Positions 1-64,000 of a stretch of 64,000 bases of DNA are shown piece after piece. How positions within the stretch are numbered: the stretch's first letter is position 1; every line of letters begins with the position of its first letter. A program made the position numbers and the translations under genes. Source of the DNA: Sipunculus nudus. Taxonomy: Eukaryota > Annelida > Sipuncula > Golfingiida > Sipunculidae. A model generated the notes under the pieces. It had not been told where the DNA came from. It made no database searches and saw only the letters and a list, made by a program, of their open reading frames with translations. Location of the stretch: assembly GCA_026874595.1 (NCBI GenBank), contig CM049315.1:59456889-59520888 (forward strand), written 5' to 3'.

Positions 1-1671
1 TTCCACTCAAAACGAAATTGCTCTTCCCAAACAGTTTTTGGCTGTTTTCTCAAAACACTATTTCAGGAGACTGTACGGTCTTTAGAGCGATATTTCTCAA
101 AAACCATCGAATATAGAGTCTTCAAATTTTGCATATAGGTAAATCAACAAGTATTCTAAAATGTGTTTTTTTCTTTTACCTATATCGTTTTTAGTGTAGT
201 AGAAATACGTTATTTAAATGAAATAAGTATTTTTAATATCACACATTTTTTTAAAATATAAAATTCATTATGAAAAAAATACAATAAATATATAACCAAA
301 AAAACGCCTGGAGATATTTGTATGTAGTTTCAAATGATACTATTTCCACATACATACACTATGCCAATTTTGAGATATATCGGTACCGATATATCCAATT
401 AAAAAAAAATAATTTTAAATCATTTCAAGTTTTAAATTTTCAAAGTGAACACTGTTACACTTTTTAAATATATCTCATCTGATAGAGAATATTCTAAGGA
501 TTCTAAATATATATACATCACTGTGTCTAAAATTATTATTAATATGAATTCTAAAGCTAAATTAAACCAAGGTTGTTAGCAGATGATTAGACCTTAAGTG
601 TAATTTTGAGTGAGCCAATAGATGTGATGCCGCCAAGCCAAGCTGGGAGTTGTGAAGGGCCACCACTGTTTTACCCACACCGGTGACAGAGGAAGGCCAC
701 AGCACCCACACCCACAAAGCCCCAAAAAGCGGGTCACACACCGGCCCCAGCAGCAGAGAAGACTCCAAAGAGCGATCACTAATTTTGTCTTAGGCATTTT
801 CTTTTTGAAAGTGACTATTTGAAAAGTGACTAGATTATCAGTTCTTCTGAGTTTGAGAGTGAGACTGTTCGACAAAGCTGGCCCCATGACACAGAAGGCT
901 CTCTGAGCAACTAGTTATGACTTTTGTTTTTGATACATCAAGGAGTTCTTGATTTCGAGATCTCAGGTTATGATTTGGCACATATAGATGGATCCGGTCT
1001 TGCAAGTAAGCAGGGGCAATTTGAGGCGTCGCTTTTAATTCTAGCTTGGAAACTTTGAACTTTATACACTAATTGATAGGTAGGCGGTGTAGATATTGTA
1101 ATACTGGTGTTATGTGGTCTTTTTAATGACTGCCACTCAGAATCTTTGCAGAACAGTTCTGCACCCTCTTTAACCTCTGAAGCAGAGAAATTGGATAGTT
1201 GAGTAAGAGGGTATTGCCATAATCAAGTTTGCTTGTGATGAAGGCATGTACATGTATTGGTAACTCTAGTGACAGTTTGACAAAGTAGCATTTGAGTGTA
1301 TTATTATGAGGTTATGCATCATTCTTACATGTTTCATGGTCATCATGCAAAATATGAAGAATATTTACTCAGCCAATTCTTCAAAACTGTGGCAGACACA
1401 ATTGTAAAATGTTGACATTTTAGTCTTAAAATGATACTTTAGATATTACAGTGATGAGTGCATGGATTTACTGAAATTTGGTTAGGTTATTTATCATGGG
1501 TAGCCTTTGCAGACATGGCAAGACTGGTGCTTCCATATAAATTTTCTTCATTAATACAAATTTTTTAGTGTTATGTTTTGTTCTTACGTCACTGCTTTCA
1601 ACTTAAGTTAAGATCAGTTACAATATAACTTCTCAGTGTCACAGATCAGCTGTGCTCAGGACTCATTGGTG
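1..1671. other. AT-rich sequence, probably intron of the TIR gene
   Basis: No exon could be placed with confidence. A GC-richer patch at about 600-890 opens short reading frames on the - strand without recognisable similarity. The missing first half of TIR 1 must be coded further upstream or in a cryptic exon here. Confidence 0.5.
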
Positions 1672-2195
1672 GTTCTTTATTTATGACATGACTTTGTTGA
1701 CAGGTAGTTCTTTATTTATGACATGACTTTGTTGACAGGTAGTTCTTTATTTATGACATGACTTTGTTGACAGGTAGTTCTTTATTTATGACATGACTTT
1801 GTTGACAAGTAGTTCTTTATTTATGACATGACTTTGTTGACAGGTAGTTCTATATTTATGACATGACTTTGTTGACAGGTATAGCTCTATATTTATGACA
1901 TGACTTTGTTGACATGTAGTTCTTTATTTATGACATGACTCTGTTGACAGTTGGAACTTTATTTATGACATGACTTTGTTGACAAGTAGTTCTTTATTTA
2001 TGACATGACTTTGTTGACAGGTAGTTCTTTATTTATGACATGACTTTGTTGACAGGTAGCTCTTAATTTATGACATGACTTAGTCGACAGGATGTTCTTT
2101 ATTTATGACATGACTTTGACGACATGTAGTTCTTTATTTATGACATGACTCTGTTGACAGTTGGAACTTTATTTATGGTATGATTTTGTTGACAG
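1672..2195 (+). repeat. 35-bp minisatellite, about 15 copies, ending at a 3' splice site
   Basis: The unit contains TTCTTTATTTATGACATGAC followed by TTTGTTGACAGG. Copies repeat every 34-36 bp (successive units begin near 1683, 1718 and so on). The last, slightly diverged copy supplies the acceptor ...TTTTGTTGACAG of exon 2196-2366. Every unit thus carries a candidate branch point, T-rich stretch and AG. Confidence 0.95.
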
Positions 2196-2366
2196 GCGGT
2201 CCTGGTGTTCCTGACAGGGGAGTTCCTTAAAGACCAGGCCTGCTGTAACCTGTTCATGCACATTGCCTCGCGCTCCAAGAAACCTTACATCATCGTCCTG
2301 GCTGGAAATGACCTGTCAATGGACTGGCAGCACACCAAGGTCGGCTTTGAGATTGGACCACATGAG
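2196..2366 (+). CDS. TIR gene, first visible exon: second half of TIR domain 1
   Basis: 57 codons, phase 0 to phase 0, reading [17 protein letters not shown] and then [13 protein letters not shown]. It aligns without gaps to the second half of TIR 2 of the same protein (exons 8150-8221 and 8730-8846). The acidic residue of the C-x2-E-L motif in TIR 2 is Leu19 here (A-C-C-N-L). The acceptor TTGTTGACAG is the end of the last copy of a 35-bp tandem repeat; the donor is GTCAGT. Confidence 0.85.
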
Positions 2367-5300
2367 GTCAGTTGTGAACAGAAGTTCAGTTGAACAATCT
2401 CTTATCATCATAGAACTTTATGTTGCATGTTTATATGAAAACCTACCTTTAAAGAGTTTTATTTAAATTTATTCACTTAGTTTTTAGTGCAGGTGACTTT
2501 CAGTCAACCATAGTTAATAGATCAACCATAGTGATGTTTAGTTCTAACAGGAAATTAATGCATGTATGGCGAAATGGTAGTTATGGAACAATAGAATATA
2601 GTCATGGAGATTCTAGTGACATAGGTACCGCTATAATGTTCAGACCTAATCTTGAAACAAAAGATTTAGATATATTAAAAAATCATTAGATGGAAGATTA
2701 TTATTGGTATAGTAGAAATAGAACAGAAGACATATTTCTTAATTTATCTGTATTCACCTAATATTCAGAGCTGTCAGGTTGCATTTTATTTGCAGTTGAA
2801 AGCCTTGCTAAATAAATATGCAACATCAGTTGACTATCTTGTAATAGGAGGTGTTTCTAATGTGGTATTAGATGAAAGTAAAGATAAAAAATGAAGAACT
2901 GTAGATAAAAAGAAAAAAGTAACTGGGATTATGCACACTATTATTGAAAACTTTGATATGATCGACCTTTGGAGAGTACAAAATCCTACAGTGAAGGGTT
3001 TTACATGGAGACAAAAAAGTGAAAAGATAAAATGTAGATTAGATAATTGGGTTATATGTAGTGGTTTACAAGATACATTTATGGGTGGATATTGTTCCTT
3101 TTTAAAAATCAGACGGCAGTCATTGTCATGACAATTAAAAAATCTGAGCAAGGTTAAAAAGGTAAAGGATACTGGAAACTTATATTAATAACAGTACACT
3201 AGATGAATCTTGAGTAAATACAAGAAATATCTCCGGGGGGGGGGGGGGGAAGTAATTTGGGTAGAGGAAACATCTTAAATAACAGACCCGCGAGCTAAAT
3301 GGAAACATATCAAATATAAGATAGGAGTCTTTTGTGTGAAAAATTGTAGTAAACAAAAGAAATCAAGATGAGAAGGAGGAGAAATTGTCAACAAGACTAA
3401 AAAAAAGAATTGTATATTCAGATATATGTTGAAAATAACCTAGATAAAATAGAATTTGTAAGCAGGATAAAATGAAAACTGAACTGAACTTAAGGAAATA
3501 GATAATGAAAAAAATATAATGTTTGATAACTAGATCACAGGGAAGATGACACAAGAAAAAGGGTAGAAGAGCTCAGCCACACTAGTGTAATTTTCATACC
3601 CAGGGAGGATAATCATATTGTTTCATTCATAATGACTTTCCGCCATTGGATCAAACATATTATAGCCCACTTAAACTCCCCCTGAAGTGTCCGCCCTTTT
3701 GTAAACATTCTGATTTGTTTTCTTGTAAAGAGTTTATATATAAATCCTAAACTTTAAATAAGTCACTGAACATTAACCCCAGAATCCTGAATCGTTAAGT
3801 AACCCCGTACTCTCCTATACCAATATTTTATATCCAATAAAAAGGTGTGGCGATCATTAAAACATTATCCACTATTGGCAGAGTAATTCCATTTCTCAAT
3901 TTAGAAAAACAGAAGAATATTTGGAAAACTATTAGGAAACTGAAAAAAAACAATAATACTTGTGTTAAAAATCACCTAGAAATATTTTCAATTTGCAAAG
4001 AATATTATCAGACTTGATATTCAACAAGAATCAATAAAGATACTGATGAATTAGAAGAATATTTGGAGACTATAAATATACCTTAACTTGATCAAGATGA
4101 TATTAATTGGCTAGACTGGCCAATCACAGGTAAAGAATGTCAGCTAACAATTAAGATGGGAAAAGTCCAGGTAACGAAGGTAGTAGTGATGATTTTTATA
4201 AAAATATTTTGTTATATTTTGGTTAGCTTATGATAGATTCCTTTAAAACATAAATCATTAAAGCTCTTGAGTCCTCAAAGACAGGCAGTTATAACACTTT
4301 TAGATAAAAAGAAAAGATAGAACTTTGATAAAAAAATTGGAGGCCAATCTTCTTGTTAAAGTTAAATAATGAATTCAGAATTTTGTAAAAACCTTAGCTA
4401 CCAGATATACAAAAATTCTTCCTAAATTAATTCATATGAATCAAACCAGATATGTTAAAGGATGATATATTGGAGAAAATATTAGATTAATTAAAGACTT
4501 ACTGCAATATACACAGGATCAAAATCCTCAGTATTTTTTGTTCTTATGATAATAAAGAATGCAAAAGAGAAAATTTCTATAAGAAATAAAAGATATTGAG
4601 AAATTAACTAACATATGGCGTATGAGAAATCTGACTGTAAAAAAAAAGGAAAAGTGGGGATTAAATGCACCACATTTAAAGTCCATTATAATGACAGCCC
4701 GCATACTATGGGTTAAAAGGTATTTTTATGAAGAAGATAGATTTTGGAAGAAATAATGGAATGCTCAGTTAAAATGGATATCACAGAAAACAGAAATACT
4801 TTAATTGGGTAATTTTGGTCAGAATTTGGAAAAAGAAAATATTACAGATTTCTTAAGAGAAATCTTACTAAGTGCTCAGATCATCAGGGCTGCTTTCTAT
4901 AGAGAGCAAGAATTATGGAATCAAATAATATGGTTGAACAAAAATGTTAAGATCAATAACAAAATGATTTATCAGAAAGATTTCATCACAGTTGGGATCA
5001 TGGGCGCTAGTGATTTATTTGATGATAATCACCATATTGAGCCTTTTGAAATTTGGAAAGAATATGGCTTGCATGAGAGATTCTTCTTTCAGTGGTATTC
5101 ATTAATGTCATTGGTTCTATCAAAGATATAGGAAATTGGAAAGGAATATTTGAATGAACCCCATACTTTCATGTTACTGTTGTATGGTAAGGCTATGTTT
5201 TACATCAAACCACTTCAGAACTAGTTTATCATTGTATTAAGGATGAAATTTGGTTGTAATTTTGTAAACTGCCACATATAAATAATTTTCTCAAAATAGA

Positions 5301-8300
5301 GGTGTATCTGAGGTGTACCTGTCATCTTAAAGTGTGTTTCAGGATGTTAAAACACAGGATTTTCAGTATAAAGACCTGCCGATTATTTTAGGTAAGAATT
5401 ACTGGTTAGAGAAGTGGGAATTAGTAACAAATAACAAATGCACTTTTTGTAAAACTAATGTAGAAAATACAGTGCATCTATTTTGGGAATGTGAATTGAT
5501 TAAAGAATTTTGGTCAGAAATAGAAATTGGGTAATATAATAAGTTGAAAGTAGACAATTTTCACCTTGGTAAAACAGAAGTTTTTTAGGAGTGCTAAGGG
5601 AAGAAATGTGGAAAAATTATATATTTATTTTCAGTAAAAGGTATATTTATAGATACAGGTGTAATGATATTGGTGCAACAACAACAGGATTTGAACAATA
5701 TTTAAAACATTATATGAACATTGAATTGAGTTTGCAGGATTGGTCCTGCTGCTCAGTTATGCATTCATATATTGCCCTAAAATATTGTATGCATATTGAT
5801 CATAGAAAATTTTATCCTTGCTGTTGCAGCTGTATATTGACATCAGGAAGGAAGAACAGTTCAGTGAGAAGATGGTTGCTCTGTTCAGCAGCATCAAAAA
5901 TAAGCTGCAGCAGGAGGTAAGGGGCTGGACCAGTATCAGGCAGTCGTACAAAAACACACACTCTGAGCAGCCATTGTAAATATGGACAAAACTGTAGAGG
6001 TTGGAGTTTCTAAGCTGAATGAAGTTTTTGCTCACTGGTTATCTTGTTTCACACGTATCAGTGCTATATATTGTTTGTGTTCTTCTAACAAGCTTCTGTT
6101 ATTTAAGGTCAAATATTTTTTACAAAAATTTGAACCAAGGATGCTATAAAAATAATCTTTAATTATTTACATATTTTCTTTCTTTCATGTTCATCTGGAA
6201 GAAGAAGAATGGATGAACTCATGTGAAATCTGATAACAGTAACCCATTGTACATTTGTATAACCTGCAACTTACCAGACTGAACATTTTACAAAAATAAA
6301 CCAAATTCTGGACTATAAGCCCTGATGTAGTATCACCTGGTTGAAAGCTGAACAAGTTATTTCTCTTGATAAAATTTGAAAAAAAAAGTCTGCTTTAACC
6401 TTTGATAGTTTAGCCATTCAATATCATTTTTGTTTTTCAGCTTCATGGCTCATGGTTCACAGGTAATTTCTCAGTTTATTTCCTGTGTCACATTTCAGGA
6501 GGCCGTCCACCCAGAGGTGTTTCTTAGTTACTGCTGGACAAATTCAAAAGATGCCATTAACAGAGGCACACGCAAGATAGAGGGCGCCACAGATGGTGCC
6601 GACCCACGTGAGCTTAAAGCTAAGTTGGAGGAGAAGGGTCACAAGGTCTGGCTGGATATCGAACAAACAGGGAAGGTACGTAGGTCAGGATCAGTACATT
6701 ATGTTTTACATGCAGCTGTGTCTATGATTTTAGTGTTTTATGATTTCTGAAAAATAATGGCTACATGTAAAAGAAACCTGTATTAAACAAGAAGCAGTCA
6801 AAGACCAAAAGCCACTGCCAGGATATTCATCAAAACAGCTGTTACATTTTACAGCCCTGTCACCGGTCACCTCCAGAAAAAAGGCACCTCTACCAGTAAT
6901 ACCAATGAAGAGCTGTTATAAAGAAATAGCAGTATGTCACAATGTTTTTTTTAAATGAATCCTGTAAATTAAAATAAAACAGTGGAGATTCAGATAACCT
7001 TCAGTTAACTTACTATAATATAAAATTTGATCAATATCTATTTTAAAATGTTTGCATTAAGTTGCTTACAGAAAAACTTAATAAAGAAAAAATGTTTATG
7101 GAATACCTCTAGGGAGTATGTGGTAACAAAATATGGAACATTTTTTTCTGACATTTTTACAAAAAATAAGCAAGCATTTGCATACTCTCAGAAAAAAAAC
7201 ACAAACTGTGCTTCAGCTCTTGTAAAATTATTTTATATAAGCAATACAAAATGAAGTAGATTTCCTTAGATGCCTTTTGATTTTTGTTAGCACAAATCAC
7301 AACATGACTGAAGAAATAATGCTCATTGATAAAAAACAGATTTATCAGATGGTCTTTGATGTATTTTTTATATGATTCTTGTGATTCAAAAAATAGAATT
7401 GCAATGCTGTAAGGCAGGTAAGTTTTAGGTTTGGCCAAACTGAATTTTAGTTCATGGCAAGCCATTGCCTGCCTTGTACACCTTATTGAATGACTGATTA
7501 ATTATTAGAGCATCCATACAGGGATACTGAAACAATATTGCACTTTCTTTTGAATAAATATAACAGTAAAATAAGGATGGGTGGCAGAGGTCTTGTTCCT
7601 CATATTGTCACAGCCATGCCTATTACATCTACATCTCCATATCAAATCTTTCTCATGAAGTAACAGTCACAGACTCTTTTGATTAAGCTCTAATTAAATT
7701 GTTATTTAAAAAAAAATAAACTTTCCAGTGTATGGATTTTCATATAGACCAAAGGGAACCACATTTGTAGATTGTCACATTTGTATATTGTTGCCTCTGC
7801 CAAGAGGGTATGTGTTCTTCCTGTTCGTTTATGTGTAGGTGTGTGTGTGTGTGTTCACAACGTAACTCATGCAATCATGAACAGAATCTCATGAAATTTT
7901 AAGAACATTTTGGGAATGGGCTAATGAAGAAGCAATTAGATTTTGGTGTGGATCCAGAACATGCTCCAGATTCAGTAATGTCATCAAGGAATATTCACAA
8001 ATGTACAGTCACTTATGCAAAATGCACCTGGGAAATGGGCTGAATAAGTGAATGCAAATGTGGTTTTAGGAGCATCCCACATGGTGAGGCCTGGTTGCAT
8101 ATTTGTAGTATTTGTGATAATACAATTATCTCTTTTACTGTGCTTCCAGCAAGGGTTGTTCCAGGACATTTTGGTGGGAATCAGACATGCGTCCGTTGTA
8201 GTTGTCTGCCTGTCAGCAGAGGTAAGGATACACATATTTATAATTCCTTTTACCCTGTACTAACTACCAGTCACCATCTGCAAGTAGTCAGGGACGCTTA

Positions 8301-10820
8301 GCTACTCTTTTATTATCTCTTTTTAACAAATTATGTATAGGAATTTATGTAGACTAGGAAATTAAACTTATGCTACTCAAAGTCGGATTTAAGGCTTACA
8401 GATGTGATGTTTTATTTTATGTCTAGTCAGAAGGTGTTGTTCTATGATATTCTTCTGTAATATCTGTCTACCTGAGACAGTTTTTGGTCTGTCTAAGATA
8501 TGTCTGTCTAAGATGCCTACTTACTGGTACCTTAGATCTGTCTATGAAATTTTTCTGTTAATGACCTTTTGAGGATATCTATCTAAGATGTATGGGTGTG
8601 TTTCAGTGATATCGGAGACAATGATATGATTCTACCTGTCTGCTAGTCCTTACATGTTTGACAACAAGTGCCAGTATATATAGAGAGCATATATATAAGT
8701 ACTGATGCTTGTTATTGCCATATTTTCAGTATGCCAAGTCTAAGAACTGCATGATGGAGCTGAGGTACACCGCCTGCTGGACAAACAAGACAATAGTGTG
8801 TGCTCTGGTCGGCAGCGACAAGTTTGGGGTGCTCCATGACAGTGAGGTAATTTATTATGTCTGTGTTTATCTTCATGCCAGTGTCAGTACTGGTTGTCTT
8901 TCCCAGTGATATGCAAGGTATAGGTGAGAAAGAATCTGAAACATAGTTTTACTTCTCATACTTGATCCAATATTCCTTTAATCCACAGCTTTCTGTTTGT
9001 CAATTACCCTTGTACTCCCCGTGAATGGTATGCATTTTACACAGCGCTTTACCTATAGGCCTACTACCTATATCGTAAGCGCTGTTTGTTATGACTTCGT
9101 ATCCTGAATCTCTACACCAGAGGGGAGCACTGTATTTTAGTCCATTCAGATGACACCCTGTGCTGGAAGACAAAAAGGTTTACCAGCCAAGCAAGGAATA
9201 CACAGAGCTAATTTTGTTCATTTCATTTTGAGTGACAGCTCTTTGCCCCAGTAACCATTTGAACAGGCCACAGGCTCAGAGAGAATGGCCCCACACATAG
9301 TTTCTGGGCGGAGCCTGATGCCTGTCAAGTGTTTGTTGGCTGCCAGACACATCAGCAGTTTTTTCAGCAGACAGGCCACCTGGTGTTTAAGTGCATCATA
9401 AACGGTCAAGGCAGGCAGCAGGAAAATCAGTAGCTTCTTTAGAAGCGCAAGATTTCCACTGCCTCGGGAGCGTAAGTGAATGGGGAGTTGAGATGTTTGA
9501 CAGGTTGCATGGGATGTTGGACTGTTGACAGGTTGGAATGTTGAACTGTTGCAGGTTTGATGTTGGACTGTGACTGGTTGGGATGCTGGACTATGACAGG
9601 TTGCAAGGGATGTTGGACTGTGACAGGATTGGATGTTGGATTGTTACAAGTTGGGATGGTTCACTGTTACAGGTTGGGATGGTGAAGTATTACAGGTTGG
9701 GATGGTGGACTATTATAGGTTGGTATGTTCGACTGTTACAGGTTGGGTATTGGACTATGACAGGTTGGGGTGTTGGACTGTTACAGGTTGGGATGTTGGA
9801 CTCTCACACATTGGTATTTTGGACTGTTACAGGTTGGGATGTTAGACTCTCACAAATTGGTATTTTGGACTGTTACAGGTTGGGATGTTGGACTCTCACA
9901 CATGGGTCTGCCTAAACACCCAAAACACTGGTGTTTTGGGTATGTGTGACGAAACACCACGAAACACCCTTTTAAATATGAATTTAAAGCAAACACTGGC
10001 ATCGGTGAATAAATTATCATCTGTTACATATGTCAATGCGGAATGGTGACACTATTCTGTAAAATGAAAAAAGCAATAGTGTTTTGTACATCTGACAAGT
10101 GCTCTGCTTGTTTGCGACTTGCGCCACTAGGGGGCAGCTTCATAGCTGGCATAAATGGCTGCCGCTGGTGAACCAACCACGGCACGAAACACTCGTTTTT
10201 ATCTCTATTTAATAAATTTATGAAACAATATTGCATATATATATTCATCAGATGATTATTTATCAAATGGTGTTACGTTTTGGGTTCATGTTTGAAGTTA
10301 AGTTGGTGTCACGTGGTGTTTCGTCACAGATACCCAAAACACGGATGTTTTGGGTGTTTAGGGGGACCGTCACACATTGGTATTTTGGACTGTTACAGGT
10401 TGGGATGTTGCTGGCCAGAAACAAGGCTCCAGTCATCAAGCTGCAGGGACAGTATGATGACACTGCAGTACAGGAGCTGATCAGCGCTGTAAAAGAGAGG
10501 ATCCCTAAAGACAAGCCAGCACAGGAAAAGAAGGAACAAGTACCACAGTCACTACAAATCAACCAGATGTCCTACGCTGTAAGTGTCTCACAGTCACACA
10601 CACACATACATACATACACAGTCACTACAAATCAACCAGATATCCTACACTGTAAGTGTTTCACAGTCACACACACACATACATACATACAGTCACTACA
10701 AATCAACCAGATGTCCTACGCTGTAAATGTCTCACAGTCACACACACACACACACACACACACATACATACACAGTCACTACAAATCAACCAGATGTCCC
10801 ACGCTGTAAGTGTCCCACAG

Positions 10821-10864
<44 letters not shown>

Positions 10865-10927
10865 ACACACACACACACACAGTCACTACAGATCAACCAG
10901 ATGTCCTATGCTGTAAGTGTCCCTCAG

Positions 10928-10990
<63 letters not shown>

Positions 10991-11093
10991 CACTACAAAT
11001 CAACCAGATGTCCTACGCTATGTGTCCCACAGTCACACATACATACAGTCACTACAGATCAACCAAATGTCCTATACTATAAGTGTCTAACAG

Positions 11094-11138
<45 letters not shown>

Positions 11139-11182
11139 CACTACAGATCAACCAAATGTCCTATACTATAAGTGTCTAACAG

Positions 11183-11221
<39 letters not shown>

Positions 11222-11262
11222 TCAACCAAATGTCCTATACTATAAGTGTCTAACAGTGTCTG

Positions 11263-11311
<49 letters not shown>

Positions 11312-11355
11312 CACTACAGATCAACCAGATGTCCTATGCTGTAAGTGTCCCTCAG

Positions 11356-11418
<63 letters not shown>

Positions 11419-14400
11419 CACTACAAATCAACCAGATGTCCTACGCTATGTGTCCCACAGTCACACATACATACAGTCACTACAGATCAACCAAATGTCC
11501 TATACTATAAGTGTCTAACAGTCACACACACACATACATACACAGTAACTACAGATCAACCAAATGTCCTACGCTATAAGTGTCTCACAGTCACACACAC
11601 ACACACACAATACATACACAGTCACTACAGATCAACGAAATGTCCTATGCTGTGAGTGTCTCACAGTCACACACATACACACATACATACACGGTCACTA
11701 CAGATCAACCCGATGTCCTGTGCTGTAAGTCTCTCACAGTCACACACACACACACACACACACACATACATACACAGTCACTACAGATCAACCTAATGTC
11801 CTATGCTGTAAGTGTCTCACAGTCACACACACATACATACACAGTCACTACAGATCAACGTGATGTCCTGTGCTGTGAGTGTCTCACAGTCACACACACA
11901 CACATACATACACGGTCACTACAGATCAACCAAATGTCCTACGTTATAAGTGTCTCACAGTCACACACACACACACACATACATACACAGTCACTACAGA
12001 TCAACGTGATGTCCTGTGCTGTGAGTGTCTCACAGTCACACACACACACACATACATACACAGTCACTACAAATCAACCTGATGTCCTATGCTGTAAGTG
12101 TCTAACAGTCACACACTCACATACATACACAGTCACTACAGATCAACCTGATGTCCTATGCTGTAAGTGTCTCACAGTCACACACACACACATACATACA
12201 CGGTCACTACAGATCAACCTGATGTCCTATGCTGTAAGTGTCTCACAGTCACACACACATACATACACAGTCACAACAGATCAACCAAATGTCCTATTCT
12301 GTGAGTGTCTCACAGTCACACACACACACACACATACCTACACAGTCACTACAGATTAACCTGATGTCCTATGCTGTAAGTGTCCCACAGTCACACACAC
12401 ACACACAGACATACACAGTCACTACAGATCAACCTGATGTCCTATGCTGTAAGTGTCTCACAGTCACGCATACATACATACAGAGTCACTACAGATCAAC
12501 CTGATGTCCTATGCTGTAAGTGTCCCACAGTCACACATACACACTTACACACACTGTCACTACAGATCAACCTGATGTCCTATGCTGTTATTGTCTCACA
12601 GTCACACACACACACATACACACACAGTCACTACAGATCAACCAGATGTCCTACGCTGTAAGTGTCTCACAGTCACACACACACATACATACATACACAG
12701 TCACTACAAATCAACCAGATATCCTACACTGTAAGTGTCCCACAGTCACACACACACACATACATACACAGTCACTACAGATCAACCTGATGTCCTATGC
12801 TGTAAGTGTCTAACAGTCACACACACATACATACACAGTCACTACAGATCAACCTGATGTCCTATGCTGTAAGTGTCTCACAGTCACACACACATACATA
12901 CACAGTCACTACAGATCAACCTGATGTCCTATGCTGTAAGTGTCCCACAGTCACACACACACACATACACAGTCACAACAGATCAACCAAATGTCCTATT
13001 CTGTGAGTGTCTCACAGTCACACACACACACACACATACCTACACAGTCACTACAGATTAACCTGATGTCCTATGCTGTAAGTGTCCCACAGTCACACAC
13101 ACACACACACAGACATACACAGTCACTACAGATCAACCTGATGTCCTATGCTGTAAGTGTCTCACAGTCACGCATACATACATACAGAGTCACTACAGAT
13201 CAACCTGATGTCCTATGCTGTAAGTGTCTAACAGTCACACACTCACATACATACACAGTCACTACAGATCAACCTGATGTCCTATGCTGTAAGTGTCTCA
13301 CAGTCACACACACACACATACACAGTCACAACAGATCAACCAAATGTCCTATTCTGTGAGTGTCTCACAGTCACACACACACACACACATACCTACACAG
13401 TCACTACAGATTAACCTGATGTCCTATGCTGTAAGTGTCCCACAGTCACACACACACACACACAGACATACACAGTCACTACAGATCAACCTGATGTCCT
13501 ATGCTGTAAGTGTCTCACAGTCACGCATACAAACATACAGAGTCACTACAGATCAACCTGATGTCCTATGCTGTAAGTGTCTAACAGTCACACACTCACA
13601 TACATACACAGTCACTACAGATCAACCTGATGTCCTATGCTGTAAGTGTCTCACAGTCACACACACATACATACACAGTCACAACAGATCAACCAAATGT
13701 CCTATTCTGTGAGTGTCTCACAGTCACACACACACACACATACCTACACAGTCACTACAGATTAACCTGATGTCCTATGCTGTAAGTGTCCCACAGTCAC
13801 ACACACACACACAGACATACACATTCACTACAGATCAACCTGATGTCCTATGCTGTAAGTGTCTCACAGTCACGCATACATACATACAGAGTCACTACAG
13901 ATCAACCTGATGTCCTATGCTGTAAGTGTCCCACAGTCACACATACACACTTACACACACTGTCACTACAGATCAACCTGATGTCCTATGCTGTTATTGT
14001 CTCACAGTCACACACACACACATACACACACAGTCACTACAGATCAACCAGATGTCCTACGCTGTAAGTGTCTCACAGTCACACACACACATACATACAT
14101 ACACAGTCACTACAAATCAACCAGATGTCCTACTCCATAAGTGTCCCACAGTCACACACACACACACACATACATACACAGTCACTATAGATCAACCTGA
14201 TGTCCTATGCTGTAAGTGTCCCACAGTTACACACACATACATACACAGTCACTACAGATCAACCAAATGTCCTACGTTATAAGTGTCTCACAGTCACACA
14301 CACACACACACACATGTACATACACAGTCACTACAGATCAACCTGATGTCCTATGCTATAAGTGTCGCACAGTCTCACACACACACATAGTGTTGAACAT

Positions 14401-17400
14401 CACATACATAGTCAGACACGCATACATACATATTCATAACTGCAGATCAACCAGATGTTCTATGTTGTAGGTATTATACATCACATGCCTACTCAGAGAC
14501 ATATAACATGTCTCTCATACATCGAGACAGACATACAACACACTAATACCTACCACACAATTATTGCAGATTTACTAGAAGTCCTTCACTGTAAGTCTGT
14601 CATATAAGATTGAATTTAATTTTAATTTTATATTGTTATGTTTATATTGTTATGTTATGTGGGGGGGCCGGGGGCGGGGGGGGGGGGGGGGCGTATGGTG
14701 AGTATGCTTCTGTCTTTCTGCCTATCTGGGATACATTGTTACTGTTTGCGCAATGACTTCAAAACAAATTGACATGCAGCCAACATACTCAAAACATTAA
14801 TGCACAAAATGGAGAGCTAGGTAAAGCTGGAATAAGAATGACCTTGAAGCATTCCTGTAAGGTCATAGAAGGGGTTAAGACGTAGGCTTAGTTTGAATAT
14901 GGATGACCTCGACTCCTTTTCAGCTCAGCTGACTGATATTCATCTGAGCTATGGTGATCACTCTTTGTCCATCGGCCGTCCGGCCAATTAGTTGGCCATT
15001 AACAGGGCACAAATCATAGCTTCTGGACCTAGAAACTTCTAAATGAACACCCAAGGAGGTCTATAAAAATTCTAAGAAACCTCAAATTAGGTCACTCCAA
15101 CCTATATCCTGCGGGCTATGGGGCTCATAAACGGTTTTGTTAGACATAGAAACTTCCAACTACATCCTGGGAGGCTCTAGCCAATTCTCTTAGGAAACCT
15201 GCAATTAGGTCATATTGACATATATTTTGCAAACTGTTTGAAAACATGATTTTGAGCACCTAGTGAGTCGACAGGGCACAAATTGTATCCATTTGGCCTA
15301 GAATCATCTAACATGCTATTTAGGGAGGTCCTGGGTAAATCTTTGCGCAGACCTGAAAATAGGTTATGGTGATCTATTTTCTGTAAGATACGTGAAGGAA
15401 CATAATTTGAACACCTTACAGGACAGATTTGCATGATTGGTTGCAGTTGGACCAGGAAACTTCTAATTTGATTAAGGTCCAGGGAGGTTCTGTAAATATT
15501 TCTTGGAAACCTGAAAAAATGTCACTGTGACCTATAATCTACGAGCAATGTGAAAGAACATGATTTTAGCATTCTATTAGTCAGATGGGTAAAATCTTCT
15601 CGGAAAGACTTAGAAAGACCTATTTCTAAGGACTTTTGGCAAAATTCATGATTTTGTGCACTCTGGAAGTCATTTTACCCATTGTTCAAGGTTCCTTGAA
15701 AATTGCTGAGCATCATGGCGCATGGGCTACTTGTTCAAGTTCACAGATGCAGTTTTGCTAAAATGATATGACAGCAATAACTTAAAACGTTACCAAACAT
15801 ACACAATTGATGCATCTTATGAAGACTAGGTTAAGTTAAAAAATGTATGACCTTGACCTATTTTTCAAGGTCACAGACGCGTCCTTGCTAAAATAATGTT
15901 ACCACAATAATTCGAAAAGAATGTGAGGCACATTCACCAGACAAACCATTGATGTATCTTATGAAGGGCCAGATTTGATTGACCGATCATGCATCTCATT
16001 AAGAGCTAGGTCAAATTTGAACGTGGATAACCATGCCATAGTTTTCAGGGTCACACATGCAGTCAGTCCTGTTTGTTACTGATATTACACTCATCAGTTC
16101 TGTTAATTGTTTCAAGACTTTCTCCCTGATATTCAAAACCTCTCCTGAAGCTGCTTCTATGATAGGTGAAGGAAAACACAGGATTGTTCCAGAAATCAAT
16201 TTGCTTGGTTTATGGTGTCTAGTCTAGCTGTCTGCTCATGAATGTTCAAACGTTGTGTAAAATAGGATATTTATATACAGTTGAACATCCAAGTTTTGTG
16301 TAATTCATGCCAGACTCTACATTGCAGGAAGAGTGTGAGCTGGCACAGAGAAAGTTCATCAGGTACATTGCTGGTCTCCAAGAAGTGGAAACAAGTTCAC
16401 CATATCCAAGAATATTTGTTTTAGATATGCTGGAGAATGAATCTGAAGAAGGTATACAGTCTTTTAAGTTATAATATTTAAAGAATAAAATTTAGTGTTT
16501 GTACTCAACTCATTGGAATGATAATATACACTGAAATTTGCATTCCTAAAGGCTGCAGAGGGATACAGGTTAAGAATTTATGGGTAAAAGCCTTTTAAAA
16601 TTAAACCAAAAGGTTTCACAATCCTTATTTGCTTTTGATTCTGTTTATTGATATAGAGAGATTGGAAATTTTTTTCCTACATGTTGAGCATAATTAGTTT
16701 GAGGTGTTTGGAATAGTATTCATTAATACTCATATATATGTGATTCATTCATAAAAAAGTTTGAAGCAGGGAAACACTCAGCCAGCTGATTGTCAAGCAG
16801 ATTGCACTTTACATGTAAATGTCATTTGCAGGATCTTATATTATTTTGCTAGGAATAATAGTTTATTTTAACTATATATGCATTTTCCATTGGTGTGTGA
16901 TTATTTTTGCGTCTGAGTGTAAGAGGTAAGATCTTCCATTTACAATATACTGTTATGTAGGCAGTTCATTAAATGGTCAGAAGTTTGACCAGGGATCTCT
17001 TTTAAGGTGATCATTGTATCCGCCAAAACAGAATTTTGCAGATACTGTGTTTTCAGCTGGACTCTCTCGTAACTACTGGATGGAATTTTATGAAACTCAG
17101 ATTATGATCAGGGTACATGTGAACTGCTGCACCTTCATTTTGGGTTGACCTCTGTTTTCACACATAAACCCACAGGTCTTGGGACTTGTTTGACCAATCA
17201 GGCTGAAATTTGGATGGGTGTAGCTCTTTAAAAGCTTTTTATCATACACAAAACTGGTGGCACCACCTGCAAACATTTTTGCAAAGTGTCCATCTGTTCA
17301 TCTCCTTGGATTAAAATCACTCATATCTCTGCAATGGTTGGACTTTTTTTGCAAGTTTATACATCTTGGATAGGTATCACGTTTATATGACAGGCGGCTC

Positions 17401-20400
17401 CACTGACATTCATGTTTGTGCTGCAGATATACATGCTAATATCTCAGGACTGGTTTGATGTATCAGCCTGAAATTTTGCATGTGTATAGATCTCACATAG
17501 CTCTTTATCATGCCTTGGGTTAAAATCACTCACATCTCGGCAGTGGTTTGACTTAGCCTCCTGAAATTTTGCATGTGTATACATCTTAAATAGCTTTCTC
17601 AGGTAGTTCCACCTACAATCATGTTAATGTGGCAGACATCCACACTCACTCTGTTTCCTCTTACATCTCAAGCCATCCCTAACTTAACATATACCACTTT
17701 GATTTCAGCAGATACACTTAGTCGCTTGTCGACTACCCGTAATCTAGTTTTGATTATCCTGTGTGATGTTCAGATCATTACATTGTATTTTACAGATAAT
17801 GAAGGAAGCTCTGACTGGATGAGTCAACTTGTCATAAGAGTTCTTTGTGAGTGGGAGAAGGTCAGTACAGTAAAATGTTGGCAGTAGGAGAACTACCTAG
17901 GTACATGGAAGATAAAAATAGATAGACGTGATGAACACACACAAATATTACATGTCTGAGTGGCGTCATATGCTGCAGGTACTCAGTTTTATGGTTAGGT
18001 TTGTTGACATTTGATTGGTTTGTATATTGCCCTGTGTCTTGACGTAAACCTTAATATAACTGATATGGACTTGCTTCTTATTGAGGATTACATCATGTGC
18101 TACATTTTATGAATTAATTTCCTTCAGATCAATAAGTAGATGTTAATTTCAGTCATAGAGTGTGGACCCTACTTCAATATTATTGCTGTTGACAATATTC
18201 AAAATCACTAGATATTCTGAAAGTACCGTTAGGTATTTAGCTGATAACTGTACACAGCAGTAGTGGTCATGAGGGGACACCTGTTGGATATAGCTAAAGT
18301 GTCCCTACATTGCAGATTAGAGGTAGGGACAGATGCAGGTAGGGATTAGGGATAATGATTACTGTACAGAGATATATGCCTGTGTTTTTAGCTCAATGAT
18401 ATATGAAAAAAAAAATGTTTATATGGACATTTAATACAAAAAAGCAGATCCTTTGACATTATGATTAAAAAAGCCTTTAAAGAGCCTGTTCATATATGAA
18501 TACAATATCTAATTAAAGATGTATATATTCTCATAAGAATATTTACTAAAAACATTTTAAAATGGCAGGTACTGCTGTATTTCTAATTATACCTTGTTAT
18601 CTATTTAGAGAAGTCATTGTTTTTATGGAAACCTCCCTGTAATGTAGACAGCCATTCAGAAATTGACTCTTGTGACAGGGATGGCATGAGTGTGGGAAGG
18701 AGCACTTGGCACTGCAGCTGGACCATGAACAGATTGACAAGAAACTGCAGCACTGGGCACCCTATCTTACCTGTATACATAAACTCCTCAAGCACAGCCC
18801 CATCTCTCTACAGATGGATGGTACAGAGGCAGGCAGTCAGTATATCACCTACATCACACAAGTGAGTTATATGTTTGATTAGTTTGACTTTGGGTAATTT
18901 ATAAGTATTGTTAATATTTCTTATTATAATTATAACTAATGGTTAATAATACACACATGATTAGTATAATTAATATGGCACAGGTGAAATATACAGACAA
19001 ACTGATGAATATGTAAATATTTAAGTGAATATATATATATATACATATATATTGTGTAGCTGTAATGGAAATAAAACAGGTCAGTATATAGGTGTAATTA
19101 ATGTAACACAGGTCAGTGTATAGTTGTAATTAATATAACATAGGTGAATGTGTTAGTAAAATTTATATAAAAAAGGAGAATGCCTACATTTAATTGAAAT
19201 AACACAGATGAATATATAGGGTTATTATTATAACATCAGTTAGTTTATAGGTGTAATTAATATAATACTGGTAAATCAATGGTGTAATTAGTATGACATA
19301 GGTGAATGTTTAGTTGTAATTAATATCTGATAAATTATGGGTGTAATAAATATAACTCATTTACATGTATAGATGTAATTAAGATAACACTGGTAAATGT
19401 ATAGGTCGAATTAATGACACCCTGGTAAATCATAGGTGGAATTAATATAACACAGGGTGAATGTATAGGTATAATTAATGTAACTCATTTACATTATAGG
19501 TGTCTAATTAATATAACACTGGTAAATATATAGGTGTAAATAATGTATCACAGGTGAAATATTTGGTAATATCACATGAAAATGTCAGCATAATAAGCGT
19601 AATGCAGGTGAATATATTAGCATGATTATTAGAAAACAGGTGAATATATAACTTCATTATATGTAACCAAGTGAATATGTAACTATAATTACTATAAAAA
19701 TGATGATTATAAATGCAATAATATTGATACATTTTATTGAACTAGGATGAAAGAACACATGATTACAAATAAGCTCGTGCAGCTATTTACAGCCTCACAG
19801 TCAGTGCATATATTCACTTGATGCAAGAATTCACAACATCACAGAAAAGCTCATACTCAGCTTGTCTATTTGCAATGTACTTTGTAGCTGTGTGATGAGG
19901 AGAGCGGTCAACAGGTTAACGAGGCTTACCTGGATCTCCACAGGTACACACGTGAGATGGACACTGACCTGAACTATGGCAGTCTCAGCAGGTCAGTGGT
20001 CAGTTCTGTACCATAAAACAACCATAACCCATCATTGTACTCCTTTCTCTGTCTGTAAACAGTTCATCAGCATTCCCTGAATGTATCATTATTGTGTCCA
20101 AAGAAGTCGGGGAATACTATGGTTTCAACAGGGTCGCACTATTAGCCCCACTGCCACCACAACAATCCTTCCATGTCAGACAACTTAAAAAATCTTTCCT
20201 AGATATTTTAAGTCTTCCCCCCCCCCCCCACACACATATATATATACACATGCACACATACACAAACCCGATTTTCCAGGATCTTCAAGGTCAGATCAGA
20301 TGAATTATATTTTGTCTCTGGGATTTCTTGTGAAAGATAACTTTTGAAATTGGATTTGATTATAGACCATGATATTTGGGAACAAATTTTTTAATTTGTA

Positions 20401-23400
20401 CATGGAACTTAAAGGTAATTCCATTCTAGTTCAACATTTAAGTGCATAGATATAGGTAATATGACTTGAGTCTATTTAAAATAGCTTCATTATCATTAAT
20501 ATTAGATGAAACCTTAAACAGGTCCACTGAGTGAGCTATATGAACATTAACATGACCTTGTTACTTTTAAGTGATGAAGCAAATTGCAAAACTTTAATAC
20601 AATATACATGGTGTTTGTAGGTGTCACTTAAATACAATAGATGGTGTTTGTAGGTGTGACTTTAATACAGTAGACAGTGTTTTTAGGTCTTACTTTAATA
20701 TAATAAACGGTGTTTGTAGATGTCACTTGCCAACAGGACAGATTCGTTGGCTGTGTCCTGCCCACCAAAAGGAAAGCCACGTCAGGGTGCTTGGAATGGA
20801 AGATGAGGCAGAACTCAACTCTCGTGTACTAGTGACAAAAACAGACTATCTGATGCTTGCTGCACTTGACAAATACTCCCACCTGCAGGCCAACACAGGA
20901 ATTATGGAGAAGGCTGCCAGCACAAAGCCTGAGAATACAGGTCAGATTGCAAACAGAAAGATTTTTAATGTTACAGGAACAAGGGCTACTGTCCAAGAGG
21001 ATATATACACTGTGCACATACATAGACATGTAAAGAAATATTAATACAACTACAAAAAAAAAACTTTGCCAGATTTGATTGAATTACAGGTGACATTCTC
21101 TTGCAGAATATTAGATATTAGATATTAGAAAATAATTTTTAGCTCAGCTGACTGAAAGTCATCTGAGCTATAGCGATCACTCTTTGTCCGTCGTCCGTCT
21201 GTCCGTCTGTCTGTCTGTCCGTCTGTCCGTCCGTTAACCAGGCACAAATCGTAACCACTGGACCTAGAACCTTGTAACTTGGGATTCTGAGAGGTCCATA
21301 AAAAATCTCCTTGGAAACCAGAAATTAGGTCTCTGTTACCCATATCCTTCGAGCTATGTGGCCCCAAAGTACCCCCCAGAAAAGTCAAAAATTTCATACA
21401 AAAACTTCAATATCTCATTAACTACATCACTGATGGTCATGATTTTTGGCATACATATTGATCATGAGATGTTCGATCAGTTCCTGCAGACTGGTGGCGC
21501 CACCTATACTGTTTGATTTTTTACGAATTTTTATCTCTATTTTTGAGACCTTTGAGGATGCTGTCATCTGTTAGCGTGGCACAAATCGTAACGACTGGAC
21601 CTAGAATCTTCATTTTCGACACACTGAGAGACCTATGAAAAGTCTCCACGGAAACCAGAAATTAGGTCTCTGTTACCCATATCCTTCGAGCTATGGGGCC
21701 CAAAATTACCCCCCAGTATAGTCAAAAATTTCATACAAAAACTTCAATATCTCATTAACTATATCACTGATGGTCATGATTTTCGACATACATATTGATC
21801 ATGAGATGTTCAATCAGTTCCTGCAGACTGGTGGCGCCACCTGTACTGTTTGATTTTTTACGAATTTTTTTCTCTATTTTTGAGACCTTTGAGGATGCTG
21901 TCATCTGTTAGCGTGGCACAAATCGTAACGACTGGACCTAGAATCTTCATTTTCGACACACTGAGAGACCTATGAAAAGTCTCCACGGAAACCAGAAATT
22001 AGGTCTCTGTTACCCATATCCTTCGAGCTATGGGGCCCAAAATTACCCCCCAGTATAGTCAAAAATTTCATACAAAAACTTCAATATCTCATTAACTACA
22101 TCACTGATGGTCATGATTTTCGACATACATATTGATCATGAGATGTTTCATCAGTTTGTGCAGACTGGTGGCGCCACCTGTATTTTTCAATGTTCACGAA
22201 TTGTTTTCTCCATTTTTGAGACCTTTAAGGATGTAGTTATCTGTCAACAGGGTACAAATCGTAACGACTGGACCTAGAATCTTCGTTCTTGACACACAGG
22301 GAGACCCATGATAAGTCTCCATGGAAACCTGAAATTTGGTCTCTGTTACCCATATCCTTTGAGCTATGGCACTCCAAAGTACAGCTCAGAATAATGGAAA
22401 ATTTGATACAAAAGCTAAAGTATCTGAACAACTAATGCAGAGATAACCATAATTGTTTGCATGGATATTGATCATGGAGTGTTTCATAAGTTTCTGCAGA
22501 CAGGTGGCACCACCTGTATTTGTTCGGTTTTTTTTACGAAATTTTTCTGTATTTTTGAGACCTTTAAAGATATGAACATCTGTTAACAGGGCACAAATCA
22601 TAAAAACTGGACCAAGAATCTTCATTCTTGACACACAGGGAGACCCATGAAAAGTCTCCATGGAAACTTGAAATTAGGTCTCTGTTACCCATATTCTTTA
22701 AGCTGTATGGGTCCAAAATACCCCCCCCCCCAGAATAATGGAAAATTTGATACAAAAACTGCAGTATTTCAATAACTACAACACTGATGGTCATGATTTT
22801 CGGCATACATATTGATCATGAGCTGTTCCATCAGTTTCTGCAGACTGGGTGTGCCACCTCTATTTTTTTTCAAATTTTTACGAATTTTTTTCTTTTTTTT
22901 GAGACCTTTAAAGATGTGGTTATCTGTCAACAGGGTACAAATCGCAACAACTGGACCTAGAATCTTCATTCTTGTCATGCAAGGAGGTCCATGAAAGGTG
23001 CCTGTGGAAACTTGAAATTAGGTCTCTGTTACCCATATCCTTCAAGCTATAGGACGTCGAAGTATCCCTCAGAATAATGGACAATTTGATACAAAAACTG
23101 AAGTATCTGAACAACTAATGCAGAGATCACCATGATTTTTTGCATGGATATTGACCATTAAGTGTTTTTATTAGTTTCTGCAGACTGGTGGAGCCACCTG
23201 TATTTTTGTATCAGCCAAAACGAAGTTTTGCGGATACTATGTTTTTGACCGAGTTCCTCCGCCGCGGCGGCGTTCATTTCCAGAGAGCTCCTCGGAGACT
23301 AATGGACCGATTTTTCCCAAACTTACACCTATTATCGGGTCACATGTGAACTGGTGCCTAACCAATTTGCATTGACCTCTGACCTTTCCTCTCTATCCAG

Positions 23401-25028
23401 TGTCCATTTGTGGGTCTGTTTCCACTCATAAACCCTCATATCTGGGGAACTGTTTGATCGATCAGGAAATAAAATTGATACAAATGTAGCCCTTGGATTG
23501 CTTTATAACATACACAAAAATGGTGGCGCCACCTGTAACCATGTTTGCACAGTGTCCATCTGTTCATCTGCCTTGGGTTAAAATCACTCATATCTCTGCA
23601 GTGAATCGACTAATTCACCTGATATTCGTCATGTGTATACATCCAGGATAGCTTTCTTGATTTTATGACAGGTGGCGCCACCTACGTTCACGCTGATGAC
23701 ATCCAAGCTTATATCTCGGGAACCGTTTGACCGATCAGGAAATAAAATTTATACAAATGTAGCCCTTTGATAGCTCTGTAACATACACAAAAAATGGTGG
23801 CGCCACCTATAACAATGTTTGCACAGCGTCTGTCTGTTAGTCTGCTGTGGCCTAAAATTACTCATTTCTCTGTAGTGGTTCGACATAACTGCCTAAAATT
23901 TTGCAGGTTTATACATCGTGGACAGCTTTCTTGATTTTATGACAGGTGGCGCCACCTACATTCTAGTTAACGCTGGACACATCCAAGCTCATATCTCAGG
24001 AACCATTTGACCGATTGGGCCAAAATTGTGCATGTGTTTAGATCTCACATAGGTCTTTATCATACACAAAACTGGAGGGGTTACCTGCAAAGATTTTTGC
24101 ACAGTGTTTGTCTGTTTGTCTGCCATGGGCAAAAATCGCTCATATACATGTAGTTGTTTGACTTTTCTGCCTAAAATTTTGCAGGTGTATACAACTTGGA
24201 CAGCTTTCTGGATTTATGGTAGGTGGCACAACCTACATACACATTTAGGCTGCAGACATCCATGCTAATCTGCAACATACCTCACTCTATTTCCCCTTGC
24301 CACTCAATCCATGCCTCACTATCCGATTTTGGCAGATACATGTAGTCACTTGTCGGTTACCCGTATTCTAGTTTTAAAAGTTTACACATTTTTCTCTATT
24401 TTTGAGATATATAAATACAGACTAAATCTTGGCCTGTTGGTTAATCTGTTTGATGCTTCAGTTGAATGGGTATATACTACCATTCTGATGATAAAATTTC
24501 CTTTTGCGAATCTCTTCCCAGTCAGCTGAGCGTCATGACCCATGGGTCACTTGTTTTTTAATTCCTAAAAAGTTACTATATTATGTGGAAGTTACTATAT
24601 TATTAATGTTAAGTTTTTGCAGTTGCCAGTACTGTGAAAATCTTATGAATTTTTTTATCAGATGTTATAAACATAATTTTTGAGTTATAATAATTAATGC
24701 TACTATATGAATGGGATGATACCAAACTGATACTTAATGCTGTTATCTCATTGCAGCTGGAAAGACTGATACTTCAGCACAAGCAGTAACAGAAGCCAAA
24801 TCTGCTGCAGTTAAAGCAGAAGACAAAACTGTTGAAACAGCCAAACCAGCAGCCAAACCTTTAGGCCAACCAGAAACATCTGTCAAGACAGACAAGCTGT
24901 CCTTGACTCAAGAAAGCTCAAAAGAAAGCCAAAGTTGTGAAACTAAAAAGGTCAGCTCAGCAGACAAACTGCAGAGAATGGACTCTACAGGCAAGAATTC
25001 CACAAGTCAGGCATGTCAGATTATCTAA
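2196..25028 (+). CDS. Tandem-TIR-domain protein, 3' part (12 exons; 5' end outside window)
   Basis: Exons 2196-2366, 5830-5916, 6499-6675, 8150-8221, 8730-8846, 10399-10578, 16328-16451, 17796-17860, 18679-18861, 19888-19991, 20720-20940 and 24757-25028 join with consistent GT-AG sites and phases into 590 codons plus stop. Residues 1-86 are the back half of a TIR domain and its following helix. Residues 92-240 are a complete second TIR ([13 protein letters not shown] start, [36 protein letters not shown]). Residues 269-500 have no family I recognise and end in a conserved-looking [11 protein letters not shown] motif. Residues 501-590 are Lys/Ser/Glu/Ala-rich and end in CQII. TIR domains act as innate immune adaptors or NAD-cleaving enzymes; which applies here is inference. 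The first exon enters in phase 0 in mid-domain, so the N-terminus lies upstream of the window. Exon boundaries are my reading and not checked by transcript. Confidence 0.85.
2520..5745 (+). mobile_element. Degenerate L1-like LINE relic (endonuclease, RT, C-terminal zinc knuckle)
   Basis: Located in the intron between the first two visible exons. Recognisable decayed pieces, in order: endonuclease-like [14 protein letters not shown] (about 2600) and [20 protein letters not shown] (about 2960-3020); reverse-transcriptase-like NWRPIFLL (about 4340) and [17 protein letters not shown] (about 4470); a C-terminal [19 protein letters not shown] knuckle (about 5440-5500) and IYRYRCND with a C-terminal helix (about 5650-5720). 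Many stops and frameshifts show it is dead. About 300 bp at roughly 3590-3885 does not fit and may be a later insertion. Confidence 0.8.
5830..5916 (+). CDS. TIR gene exon: end of TIR 1 and linker helix
   Basis: 29 codons, phase 0 to 0, beginning [15 protein letters not shown]. It matches the end of a TIR domain (final strand LYIDI) followed by an amphipathic helix. The equivalent in TIR 2 is [12 protein letters not shown] in exon 10399-10578. The acceptor is TGTTGCAG and the donor GTAAGG. Confidence 0.85.
5917..8149. other. Introns around TIR 2 exons, no further gene seen
   Basis: Except for exon 6499-6675 this stretch is AT-rich intron. It has a short GT microsatellite near 7840-7855 and no recognisable repeat with clear ends. 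Confidence 0.5.
6499..6675 (+). CDS. TIR gene exon: start of TIR domain 2
   Basis: 59 codons, phase 0 to 0. It contains [13 protein letters not shown], the first strand and box 1 of a TIR domain, then [20 protein letters not shown], the first helix and second strand. Between them is an insertion of roughly 20 residues. The acceptor is ATTTCAG and the donor GTACGT. Confidence 0.9.
8150..8221 (+). CDS. TIR gene exon: TIR 2 centre
   Basis: 24 codons, phase 0 to 0, reading [20 protein letters not shown] and then LSAE. This is the typical TIR helix 2 / strand C segment (G-hh-x-D-I-x-x-G-I followed by a hydrophobic strand). The acceptor is CTTCCAG and the donor GTAAGG. Confidence 0.9.
8730..8846 (+). 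CDS. TIR gene exon: TIR 2 with putative catalytic Glu
   Basis: 39 codons, phase 0 to 0, beginning [15 protein letters not shown]. The Glu at residue 179 sits in the C-x2-E-L motif, the position of the catalytic glutamate in NADase TIR domains by family knowledge. The rest ([19 protein letters not shown]) is strand D and the following loop. The acceptor is ATTTTCAG and the donor GTAATT. Confidence 0.9.
8847..9480. other. Intron, GC-richer patch without recognised feature
   Basis: A moderately GC-rich stretch at about 9120-9480 opens a 63-codon frame on the - strand. I see no protein or tRNA-like similarity; it may be an old repeat. Confidence 0.4.
9490..10398 (+). repeat. Minisatellite duplicating the acceptor of exon 10399-10578
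   Basis: Degenerate units of roughly 28-32 bp (later ~60 bp double units) contain GGACTGTTACAGGTTGGGAT, repeated from 9490 to 9895. The same words form the true splice junction at 10391-10410 (GTTACAG | GTTGGGATGTT). The repeat is interrupted by a 466-bp MITE (9904-10369). Confidence 0.9.
9904..10369. mobile_element. MITE with ~50-bp terminal inverted repeats, 8-bp target duplication
   Basis: The left end reads CCTAAACACCCAAAACACTG then TGTTTTGGGTATGTGTGACG. The right end is its inverted, nearly identical copy (CACGTGGTGTTTCGTCACAG ... GTTTTGGGTGTTTAGG). It is flanked by TCACACAT at 9896-9903 and 10370-10377. It contains no coding capacity and sits 29 nt upstream of an exon. The superfamily is uncertain (hAT- or Mutator-like from the 8-bp duplication). 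Confidence 0.85.
10399..10578 (+). CDS. TIR gene exon: end of TIR 2; its 3' end seeds the micro-exon array
   Basis: 60 codons, phase 0 to 0: [16 protein letters not shown] (end of TIR 2), a helix, a Lys/Glu-rich linker ([15 protein letters not shown]) and finally [10 protein letters not shown]. The acceptor GTTACAG with the first exon bases GTTGGGATGTTG is itself copied in the upstream minisatellite. The last 30 nt with the donor GTAAGTGTC are copied about 50 times downstream. Confidence 0.85.
10545..14475 (+). repeat. Array of ~50 micro-exon-like units (CA tract + CAG | 30 nt | GTAAGT)
   Basis: Each unit of about 65-110 bp (mostly 66-75) holds a (CA)n/CATACA tract ending in CACAG, then 30 nt coding SLQINxMSYA, then GTAAGTGTC or GTGAGTGTC and TCACAGTCACAC. 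The first copy is the real end of exon 10399-10578. By eye the 30-nt part stays open in phase 0 throughout. Roughly two thirds to three quarters of units keep the GT donor; others read ATAAGT, ATGTGT or GTTATT. Long pure CA runs occur at 10820-11410. Confidence 0.95.
14476..14931. other. Intron with poly-G tract
   Basis: Contains a G-rich homopolymer run at about 14661-14692 and otherwise unremarkable AT-rich sequence. Confidence 0.5.
14932..15733 (+). repeat. Composite dispersed repeat, copy 1 (802 bp)
   Basis: Begins AGCTCAGCTGACTGATATTC and ends GCTGAGCATCATGGCGCATG ... CTACTTG, matching the ends of the copies at 21141, 33497 and 35628. Inside are diverged ACAGGGCACAAATC / GGACCTAGAA modules. 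Confidence 0.75.
15734..16327. other. Intron with diverged dispersed-repeat modules
   Basis: Contains phrases such as TTCAAGGTCACAGA and TGATGCATCTTATGAAG that recur at 34900-35080. No coding sequence is seen until the exon at 16328. Confidence 0.5.
16328..16451 (+). CDS. TIR gene exon: unrecognised region, part 1
   Basis: Enters in phase 0 and leaves in phase 1. It reads [20 protein letters not shown] and later [16 protein letters not shown]. No domain recognised; a hydrophobic strand (RIFVLDML) is followed by an acidic stretch. The acceptor is ACATTGCAG and the donor GTATAC. Confidence 0.75.
17014..17755 (+). repeat. B-type dispersed repeat module
   Basis: Starts TGTATCCGCCAAAAC ... TTTTGCAGATACTGTG and ends around TTGTCGACTACCCGTAATCT. 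The same start and end phrases occur at 23213 and 24355. It lies 40 bp upstream of the exon at 17796. Confidence 0.7.
17796..17860 (+). CDS. TIR gene exon: unrecognised region, part 2
   Basis: 65 nt, phase 1 to phase 0, reading (D)[20 protein letters not shown] and K. The phase matches both neighbours. The acceptor is TTTTACAG and the donor GTCAGT. It lies just after a B-type dispersed repeat ending near 17755. Confidence 0.75.
17861..18678. other. Intron, nothing recognised
   Basis: AT-rich, with no repeat boundary or additional exon that I can support. Confidence 0.4.
18679..18861 (+). CDS. TIR gene exon: helical region with Cys/His
   Basis: 61 codons, phase 0 to 0, starting [20 protein letters not shown] and containing [16 protein letters not shown]. 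It is rich in His and Cys and predicted helical by eye. The acceptor is TTGTGACAG and the donor GTGAGT. Confidence 0.8.
18970..19740 (+). repeat. Degenerate ~30-bp AT-rich tandem repeat with GTGAAT cores
   Basis: About two dozen diverged units carry words like TATAGGTGTAATTAATATAA and ACACAGGTGAATATAT. It lies downstream of exon 18679-18861, whose end and donor (CACACAA|GTGAGTTATAT) resemble the repeat core. Confidence 0.8.
19888..19991 (+). CDS. TIR gene exon: unrecognised region, part 4
   Basis: Phase 0 to phase 2. It contains [20 protein letters not shown] and [14 protein letters not shown]. The final AG joins the A that opens the next exon to make Arg. The acceptor is TACTTTGTAG and the donor GTCAGT. 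Confidence 0.75.
19992..20586. other. Intron with a truncated B-type repeat head
   Basis: At about 20093-20135 the phrase GTCCAAAGAAGTCGGGGAAT resembles the head of the B-type repeats. A short C run and an ATATAC tract lie near 20218-20250. Confidence 0.4.
20587..20719 (+). repeat. 33-36-bp repeat, 4 copies, ending at the acceptor of exon 20720-20940
   Basis: The units share ACTTTAATACA and GGTGTTTGTAGGTGTC. The last unit, GGTGTTTGTAG | ATGTCACTT, is the splice junction itself, so the acceptor and the first exon bases have been duplicated upstream. Confidence 0.85.
20720..20940 (+). CDS. TIR gene exon: W-L-C-x2-H module
   Basis: Phase 2 to phase 1. It opens [18 protein letters not shown] and continues with [20 protein letters not shown]. 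The acceptor is GTTTGTAG at 20717-20719; a downstream CAACAG at 20731-20736 would give the wrong phase. The acceptor and first exon bases are tandemly duplicated upstream (20587-20719). The donor is GTCAGA. Confidence 0.75.
21141..24553 (+). repeat. Composite dispersed repeat, copy 2 (3.4 kb, six A modules then B modules)
   Basis: Left end AGCTCAGCTGACTGAAAGTC, right end CAGCTGAGCGTCATGACCCA then TGGGTCACTTG. Six tandem A modules have GGACCTAGAA or a variant at 21260, 21598, 21934, 22270, 22609 and 22953, a period of 336-344 bp. Modules 2 and 3 are nearly identical, so expansion is recent. From 23213 on, B modules follow. Perfect GGTGGCGCCACC palindromes occur in several modules. Confidence 0.85.
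24757..25028 (+). CDS. TIR gene terminal exon: charged tail ending in CQII
   Basis: Phase 1 entry; codons run to TAA at 25026-25028. The tail is Ala/Lys/Thr/Ser/Glu-rich and low-complexity ([19 protein letters not shown] and similar). It ends STSQACQII, which fits a C-a-a-X prenylation box with Ile at X. The acceptor is CATTGCAG. A 3.8-kb intron filled by a composite repeat precedes it. Confidence 0.8.
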
Positions 25029-27727
25029 AGACCCTGTGAACAGCAGAAAATAATGTTTTACCAACTACACACATTATCCTCTCACCCTGTAAGCAGAGTT
25101 TAAGGAACCATCCATAATGCAAGGCGGTGACACGGCTATATGTGTGTCCATTCTAATTTCATATTATTTTTGTAATAGGATATAGAAATAAGTAGGAAAC
25201 TTAGAAGTAGTCAGCTTTGAAGGGTAAGGTATGTATTGAACTTTGCATAATCTGTTTTGTGGAGAGTGATTTCAGTGTATCCCCAGACTTGCATTATGGG
25301 ATACTGTGGTTACATCATGGCTGTCCACACAACTGGAGAAACTCATTTTGCAACTCAAAAAGCTGTCACTAGATTTGTTTTCATATTTTGTATGTGCCTA
25401 GGTTTGGGTCACAGGGTGAATCAAATTAAAATTGGAGAGTGACCTTGAATGAGTCCATTTTGGGTGAAAATGGTACAAAACCTTTAATGTCTCAAAAGCA
25501 GGGAGGCAGATTGACCTTAAATTTGGTATGAACAACTAAATAAAAAATATCTCCAGAATTCTCTGACTCAGATAGTGTGCATGTACTGTGGTTGGCTTCT
25601 TATTCGCTAGGCTGAAATTTTGCGAATTCTTCATTTTAAATGTTATACGAGGGTTTAATTTTTGCGATTGCACCAGAAACTATTAAAATCTAGTACAGTA
25701 TATTTTAAAGTAAGAATTAATCCTACAATACCTCACTAATTACTGGTTCAGTCAGTAACTTGTATCACAGTTGATATAGCCTCTGTATGACATGTTTTAC
25801 AAAAATTAATGCTAGATGTATGGGCTAGTTCCGATACCAGGCACAGTTTAGGTTGCTGATTAGGTTGTTTCTAGAGATCATCTAAGTTGATGGGACATCT
25901 TATTCCTGAGGGTTTCATATTTGCAATTATTTCACATTCACGAATATTGTGAAATTGAAACCCTCACAAATAAAAAGTAACCACAGTATATATATAGATA
26001 TGTGTCAGGATCAGAGCCCATTCAGCTTTGGGTAATTACTTCATGTTTGGCACCTTTAGCAAAATTCCTATCAAATTTTGATTTTGCTGGAATAGCATCA
26101 TCTGTTATTTGGAAATATTGACTTCTGCCAATTGATTATGCTTAGTATTATCTATTTTGCATTATGTCTGGTGTCACCTACAGGGCTTATGTATTTTCTC
26201 AATTACACGTGAAATTGGTGCAGACAGGATACCAAAACCTTGACTCTGAGAGCAGCCTTGATAAAGTATTATTGATTCTTTACAACTCATATCAAAGAAC
26301 ATATTTTCCAGGAATTGCTTTGCTTGTTTTCTGAAACTTGTAAAATCTTTGATAAATTCTTTTTAATTCAACGAGTCGTAGTGCCAAATATAACTTGACC
26401 TTATAAAATTTTAGTTACTGAGATTTCTCAGGATTAATGGCTTCATGGATTGTTCTGAAATTTTATATTCCCTTAAAAATTTGATAACTTTGTATGTTGT
26501 GTAAGACTTGTGGCGCCATCTGTGTGGTTGTCAATGGATAGGGTTCAGAGGATGGATCCTATGGCATCATCAGTGCCAGGAATTTATGGTTTTATAATTT
26601 TATGAAATTGTTATATTAGTGCCATGTGCTTAGTGATGTTGTTATAAAGTTATTTCTGCGATGAGATTGTTATGTCAGTGTTCTATCTACACAGAAATTG
26701 TTATTCCACAATATTATTGTTACATAACTGTTATATCTGTGTTACTATTGTTTCACCACTATGGGCTCTGTTAATTCTATTGTTATACACTAGTTTTTAC
26801 ATATATAAAAAAATGGTAGTAAAGACCTGTTGTTTCAATATTAAAATGTGTTATTAAACTGCTGTGATAGAAATAGTTGTACTGTTATTGCAATAATGAT
26901 ACTGTTACACTACAAGCATATCTGTTATATTCTCTTTTTACATTAATGATTTGCTTGTTATACTCTCTTGTAATGTCACTTTTATAATGTACTCTTGTTA
27001 CTCTGCTATATCTGTAAAATTGTTTTGGTACATTCCCTTGTTGCATTCTGTTGTCATGTGATGCAGACATGTTATCTTGTTACATCTCTGCATTATCTTT
27101 TGTCTCTTATGTCAGAGATGTCTTTGTTCTGTTTTTACATAAATAGTATGTCTGTAATGATATTGTCATGTGAGTATCATATATCCTAGGTGACATTTGC
27201 AAAGTCCCTCTCTGACTTTGAAATTAACATTTTTGTCCTGTTGCCCAGGCCTTCATTTAGATCTGCATTGATTCTGATATTTTTTTTCTTGCAGCATTGT
27301 CTCTTAAGTTCAGTTTTATGTGTCAAATTTGATGCAAATTTTGTCATAGAACATTCATTTTTTGCTCCTGTTTTTCAGATATTCAGGTATGTATATACTG
27401 GCAGAGTTCAGATCATAAGATAATACTTTATTTTATAAATCAGAAGAAAACTATAACCTGCAATATAGTGTTTATGATTATGATATTTTAATTGTGCAGT
27501 AGTAAAGCATTGACTCAGTATTTTGATTAAAGATGTAATTTTTCGTCAGGTTTGTGCAAATGTGTTCAGCATTTATATCAAACAGGGTAGTTGAAAGTGC
27601 ACCAGAGAATATACTCATATGTCATTTTGGTCATCACCAAATCTGCTGTTGGGTTTAAAACTTTATTATTACTTCTACATGATTTACACAGCAAACTCTC
27701 TGTAGAAAGTTTATTCTAGAAATGTTA
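25029..27727. other. 3' flank / intergenic, AT-rich, TTGTTAT-rich stretch
   Basis: Contains the likely 3' UTR of the TIR gene. B-type repeat phrases occur at 25440-25560. A degenerate TTGTTAY-rich tract lies at about 26600-27170. No coding sequence is recognised. Confidence 0.45.
25539..25544 (+). promoter_or_regulatory. Candidate polyadenylation signal of the TIR gene
   Basis: AATAAA lies about 510 nt after the stop codon. Another AATAAA is at about 25970. Which one is used cannot be told from sequence alone. Confidence 0.35.
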
Positions 27728-28076
27728 GGGCCAAAAAAAATTAAAGGTATGGTTCTCAGGCACCGCCCGCATCAATTTGAAACCCCCGCATCAAAAATTT
27801 TTATTTTGATTTTCAATAAAAACTTTGTGCTGCAAACAAAATTTTGTGCTGCTGCCGCTCCGACATTTCTTTCAAGAAGATAAAACCATACAATTTCCTT
27901 TGTTTTGTAGTGTTTTTATTTATTTAGTAAAATAAAACTGTTATTTTCATGCTTTTCCCTTATCATTTGACATTTTTATCGAAACATACCAGAAAATTTA
28001 AAATAAAAAAAGCGCCCGCCCGCATTGATTTCTGAAAAAAAGTGCCTGAGAACCATACCTTTTTTTTATTTTGGCC
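27728..28076 (+). mobile_element. PIF/Harbinger-like MITE, copy 1 (349 bp)
   Basis: Terminal inverted repeats start GGGCCAAAAAAAATTAAAGG, with GGTATGGTTCTCAGGCAC conserved at both ends. It is flanked by TTA at 27725-27727 and 28077-28079. A 3-bp TWA duplication with GG-starting ends is typical of PIF/Harbinger. Confidence 0.8.
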
Positions 28077-28417
28077 TTACTCCCTGAATTAATTGGATAC
28101 AAAAACATGTCTATTCATGGAGTCGGTGATGTAGGACTCACTTTTTTAGTGACTCGCACTAGGATTTGAGGGCCCTAGACTTGTACTCAGATTCAGAGGT
28201 TAGAACTGGAGAAATAAGGCTAAATCCATCTCAAGTCCAGTAAAAATCTCTGTAATTCTATAAGAATTTTATGCATGTGTGAAATACTAACAGAATACTA
28301 CAAAAAGACTATATACCAAGCCTTAGCTCTACATTGGGATCTAATTGTAATTAAACATTAAACTGATGATATACATATCACATACATGATATATATACAA
28401 TATATGTTATACAATAA

Positions 28418-28763
28418 GGCCAAAGAAAGGTATGTATCTCAGGCACTTTATTTCAGAAATCAGTGTGCAAGTGCCGGATTTATTTATTTATTTTTTTTTT
28501 ACTTTTGTTGTATGATTTGATAAAAATGTCATACGATCAGGGAAAAGCATAATAATAACAGAATTGTTTTGCTAAACAGGTAAAGCACTACATAACAAAG
28601 GAAATCTGATAGAAATTGTATTTTTTTTTCTTCTTGAAGAAATGTCTGAACAGCTGGAGCTCAAAATTGGTAAGTTTCTAATGAAAATAAAAAATTAAAT
28701 TTTTTTAATGTGGGGGGTTAAAATTGATGGGCACAGTGCCTGTGAACCATATCATTTTTGACC
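28418..28763 (-). mobile_element. PIF/Harbinger-like MITE, copy 2, inverted (346 bp)
   Basis: Ends GGCCAAAGAAAGG and ATATCATTTTTGACC, flanked by TAA at 28415-28417 and 28764-28766. The interior matches the reverse complement of copy 1 (for example GGGAAAAGCAT, AACAAAGGAAATC, TTCTTGA with GAAATGTC). The two copies therefore form a large inverted repeat 340 bp apart. Confidence 0.8.
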
Positions 28764-30725
28764 TAACAAATTTTTATTTGAAATTTCTTTTAATAAGGAG
28801 ATTTGTATTGTATTGGACTCAGACTTGGACTTGGGTCCTAAATGACTCAGACTCAAAGAAGGTGGACTACGACTTGAATCTCAAGGACTCTGACTTGGAC
28901 TCAGACTCAAGTAGCCTGGACTTAGACCTGCACCTGTGTTTGGAAGCTTTGCACTCAGCTAGGCCAACATCACTGTGAAGAGTTCACGTCTACATGATAT
29001 AAGACAATGCTCTTTGTTCTTGGTCGCCAGACGTATTAAAAAACTTGTGTGGGATGGGGCCTGGGTCTGGCTACACGTTTCATTCAGTGGTCAAGTTACA
29101 TGCATTCTAATCCAGTCCACTAACTCACTGCCTGCATATAGGTAGCATTACCAAATATGGTCACCGGGGCAAAGAATGTTTCAACTTATAGTAATAAGCA
29201 GGGCAAATAAAAGTTTTTGCTAAGTTTCTTTTTGATCATTCTCACTGACTGTTAATAATATAACATGTTTAAATAAAGCCTAAGTCTCACTGTCACAGAT
29301 CTGACCTTGGATCATCACAGATGCACTGTTAAGGACCATGCCTGGTGATATAGCCCTTGTGAGCTGTGAAGAGTCCGTGGCTTTGTCCATTGTCATCCTT
29401 CATGACCCTTGGTGATTGGTCTTGGTACGTCAAATTCCATGCAAGTTTTTAAATGTTTCAAACTTCCACAGAGCAGCCGTGGATGACACTGTCTTAATGG
29501 ATGTGCAGGATTGTGAAAGGTCAGCTTTCCGGCATTTGACATGAAATTTATCCATGGAAATCCAAAGCACTTCCATGAAAGTCCCTCCTAAGATCAACCT
29601 TCAACAAGGAAATCTGCACAATCTCTGTCATCATCCGTATATCGTCCATGGCTGAACATAGGAAGCCATTGCATCCCCTGATCTTGTCATACTCATCATG
29701 AAACTGTATGAAAGCTCCGTTGATGCCCCAGCAGTCTGTGGGAATATGTTCCATATAGCACATTCACTGTACTCGAATGGTGAGAAGCTCCCCTGACATC
29801 ATGACTGCTATCGTAAAAAATGCATGTTTTTCATGGAAGGTCTGTGAATACCTTGTCCTGGACTTCGCTGCCCATACACTTACAGAGTGACTTAGGCTTA
29901 AAATAGAACCCCCATGGATTCCTTGTTGTCCTTGCCTGTTCTTGGCAAGATCTAGTCCATCTGCAGGATAGATGGATTGAGAATAGACGGTGTTGACCTT
30001 CTTATTTTCTCAGTTAAGGAGAGATTTGTTTTCCAACCAGATTTGGACAACCTCAGTGCTACAAAGCAGTGACAACAAACTACCACCCAAACATCAACTG
30101 CCATAATAATTGTGTAAGGGCTCAGCCATTGACCCATTGCAACCAAGTCATATCATAAGTTCTAAATAATTGCTCCAATAATGAAATTTGCCCCTGGCAG
30201 CCATATGTCTGCACAAGCATTGTGTAGTGTTATAAATGTTACATGAAGAGTGAGAAAGGGGTATGGGGTTTGGCTTGCACAGACTTTATCTGTGCATTGC
30301 TGCTTGCATGCAGTGCTGTATAAAATGGGGATCCTTTTGTAGTTTATACCGTGTACTCTGACCAACAGGAGAGATTGGTCTTCTCTTTGTACCCTATATT
30401 AGTTTTTATACATGCTTAAGCCCAAGTCAGTGCATCTAGTTATTATCTATAGCACAGACTGGTGATTTATATGTTTGTATACTATATACACTATAGAGTT
30501 GGTAACTGCTGTTGACAGTACATGCAATATATGCAATATTTTTATTATCAGAGCTCAGTATGATATTCAAAATAATTACCTTTATCAATACATTTTTATT
30601 AGCCTTTTATGGAATTTATTAATACCATTTTGTAAACTTGTTAGTGTTCTTTAAATATACTCACCACTTATGAATAAATCAGAAAGTTGTTTTATTGCAA
30701 AGAGTTAAAAGACACATCTGGCCAG
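28764..30725. other. Intergenic, degenerate GACTCA/GACTTG repeat and an unrecognised frame
   Basis: At 28815-28935 there is a degenerate hexanucleotide-like tract of GACTTG/GACTCA. At 29548-29763 the - strand opens 71 codons (for example HIPTDCWGINGAFIQFHDEY), which I do not recognise; it may be a transposon fragment. Confidence 0.4.
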
Positions 30726-31153
30726 TAGTGGTGGGAATTGGTTTTAAAATCATAATCAATGATTGAAAAATAAAAACGACCGATGATCGATTATTTATTT
30801 GATATTATTAGTAATTTTATGTATTTTATATATTACCTTGAAATCTGCTGTATACTGGTACCTAAATATTGACCCCAGTGAACAACTGTGACACGTACAT
30901 CAGTTATCTGAATAAAACTATCAGTCCACCTATATCCAAGATCAACTTGCCATCAGTCAATTGTTGGCTGCACGTAAGTTTCCGTTTTGATTCTAATTGT
31001 AACTTTGTGTTCTTATATCTTTGACATGATTAATTTCTTGGCATGTTCATACATAATCCCTTTTAATGGATTATGCAAAAATGCAATCCATTTAATCGAT
31101 TTTGAAAGTAAATGATCAATCATCAATTTAATCTATTAATCGGCACACCACTA
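30726..31153. mobile_element. hAT-like MITE (428 bp) with perfect 8-bp target duplication
   Basis: Starts TAGTGGTGGGAATTGG and ends CGGCACACCACTA. It is flanked by CTGGCCAG at 30718-30725 and 31154-31161. Subterminal AATCGAT-like motifs occur at both ends. It is non-coding. Confidence 0.85.
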
Positions 31154-31161
31154 CTGGCCAG

Positions 31162-31999
31162 ATGAATCTTCTCTTAATCAGCTGTCCCAAGTTCTGTACA
31201 CTGACCAAGTGATCAGATGAAAGAGATACTCGCGGACTATGTTGAAATTAAAGGTGTATAATTCTTCTTTTGGAAAAGACATAGGGTTGTGATATATCTG
31301 CATTTCAAAAATTCCATTGTGATGTGTTTTTGTAATACCACAGAGTAGATTTATTTTCACAAAATGTTATTACATTTATTGGCAATAAATATGGCCTTTG
31401 TGTTTGACATCCACTGAAGGAGTTTGATGTTGTGTTTTAATTCTGTATGTGGAGTGGGATGGATGTCCATCCGGAGTGGAGCATTTAAACCATGCTGATA
31501 CCAGTTTGGCTTGTGCTGCTCCAGTTCTTAGGCTGGTAGTATTATGGCATGGGCAGTCTCCGTCCGTCTGTTAACCTTTGGTCTCAAAGTCATCAAGATA
31601 ACGTACTAGGGATACGATGAATTATTTATAAAACACAATATAAATATTTACCAATTTATTAGGCCCAACTTGAATAAGCCCTATATTAATCACCCTGTCT
31701 GTCTGTCCACAAATTTGTTTCTGGCTAAAACTGTAACTCTGAGTTGCCTTGACCGCGTATTAAATTCCATATGTGGAGAAAAAATAAAACACCAGATTTC
31801 TTAATAATGGGAGGATTGTTCTTAAAATCATAACAACCAAAGATCTAGGATAGTTGGTCCTAGTACAAGTTCAAAGATGGTAACATTGACCTTGATTTTC
31901 AAGGTGAAACTAGCTGAAATACAGCAGATTGTTGTAAACCCAATAACTACTGAAGTACTGAATCTTTTTTTCCTCAAGTTTGGTACACCTGTTGTTTAA
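31162..31999. other. Intergenic, nothing recognised
   Basis: AT-rich, with scattered phrases resembling dispersed repeats (CTGTCTGTCTGTCC at about 31698). No coding sequence seen. Confidence 0.4.
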
Positions 32000-32441
32000 A
32001 GGGGCCCAATCACCTATAAAGCATGTTGAAATAACACGAAAAATAGCGTCTTCCCTTAAGAAACAGTGTATATCAGGCGTGATCACAGGTGTCAACATAA
32101 ACACAGCGCGTGGGGCCATGTGCATGGCAGAGCCATAACATGTGTCAATCAGGAGATGCCCGACTGACTTGGCCCAAAAAAATGTAATACATATTCCTGC
32201 TGGCTAAACATCAGGAGTTGAGCCTTATATTCAGACCTCTGTTCACGTAGCCTTGTCATGGTAAACAGACACAAGTGGACTGTGTTTACCAACACACCGA
32301 GCCATAGCAAGGTGTTAAACAGCCAAGTGTGAGGTATGGAGACTGTGTGCTGGTATGGTTTTGCTGGGGAAACTTGTATAAAGCAAAACTGAACTGATAG
32401 TGTAAAAGAATAGGCATAGTTGTGCTCCTGATTATGTCCCT
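32000..32441 (-). mobile_element. TTAA-flanked MITE, copy 1 (442 bp)
   Basis: Ends AGGGGCCCAATCACCTATAA and CCTGATTATGTCCCT, between TTAA at 31996-31999 and 32442-32445. Reverse orientation relative to the copies at 42186 and 44237. TTAA duplication and purine-starting ends suggest Kolobok- or piggyBac-like origin; the assignment is uncertain. Confidence 0.75.
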
Positions 32442-32445
32442 TTAA

Positions 32446-33496
32446 ACCAAGTTCTTCATGGAATCCAAGAATTAGTGACCTTTCACCTTAGTCTTCAAGG
32501 CCAAATCTGTAGAAATATAGGCTTCTTGTGAACACCATAACTACTAAGTACTGCATATATGTACCCTTTAAATTGATATACAAATTATTTTACTCAAGTT
32601 CTCAACAAAGTTTAAAAAAAAACTCCTGACCTTGACCTTGAAGGTCAAATCTGCAAACTTCTTGAAATGTTTATAGAACCATAACTTTTGAAGTGCTGCA
32701 TATTTCCCTTAAAATTTGATACACATTCGTTTCAACCAAGTTCTTTGGAACCCAAAACCTGGTGACCTTGGTCTTTTAGATCAGTTTAGCTGAAATAGCA
32801 TAATTAATTAATTGTGACTTCTTGTGTCAGTGGTAAACCCATCACAGCAAACTCACAATAGCTGTCTTATGCATTAATTTGAAAATGACCATGTGCATAG
32901 ATGTAGGTCAGAGCTTCATGTTGGATATCTTTATGTAATGAACAAGACTAGTAGCATGCAAATATATATGCTTCAGAAGAAATGGTGGGATGATTATAAA
33001 GGGGGTATGCCCAGTGTGTGGGGATACTATATATGGGATATCTGATTTCTAGTTTTTGAGTTTATCCAGACTGAACAAGATTTATCCCCTCACTTCTCAA
33101 GTAATTCACTTGATAGATTAAAGAAAGTGAAATCAGGCAAAATGTGATAAAACCTGGGTGTTATGGGGAATTTTTCCACAGCAAGAATCTGAGGCTTCCA
33201 TTGGGGGGGGGGGCACGCATCCACCCCATCCATCTTTGCATGTAATAATGAGGATTTTACCAGACGCAAGGGAATACCACACTATGTAAAAATTAAAAAA
33301 AACATGAAAATATCAATCATGTTTCATTACTATACTTTTGTCTGCAACAAGTTATACATCAAAATCTATCCAATGGACTTTTCTGAAGCTGTCATGAGAA
33401 AACCAAAAAACTGGAGATCATAGATGATTAATAAGCTGATTGTATTATTGACACTTTTCAACCCATTCCCAGGTGTCATTTATGCAGTGTTCTTTT
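32446..33496. other. Intergenic with diverged 'protein-free' dispersed modules
   Basis: Recurring phrases CCTTGACCTTGAAGGTCAAA and ATCCATAACT-like words mark old copies of the dispersed repeats. No gene is seen. Confidence 0.4.
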
Positions 33497-33629
33497 GCTC
33501 AGCTGACTGAAAGTCAGTCAGTTGAAGAACTTTAAAAGCTACAGTAGAATGGGGATATCACTTACAAAAATTGGCATTCAGATGATAAAATTCCTAGTTG
33601 GCTGAGCATCATGACCCATGGGTCACTTG
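33497..33629 (+). repeat. Composite dispersed repeat, copy 3 (133-bp internal deletion form)
   Basis: Keeps both ends (GCTCAGCTGACTGAAAGTCA ... GCTGAGCATCATGACCCATG with GGTCACTTG) but almost no interior. Immediately after it (33650-33680) an inverted right end, CCCATGGGTCATGGTGCTCA, begins. Confidence 0.75.
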
Positions 33630-34189
33630 ACTTTTTTTTTAAGATTAACAAGGGACCCATGGGTCATGGTGCTCAGCCGAAGTTGACCATGGTTTGTTGA
33701 TATGATGAGTAAGAAATTATTGCAATAATATTTTGTGATCTGACCATGTGTTTCCCAATGTTGAAAATGAAGCATGTGAGCAGTTTGTGAACATAAGATC
33801 TATTATCTGCATTATTACCATGTTCATTGGTTGGCTCTTTGATAAGCTGTTGACACTTCAGCAGTTTACATAATTCTTCAATCAGATCCTAATTTTTTTT
33901 CATTATACCATTTTTTTTCAGGGGGGAGGGTTCATGGTAGGGGTTACAACACCCCTGCATAAGGATATGAAATTTAATTCTACAGTGCTTACAGGAAAAT
34001 ATGTTTATTTATAATTATTAAATTTAAAAAATAGGGACATGGACAAACAAAACCAATCACTTTATTTACAATGCTGCTGAGGCATAAGATTTATTTATTT
34101 TTATTACATCAAATTTGTTTTATACATTTGCAATAAAACATATATCTGAAAATATAAGCTGATTCACAATTCTAGATTTGCATCATCAT

Positions 34190-35125
34190 TGTATCCCCAG
34201 ACAAAGTCGGGGGATACTATGTTTTCTTGCCTGTCCCGCTGCCACTGCCGCATATAAATCTTGTCGGCGCAATAACTCAAATATATTTCACAGATCTTAA
34301 CCGAACTTAGTATATGTATAGGTATGGGTGAGAGGACGATGCCTATTTAAAATGAGGTCATGACCTTTACTAGGAGAGTGTCCTTGACCTTGAATAGGTC
34401 CAATTTTGGGGAAAATCACACAAATTCTTAAATATCTCAAGAAAGCTTGCATGGATTGATCCCAAAATCAAGTTAATCGAAGATCATGGATAGGGTTGTC
34501 ATGTTCCAGAAACTGGTGGCGCCACCTATAATTCTTTACTTGTTTTTGTGCCTTTTAATACCCCCAAAATTGCCACTTGACAGTACTGTGAGCATTATAA
34601 GTCAAAAACTAATGGACAGATTTCTTTTATATTATGCATATACATAGATATGGGTTATGGGATGCTGTTTATTCAAATTAGGGTCATGACCTTTCCTATG
34701 AGGGTGGCCTTGACCTTGAATATTCCCATATTTGGTGAAAATCACTTAAAATCTTTAATATCTCGATCAGTAAGGGATACATGGAATGATCCAAAAATGA
34801 AATTGACCAAAGATCTTGGATAGCTTTCTCTTTTGCAGAAGACAGCTGGCGTCACCTTTGTAAGACTCAATAACTTTGTAAGAATTTGAGGTACAGTCAC
34901 CAAACCCATAGGTTTGATGCATCTTATCAATGGCTTGGTCAAGTTCGAACATGGATGACCTTGATGCATTTTTTCCAGGTCACAGCAGCGATTATGCTAA
35001 AATGATATTAGGGCAATAACTCAAAAAGAATTTGTGGTACAGTCACCAAACTTACAGTTTAGATGCATCTTATCAAGGGCTGGGGGGGGGGGGTGTTTAT
35101 TGTCTGGGGATACTATGGCACCTGC
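34190..35125 (+). repeat. B-type dispersed repeat (936 bp)
   Basis: Begins TTGTATCCCCAGACAAAGTC followed by GGGGGATACTATG and closes with TGTCTGGGGATACTATGGCA. It contains one GGTGGCGCCACC palindrome at 34515 and two tandem-like halves. Confidence 0.75.
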
Positions 35126-35627
35126 GGTGCCAAGAAAGATCTAGTTAATCCCTAATTTTGTCATATAACATCACCTTATGCATATAGATGTATTTATTTT
35201 TTTACCACAAAAAAAAATTATTTTATAAATTTGCAAAACAATAAATATCTGAAAAATATAACTTTATTCAGAATTCACAATTTTAAATTACACCTTTATT
35301 TATCCATAGTTTGGCTAATATATCAAATTAGCCATAATGATGGGTTAAATTATGTGTCAGGTTTAAAAATGTACCATGGTCAAAGTTGGTACTGAATTTA
35401 TATTTATGCTTATAACTTAAAAACTTTCGGAATTCTGATATAATTTTGTGACAACAATTGAATCTTGATAAAATATAAGTTATATCCCTGAAAAAAAAGC
35501 TTCAACAGTTATCATATTGAGTAAATATCTTTCCTTTTTTTTTTACTTATTTAAAACTTCAAGAAATTACACATTACTGAGCTTTATTGTGGAAATATAT
35601 AGTGGAATATTTATGCTATATGATCAA

Positions 35628-36878
35628 CAAGTGACCTATGGTTCATGACGCTCAGCCAACTAAATGTTGATAATATGTCCTTGCACAGACAACTTATTAA
35701 GATAGGTGGCATCATTGTTCATGCATATTACCTTAAATTCATCAAGACCCATAAGCACAACAAATTTGATAACAATCAAACCAGCCTTTCATGAGGAATC
35801 CTGCAGTTTGTGTATATTTTGCTTTATATCTGGGGTGCTCAAACATACCCCAAAACTCTGAGAATATAGGTCACTGTTTCACCAATTTCAGGTGTCTGGG
35901 GAGAACTTTTGAGAAAGTCTCAGGATGTCAAGATAGAAGATTCTGGGCCCCATGGTTACGATTTGTGCCCTACCTTGGTATCAAATCTTCAATTATTCTG
36001 GAGGGTATTTCATAGCCCCATAGCTCAGACAATATGGGTGACAGAGACCTTATTTCAGGTTTCCAAGGAGACTTTTCATGGGCCTCCCAGCATGTCAAGA
36101 AAGATTCTAGGTCTAGCCCTTATGATTTGTGCTCTGTTAATAGGTGACCACATCTTTTAAGGTCTAAAAAATTGATAAACAAATAGTAAAAAATCGAAAA
36201 ATACAGGTGGTGCCACCAGTCTGCAGAAACTGATGAAACACTCCATGATAATATCCATGCAAAGAATTTTGGTGATCAATGCATTAGTTGTTCAGATATT
36301 TTTCAATATTCTGGGGGGTACATCGGAGCCCCATATTTTGAAGAATATGGGTAACAGAGACCTAATTCCAGGTTTCCAAGAAGACTTTTCATGGACCTCT
36401 ATGCATGTAAAGTGAGAAGATTCCAGGTCCAGTGGTTACAATTTGTGCTTGTTAACGGACAGACAGCCAGACGGACGACGGACAGAGCGATGGCATCTTT
36501 TGAGGTCTCAAAAATGGAGGGGAAAAAATCGTAAAAATCGAAAAAATACAGGTGGCGCCACCAGTCTGCATAAACTGTTGAAACATTCCATAATCAATAT
36601 CCATGCAACAAATCATGGTGATCAATGCATTAATTGTTCAGATATTTTAGCTTTTGTATCAAATTTTTCATTATTCTAGGGGGTACTTCAGAGCCCATAG
36701 CTTGAAGAATATGTCACAGAGACTTAATTCCAGGTTTCCAAGGAGATTTTTCATGGACCTCTCTGGATGTAAAGTTAGAAGATTCCAGGTCCAGTGGTTA
36801 TGATTTGTGCTTGATAACGGCCAGATGGACGACGGACAGAGTGATCACTATAGGGCAGAGGACTTATTCAGCTGAGCT
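35628..36878 (-). repeat. Composite dispersed repeat, copy 4 (1.25 kb, inverted)
   Basis: On the - strand it runs from AGCTCAGC at 36871-36878 to the TCATGAACCATAGGTCACTT end at 35628. It holds about three A modules (for example GGTGGCGCCACC at 36551). Confidence 0.8.
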
Positions 36879-37389
36879 AAAAACAGATCAGTAGTTTTCA
36901 TATTAGGCAGTCCTGAAGTGTAACAATTAGGAAAATTGAGGTTTTTCCCGATCTAAAAGTTTATATTTAGCAGCACACGTGGATCATTTGCCCAGCAAGT
37001 ATGTGGGCAGCCCAGACAATAAATTATATAGGACATTTTAGAGACTTATTATGCAAGAAATGTTTCCATGATTTTTTTTAAACAGGGAAATACATCTGAT
37101 ATCTTTGGAGTTGATTTACAATGCATTTATCCTGACAAATGAGGTTAAGCAAGCACTAAAAATATTTTTGTGAGTTGTGAAGTAAAAGGAGGAAACATTT
37201 AAATATGGTTGCTGCTGAATATTCAGTTATCAAGTTACATGTCAATTTGCAAGAAGCCATCTTACAAGGTGACACAGAGATTTGTAGGATTCTGGGTTTC
37301 CTGTCAAACAAATGTTTTCTGTCATTTCAATAGGTTTTATATGCTCTGGTGGGTAAACTACATGGGCTGGTCTATCACAGACTGACAAC

Positions 37390-39194
37390 AAGAACATTTA
37401 CTTTAAACAGTTTATTCCAGCAAATTTGCTGAACCTGTGTGCTTAATATACATGATACACATATTATAAAACAATTTTCCAACCTGAAGTAGTCATATGT
37501 ACAATGATGGTGAAATAAACAAATATATGATGATTACTCTGACACAATCAACCTTGAAGAGCTCATGAAATGAAAGGACTGATGACTTGTGGAAAAATCT
37601 TCCATAAATGTTAAAATGATGAAGTCTTCTGCATTATGTTCTGAGAGACATACAATTACAAAAACCAGCACTGCAGAACTGATGACATAATGGTGTATGA
37701 TCACTGCAAAGACTGATGACATCATAATGGCATATGATCACTGCAAAACTGATGGCATCATTCAGGTGCATGATCAGTGCAAAACTTATTGTCAATGACA
37801 TGATCACTGTGAGCTGATGACATCATGATTATGAACACTGCATGACAACGGTATATTTTGACAACAGAACTGATGACATCATAATGATTATGAACACTGC
37901 ATGACATTATAATACACGATAACTACAAAACTGATGACATCATGATAGAGCATGATTTACAAAATGACACAAGATCATATTTATGTATGAACACAAACTG
38001 TACAAGAAATAATGACATCTTGTATGGAACCACAAGTTAGCTGTCAGGTGATATGTCCATTTTATCACAGAGCAAAGATTACAATTACCATCAGTTTTGG
38101 CTTTGGGTATCTAAAGCTACATGAAACAAACAGTATCAGGGCTGGTACTGACTGGATAACTTGGTATTATTACAATCATATACTTATACACCATGGTGAT
38201 CAAACATGCACAAATATAATTTATATCTCTACAGGTTTTAAACTTCTAAACATGATAAAAAGTTATTAATGAGCTTTGAGGTTCTACTCTGAAATAAGTT
38301 TAATCTGTTGGGCTTAGTTTGTGCAGAGGAAGGAATGATTAAAACAAATCCTGGTCTGGGCTCCAAATTAAGACACAAAGTCTTATTTTGTCAAAAATAA
38401 GAAAATCTGTACCAGCTGTAGAGCCACACCATATTCATAAAATAACTAGCTCGGCAAATGTTTCTGTAAAAAACAAATAGCAAATAACTCAAATATGTAC
38501 TAAGTTACCCCCTCAACTGAAATCATACAAAGTTGAACCTCAAAGTTGTTTTGGCAACATTATCTCACTTTGTGGCTTAATCTTAGATCCACAATACTTT
38601 GTGATTCCACCAAAAAACTAAAACGGCCTCAACGATAAAATAAAACCTGTTTGAACAATTGAGTTAATAAGAAGGACCAGGCATAAAAAAAATGAAAATA
38701 TATGTCACAGCCTGACACTTGCATGTTGAAAATAAAATACTTCTCCTGCTTTGAGCAATCTAGTGAGAGCAAGCAATGGAAGGCTCCCATAACAGTATTG
38801 GAAATTCCCTGCAACTGACACTAGTATACAACATAATTAACAAAACAGGAATTTTGTACAACAGTCCTTCGATTAAATTAAAACAAACTCAACTTGCAAA
38901 CCAATAATCTTAGGGCAATATTCACAGGAACAAAGAGTCTTTGGCTTTCAGTGTTGACTGTAATGACACAGAACTGACACACAATAATACTTGTTGCTTA
39001 TGGCAACCACAGTATGCAAGAATTCCTTCAAAACATTAAACCAACAGGAATTTGAATACTGTAGTATTTTTCAACAATGTATTAATGAATACATTTTTTA
39101 TAGTTTCAATTCTTTATAGTTTAAGCATAGGGGTAATGCCAATTTACTCAAATAAACCGGGAATATATACATGAAAAGGGTTATGCAGGAACTG
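37390..39194 (-). other. Probable PCF11 3' UTR with repeated ATGATGTCATCAG motif
   Basis: Follows the PCF11 stop codon. Seven CTGATGACATCAT-like words (plus-strand form, at 37579, 37679, 37713, 37749, 37814, 37870 and 37931) cluster in 360 bp. In RNA these read AUGAUGUCAUCAG. The extent is inferred from the AATAAA at 37411-37416. Confidence 0.5.
37411..37416 (-). promoter_or_regulatory. Candidate polyadenylation signal of PCF11
   Basis: AATAAA on the - strand, about 1.78 kb past the stop codon. It is the first canonical hexamer I found downstream of the gene. Confidence 0.45.
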
Positions 39195-39665
39195 TCAAGA
39201 ATTTGCAGTATCACCACTTGTTTGAGGCTCAGGTTTTATAACAATGACAGACTCTCCTTTTAAACTTTGCTCTGAGCTGTTAGCTGATTGACCAGATGTA
39301 CTGATTGGTGGCGTTGAAGTCCCTGCTGATGAATTTTCTGTTGTATCCATTGGTTGGCTTGGGGTCTGTTCAGGCTCTGTTTTAACCTTGACCTCTGACC
39401 CTGTGACACTGGTCACCCCAGATTCTTGAGTTGCAGTGTCCATTGGTTCCACTTTGACCTGTAGGTTTCCAGGTTCCGTTTTGACTTGAACCCCATCTGG
39501 TGGTGTTGCTGTGTTTGTACTAGTTTCTGTCTGGTTGCTGCTGGTCCCTAAGGCCCCAGCCTGACCCCACATTCCCTGCTGAGTGAGGGCGTTCAGGTAA
39601 GCCAGGGGGTTTGCCAGGGGATTTGGGAGGGATTCTTGGAGATTTGGTGAATCTGTGACTTCATT
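39195..39665 (-). CDS. PCF11: PCF11 terminal exon: Ser/Thr/Pro tail with SUMO-type motifs
   Basis: 156 codons plus TGA at 39195-39197. Disordered tail with four psi-K-x-E motifs: VKTEPG, VKVEP, VKTEPE and IKPEP. It ends TSGDTANS. The acceptor is GATTTACAG. Confidence 0.92.
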   Translation of the reverse strand, partial: NEVTDSPNLQESLPNPLANPLAYLNALTQQGMWGQAGALGTSSNQTETSTNTATPPDGVQVKTEPGNLQVKVEPMDTATQESGVTSVTGSEVKVKTEPEQTPSQPMDTTENSSAGTSTPPISTSGQSANSSEQSLKGESVIVIKPEPQTSGDTANS

Positions 39666-41334
39666 CTGTAAATCAGAGAACAGATACAGGTAATACAAAA
39701 TTTGGTACTTTCCATCCAAATCAATGTACCTCCATGTCAAAATTGAACAAATGACCTGGTTTTGACTTTCAGTTGGTAACCTTGGCATATCACTTGGAGA
39801 GCCACTGTTATGCAATGTCATGTCCAATGTTTGTGCATATTAATTTTCTGCTCTATTTATCTGTGTGTGCATTTAACATATCAAGGGATAAGAAAGTAAT
39901 GACAGACACAACACTGGGAGCTTTCTGTCCTGAATAAGCTCAATCAACATGGAGGGCAAAAAGAAGCTACTGATGATCAGAGCTGCAAGTTAAAAATACA
40001 ATTTGTAGATCTAGCATTAATATGTTCACTTTGCCATTGCAAACTTAATTATAAAATAATTAATCCAGTAAGACATATAATGTGTAGAACTCATAACTGT
40101 TCACAAAGAACTGACATTGATAACCAGTCTGATACTATTTAGCATCTGTGCTGTTATGTATTCTGTAACAACAAACACTCTCAATATAGCAATGTTATTG
40201 ATTTCCACTATTTACAGACCATTTATTTTTACTGATTATGTATAACATACAATACTTTTACAGATATGTCAGAGATGAAAATCCGTATTAGCACATAATT
40301 TCCATCACCTAATATCTACTTTATAGATTCACCAAATTAATGACATAACATTTTCACTGATAAGTACAACTGATAATCTGTATGAGCGAGTGTTGATGAC
40401 TGACCTCCTTAGCATCCTCGTAACACACTGGGTGGTAAGTCTTGTTTTCTACTCTCACTGCATCCCTCAGGTGCCACTCTTCCTCATCCTCATCCCAGAA
40501 CTGTTCAAACGGTTCCCGGCAAATCTCACACACCTGGAAAACGACAACAATTCTTGCACCACTGTATGTCACTGTATACACAGAAGCATCCTTTGGTCAA
40601 TTAATTTTTTTATTTCTTGCATTAATGTTCCTAAAGTATCCTTCCTTTAGCTGTGTAAAATCTGTTACTGTTTAATCTGCCATCTCTTAGAATATACATA
40701 CATTTCCAGGAAATATACACAACATAAATCAAATATGACTACATAATTTTAATTGAATCACGTTAGGCTAAAGATTTCAGTCTTTCTTTACAAAACAAAT
40801 TATTCTTAATCTGTGAATCAATCAGGACATTCTGAACACTTCCTTACTAAGTTTACTTCATTAACTTCTTAATATTGTAAAATAATTACAAAATCCTATT
40901 AACAGATAGAAGACCTAGAAGATTATTTCAAACTAAGCACCCTATTTAAGCAATTGTAAAAAGCATGCATGTTGAGACGCATTACTCACATCATCTGTTT
41001 CATTGCCCGAGGCTGCTGGACAGCTGATGACCTCTGACCTCTGTGATGCTGGCTGACTCTGCTGTGACTGAGCCAGAATGGACTCGAAGTACACACTCTG
41101 AGCTGTAACAAGTATGCCACATAAAATTACTGCTGGAACAGACACTAGTTTTCCTTCCAGTGAGACAAATTTATCACAAAAAATTATGAATAGATATGTA
41201 AACAAAGCATTACCCCAATCATCTGATATTCTATGCCTTGCATGATATACATGTATTTCATGTCAAGTTCTTACAATAGTGTACAAAAGGCATCTCAATT
41301 CAAGGTAGAATGTATATCACTGATATATATTTAG

Positions 41335-41372
<38 letters not shown>

Positions 41373-44300
41373 TCAAATAAAAAAGATGTATAAAATCACA
41401 AGCATAGTGTGATAGGTATTTTTGGCAATATCACTCAATTCCCACTGAATCAATATATGCTGTCAAATGTTGGTGCTTGACCTGTGTATTTCCAACAAAA
41501 ATAACATCCATAACATAGTTAACTTTCTGGCACAAGAGTTTACCCTACACACTTACATAAAAAATAAGAACACCTTGGGAGTAGCATGGAGTTCTCTTAG
41601 GACAATTTAAAATGTATTTACCTCTTTCTTCTAAGTCTCCTATTTCTTCAAACTGGATCCAGTCCTGTAGATACAAAGAAATGCTAATTGCAACATCAGG
41701 CTGAATATATCCACAACAGATTTTCACTTTGACTCGAATATTGTGCAAGATAATTGGTAAGAAAACAAACATTTTAGCAGTTCTAAAACACCTCTTGGGG
41801 CTAGCCATTGAGACAGGTGGTATTGAAAAACACTGTTAGGTTGACTGTGTTTAGCAGCATCTCAATCAAAATTAAGGACTGATAATTGTGTGAAAAGGAG
41901 ATATGCTTTGTGCAAGTAACATACACTAAGGGCAAAATAAACCTGAATTTACTTAGACCTCATTAAAAATAGGCCAAACCTACAGATTTTGTATTGCCAC
42001 ATTTTAATAGTGTCTTGTTTCTAGGATAATATGATTGGAGCTTTAGATGTGGTGCGTCCCCTAGTAGGAAAACTTTACTATAACTACACCTTGAACAGCC
42101 TTGTGTAGGTGGTTAGAGGGCGCTGAAAAAATGAGGTGAAATATCTCAGGATTTAGGTAAAATTATGGGATATGGCCCCCCTTAAAGGGACATAATCAGG
42201 ATCAATATTATGCCTATTTTTTTGCACTATCATTTCAGTTTTGCTTTATACAAAGGTTTCTCAGTAGAACCACCCCAGCACACAGTCTCATTTCCTCGCA
42301 TACGGCTGTTTAACATCTTGTTATGACCATTGGTGTTGGTAAACACAGTCCACGTGTCTGTTTACCAGAACAAGGCCGCATGACCGAAGGTCAGATTTAA
42401 AGGGGCAACACGCTGTGTTTCAGCTTGCGGGAATGGTATTATATTTTTTTTGCTAAGTCAGCCAGGGCATCTCCTGATTGACACATGTTGAGGCTTTGCG
42501 CTGCACACAGCCCAACGCACTGTTAATGTTGACACCTGCCATCGCGCCCGGTCCCCTGTTTTCAACAATTGTTTACAGGAGTAAACAAAGGGTTTCATGG
42601 CAATGTTTTGGCAGGTGCAGATTTATTTAAAAGGGAAGAATCTATTTTTCATGTTAACTCAACATGCTTTATAGGTGATTGGGCCCCTTTAAGACACACT
42701 TTGCATGTTTCCTTACAATTCAAGACCAAAAATGTGCACATCTGGCCAATGGGAGAAGTGTGAAAGTGCAATCACCATCAATTATAATATCGATGATTTG
42801 AAGGCTGGTGTGTTCTTATTTACTGACTTAGCTAAAGGAATTGTAGTTGAACAGAGGTAGCGCCACCTGCAGGTTACATTCAAAAGTCAGTCATGTGTTG
42901 AGTATGTCTGCAAAATTTGATGAAGAAAGCAGCAGTGCTTTTAGATATATTTGGTAAAAGATTGGGTGGGAAGGAAAGACAGACTGACAGACAGACAGGG
43001 ACAACTTTAGTAGTCCTCCCTCCTGTAGCAATAGCTGTGACAACTTGACAAAGAAGGCAATGATAACTGGGCTGGTAACCCTACTTAAATCCTGATACAA
43101 ACAATATTGTGGAATGCATCGCAGTGGTCTTACAGCCAATAATCTTTAACATTATTTTACCAATGATGAATAAACTGAAAAGAATACATGTACACGCACA
43201 ACCCAATCTCTATGGTAACAAGTCATTTCCTGTATGGTGTACAAGTTGGCTGCATCTAGTAACCAGTGTAAGCCAGACTTGTATTCATGCAGTCAGAAAT
43301 TCAACAAACATCCAGAGGGGTTTACCAATATGCTGAGTTATTTCATGTTTGGTGTTGTTTGAAAGTACACTAATATGCTAATGATTAGTCTGGTTTATGT
43401 CAATTGACTGTGTGCCTGTAGGCCACGAGGCGTTGTCAAAAAAGATGAAAATATTAGCATTCTCATGGGGCCTTATAATGCGTTCCTCAGACCTATATGT
43501 AAAGGCACTCTGGCAGCCAGTAATCTGATCATAATGTCAGAAGGTAGATATGGCGCTACTAGAATGGGTGACTAATAACAACACAACCATGTTTCTAATA
43601 TACTTACACTGATATCATAATACCAGCGTCTGAACTTGGCAGCCTTCATTTCCTCTTTTTCTCTTCTGTTCTGACGGAAGTGCCAGTCAAGATGCTCCCT
43701 ATATTTTTCCATGAAGTTAGCAGTGAACCTCATCCCACACGAAGAACACTGTATTCCTCTGTACAATCTCTGCAGGATGCCATGGTATGGTCTACAAATA
43801 TAAATAATCCCCAGTTCTTAAAACATTTTTCACAAAGCTACTCACAATTCATGCAGACTGTACTGCTTAAAGCATTACTTAAGATATTGTAATATTGGAA
43901 AACATTTAAAAAGTAGAAACATCAGTTTCCCAGTCAATGAAATTGTCATTGACAATTCTTGCCACATTTAAGTGGAAAAAGAAGAAAGCCACAGGGCTTC
44001 GATAAAAATGTCTAAATATACCTGATATACAATTATTTTTGCACAATGTGCTTATGGGGTACCATAGTAAGACGAACCAAAGATAAAGGGCCAGTGATGC
44101 ACAACATCCCAGCAGGATGGTGTGTTTCGAGGCTTGATATCTTAAAAAAAAATTGGAAAAATTAAAATATTTGTTCTTATTTTTAAACAGTATTAATTTT
44201 AAGGAAATTTATTCTAATAATTTATCTTATTGTTAAAAGGACATAATCAGGGGCTAATTTTTGCCTATTCTTTCACACTATCAGTTCAGTTTTACTTTAT

Positions 44301-47300
44301 ACATATGTTTCCCAGCAAAACCAGCACATGGTCTCATTTCATGTTTAACACCATGTTATGGCTCTGCTTGTTGGTAAACACAGTCTGTTTACCAAAACAA
44401 GGCTGCGTGACCGGAGGTCCAATTAAGAGGGGCAACACGCGGTGTTTCAGCCAGCAGGAACATGTATTACATTTTTTTGGGGTCAAGTCAGACAGAGCAT
44501 CTCCTGATTGACATGTTTTTTGGCTCAGCGATGCATACGGCCCCACACGCTGTGTTTATGTTTACACCTGTCATCACGCCTAGTCCATTGTTTTTAACAT
44601 TTGTTTACAGGAGAAAGCAAACGGCTTCAGGGGAATATTTTGGCAGGTACAGATTTATTTAAAGGGAAGAAGCTATTTTTCATGTTAGCTCAACATGCTT
44701 TATAGGTGATTGGGCCCCTTTAAAAGTATTAAAATGATACATATAATTTCTACTACTATTAAACAGTTGTGAAGTAAAACATATTTTGAGGAAATATGAT
44801 GTTACTGCTGCATCTGATCAAATATCTGTCTATGACTGATAATGCAACAGGTAGCCTGATATAGGCACACAAGATAGTAGTATAGTCAGACTTACTTTTT
44901 GAGCTTGTCAATGTTGAAGCCAATCAAGTCTGGTATAACTTGGAGTGGTCCTTCCTTCTTATCTTCAGCCTCCATCTATAAATAAAACGCATATACAGTC
45001 AATATCCAAAGATATCAGAGATAACTGCTACAGAAAAAAATATTATTCTGCCATTTAATGGCCTGTTATTGTTCACCGAATCAGTCAAGCTGACCATTAT
45101 AACACCATTACATATCTCTAATCTGTTCTACAGATCAATTCAAACAATTTACAATTTTTTTTTTCAAGTAAATTAAATTCCAGATATTTACCATTTCTCA
45201 CCATGTCTGGAGCAGGTATTTCAGATATTTACTATTTTCCCCATGTGCTATACTCACTATTAAAAGAAATTTACCAATTTATATATTTTAAGCAAACCAG
45301 TTCCAGAATTTACCGTTTTCTAAAATTCATGAAAATCCAAACATTTGCAATTTGTTCAAGTTCTCACGTCAGCATTTCCATATTTCTTGATTTTTGGGTG
45401 ATCATTATAAGACCACTGCCATTTTCTCATGTTTCAAGAACACTATTCAAGATCTTAAAACATATTCTCATGTTTTTAAGCATTACCATTTTCTGCATGT
45501 CACTCTTGTTTTCTTGCTTTTCATCCGTTTTGTCCTTCTGCTCCGCTGCTGCCTCATCTTTCTTGACCTCTGCATCCTTTTGGCTGATGATACCGGCAGA
45601 CACAAGTTTTGAGAATAAGTCGTTCACATCTATCTGTGGGTTAGGTTGTGAACTTTCTTGGGTTGAATGGGGTCCTTGGTCACCTGTCATCAAGTAAAGT
45701 GAAATGTGTATGTGACCAACATGAAGATGTAGTGGGTCAGATGGTCATTGGAACTATATAAATGCACAATTTTCAAGCAAGTAGAATGACACAATAAAGA
45801 GATACTGGTTTAAAACATAAATGCAATGCATTATAAACACACCCTTGATCAGTAACTGTAGCATATAAATTGGTATACATAATAACAAGTCTTATAAAGA
45901 GCAGTCTCCAATCCAAATGGATCACTCAAAGAGCTGTAATTGGCCAAATGTCTTCACAAAAATAAACCCTTTCAAGGCACTTCTGAACTGTTGAATGCTA
46001 GTGGAAGTTCTGGTAACGGACAAGAGTTTATTCCAAAGCTGCAGGGCTCAATCGAAAAAGTCCTGGTGCAAACAAATCATGTTTGGACTTGTGGTACTTA
46101 TAAAAATGTGCTGATGATGATCATAGAGAGCATGGAGCAGTGTGCATGAAAAGGAACTCTAAGAGGTATGATGTAGCCAGACCATACAGACATTTGAATT
46201 TGAGAAGTTTGCATACTGTGGAACTGGGAGCCTATGTAGTGCTGAAGTGCGATGGATTCTCTCTGAAGACACATACCAATGCATGATTCATACTAGCAAG
46301 ATTTTTTGAATGACAAGTTTGCTTTTTATACTTCATAACTTCCTCATTACAAAAGTGATATAAATAAAGTATTTACCTGGCTTAAACCTGGTTTGTCTCA
46401 TTAAACTGGTGATACAATAAAGTATTTACCTGGTGTGAGTCCTGGTTATATTAATTAACAGATGATACAAAAGCTAAGTAATTGCCAATCTCTAGTCTTG
46501 TTTGTCCAAGTGTAGAAACACAAAGGTAGATACCTTGTTTGGATCCTGAGTCTCCATTTGGCATTATCTGGCCGCTGTTATCTTGGTTGGCTATTCCTGG
46601 AGGCATCTGGATGGGTCCTGGTGGCCTGTCTGGCCCAGGCTGCATGTTGTTGACAGGACCACCTTGCATGTGAGGACTACCCCGGCCTTGCATTCTCTCT
46701 GCCGGGTTCATATTTCCCTGAGGATTCATGCTTTGCTGGCCTGACCCCCCTGGCATGTTGGGACCAGGCATGCCCAGACCACCCATGTTTTGAACACCAG
46801 GCATGTTTGGCCTCATGTTTAGTCCACTCGGTGTAAGCAATGGCTGTCTCAGTGCAATACTCAGTGCTGCTCCAAGGTTCACCAGGTCTGCCATACCACC
46901 CGGGAATCCTGGAGGGATACCAAGCTGCTGTCCAAGTCCTGCTGCTACTTGGGCTGCCATTAATTGTTGCTGCAGGACACCTGGTTGTCCAGCAAAGGGA
47001 CCCATAGGTCCAGGCCCTCTCATATCAGGCCCTGATGGTCCTCTGTCAAACTGTGGGCCCTGTCCTGGTTGTGGACCCATACCTGGTCTTGGACCCATAT
47101 CCCCTTGCTGCCTGTTATCAGGCCTGGGTCCTGGTCCAAAACCAGGTCTATCTGGTCTTGGTCCCCTGGCTTGATTCAACTCAGGTCTGTTCGTGCCACG
47201 TGGGCCTGGCCCAGGTCTGTCAGGCATAGGTCCTGGTCCATCTGATCTGTCAGGCATGGGTCCTGGACCTGGTCTGTCAGGCATGGGTCCTGGTCCCAGT

Positions 47301-50300
47301 CTGTCAGGCATAGGTCCTGGACCTGGTCTGTCAGGCATGGTTTCTGGTCCTGACCTTTCTAGCAATGGCCTTGGTCCTCTTGACTGGACAGGCTCACGTA
47401 ACAAAGGTGGTGGCATTGGTGGCCTGGGTACTTCAGAAGTGCTTGCCCGTGGTCCCCGGATTCCCTCTAAATTTAGACCTGAAGAAGTTAATGAGATAAA
47501 GAATGTGAAAGGAAGGGTATCTGGAAAATGTCAATAATATGAGCTTTAATGCAAAACTTGAGAATATTCATGAATCAATGCTAATACTCATAACACTAGC
47601 TAAAAGATAAAAACAGTAATGCTGTATAATAGTGTATCCTTCTTGTCATGTACATAGATTCAGAAGTTTGAACCTACAGACAGTTCCACTTCCACTTCAC
47701 ATGACCACATCTGGCAGCACAGGAGTGAATGGGAGGTACTGTCAGTTACAGTAGTCAACTGGTCACAATGCTCAGTAGAAGTTCACGAGTTGTATAAATA
47801 TATATATTCAATAGTTCTACATAGGGATGACATTAACAGTTGGAGCTAAAATTCAAGCCCAATCATTCATAAAAGGATATTACTGCTATTATCCTAATTT
47901 GATCAATGTAAGGGTAGCACTGTTGTTAACCTGTCCCTATCATTTATTTGAGGATAATTCTGGTGTTAGCCTGTCCACATCATTTAATGTGAGGATAATT
48001 CTGGTGTTCGCCTGTCCCAATCATTTTATGTGAGGATAATTCTGATGTTAGCCTGACCCTATCATTAAATGTGAGGATAATTCTGGTGCTGGCCTGTCCC
48101 TATCATTTTGTGTGAGGATAGTTCTGATGTTAGCCTGACCCTATCATTTAATGTGAGGATAATTCTGGTGCTGGCCTCTCCCAATCATTTAATGTGAGCA
48201 TAATTCTGGTGTTGGCCTGTACCCATTATTGAATGCAAGGACAATTCTGATCAGTGGTGTTTGGCTTACCCTGTTAGTTCTACAAAGGGATAATGTCTAT
48301 CTATCATCTATCTCAAAAAGTTATAAAAGAAGTTATATAGGAATGATATATCAAGCTAGAAATTATTAACCTGTCCCAATAATTTATATATAGGGATTAA
48401 ATTACTGCTGGGACCAATCAATCCTGGTCTAACACTTTTTAAATTAATTTAAAATTCAAAGGAACTTACTAAGTAGGGGCATGATCTTTTTAGATCCAGT
48501 TGACCCTGGCTGGTTAGGTCTTGGTCCAGGTCCACCATGTCTTGGACCGCTGGGCTCCCTCATGTCCTGGTCCCTGTTCTTCCAAAAGTTACGACGGCCT
48601 TCTCGCAGGTCTTCATCACGTGGCCTGTGATTCTCATGTGCAGCGCCACCTGGTGATATTGGTGGCAGGATCTTCACATCAGGTGCAGGGCCATCTAATC
48701 GAATCCTGTGACGCTTGTAACCTAACCGTATTCTTTTTTCCTGCCCATCAAACTTGAGTTCATACCATTTACCATCAATAATAACTTCATGGCCTGGGCC
48801 ACCAAATGCTATAGTGTGTGCCCGAACTCCAAACCTTGCTCTTTGAGGTGCATTCATTGGCACTAACCAGGGTCTGTCATCAATGTATATTTTCTTTGGT
48901 GGTCCATCAAATCTGATGCCATGTTCAACACCATTTATAACAACCACAGGATACTTGCCATTCAGCTTTAGATCACACAGGTTGCCATCTATCAAAATCT
49001 GTTTTGTTGGAGGTTCAAACTGTACATCATGCAACTGGCTTCCAAGTTTCACTCTCCTCTTCTCTCCACCAAATGGACATACAGGTCGGCCGTCAACAAA
49101 CACCTGGTTATGCTTACTGTCAATTCGAATTTTAATTGTCTCTTCACCAAGCCTGATATTTTCAGGTGGAGCATCAATCTGTACTTCATGCAGGTGACTG
49201 TCAATCCATATCTGTGTTGGAGGACCATGGAAAAAGATACGATGTGAGAAGCCAAGCAATGTGATTTCTCGGATTGGTTCACCTATCTTATAGTATGGTA
49301 CATCATCAATCAATATTTCTCCAGTCTGGCCATCAGCCCTCACTAGGTATTGTTTCTTGCCAATAGGGATTTTACGTGGGGGTCGATTGAACATAAGTTC
49401 ATATGAACGTTTATCTATCACGACCTCGTGGGTGGGATCTCGATGCTTCATCTGACCTTGAAGTATGTCCTCTGGTAGCATCCATCTCGGGTCATTCTGA
49501 GGGAGGTATTTTTCTGTCCCATCCTCTTCAATTATCATAGGTGGGATGTTGTTCATTCTTAGTGGCTTGTTATCCCAATTAGGATGTCTTCTCTCAGCTG
49601 TTGGGCTTTGAAATGCTGCATAGGGACCCTCAGTGTCATTCAGCATGAACCGGTCAGGACGACCTGGCCTATCATCATGCATCCTCATTTTGACTTGCTG
49701 AAGCTGATACAGTTTTTCAAGCTGTTTGACTAATTCTCTGTGCTGTTCTGATGAGAGTTTACCTGAGCGAAGCTGCAAGTCAGCCTGTTTCAGCACTTCA
49801 TTTGATTTCTGCATCAAAAGAGGGGTTGAGAAGTTTTGCTCTTCTTGGCTCTGTTGTGACATAAAAGGTGCCCGTTCCCTCAAGGGATGAGCTCGTCTAA
49901 GAGGGTCATTCATAGCAAGGTTTCTTATCGGTGGTGATCTGAGATCAACATCTCCGTGCTGATTTGTAGCACCTGGTGGGACCTCCAGCTGAGGGGTAGA
50001 TGGGGTAGAGAAATTATCTGGGTGATCAGCTTTAAACTTGGCCCACCTTGCATGACCAGGGCTTTTCAATGGGGTGCTGAAACATTCATCCATTGTTTCA
50101 GGAGGATCACTGTCTGCCCTGTTGGGTAGTTTTGGTATTGTTGGTATCTTGCGATAATCCATGTCTTCTTTTCCAAACAAATCCCTGAAACATGGAGGCA
50201 ACAATACCATTAAGTTATTATCTATCCCAGTTTTGTTTAACTCTGAGATGTACTGCTACATATGAAGCATTTATGTTTGTCATAAAATCACTGCATTTAC

Positions 50301-53300
50301 TTTGAACATACTGCCTGTTTATGATGCAAAATTCACTGTGATTATGCTGCTTATATGTATATATTTCTAATTTTTTTGAAAATCAAATAAACTACAAGAT
50401 ATAAAATCAATTCTAATTTTCCCCAAACAACTAATCAATAGATGCTAGCAATCATTTCAAAGTTATAGGACTGTACTTACATGATGTCAGTATTTTCTTT
50501 GGCCTCTTCTGCCTGGTCATCAGTCTTTTGGCGCTTGGCTGGAGGTTCCTCTGTCCTCATGTCTGTATCAAGAGCTGCTGGCTGTCCGTCTTCTAACACA
50601 GTCTTCCTTCCTGTCTTAACACTTTGCTTTTCAGGACTCTTCTCTTTGACTTCATCTTTTTTAGTTTTTACGACCTTCTCTTTCTCTTCTTTCTTGCTCT
50701 CCTTTGACTTATCAATATCTTTGGTCCTGTCAGTATCTTTGGGCCTGTCAGAATCTTTAGGCCTGTCAGTATCTTTGGTTTTCCGGCCCTGCCCTCTGGC
50801 CGCTGAAGCTCTTGTTTCCCTACGATTGTCTGAATCCCTTGTCCTTGCACTCCTCTCTACTGAACTGCGCGTGTTTATGTGTCTATCTCGTCTGTCAGAT
50901 GTTTTACCAGCATCCCTTGAACTCCTGCCTTCATCGTGAACTCTTGATCTGCCTCGTCGAGCAAACTGCTCATTTTTACCTCGGATAGCCTTTCCTCTAG
51001 GTATGCGCCCTGAGGATCGTAATTCTCTGCCATGATCTCTTGGTGACCTTGACCTTGATCTACTACTGTGTTTTGATCTCTTCTCATCATCAGAGGATTC
51101 TCTGTGACTGCTTCTTCTTGGAGGGTGATCACTGTGACTTCTGTCTGTTCTTTCATTGTGGTTTTTATCTTGTTTCCTTGGATCCTCCTTTCCTCTTTTA
51201 CCAATAGGTGATTTACCTTCTTCAGTGTTTTGTTTTGGCTTTGTATTTTTGTCAAGCTTTTGGACCACTAGGTCTGTTTTTATTTCTTTATTCTGCAGGG
51301 GATCCCTTTTGAGGCTATTCTCTGGTTGTTTCACTGGAGCTGTAGTGGAAGGGGGAGCTGCTGGTTGAGCAGCTAGGGCATTCTGCGTAGGGTTAGTCAT
51401 TGCTGCTGCTATGGTTGCTACAGTGGAAACTAAAGCAGCTGGTACACCATGTACAGTTTGTGTAGTTATAACTGGTGCTGAGATTACTGGCTTATCAGAT
51501 GGTTGGGGGCGCCTTGGGTCTCGCTTTACCCTCCGTGGATCCCTTGCACCTGGGGCCTCCGCTGATGTAGGCTGGTTTACAACAGGTGGTGGAGCCTGCT
51601 GCACTCTATTTGGCGGAGTCACAGCTGGAGCTGAACCCATGTGGTTTATTGGTGGCGGTGTCTTAATCTGAAATGAATAAAAGAGAAAATGATTGGTGAG
51701 ATATCTACTAGGGCTGAAAGGTGTACTCGAGTACTTGAGTTTGGACTCAAGTACTTGTGTATGTACATGCATATCTGAATATTACTGCAAATTTATGTGC
51801 AGTCTGTAAGCCTATTTATTAATCATCATAGCCTGGCACAAGGCTCTTAACATATGCTAGTCAAATTAACAGAGGTCTTGTTATGTTATATATCTGTTCC
51901 TTCGTTGGGATTAAATTAAGCCGTCAAGAAGTTAAATTTATGCATAATAACAGATGTCAATTTATCTTTATCTTTGTCATGGTAACCAGTACTTGACTTT
52001 GAGTTGGGTAATGCCTGTCAAGTATTCGAGTCCAAAATTTTGTACCCATTTCAGCCCTAATATCTACTACATGAGGCAGTTTAAATTTATTTAACTTTAT
52101 ATATATAGACACTGTAAAATCAACTATGGTTGCATAAAACAAACTTTGTTGGATACAAGGATCACTTTAAGTATGGCTACAACTGTTAAATGATACTTGG
52201 TTCACTTCCATGTGACTTAATGCAAAAACGTTTTAATTTTTTTTTGTGGAGGTAAGCTGCCTCTAACTTTTAACGCTGGCTTTACAAGTTTCTATGTACA
52301 TCTACAGAATTTCATTCTGGTTTGGACTATGTGGTAGGCCAATATACAGGATTACGAGTACAACACATGCTTGTCCTGGGTGTGTGATCTTCCCCTCTGC
52401 TAAGTCACAAAACTCACAACACCAAGGAACCCCCCAAATTGCACACTAATTTGTGAGTGAAACACGACTTGGTGCACTTACCCTTGGTGGGGAGTCTACT
52501 GTGAAAAATCAGACCACTCCACAGCTGAGACCTAAACTCATTATCTCCTGGCTATGAGTCCTGTGCTCTACCCTTATACCTCTCAAGCCAGTTACTCAAT
52601 GAAAAAGCTTGCTACAATAGTGACATCATACTGACCATTCTGGTTTGCTGTGCCAGCCTCTGTTTTGTCTGTACCAGCTCCAGTTCAAGCTGCTGCTGCT
52701 TAAGATTTAGCAGCTCTTGCTGCTTTGCCATCAGCTGTCTTCTCATCTCTGCCTCCTTCTCCTCAGCCGCTGCTGCTGGTGTAACTTTCTTCACTGGGGC
52801 AGTGTCTGCTGGGGGATCCTCCTGACCAGAAAAAAGCAAGTCTGTGTTACTTATGCACCCACTTCAATTTGAAATTTTATTTATCAAAATAGTTCTGCTT
52901 TCAAAACCACAATCCTACATGGCACAGTATTATCAGCCATTTATCTGTCAGGTAAATTTCAAATATGCTAATCTCCATACCATCCAAACCATCTGAACAA
53001 AATAAATGAATAAATAGAACTGGACTCAAATGATCCCTCCAAACTTGAAGAAACTATTTTTTTTTTTTTTGCAGTTTGGTTGGCCAGGCATTAGAATGTT
53101 GATGGGGAAGAAAAGCATGGGACCAATGAACTACCCCGGCCATGCACCCAAGGTTCCCACTTTAATGTGTACTTTAGAAGAAACTAAAACTTCACATCAA
53201 GGTCAATCATGATCTAGCAAAGAGAGAGCACAGCAACCATGGAAAAATATTCAGTTGACTGTTTTCTGCTTCCCACTGGTGAGGAATATTTTTCAGTTAA

Positions 53301-56300
53301 AACTGTTTTTACATGCAGTCTGAAATACACTTTTGAGGCAAGAAATTATGTTTTCTATCAGAGAATGTTTTACTTAAAAAATTATAAAACAAGTTTTTTA
53401 ATTTATGGATAAATGCAGTGCAACATTATACAGTGTACCACTACACTTTGTATCTGCTCTCAAAATGCAAAGGGATGCACATATATGAAAAACACCTTTC
53501 ACAATATCTGCTTATGGGGGTAAAAATAAACAAGTCCAAGAAACTATCCATTTGTTCAAAGTTCCTCCTAGCAAAGACTGATATAACACACAACCAATAT
53601 AATTTACTGTATCAGAACTATTGTTCCTGAGCAACTTGGAACTGTATTTTTTTTAATGAAAGGAAATCCTGTAAAAAGATGCAATTCAAAACTTCCCCAG
53701 AGAGAGCAGAGTGATCTTCTGACAAAATACATATGTGGAAGTATACTTCAGAATTTACTAATCTTTTCAAATTAATTTTTTAATTACCAATCTTTTCAAA
53801 ACTATTTTTTAATATTTCACCAACAGAAAATAATTTTGGGACATCTATCCCTGGCAGAAACCCTGTATGTAAACATAAAAGTTCAAGTACATTACAAATT
53901 CAAAGTACCAGAAATAAGTTCACTGAGCAATCTCTCAAAATATATATTTTTCTCATTTTAAATAGTATTTAAATGGAGGCTCATTACAGTGACAACTAAT
54001 AAACCAGAAAAAAAGGGGATCCTCAATCGAATCCTATATAGACCTGGGTCTTTAAGGATGTGTCATCAATTGTTCAAGATACACTATATAAGTGAGATCA
54101 TCCATCTGCCACTATTCACCCCCCCCCCCCCTCCTACGCACCCCCCCCCCTTATCCAGCCACCCATAAAAAAACCACTTGAAAGTAAACACCACTAGGAA
54201 AACAAGTTCTGAAACACATTGAATCCAGTCCAACAGAGAAAGCAAAGATATTCTACTGGAGCCAAGCTTAGGTTCCATCATTTCTACATTTTTAAAAACA
54301 AAAATAAGTAGAACTTATACCTAAAACATGATGGATGTCCCAAATTTACAAGATTTACAGAAATAAAAAGAATCAAATACACAAGATTAGAGATAATCTT
54401 TTCCTGCAAAGCAGAACTGGTGCCGTCAGGAAAGATCACTTCATTTATGGCTTAAGCAGCTTAACGCTTGAGCTAATTTAAAATAATTAGGCCATAAAAG
54501 TTTTAATTTTCAACTGGCAGGCAACCATTTTTGACATCTTCCAGCTCTGTGAGCTGATCATGTGGTTTACCTTCTTAAGAAATTTGGGGTTAACATGGAT
54601 GCTAGATACCCCAGGTTCCGGAGGTGATGCAGTCACTGGCCATGCTGGGTCCAGCTGCTGGGTCTTCATGTCCAAGGCGTACAACTTTTTGTTGGGGAAC
54701 AGGTTTGTCCAAGTCTGCCGCAACTTAAACATGGCCTCTCTGGTTTTCTCATCCACCTGTGTTGTACATATCAATGAATACACTTAAAACCACCTGCATC
54801 TTTCCAGGTAAATTGTTTCTGCTTACCTCTCACTCCCTCCAAATGCAACCAACACACAACAGCAGTTTGTTTAGCCAAGGTCTAGATGTATGATTATTAG
54901 ATGTTGTGTGTGAATGTATGCTGTACTGGGGGGGGGGGGGGGGGGGGGGGAGGTTGGAGTCCAGTTTCATTTTACAAATAAACTCAAAATCATAATTTTT
55001 TTAGTGAAATTACCAAATAAATCTATCACATCTGAACTTGAGTGCAGTCAGAAAAATGGGAATAGTCGGTGAGCTTTAGTGCATTAATGCTGATGTAATA
55101 CCGGCAGATCAAAATAACAAAATTAAGAAAATAAAGGGAATAGTTACAAGACCAGTTATCTTATTTAGTATTATAGTATTAGTAGATCTTAAAGATATTT
55201 ATGAAACTTATCACTGTCCATATGAAAAATACTAAAACCTTTTCCCCAGGTTTACCAATCTTTCCCCCAAATGCATCCCCCCCCACAAAAAAAAAAAAAA
55301 AAAAAATCTGATATAATAACGTTATACTGCCAAAGGTTGAGTGCTGATTGATGAAAGTGTCCTACACCTTAAATGAATGTCAAAATAACAGTTGCTCAAC
55401 ACCAAACAACTTGATTTGTGGATTTAACTTGGAGGGCCCCTTTGAAAAAATTTTAAAAATGTGTTTCGCACATTTTTATGATCAGGTAATATTTGTAAAA
55501 GGGTACTTCTAATAGATTTATGCATTTATATATTTATAGGTTTATTTAAACTATTTAATACTAAGTGTATGCACTATTGCAGTAGAATTTAACCGTTGAT
55601 ATTATCAGAACTTTTTAATTAAACAATGCCTTACTTCCCCTATTTAACAAATAAATTTAAATTGTTTCCAAAATATCCTGATTATTTTTCTCACGAAACA
55701 GTAAAGTTTTCCTTCAAATGGCTTCTAAAGCCACTTTCCAGATTTTTTCTTCAGCATTTTTTGTTAGATCTTGATAAGAATTTCTATTCTTTCAGTGGGC
55801 AAGGAAATCTGATAGTTGTGCATCATCCAGCTACAACAGACTATCATACACCACTGTAAGCCATAAAATAAACATTAGGCTTACATGTCAGGTGGTGCAG
55901 AAAGGAGTATTTGTAACCCTGGATCCAAAGGGGGGGGGGGGGAACAAACTCCTTTTAACCCATCAAAACTTTTTTTTTCTGAAAGGAGTGAAAAAAAATC
56001 AGACAAAATTTTGGGGCCTCGACCTTCCCCTTTCTGGATCTTGGGATCATTCTTCCAGTGGCAAGTACTTGTGGGCCCACACTCTTACGTGTTCTGGTCC
56101 ACTTCATTGCAGGACTTAAAACCTGTTCCAACAGGTTTTTTTTGCTGCAAATTTTGCAACCACTTAAATGGGAATTATTTCTCCAACAAGCACTAATAAA
56201 CAAATACCCATTTCTATTTTAAATTGTTGGCACAGCTACAGGTACCAGAGCCTTGTCAAGTCTCAAGTTCTCAAAACCATAATACACTACACTTTTGAGA

Positions 56301-59300
56301 ATTAATTTTATTCTTTAAACGATGAATGTTAGGTTGGAGTAAAATCTGATGATCTGTTCTTTAAAAGGTGCTGGAATAATGAAGGTTTTAGTTCGATCTG
56401 TGTGCAAAGCATTTTCAGCTTCAACGGGATGGCAGGATGGTGCAATCGTGATAAGCTCACCATTGTTCACAAGAAATTAGGCTTACGATGAGCCATCACC
56501 ATTCTGCTGTCATATTTGCTCCACTGGTTCAGCAAATGTACTTAATTATGGTGCATGCAGATTTACAGTGGATTTGAGAGGTTGTACCCAGAAACATCAC
56601 GCTTCCCTAGCAGAATCTCCCCCCCCCCCTTTTTTTTTTCTTGTTGGATTAAGATTGAGGTCACCTATTATAATAAAAGTACCATTTCTGTCTCACCTCT
56701 TGTCTTACGAGATCATGGTGAGAGAGCACCAGTCATTGTTCCCCATGGACTACAAATTCAAGGATCAACAGAATTCTCATTAATTTTAACTTAGGTCTCG
56801 TTTTATTTTGGAATTATATGGGACGCACTTAATGGTTTAGAGTTGTGATAGGAAACAACTTGGTCTTGGAAAAAGATACACTCCTCACAGAGCAGCCTCA
56901 TTGCATTCCATATCCATTTCATTAAACCTGCACTGCTTGCATGGGGAGGATTTGCTGTAGACTGGCACCAGGGGCGCAGTGTATTACTGGCAACATGCCA
57001 TGCTTCTACACTTCATTATCCTGGAATGCCTTGAATTCCAACAGTAGAAGAATCTTGGCCCTGTTCCAGCACCTGGTTGTGGTCCAGTGGCAGATCTTTG
57101 GAGCCAAAACCTTTTTTGGGTGTTTCAAACCAAATTTTGCGACCATGACCCCCTCCTTCCCAGACTAGACCTTTTAGGTTTCTTTCAGTCTTCCTGAGCA
57201 TGACCCTCCCCTTTCCAAATCCTGGATCTGCCCCTGTGGTCAATGCTGAATGCTCCCCAGTAAAAAAAGGCGACAAACGAAATGGATTTGTGGAAGGAAC
57301 GTAATGACCAAGGAGTGAGGAATGTAGGAAAAAGGCAAGTTTCATGATTCATTTCAGTCTTAAAAGTTCAACCTTGCAGAATTACAGGGCTTTTACATGT
57401 GTTCACAAGCACAAAATTTTTGGGGGGGGGGGGGGGGAATCCAAGATATTCACAGAAACAAAGTTAAGAGCTAAAATGCAGACCATCTCTGCCATTAACA
57501 AATCCACCTTAAAAAAAAGGTTTGTATTAAATAGGGTTTTAAAAATTTAAAAGTTGGGCAAACTGCTGTACCTGAAGCCCTTTCAGGGTTTAGAGCTGTA
57601 TGGCAAACAACTCAAAATTATTTTGACAAGTTAGTTGTGGTATGGAGACTTTATCTTAGCAATTTGACAGGTTTGTATTAAACAGTGGGTCGGTGGGTTG
57701 GAGGGGGCAGTTTTGGTTGTAACAGAACTTGCATCAGTAAAAATATTTTTGGAAATTAATTTTAGACCCTGATTGAATTTCAGAGCATTGCTAAAAATAA
57801 ATGTGCATTTTCAGAATGACATGCAACATCATTAGGATCCTACCAAAAAGTACAGGTCATAGACACATCATATAAATGCAACTTATGTCCTTTTTCTCAA
57901 CATCGAAAAAAATGCCCCCCCCCCCCAAAGAAAAGTGACCCCAGGGTAATGACACTCAGCTGACCAATTTTGTTCAATTACAAAAAGTGATCTTTTTTTA
58001 ACAGAAGGTGCAATGTTGTCCGAATTTGGGCGCACTGGGCAGAGATCAGTAAACACCCCCCCCCCCTCCCCCACAAGCTCTATAAAACTGAAATTTTAAA
58101 CATGCATAGCCCTTTCTTAAGCATACAGTCATGGAGGTATTGCAGCTTTCACATGAAGTTTTACTCAAAACGGTGAGCAAACTTTTACATGCTGAAAGAT
58201 ATAGTGTTAAAGAGGTACACAATTATCAATTCTCTGTTGCAATGCAACATATTTCTTCAGCATCTTTACAAAACTTTCAATATGCTGGAAATCCATGTTT
58301 TGGCCCCAAGGAACCCCTAGATATATATTGGTCAGTGTAGCCTGATTTTCCTTTCTTTCTTAAAAGATTTACTAGGACCTGTTCAATGGTCGAGTCAGTT
58401 CTTTCTAGGTTTAAACTGGTCGTTTTGAGCCCTGGTAAGAGACCTCCAGATGACCATACAGACAATGGACAAAGACTGGACAGCTCGGCAGCACCACAAT
58501 ATATTCAAAATCAGAAAATAAATCCATTGGTGAACACTTTCATAATAATATTTATTGCCACATAAAGAAAATGCACTCATCTCTCTCACAGCTCTGCAAA
58601 TGCTCTCAACAATTAATCCTTGTTTCAAACAAGTACAGAAGTGTGTGTGGGAGGGTGAGTGGGTTGGGGGTGGTTTAGGTCAGGAGCCACTTCCCTTTTT
58701 CAGCGGACCAGCAAAGTTTCAGTCCGAGTTGGACATTCCTTTTCCAAAATCTAGATCTGTCCCTGAAGTAAATGTTGTCCGAAAATTCTAACGAGTGACA
58801 CAGACAAATCTAGTAAACTGAGGTTACACATTTTGAATGTAGAAGGGCTGAAGGGGATATTATTGCCATTCAAGTGCATTTGCTTTCTGGAGCAGGATGC
58901 TTGGGGAACTTTATTCAAAGAAGTATAACAATTAAGAATTTGTTTTAAACTGAAGTTGGGTCCTAAATCTTAATGCATGGCAGTCTCTGTAGGTCACGCA
59001 AGCATGAAGAGCAATGGCCCTTGGGTTGAGACTGGTTCATTTGACATGTGGACACAGCAAGCAAACAAGTTTTACAGATGGCCTGTGATCTACAGCTAAT
59101 TCAGTATTTCACAGATTGCAAAGCTTGTTTCTGTGATAAACGATCAAAAAAATTAATATCAACAGCTGAAGGCTTATAATTATTTTTACATGGTTGTGGC
59201 AAGCACAGTTAGGCGGCAGCTCCCATGTCAGTATTAATTAGATCCCTCCCCCCCCCCCCCCCCACCAAACGAGTTTTGCAGAAGCTGAAGTCCCAAGTTT

Positions 59301-62300
59301 GCTCCCACACTATAGAGCTGCAGAGTAATATAGGTATATCACTCTTGTAATCCATTGGTACATCATGATGCTTAAAAATGTTTAGGGCTAACCTTAGGCT
59401 TTAATAAATACTTAAAGGGGGCTTTTCTTATATTAGACCTATTTACCAAGGACAATCCCTTGAACCAGCAATAAACATATGGCAGGAAATAGTTCCCACA
59501 GATCCACATGTTTACAATATGTGGGGTGCCCAAGCAAAAGTAATTCAAATAATCAGCAAGGACATCTGATGGCAAGTCAGACTAACCTGTGTTTTTGTTA
59601 CTTGTGGCCTTTAAACTTCCCCACATATGCAATTGATCACCTTAGGCAATGTGGTTCTTCAGGTTTTTCAACAAAATTACAGTTCATTAATATGTACAGA
59701 GTAACAGGGAGGAATTCAGAAATCACAAATACTACAGGAAATGTTGGGAAGATAACTGTTTGACAGAAACTATCAGCTCAGCAAAAACAACTAAAACAGG
59801 CCTCTGGTGCAGGTGTCGAAATGCAACAAATAAGGACACAGGGCTAATGATGACCACATTAGTATTCTTTCAGAGGCCAGACGGAAGCCTTAGCACAAAT
59901 TGTACGGAGCCACTTTTTTTGGGGGGGGGGGGGGGGGGGTGGAAGATGGCCACACAAAATGCAATTTGAACGAAGGGTGCAAAATGTGGTAGGTGTATTT
60001 CTGGTGTTTCTGACACTAACAGATCTTCATATTAGTAAATGTGCCGTTTTGCAAGTTACCTGAAAGTTTACATATTCCTTAGAAGTGGAGCAATAAACAT
60101 GTGCTTTAGATGAGGACATTCTTGGACAGCATTATCGGTTGCTTGGTCATGAGCAAAAAAAATGTTCAATTTTTTAAAGGCTGTGAAATGTTAAATTGTG
60201 AAATCATTGGCCATTTCAACCACATCCAAACTGTCAGTGTTCTAGAACTTTGTGAGCATGAAGTTTGTGAGATGTTGTGAGGCAGACAGCCAGTTATTTT
60301 GCTCTGTTCAGCCTTTAAACCCTTTAATGAGCCTAACAGTGGCCAGATTCCATCCTTTCCAGCTGCATTGCTTCTGCAGGCCTAGTGTCCTGGTGTTGGA
60401 GGGTTTAAAACTGCTTGCCAGGAGCTAAACAATTCATACCTTAGCGAAATTTTAATTCCCACTTATGTGCAAATTACCCCTGTGGTACACTGCCCTCTAT
60501 ATCAATGAATTCACTGGATCTTCTGAAGGTCAAATAAAGTTCACTGCTCATGTTTTATACAAGTCACAGTATTTTCAAATATTCATGTGGGATTATTATT
60601 TAAGTTTACAATTAATAGCAATTAAGAAATGCAAAGATTTGTGATTATTAAGATCGTTTAAATCTAAAGATCAGCTTGTTTACTGGAGCTACACACACTT
60701 TATCAGAAGATAAAGTATCAGTGTTTCCCCATGCTGTGTTTGCATGAGGATCGAGTCAAACACAAGCAATGTATTCTTAACCCATTTCAAGTTAAATTGA
60801 GGGACACAGGTCGAGGTCTATTTAACATCTGAATGAGAATTTTATTTATTCAGTGATGGCAAGGTCAAACTGATGGCAAGGAATTGTGCTAGGACTGTCA
60901 CAGCTTAAGATCTAAAGTTATGCAAGCTATTTTAAGAATCTTTGCTTAGGGGGTTACAAAGATCTTCCAGAAACTTTAAACTTATCATTAAATCATGTAT
61001 GAACACAAGTTAGTTTTAAAAAGAAATTTGGTCAACTTGTGCTATTATGATACAGTTTTATCTTCTGCTTACAAGAATGTCCATGCAACCAGTTTAACAC
61101 CATCCACAGTGCAAAGTACATATAACTAAGGTATGATGGGCACTAATCTCCAATCTTTCCCCCAGGAAAGGCTCTTGCTGCTAGGCTTCTAGATACCTTG
61201 CTTCTTCAAGCCACTTTGGCATCCATTTCATGAATAATGAACAAGCTTGCAAGTGTGAATTCAGATATACAACTGCCATCTAATCAAGAATAAATGCACC
61301 AGAAAGGGGATACCCTACAAAGCTATATCACTGGTCAGATTCTCAATACCCTTTTGGCAATGCTGAACTTTTGATCTAAATATGACAACAGATGCATTTC
61401 AGGAGTCCTGTAGACTGTACGAGAGTCACTTGATTGGCTAAACTTGTTCATGAAATAAGATGCCAGCATTACCTGAGCAAGGCGTCTGGCAACAAGAGCC
61501 TTGTTGGTAGGAAGATGATCAGCATGGTTTACCAATCAATAATTTAAGGTTCATCAAATGCACGCTGTGTATTACACGGACCATGTCAGTTATTACACGA
61601 GCATCTATTATTGTGCTATGAAACTTTTCTCATGTACTGTGCTTGTATCAGTGTATAACAGGATACAACGGGTTTGTGTATCATGGATTTCCATCAAACA
61701 TTCTTACACAAACACCTCTCAGTAAACACTTGGCAGCATACCACAAGACTGACCCTCAGCAAGGGAGACTGAATGTAGGTCGCATATATTAACAATCATT
61801 TACGGAAACTGAGAAAGTTTTACTTACTCTAACAAAAGGTAGTATTATAATAAAACGCACTGTCAGAACTTAGGCAAAACTATAATACTGTTATTCAATT
61901 AAAAATAAATTTGGTTATGCAAGACATCCAACTTTCTCCTTTTATTTACTCTCTGTATGAACACACTTTTTTATCTGTGAAAAATTCTATTGACTTCAAT
62001 ATATCACAGGGCAGAGTTCTTATCATTATTCAGGCACATGGTGTTAAGATATAAGGTCCTTTCAGAAGAGTAGATTTGTCCAAAAGATTCAACTCCATTC
62101 ACTCATTCTTACATTGCACATTAAAGCCTCATAACCCACCTGCAAAATGAAGGCTATTAAAGACAGGAATATCATGAAAATGTTTATAGATAGATCAAAT
62201 TAGCCCGATCAGCATGAAACTTTATATGCCCAAGGGTAACAGACTGATGCAAATATTTAAATAAACTATATATATCCAAGTGGCTAATAGTGGACTATAT

Positions 62301-63209
62301 CACAATGAATATGATGTTGTAATTCTGAAATTAACCCAGCTAAGGATAGATCATCCTTAGAAACAAGAACCATAACAATATTGCACAGATTTTTGGTGAA
62401 TTTAATATGGTCTTACCGTATCATATTGATAATGTTATAGAGCAAGTAGTAAGAGTTGGACACTCCAACCCCAACCTCCATGACTGATTATTTATGCATT
62501 TTAACAGAATGAAGAATATTCTTACTTTTTCCATGTTGGATTCTAGCATGTACAACTAAACATTTGAGATATGTGACATAAAAGCTCATTTACACTCATT
62601 TACTCTCAAATGTGTATTATGATAATTAAATTTACATTATGTAATCATGTATTATGGTATAAAAAGGGTTGTTTACCGCCATTACAGAACACCTTTACTC
62701 TCTGATGGACATTCTGCTGGGGGTATGGAGACAAAAGCACAACCAAAGTTTTTCAGACACCAAAGCATTTACCAAACATATTGCATCCCCCAGGTCTACT
62801 TTTTTCTAATTGACAAAGTGGTAAAATAACAGAATTACAAAACCATAAACTTGTGAACTATTGAATAAACTTTAAATGCAAAATTCTGAGCAAATCAGGA
62901 AATACATGATATGAAAGCAAACATTTATTAATGCTGCATTTTAACATGATATGCATCTCATTATGCTATGCAAATTCTAATTTCAAAACACAAGAGGTAT
63001 TTTAAGCTTACATTACTGTTAAACCAACACTTCTAAAATGCCAAACATTTGGAAGAGGTATACAATTACTTAATGCTGACCTGATCAAAAACGCCACAAA
63101 ATGTGGCTACAATATTCTGTGAGAAATGCTGCAGGTAGTCACTGTTGGGGACATTCTTTATTATGGAGTCTAGCAAATACAGCCCTGGCAGCTTCTGCTT
63201 GGCCACAGC
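39195..63209 (-). CDS. PCF11: PCF11 cleavage and polyadenylation factor subunit (13 exons; 5' end outside window)
   Basis: Exons on the - strand: 63081-63209, 54571-54756, 52636-52821, 50481-51667, 48470-50184, 46534-47478, 45487-45683, 44896-44975, 43608-43791, 41622-41664, 40990-41102, 40405-40533 and 39195-39665. All phases agree, giving 1854 codons plus stop; human PCF11 is about 1555 residues, so this one is longer. Order: CTD-interacting domain (residues 1 to ~80, N-terminus missing), Glu/Gln coiled coil, Lys/Arg/Ser-rich region, repeat-rich middle, GP-rich region, zinc finger 1 (C1557, C1560, H1575, H1579), CLP1-binding motif (RRWYYDISDWIQFEEI), zinc finger 2 (C1657, C1660, H1689, C1692), SUMO-motif tail. 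By family knowledge PCF11 acts in the nucleus in cleavage factor II with CLP1, binds the RNA polymerase II CTD, and couples 3'-end cleavage to termination. Confidence 0.95.
39666..40404. other. PCF11 intron, nothing recognised
   Basis: AT-rich, with no repeat ends or extra exon. Confidence 0.4.
40405..40533 (-). CDS. PCF11: PCF11 exon: zinc finger 2
   Basis: 43 codons, phase 0 to 0. CEICREPFEQFWDEDEEEWH and then YHPVCYEDAKE. The C-x2-C ... H-x2-C pattern and the FEQFWDE core are diagnostic of PCF11. Confidence 0.96.
40990..41102 (-). CDS. PCF11: PCF11 exon: linker before zinc finger 2
   Basis: 113 nt, phase 1 to 0. Begins (A)QSVYFESILAQSQQSQPAS, then a Ser/Glu-rich linker ending GNETDD. The donor is GTGAGT. 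Confidence 0.9.
41339..41369. repeat. (TA)n microsatellite in PCF11 intron
   Basis: About 15 TA dinucleotides. Confidence 0.9.
41622..41664 (-). CDS. PCF11: PCF11 43-nt exon: second half of CLP1-binding motif
   Basis: Reads DWIQFEEIGDLEER plus one base. It is only 43 nt but strongly conserved in sequence type. Its length is not a multiple of three, so skipping it would shift the frame. Intron phases fit both neighbours. Confidence 0.93.
42186..42688 (+). mobile_element. TTAA-flanked MITE, copy 2 (503 bp) in PCF11 intron
   Basis: Starts AGGGACATAATCAGGATCAA and ends CTATAGG-like TTATAGGTGATTGGGCCCCT, between TTAA at 42182-42185 and 42689-42692. Same family as 32000-32441 (inverted) and 44237-44719. 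Confidence 0.75.
42693..43607. other. PCF11 intron, nothing recognised
   Basis: Includes a phrase AGGTAGCGCCACCTG at about 42855, a diverged relative of the dispersed-repeat palindrome. No exon seen. Confidence 0.4.
43608..43791 (-). CDS. PCF11: PCF11 exon: zinc finger 1 and first half of CLP1-binding motif
   Basis: 184 nt, phase 2 to 0. GIQCSSCGMRF ... REHLDWHFRQNRREK forms a C2H2-type finger. It ends AKFRRWYYDIS, the first half of the CLP1-contacting motif. The donor is GTAAGT. Confidence 0.95.
44237..44719 (+). mobile_element. TTAA-flanked MITE, copy 3 (483 bp) in PCF11 intron
   Basis: Starts AAGGACATAATCAGGGG and ends TATAGGTGATTGGGCCCCT, between TTAA at 44233-44236 and 44720-44723. The interior parallels copy 2 closely (GTTTACAGGAG, CATCTCCTGATTGACA). 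Confidence 0.75.
44896..44975 (-). CDS. PCF11: PCF11 exon: segment before zinc finger 1
   Basis: 80 nt, phase 0 to 2, reading MEAEDKKEGPLQVIPDLIGF then NIDKLKK. The split Lys joins the next exon in frame. The donor is GTAAGT. Confidence 0.92.
45487..45683 (-). CDS. PCF11: PCF11 exon: conserved FSKLVSAGII helix and charged linker
   Basis: Enters in phase 1 and leaves in phase 0. Contains IDVNDLFSKLVSAGIISQKD, a short conserved helix known in PCF11 before the zinc fingers, then a Lys/Glu/Asp-rich linker. The donor is GTAATG. Confidence 0.92.
45684..46533. other. PCF11 intron, nothing recognised
   Basis: Phrase AAAGTATTTACCTGG is duplicated near 46370 and 46422; otherwise unremarkable. Confidence 0.4.
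46534..47478 (-). CDS. PCF11: PCF11 exon: Gly/Pro/Met-rich low-complexity region
   Basis: 945 nt, phase 1 to 1. Contains five or so MPDRPGPGP repeats, then GPRP/GPQPGQGP runs, and later MPGPNMPGGSGQQSMNPQ. The centre (LVNLGAALSIALRQPLL) is a short hydrophobic helix. Low-complexity composition suggests disorder. Confidence 0.92.
47909..48270 (+). repeat. 41-bp minisatellite, about 8 copies, in PCF11 intron
   Basis: Unit carries GAGGATAATTCTGGTGTTAG and CCTGTCCCTATCATTTAATG. Starts at 47950, 47991, 48032, 48073, 48114, 48155 and so on, an exact 41-bp period. Unlike the TIR-gene minisatellites it does not copy a splice junction that I can see. Confidence 0.92.
48470..50184 (-). CDS. PCF11: PCF11 exon: large middle exon with repeated beta-like modules
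   Basis: 1715 nt. It begins DLFGKEDMDYRKIPTIPKLP, followed by a Gln/Lys helix region. From about 49420 down to 48660 it has 8-9 diverged modules alternating short strands and DG/GPP turns (LMFNRPPRKIPIG, IRFDGPPKKIYIDDRP, LKFDGQEKRIRLG, IRLDGPAPDVKI). It ends in a Gly/Pro/Arg tail. Leaves in phase 1. Confidence 0.93.
50481..51667 (-). CDS. PCF11: PCF11 exon: DPRR and RS-like charged region
   Basis: 395 codons plus 2 nt, entering in phase 0. Pro-rich start, ARDPRRVKRDPRRPQ, an Ala-rich stretch, then a low-complexity region with SSRSRSRSPRDHG and repeats of RPKDSDRPKDTDR. It ends AKENTDI and a split Met. RS-like and charged runs fit a nuclear RNA-processing factor. Confidence 0.92.
51709..52059. 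mobile_element. hAT-like MITE (351 bp) with perfect 8-bp duplication in PCF11 intron
   Basis: Ends TAGGGCTGAAAGGTGTACTC and CATTTCAGCCCTA, flanked by ATATCTAC at 51701-51708 and 52060-52067. The interior has ACTCGAGTACTTGAGT palindrome-like words. Starts 42 bp from the exon boundary at 51667. Confidence 0.88.
52385..52593 (-). mobile_element. tRNA-derived SINE in PCF11 intron
   Basis: On the - strand the head reads GGTATAAGGGTAGAGCACAG then GACTCATAGCCAGGAG and GAGTTTAGGTCTC. This resembles the tRNA A box, an anticodon arm with CAT, and a decayed B box. The body follows (AGTAGACTCCCCACCAAGGG). The 3' end is not sharply defined. Confidence 0.65.
52636..52821 (-). CDS. PCF11: PCF11 exon: Gln/Glu/Leu coiled coil
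   Basis: 62 codons, phase 0 to 0. Ala/Glu/Lys-rich then QLMAKQQELLNLKQQQLELE, a strongly heptad-like coiled coil. The donor is GTCAGT. Confidence 0.9.
52822..54570. other. PCF11 intron with poly-C tracts
   Basis: C-runs at about 54120-54150 (poly-G in the transcript). No exon seen. Confidence 0.45.
54571..54756 (-). CDS. PCF11: PCF11 exon: end of CID
   Basis: 62 codons, phase 0 to 0. Starts VDEKTREAMFKLRQTWTNLF, then LYALDM and LDPAWPVTA, and ends SSIHVNPKFLKK. These segments follow the CID in animal PCF11. Confidence 0.95.
54757..63080. other. 8.3-kb PCF11 intron inside the CID, rich in poly-G/poly-C runs
   Basis: Splits the CID between FCGVFDQ and VDEKTRE. Homopolymer G or C runs occur near 54929, 55279, 55931, 56620, 57421, 57916, 58058, 59250 and 59921. 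No additional exon is needed, because the flanking phases are both 0 and the protein is continuous across it. Confidence 0.7.
57085..57238. mobile_element. Short MITE with CAGxGGCAGATC ends (154 bp)
   Basis: Left end CAGTGGCAGATCTTTGG; the right end inverted reads CAGGGGCAGATCCAGGATTT. Ends of this type are common in animal hAT-derived MITEs. The target duplication is not clear. Similar words near 55915-56060 and 58680-58790 suggest relatives. Confidence 0.6.
63081..63209 (-). CDS. PCF11: PCF11 exon: CTD-interacting domain, middle part
   Basis: 43 codons, phase 0 to 0, containing KLPGLYLLDSIIKNVPNSDY and FSQNIVATFCGVFDQ. This is the hallmark CID core (h-h-L-h-D-S-I-h-K-N). The N-terminal CID helices must be coded beyond 63210; I find no matching exon in 63210-64000. 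Confidence 0.93.
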
Positions 63210-64000
63210 CTGTTGAGACAAAAAACAATACATCTAAAATCAAAACCATCCTCCATCCAGAGTTAACCGCAGGGCAGCAGATGTGGCCATGGAACTTCAT
63301 TATCACCATGATGCTCACCATCAACCTGATATCTGAAGATACAAATACTAACAGCATATATTCATCAGATGCAAATAAAATAATTATATACATCAGGATC
63401 AAATCAACATAAAGCAATTTCTTTTAACTACCAAAAAAAAGGCCATTACAACAACAAAATCTGAAATACTATACAGTATAAAACTTTCAGTTCTGTAACT
63501 TGATTCAAAATCTACAAAGCAGTATGAACTTGTATGAACTTGTGTACCATAAACTTCTCAAACAAGGAGCAGGAAACAAATTTAATCTTAGTTTGTTGGA
63601 AGTTCCAGTGAATATAGTTAAGAGTACATCTGACAACCGAAAAAAAATCTTATGAGCATTTAAAATGGTTTAATGAAACTATTTTAAGCAACACTGGGCA
63701 AATCATTCAGTTCTAATAGTAACACACAGATTAAACTGGTGGCTAATCTGAAACCTCAAAAGTATTTTTCAGATCCATTTGAAGTTCGTGGAATCACTGA
63801 AATGGTTGTCCTTGTAAGCAACTTCAAGAAACTGTCAACTGCAGTCACATTTCTGTGTATGAAATATTTACTTTGAAGGCTTCTCACAGCAGTTTCTATT
63901 ATTGAAGTAAGCAGCAAGAAACTAACACTCAGGCTGGTTTATTCTGTGCAAGTTGTTCAGTCCATCAGTACACCCAATTTCCATGTTCAATGCGCACATT
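63210..64000. other. PCF11 intron upstream of CID exon
   Basis: AT-rich. I searched the - strand for the N-terminal CID helices and found none. Confidence 0.5.

Follow-up and report, generated by a model that had tools for sequence, protein, structure and literature searches.

The window analysed here, a stretch of 64,000 nucleotides of Sipunculus nudus DNA (CM049315.1), contains a TIR gene in which the end of one exon, together with its donor, recurs some fifty times in the intron that follows. The question raised by this locus is whether the copies form a bank of tiny alternative exons or a passive expansion that started from the end of the exon, both of which had been proposed in an earlier note on this DNA. 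Our analysis, for which the features are collected in Table 1, indicates that the array looks like a “mirage” of the type known from amphioxus and not like fifty tiny exons.

Table 1 Features of the TIR gene and its arrays (positions within the window).
Feature	Position	Strand	Basis
35-bp array (TRF 1668-2196); its last unit provides the acceptor for exon 2196-2366; exon sequence hardly copied or not at all	1668..2195	+	
Acceptor-side 23-bp array: acceptor plus first 12 nt of exon 10399	9510..9894	+	TRF
MITE-like insertion between 23-bp array and exon; 92-nt inverted arms, 77% complementary	9905..10368	.	
Seed exon, phase 0 to 0, protein starts VGMLL	10399..10578	+	translation; paralogue counterparts
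Copied 35 exon nt including CACAG (codons, not acceptor)	10544..10578	+	match profile
Donor-side array, units 2-52: 35 exon-derived nt, GTAAGT-type donor, CACAGTCAC, (CA)n/(CATA)n	10579..14387	+	TRF, unit calls
CACAGTCAC, 9-mer identical to exon 10544-10552; putative microhomology	10589..10597	+	
Higher-order repeat, 353 nt = five units	12973..13678	+	TRF period 353
Decayed edge unit 53, in-frame TAA	14437..14475	+	
Edge unit 54, most decayed: 10/30 differences from exon, in-frame TAG	14561..14599	+	
Next exon, expected partner of donor 10578	16328..16451	+	conserved in three paralogues
33-bp array, end 8 nt before exon 20737, whose acceptor lies outside the array	20591..20728	+	

The seed exon and its gene

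The model of the seed exon appears sound from its sequence. Counterpart exons of 165, 177 and 186 nt were found in paralogues on C3, C4 and C8, each flanked by AG and GT and in phase 0. In the joined exons the Pfam TIR_2 match takes up residues 123-199, which places it in the exons upstream of 10399-10578, and the seed exon, which comes directly after this match, would comprise the end of the TIR region and a linker. This junction is plain in all three paralogues: TRF shows no array within 460 nt on the intron side of the exon end, and over the next 4 kb exon end plus donor do not recur well (best 24-25 of 52). Further downstream in the gene there is a stop in the frame of exon 20737-20940 as joined after the modelled exon 19888-19991. 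A pseudogene was nevertheless rejected, since another frame of exon 20737-20940 gives weak matches to WLCPxHQK (E 0.005 and 0.07) in two of the paralogues out of three, and it is probably the modelled 19888-19991/20737 joint that is wrong, not the gene.

Anatomy of the array

Between 10549 and 14599 we found 54 unit-like copies in tandem, spaced 59-124 nt apart, which bears out the array of about 50 exon-end and donor repeats described earlier, except that the copied exon piece measures 35 nt and not 30. Each unit consists of the terminal 35 nt of exon 10399-10578, the donor and then CA-rich DNA, and holds both exon and adjoining intron sequence from across a real splice junction, the exon being backed by its frame and by the three paralogues. 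When matched copy by copy, the profile is high across the 35 exon nt and then falls to about zero at once. The array starts inside the exon at 10544 and runs on without a gap, adjoining its parent exon; overlapping TRF rows span 10544 to about 14389, with decayed copies after them at 14437 and 14561. The 9-mer CACAGTCAC stands on both flanks of the copied block, at 10544 and at 10589.

The inner units are homogenised (units 3, 6 and 11 have 0 differences) and the far edge is divergent. The two 353-nt blocks, at 12973 and 13326, are equal at 201 of 201 compared positions (identity 1.0), which we read as recent growth by block duplication. RNA structure of one such block was considered and rejected, the block being less stable than 100 of 100 shuffles (z = +3.5). 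A genome-wide search with the unit pattern, in which repeat counts are lower bounds and very common words were skipped, returned at least 51 matches with up to 3 mismatches, all in this array and all on the forward strand, more than would be expected by chance; the reversed-pattern control gave 0 matches. A dispersed element was rejected because this array was the only place where the search found the pattern.

Splice signals and substitutions in the units

The CACAG that had been taken for the acceptor of each unit is the exon's own coding sequence (10544-10548). The T fraction before CACAG in units 2-52 is 0.11 (0-0.19), a range that does not overlap with the one found for 12 acceptors in this gene, where the fraction is 0.48 (0.33-0.57), and from a donor to the next CACAG there are 29-94 nt, with a median of 43; the 11 introns of the gene measure 508-5749 nt. 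The units thus lack acceptor signals, and by these measures they would possess neither a functional acceptor nor a workable intron length between neighbours. The AG of CACAG is kept in 45 of the 54 units, the donor GT in 43 (lost in 11) and GTRAG in 39; AG, GTRAG and freedom from stops are combined in 34, so that the splice signals which the earlier note saw in intact units are common without being universal. Its statement that no unit has an in-frame stop was wrong: units 13 (TAA) and 50 (TAG) have one, as do both edge units.

Substitution rates were compared over 32 distinct cores from 51 of the 54 units, with units 9, 53 and 54 dropped. Computed on a tree whose units may be exchanging sequence with one another, the changes per site were 0.80, 0.80 and 0.90 at codon positions 1, 2 and 3, 0.85 in the spacer, 1.33 in the donor and 2.00 in the acceptor. 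Neither the share of codon position 3 (p = 0.83) nor the donor against the spacer (p = 0.33) departed significantly, and distinct synonymous states (5 over 6.33 sites) outnumbered nonsynonymous and stop states (12 over 23.67 sites) per site with p = 0.38. The comparison is a small one, of 25 exon-part, 8 donor and 11 spacer changes, which weak constraint would escape, and at this resolution coding constraint on the units does not appear to be detectable. An even spread of substitutions had been named beforehand as the sequence half of what would speak against alternative exons, and an even spread is what we found, with no class in significant excess across codon positions, donor and spacer.

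Other arrays at exon boundaries

The seed exon is also flanked upstream, where the 23-bp array holds 12 anchored copies with 12 exon nt in common, its last unit abutting the exon past the inserted element. Three of the five short-unit arrays of this gene, including the 10579-14387 array, are found no more than 10 nt from an exon edge (P ~ 9e-5) against a null of arrays placed at random within their own introns, for arrays that were chosen after the data had been seen. Boundary arrays are present at other loci as well: on C4 a 38-bp array after an inferred exon has 30 anchored donor copies with about 14 exon nt in common, and at a myosin exon an 82-bp array has 5 upstream copies of the acceptor plus about 26 exon nt. 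Locus L141 was chosen for its odd long open frame and hence not at random; repeats played no part in the choice of the TIR loci L044-L046. A 43-bp array in L046 with splice-like motifs was not counted as a mirage, no exon being seen alongside it, and neither was a myosin profile stretch matching four places on C2, which look like alternative exons. Among unselected loci, the 12 best ion-channel loci had 0 arrays touching the Pfam-matched stretch, to which the mapping of exon edges was confined, and the 10 other exon hits within three myosin stretches had no array (at least 3 copies, period at least 20) and no self-similarity.

We tentatively suggest, as a possibility that is still somewhat doubtful, that minisatellites across exon-intron boundaries recur in an animal genome that does not belong to a cephalochordate, having arisen several times over at splice junctions of unrelated genes, namely this TIR gene with both sides of one exon, a C4 exon and a myosin gene. 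Such recurrence, if true, would mean either that mutation is in some way linked to exon edges or that there is a strong filter that keeps tandem growth on the intron side only, and it would provide raw material for new exons and introns.

Origin and possible functions of the array

The array is very probably a donor-side mirage, i.e. a minisatellite that spans the exon-intron boundary and is removed as intron, and the passive expansion proposed earlier is supported by the 35-nt copied edge and the even substitutions. It would have started with a tandem duplication of the boundary of exon 10399-10578 (35 coding nt, donor and intron start) beside CA-rich DNA, the first duplication perhaps being seeded by microhomology at CACAGTCAC, and would have grown into the intron through replication slippage or, putatively, unequal exchange. 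Donor 10578 would be spliced constitutively to 16328 with the array excised in the intron, and the gene would tolerate the array because all new copies sit downstream of the real donor.

Three other functions were weighed. A role as alternative cassette exons of 30 nt, regulated via the CA tracts by hnRNP L, is very unlikely; the protein would then have a variable 10-residue repeat separating the TIR domain from the C-terminal region. We rejected it on four grounds: where the acceptor comes from, its pyrimidine content, the small gaps and the even spread of changes. It is true that 30 nt runs from phase 0 to phase 0, that 34 units keep both signals and an open frame, and that the linker varies in length and sequence among the paralogues (against 180 nt here), so that repeats might be tolerated; but the acceptors derive from codons and lack a pyrimidine tract, the supposed introns are too short, codon-position bias is absent, and donors are lost and stops gained in the proportions given above. 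The C4 array, moreover, repeats exon end and donor and leaves no room for introns. Since 34 of the 54 units have AG, GTRAG and no stop, some of them may occasionally be used as exons.

Unlikely as well, though less so, is a role of the good donors, about 40 in number, as decoys or landing sites for U1 snRNA. Without being exons, the units would then change how this TIR gene is spliced, whether introns are retained or whether polyadenylation comes too early, with copy number as the tuning. The retention of GTRAG in 39 units speaks for this, and intron minisatellites of C. elegans have reportedly been linked to multiple splicing decisions. However, the donor hexamer changes at no less than the spacer rate (the difference is not significant), the acceptor-side arrays of this gene and of myosin are not expected to bind U1, and splicing is described as normal for published mirages. 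Extremely improbable is a coding VNTR, in which the exon would be lengthened by alternative donors within the array: CA-rich DNA is poor in stops, and unit 3 is in frame with unit 1 ahead of the first stop, but the frame of the exon meets a stop at 10807, within the GTAAGT of unit 4, on which ground this reading was rejected; the unit phases are also spread over 0, 1 and 2, and the same frame has 28 stops in the array.

For a donor-side mirage, the lesson is that a single duplicated exon edge can mimic a pattern of “fifty microexons”, and that the two can be distinguished by asking where the “acceptor” comes from, what its pyrimidine content is, how long the gaps are and whether changes are biased by codon position. 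If mirages are common outside amphioxus, they bear on intron and exon gain, on errors in the annotation of long-read genomes and on the question of which mutational process favours exon edges.

Comparison with known systems

The closest analogy to a bank of cassette exons is offered by the schistosome micro-exon genes, whose symmetrical tiny exons are expressed and have real introns between them, whereas the TIR-gene array shows neither acceptor signal nor intron room. The mirage reports that we found in the literature all seem to come from cephalochordates. In the genome studied here no match to the GFP family was found, a family with many members in amphioxus, but the control genomes gave none either; its muscle myosin matched a squid chain best in the PDB, closely followed by vertebrate chains. 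Marker families, COX1 and a bacterial protein compared with named genomes (58% identity at best among the 80 rows kept) gave no clearer placement. Amphioxus mirages are reported from Adh3 and from the globins BflGb6 and BflGb9 (PMC3087553), and splicing is said to remain undisturbed where mirages lie in globin, Adh, TnC and PGBD5 (PMC3087553, PMC3902484). As described in PMC3087553, they resemble the TIR-gene array in repeating an exon edge and splice site in tandem in the intron next to it, whether at its 5' or its 3' boundary, and in having homogenised inner units, divergent edge units and variable unit length. Unlike the BflGb6 haplotypes of 6 and 3 units, the TIR-gene array has about 50 copies; its units each carry a CA microsatellite, and arrays flank one exon on both sides, in which it differs from the amphioxus mirages as that source presents them (PMC3087553). 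The 60- and 108-bp repeats of lancelet PGBD5 likewise cover 5' and 3' splice sites, with splicing reported as undisturbed, but as described they are imperfect and of few copies, e.g. a 3 x 108 bp triplication (PMC3902484). Human internal tandem repeats at exon-intron boundaries, which are described as creating introns (PMC2812944), share the minisatellite growth at exon edges and the cryptic splice sites, and differ in that they were studied in genes of primate segmental duplications and that some of them change transcripts.

The array and the gene that carries it

The array is real and striking, and is best explained as a donor-side mirage, i.e. a minisatellite spanning the exon-intron boundary at the 3' edge of an exon, with no protein-coding role. 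The window was placed on contig C10 (whole genome 1.43 Gb, 153 contigs), and the array lies there in a plus-strand gene of 12 exons, with limits set by eye, whose joined exons have one Pfam match to TIR_2 (E = 5e-14, residues 123-199). Several of these exons share their layout with TIR loci on contigs C3, C4 and C8. All three paralogues contain a counterpart of the seed exon (165, 177 or 186 nt, bounded by AG and GT) and a following exon that opens after AG with E-L-x-E-x-x-Q-R-K, here EECELAQRK. Because both exons are kept in the paralogues, position 10578 very probably marks a true exon end. No TRF array was found within 460 nt on the intron side of the counterpart exon ends in any of the three, nor did exon end plus donor recur within 4 kb of their junctions (best 24-25 of 52), so the TIR family has one plain junction at this exon end. 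Genome-wide, TIR_2 matched in all 150 of the 322 candidates that were scored, giving at least 150 matches, many in long open frames; the TIR repertoire is a large expansion.

Table. Features of the TIR gene and of exon-edge arrays (window positions unless a locus is named; G000 is this genome, C its contigs, L loci cut from it).
Feature	Location	Strand	Remarks
TIR gene exon	2196-2366	+	by eye
TIR gene exon	5830-5916	+	by eye
TIR gene exon	6499-6675	+	by eye
TIR gene exon	8150-8221	+	by eye
TIR gene exon	8730-8846	+	by eye
TIR gene seed exon	10399-10578	+	by eye; counterpart in three paralogues
TIR gene exon	16328-16451	+	by eye; start matches paralogues
TIR gene exon	about 19888-19991	+	by eye; joint to exon 20737-20940 uncertain
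TIR gene exon	17796-17860	+	by eye
TIR gene exon	18679-18861	+	by eye
TIR gene exon	about 20737-20940	+	by eye; joint to exon 19888-19991 uncertain
TIR gene last exon	from 24757	+	by eye
23-bp array	9510-9894	+	TRF; belongs to the 5' edge of the seed exon, each unit with that exon's acceptor and its opening 12 nt; 12 anchored copies
MITE-like element	9905-10368		92-nt inverted arms; splits 23-bp array from exon 10399
35-bp array	1668-2196		15 copies; last unit is acceptor of exon 2196, array ends exactly there
33-bp intronic array	20591-20728		stops 8 nt short of exon 20737, acceptor not included
32-bp intronic array	19053-19560		within TIR gene
Tandem repeats	47064-47099 and 47201-47352		TRF; in minus-strand PCF11-like gene
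38-bp array	joined L019+L018+L023, 5077-6373 (G000:C4)		end of a putative exon and CAG/GTAAGT donor; about 35 copies by TRF
82-bp array	L141:3033-3564 (G000:C9)		upstream of real myosin exon encoding MKDERNYHIFYC
43-bp array	L046:5266-5906 (G000:C8)		with AACAGGTCAGT and CTAACTGTAG; splice-like both ends

Anatomy and growth of the array

The earlier note had described about 50 tandem repeats of exon end and donor, and 54 unit-like copies were indeed found, spanning 10549-14599; nested-period, overlapping TRF rows extend from 10544 to about 14389. Units consist of 35 nt from the exon end together with its donor, CACAGTCAC (a 9-mer) and repeats of CA/CATA; some of them are altered. The copied exon part had been put at 30 nt, but the match profile of 52 anchored copies stays high for 35 nt before it falls, and the extra five nucleotides are the CACAG previously taken for an acceptor, which in the seed exon (10544-10548) is coding and belongs to the codons of P-Q. 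The 9-mer occurs at both 10544 and 10589, flanking the copied block, and this pair is a plausible seed of the first duplication. Searching the genome with the 35-base pattern at up to 3 mismatches gave at least 51 matches (repeat counts being lower bounds in this search), all inside the array and all forward, and 0 with the reversed-pattern control.

Units 3, 6 and 11 are identical to the last 30 nt of the exon; unit 54, at the far edge, differs at 10 of 30. TRF also detects a 353-nt period, and comparison of block 12973 with block 13326 shows agreement at 201/201 positions. Ungapped identity is 0.98 for 12557 versus 13963, 0.78 for 12271 versus 12973 and 0.56 for 13326 versus 13679, the two low values stemming at least in part from unequal spacer lengths. 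Such a pattern is usual in minisatellite turnover, with fresh, homogenised inner units and a decayed outer edge.

Are the units cassette exons?

Use of the units as cassette micro-exons was one of two readings that had been proposed. Donor GT is kept in 43, GTRAG in 39 and AG at the CACAG in 45 of the 54 units; units 13, 50, 53 and 54 carry the in-frame stop that no unit was said to have, and a frame run from the seed exon into the array stops at 10807. Changes per site were counted on a tree of 32 distinct cores, which come from 51 units after removal of units 9, 53 and 54: codon positions 1, 2 and 3 gave 0.80, 0.80 and 0.90, the spacer 0.85, the donor hexamer 1.33 and CACAG 2.00. Neither the third-position contrast (p = 0.83), donor versus spacer (p = 0.33) nor synonymous states (5 over 6.33 sites versus 12 over 23.67, p = 0.38) reached significance, on a tree with so few changes that weak constraint would escape these contrasts. 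AG, GTRAG and freedom from stops come together in 34/54 units.

The T fraction 25 to 5 nt upstream of the junction is 0.11 (range 0-0.19) before CACAG in units 2-52, versus 0.48 (0.33-0.57) at the 12 acceptors of the TIR gene, and the gap from donor to next CACAG is 29-94 nt (median 43), versus 508-5749 nt for 11 introns of this gene. The CACAG copied from exon codons, the lost donors, the four stopped units, the lack of any significant contrast, the low T content and the short gaps count against cassette exons, and on this sequence evidence we reject them. One 353-nt block has less RNA structure than any of 100 shuffles.

Arrays at other exon edges

What is surprising is that similar arrays lie at other exon edges of the same genome, a conserved myosin exon among them. 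The TIR gene has five short-unit arrays, counting the reported one, and three of them sit no more than 10 nt from an exon edge. Placing arrays at random inside the same introns gives P about 9e-5, in a post hoc test that scored the 23-bp array at 504 nt owing to the inserted element. The 35-bp array copies little or nothing of exon 2196; many of its units contain TTGACAG/GTAG, and AGGT is present on the sense strand in both the 33-bp and 32-bp arrays.

On C4, upstream of a paralogue, a putative exon, recognised by frame and splice sites only, is an open stretch ending in GACTGGACAG before GTAAGT. It is followed by 38-bp copies of this end with its donor, of which 30 are anchored and share about 14 exon nt. 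In the C9 myosin gene, TTACAG and about 26 nt of the MKDERNYHIFYC exon recur in five upstream copies, with changes and in one case an in-frame TAG; this locus was picked for its odd open frame and stands outside the unselected sample. No exon was recognised beside the 43-bp array on C8. Two unselected samples speak against a very high rate of exon-edge arrays: in 12/12 ion-channel loci the matched stretch was free of any touching array (exon edges beyond the match unmapped), and 10/10 myosin exon hits in three stretches had none.

Other observations

Four same-orientation matches to one myosin-head stretch (about 109-153) at G000:C2:44849337-44852248 are probably mutually exclusive exons of a muscle myosin gene. 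For muscle myosin the best match is squid, followed closely by human cardiac and scallop. Bacterial-type genes occur on contigs among G000:C60-C138, several with equal scores, and a COX1 relative on C61 has 58% identity to the best named record among the matches listed (Oligoflexia MAG). The minus-strand gene at 39200-64000 is one that we take to resemble PCF11. Amphioxus has many GFP-family genes, and the lack of a GFP-family match in this genome would speak against amphioxus; a molluscan haemocyanin domain was likewise not found. The control genomes gave no match either, so neither search is validated.

Comparison with known boundary repeats

Amphioxus mirages are found at both exon boundaries, differ between haplotypes and are said to leave splicing undisturbed (PMC3087553, PMC3902484). 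No mirage report outside amphioxus was among the matches listed, in a literature scope beyond which most subscription journals lie. The accessible portion of an earthworm metallothionein study describes intron minisatellites and not exon-boundary copies (PMC12783039). Outside amphioxus, the nearest relative is the group of human tandem repeats that likewise lie at exon-intron boundaries and can create introns (PMC2812944).
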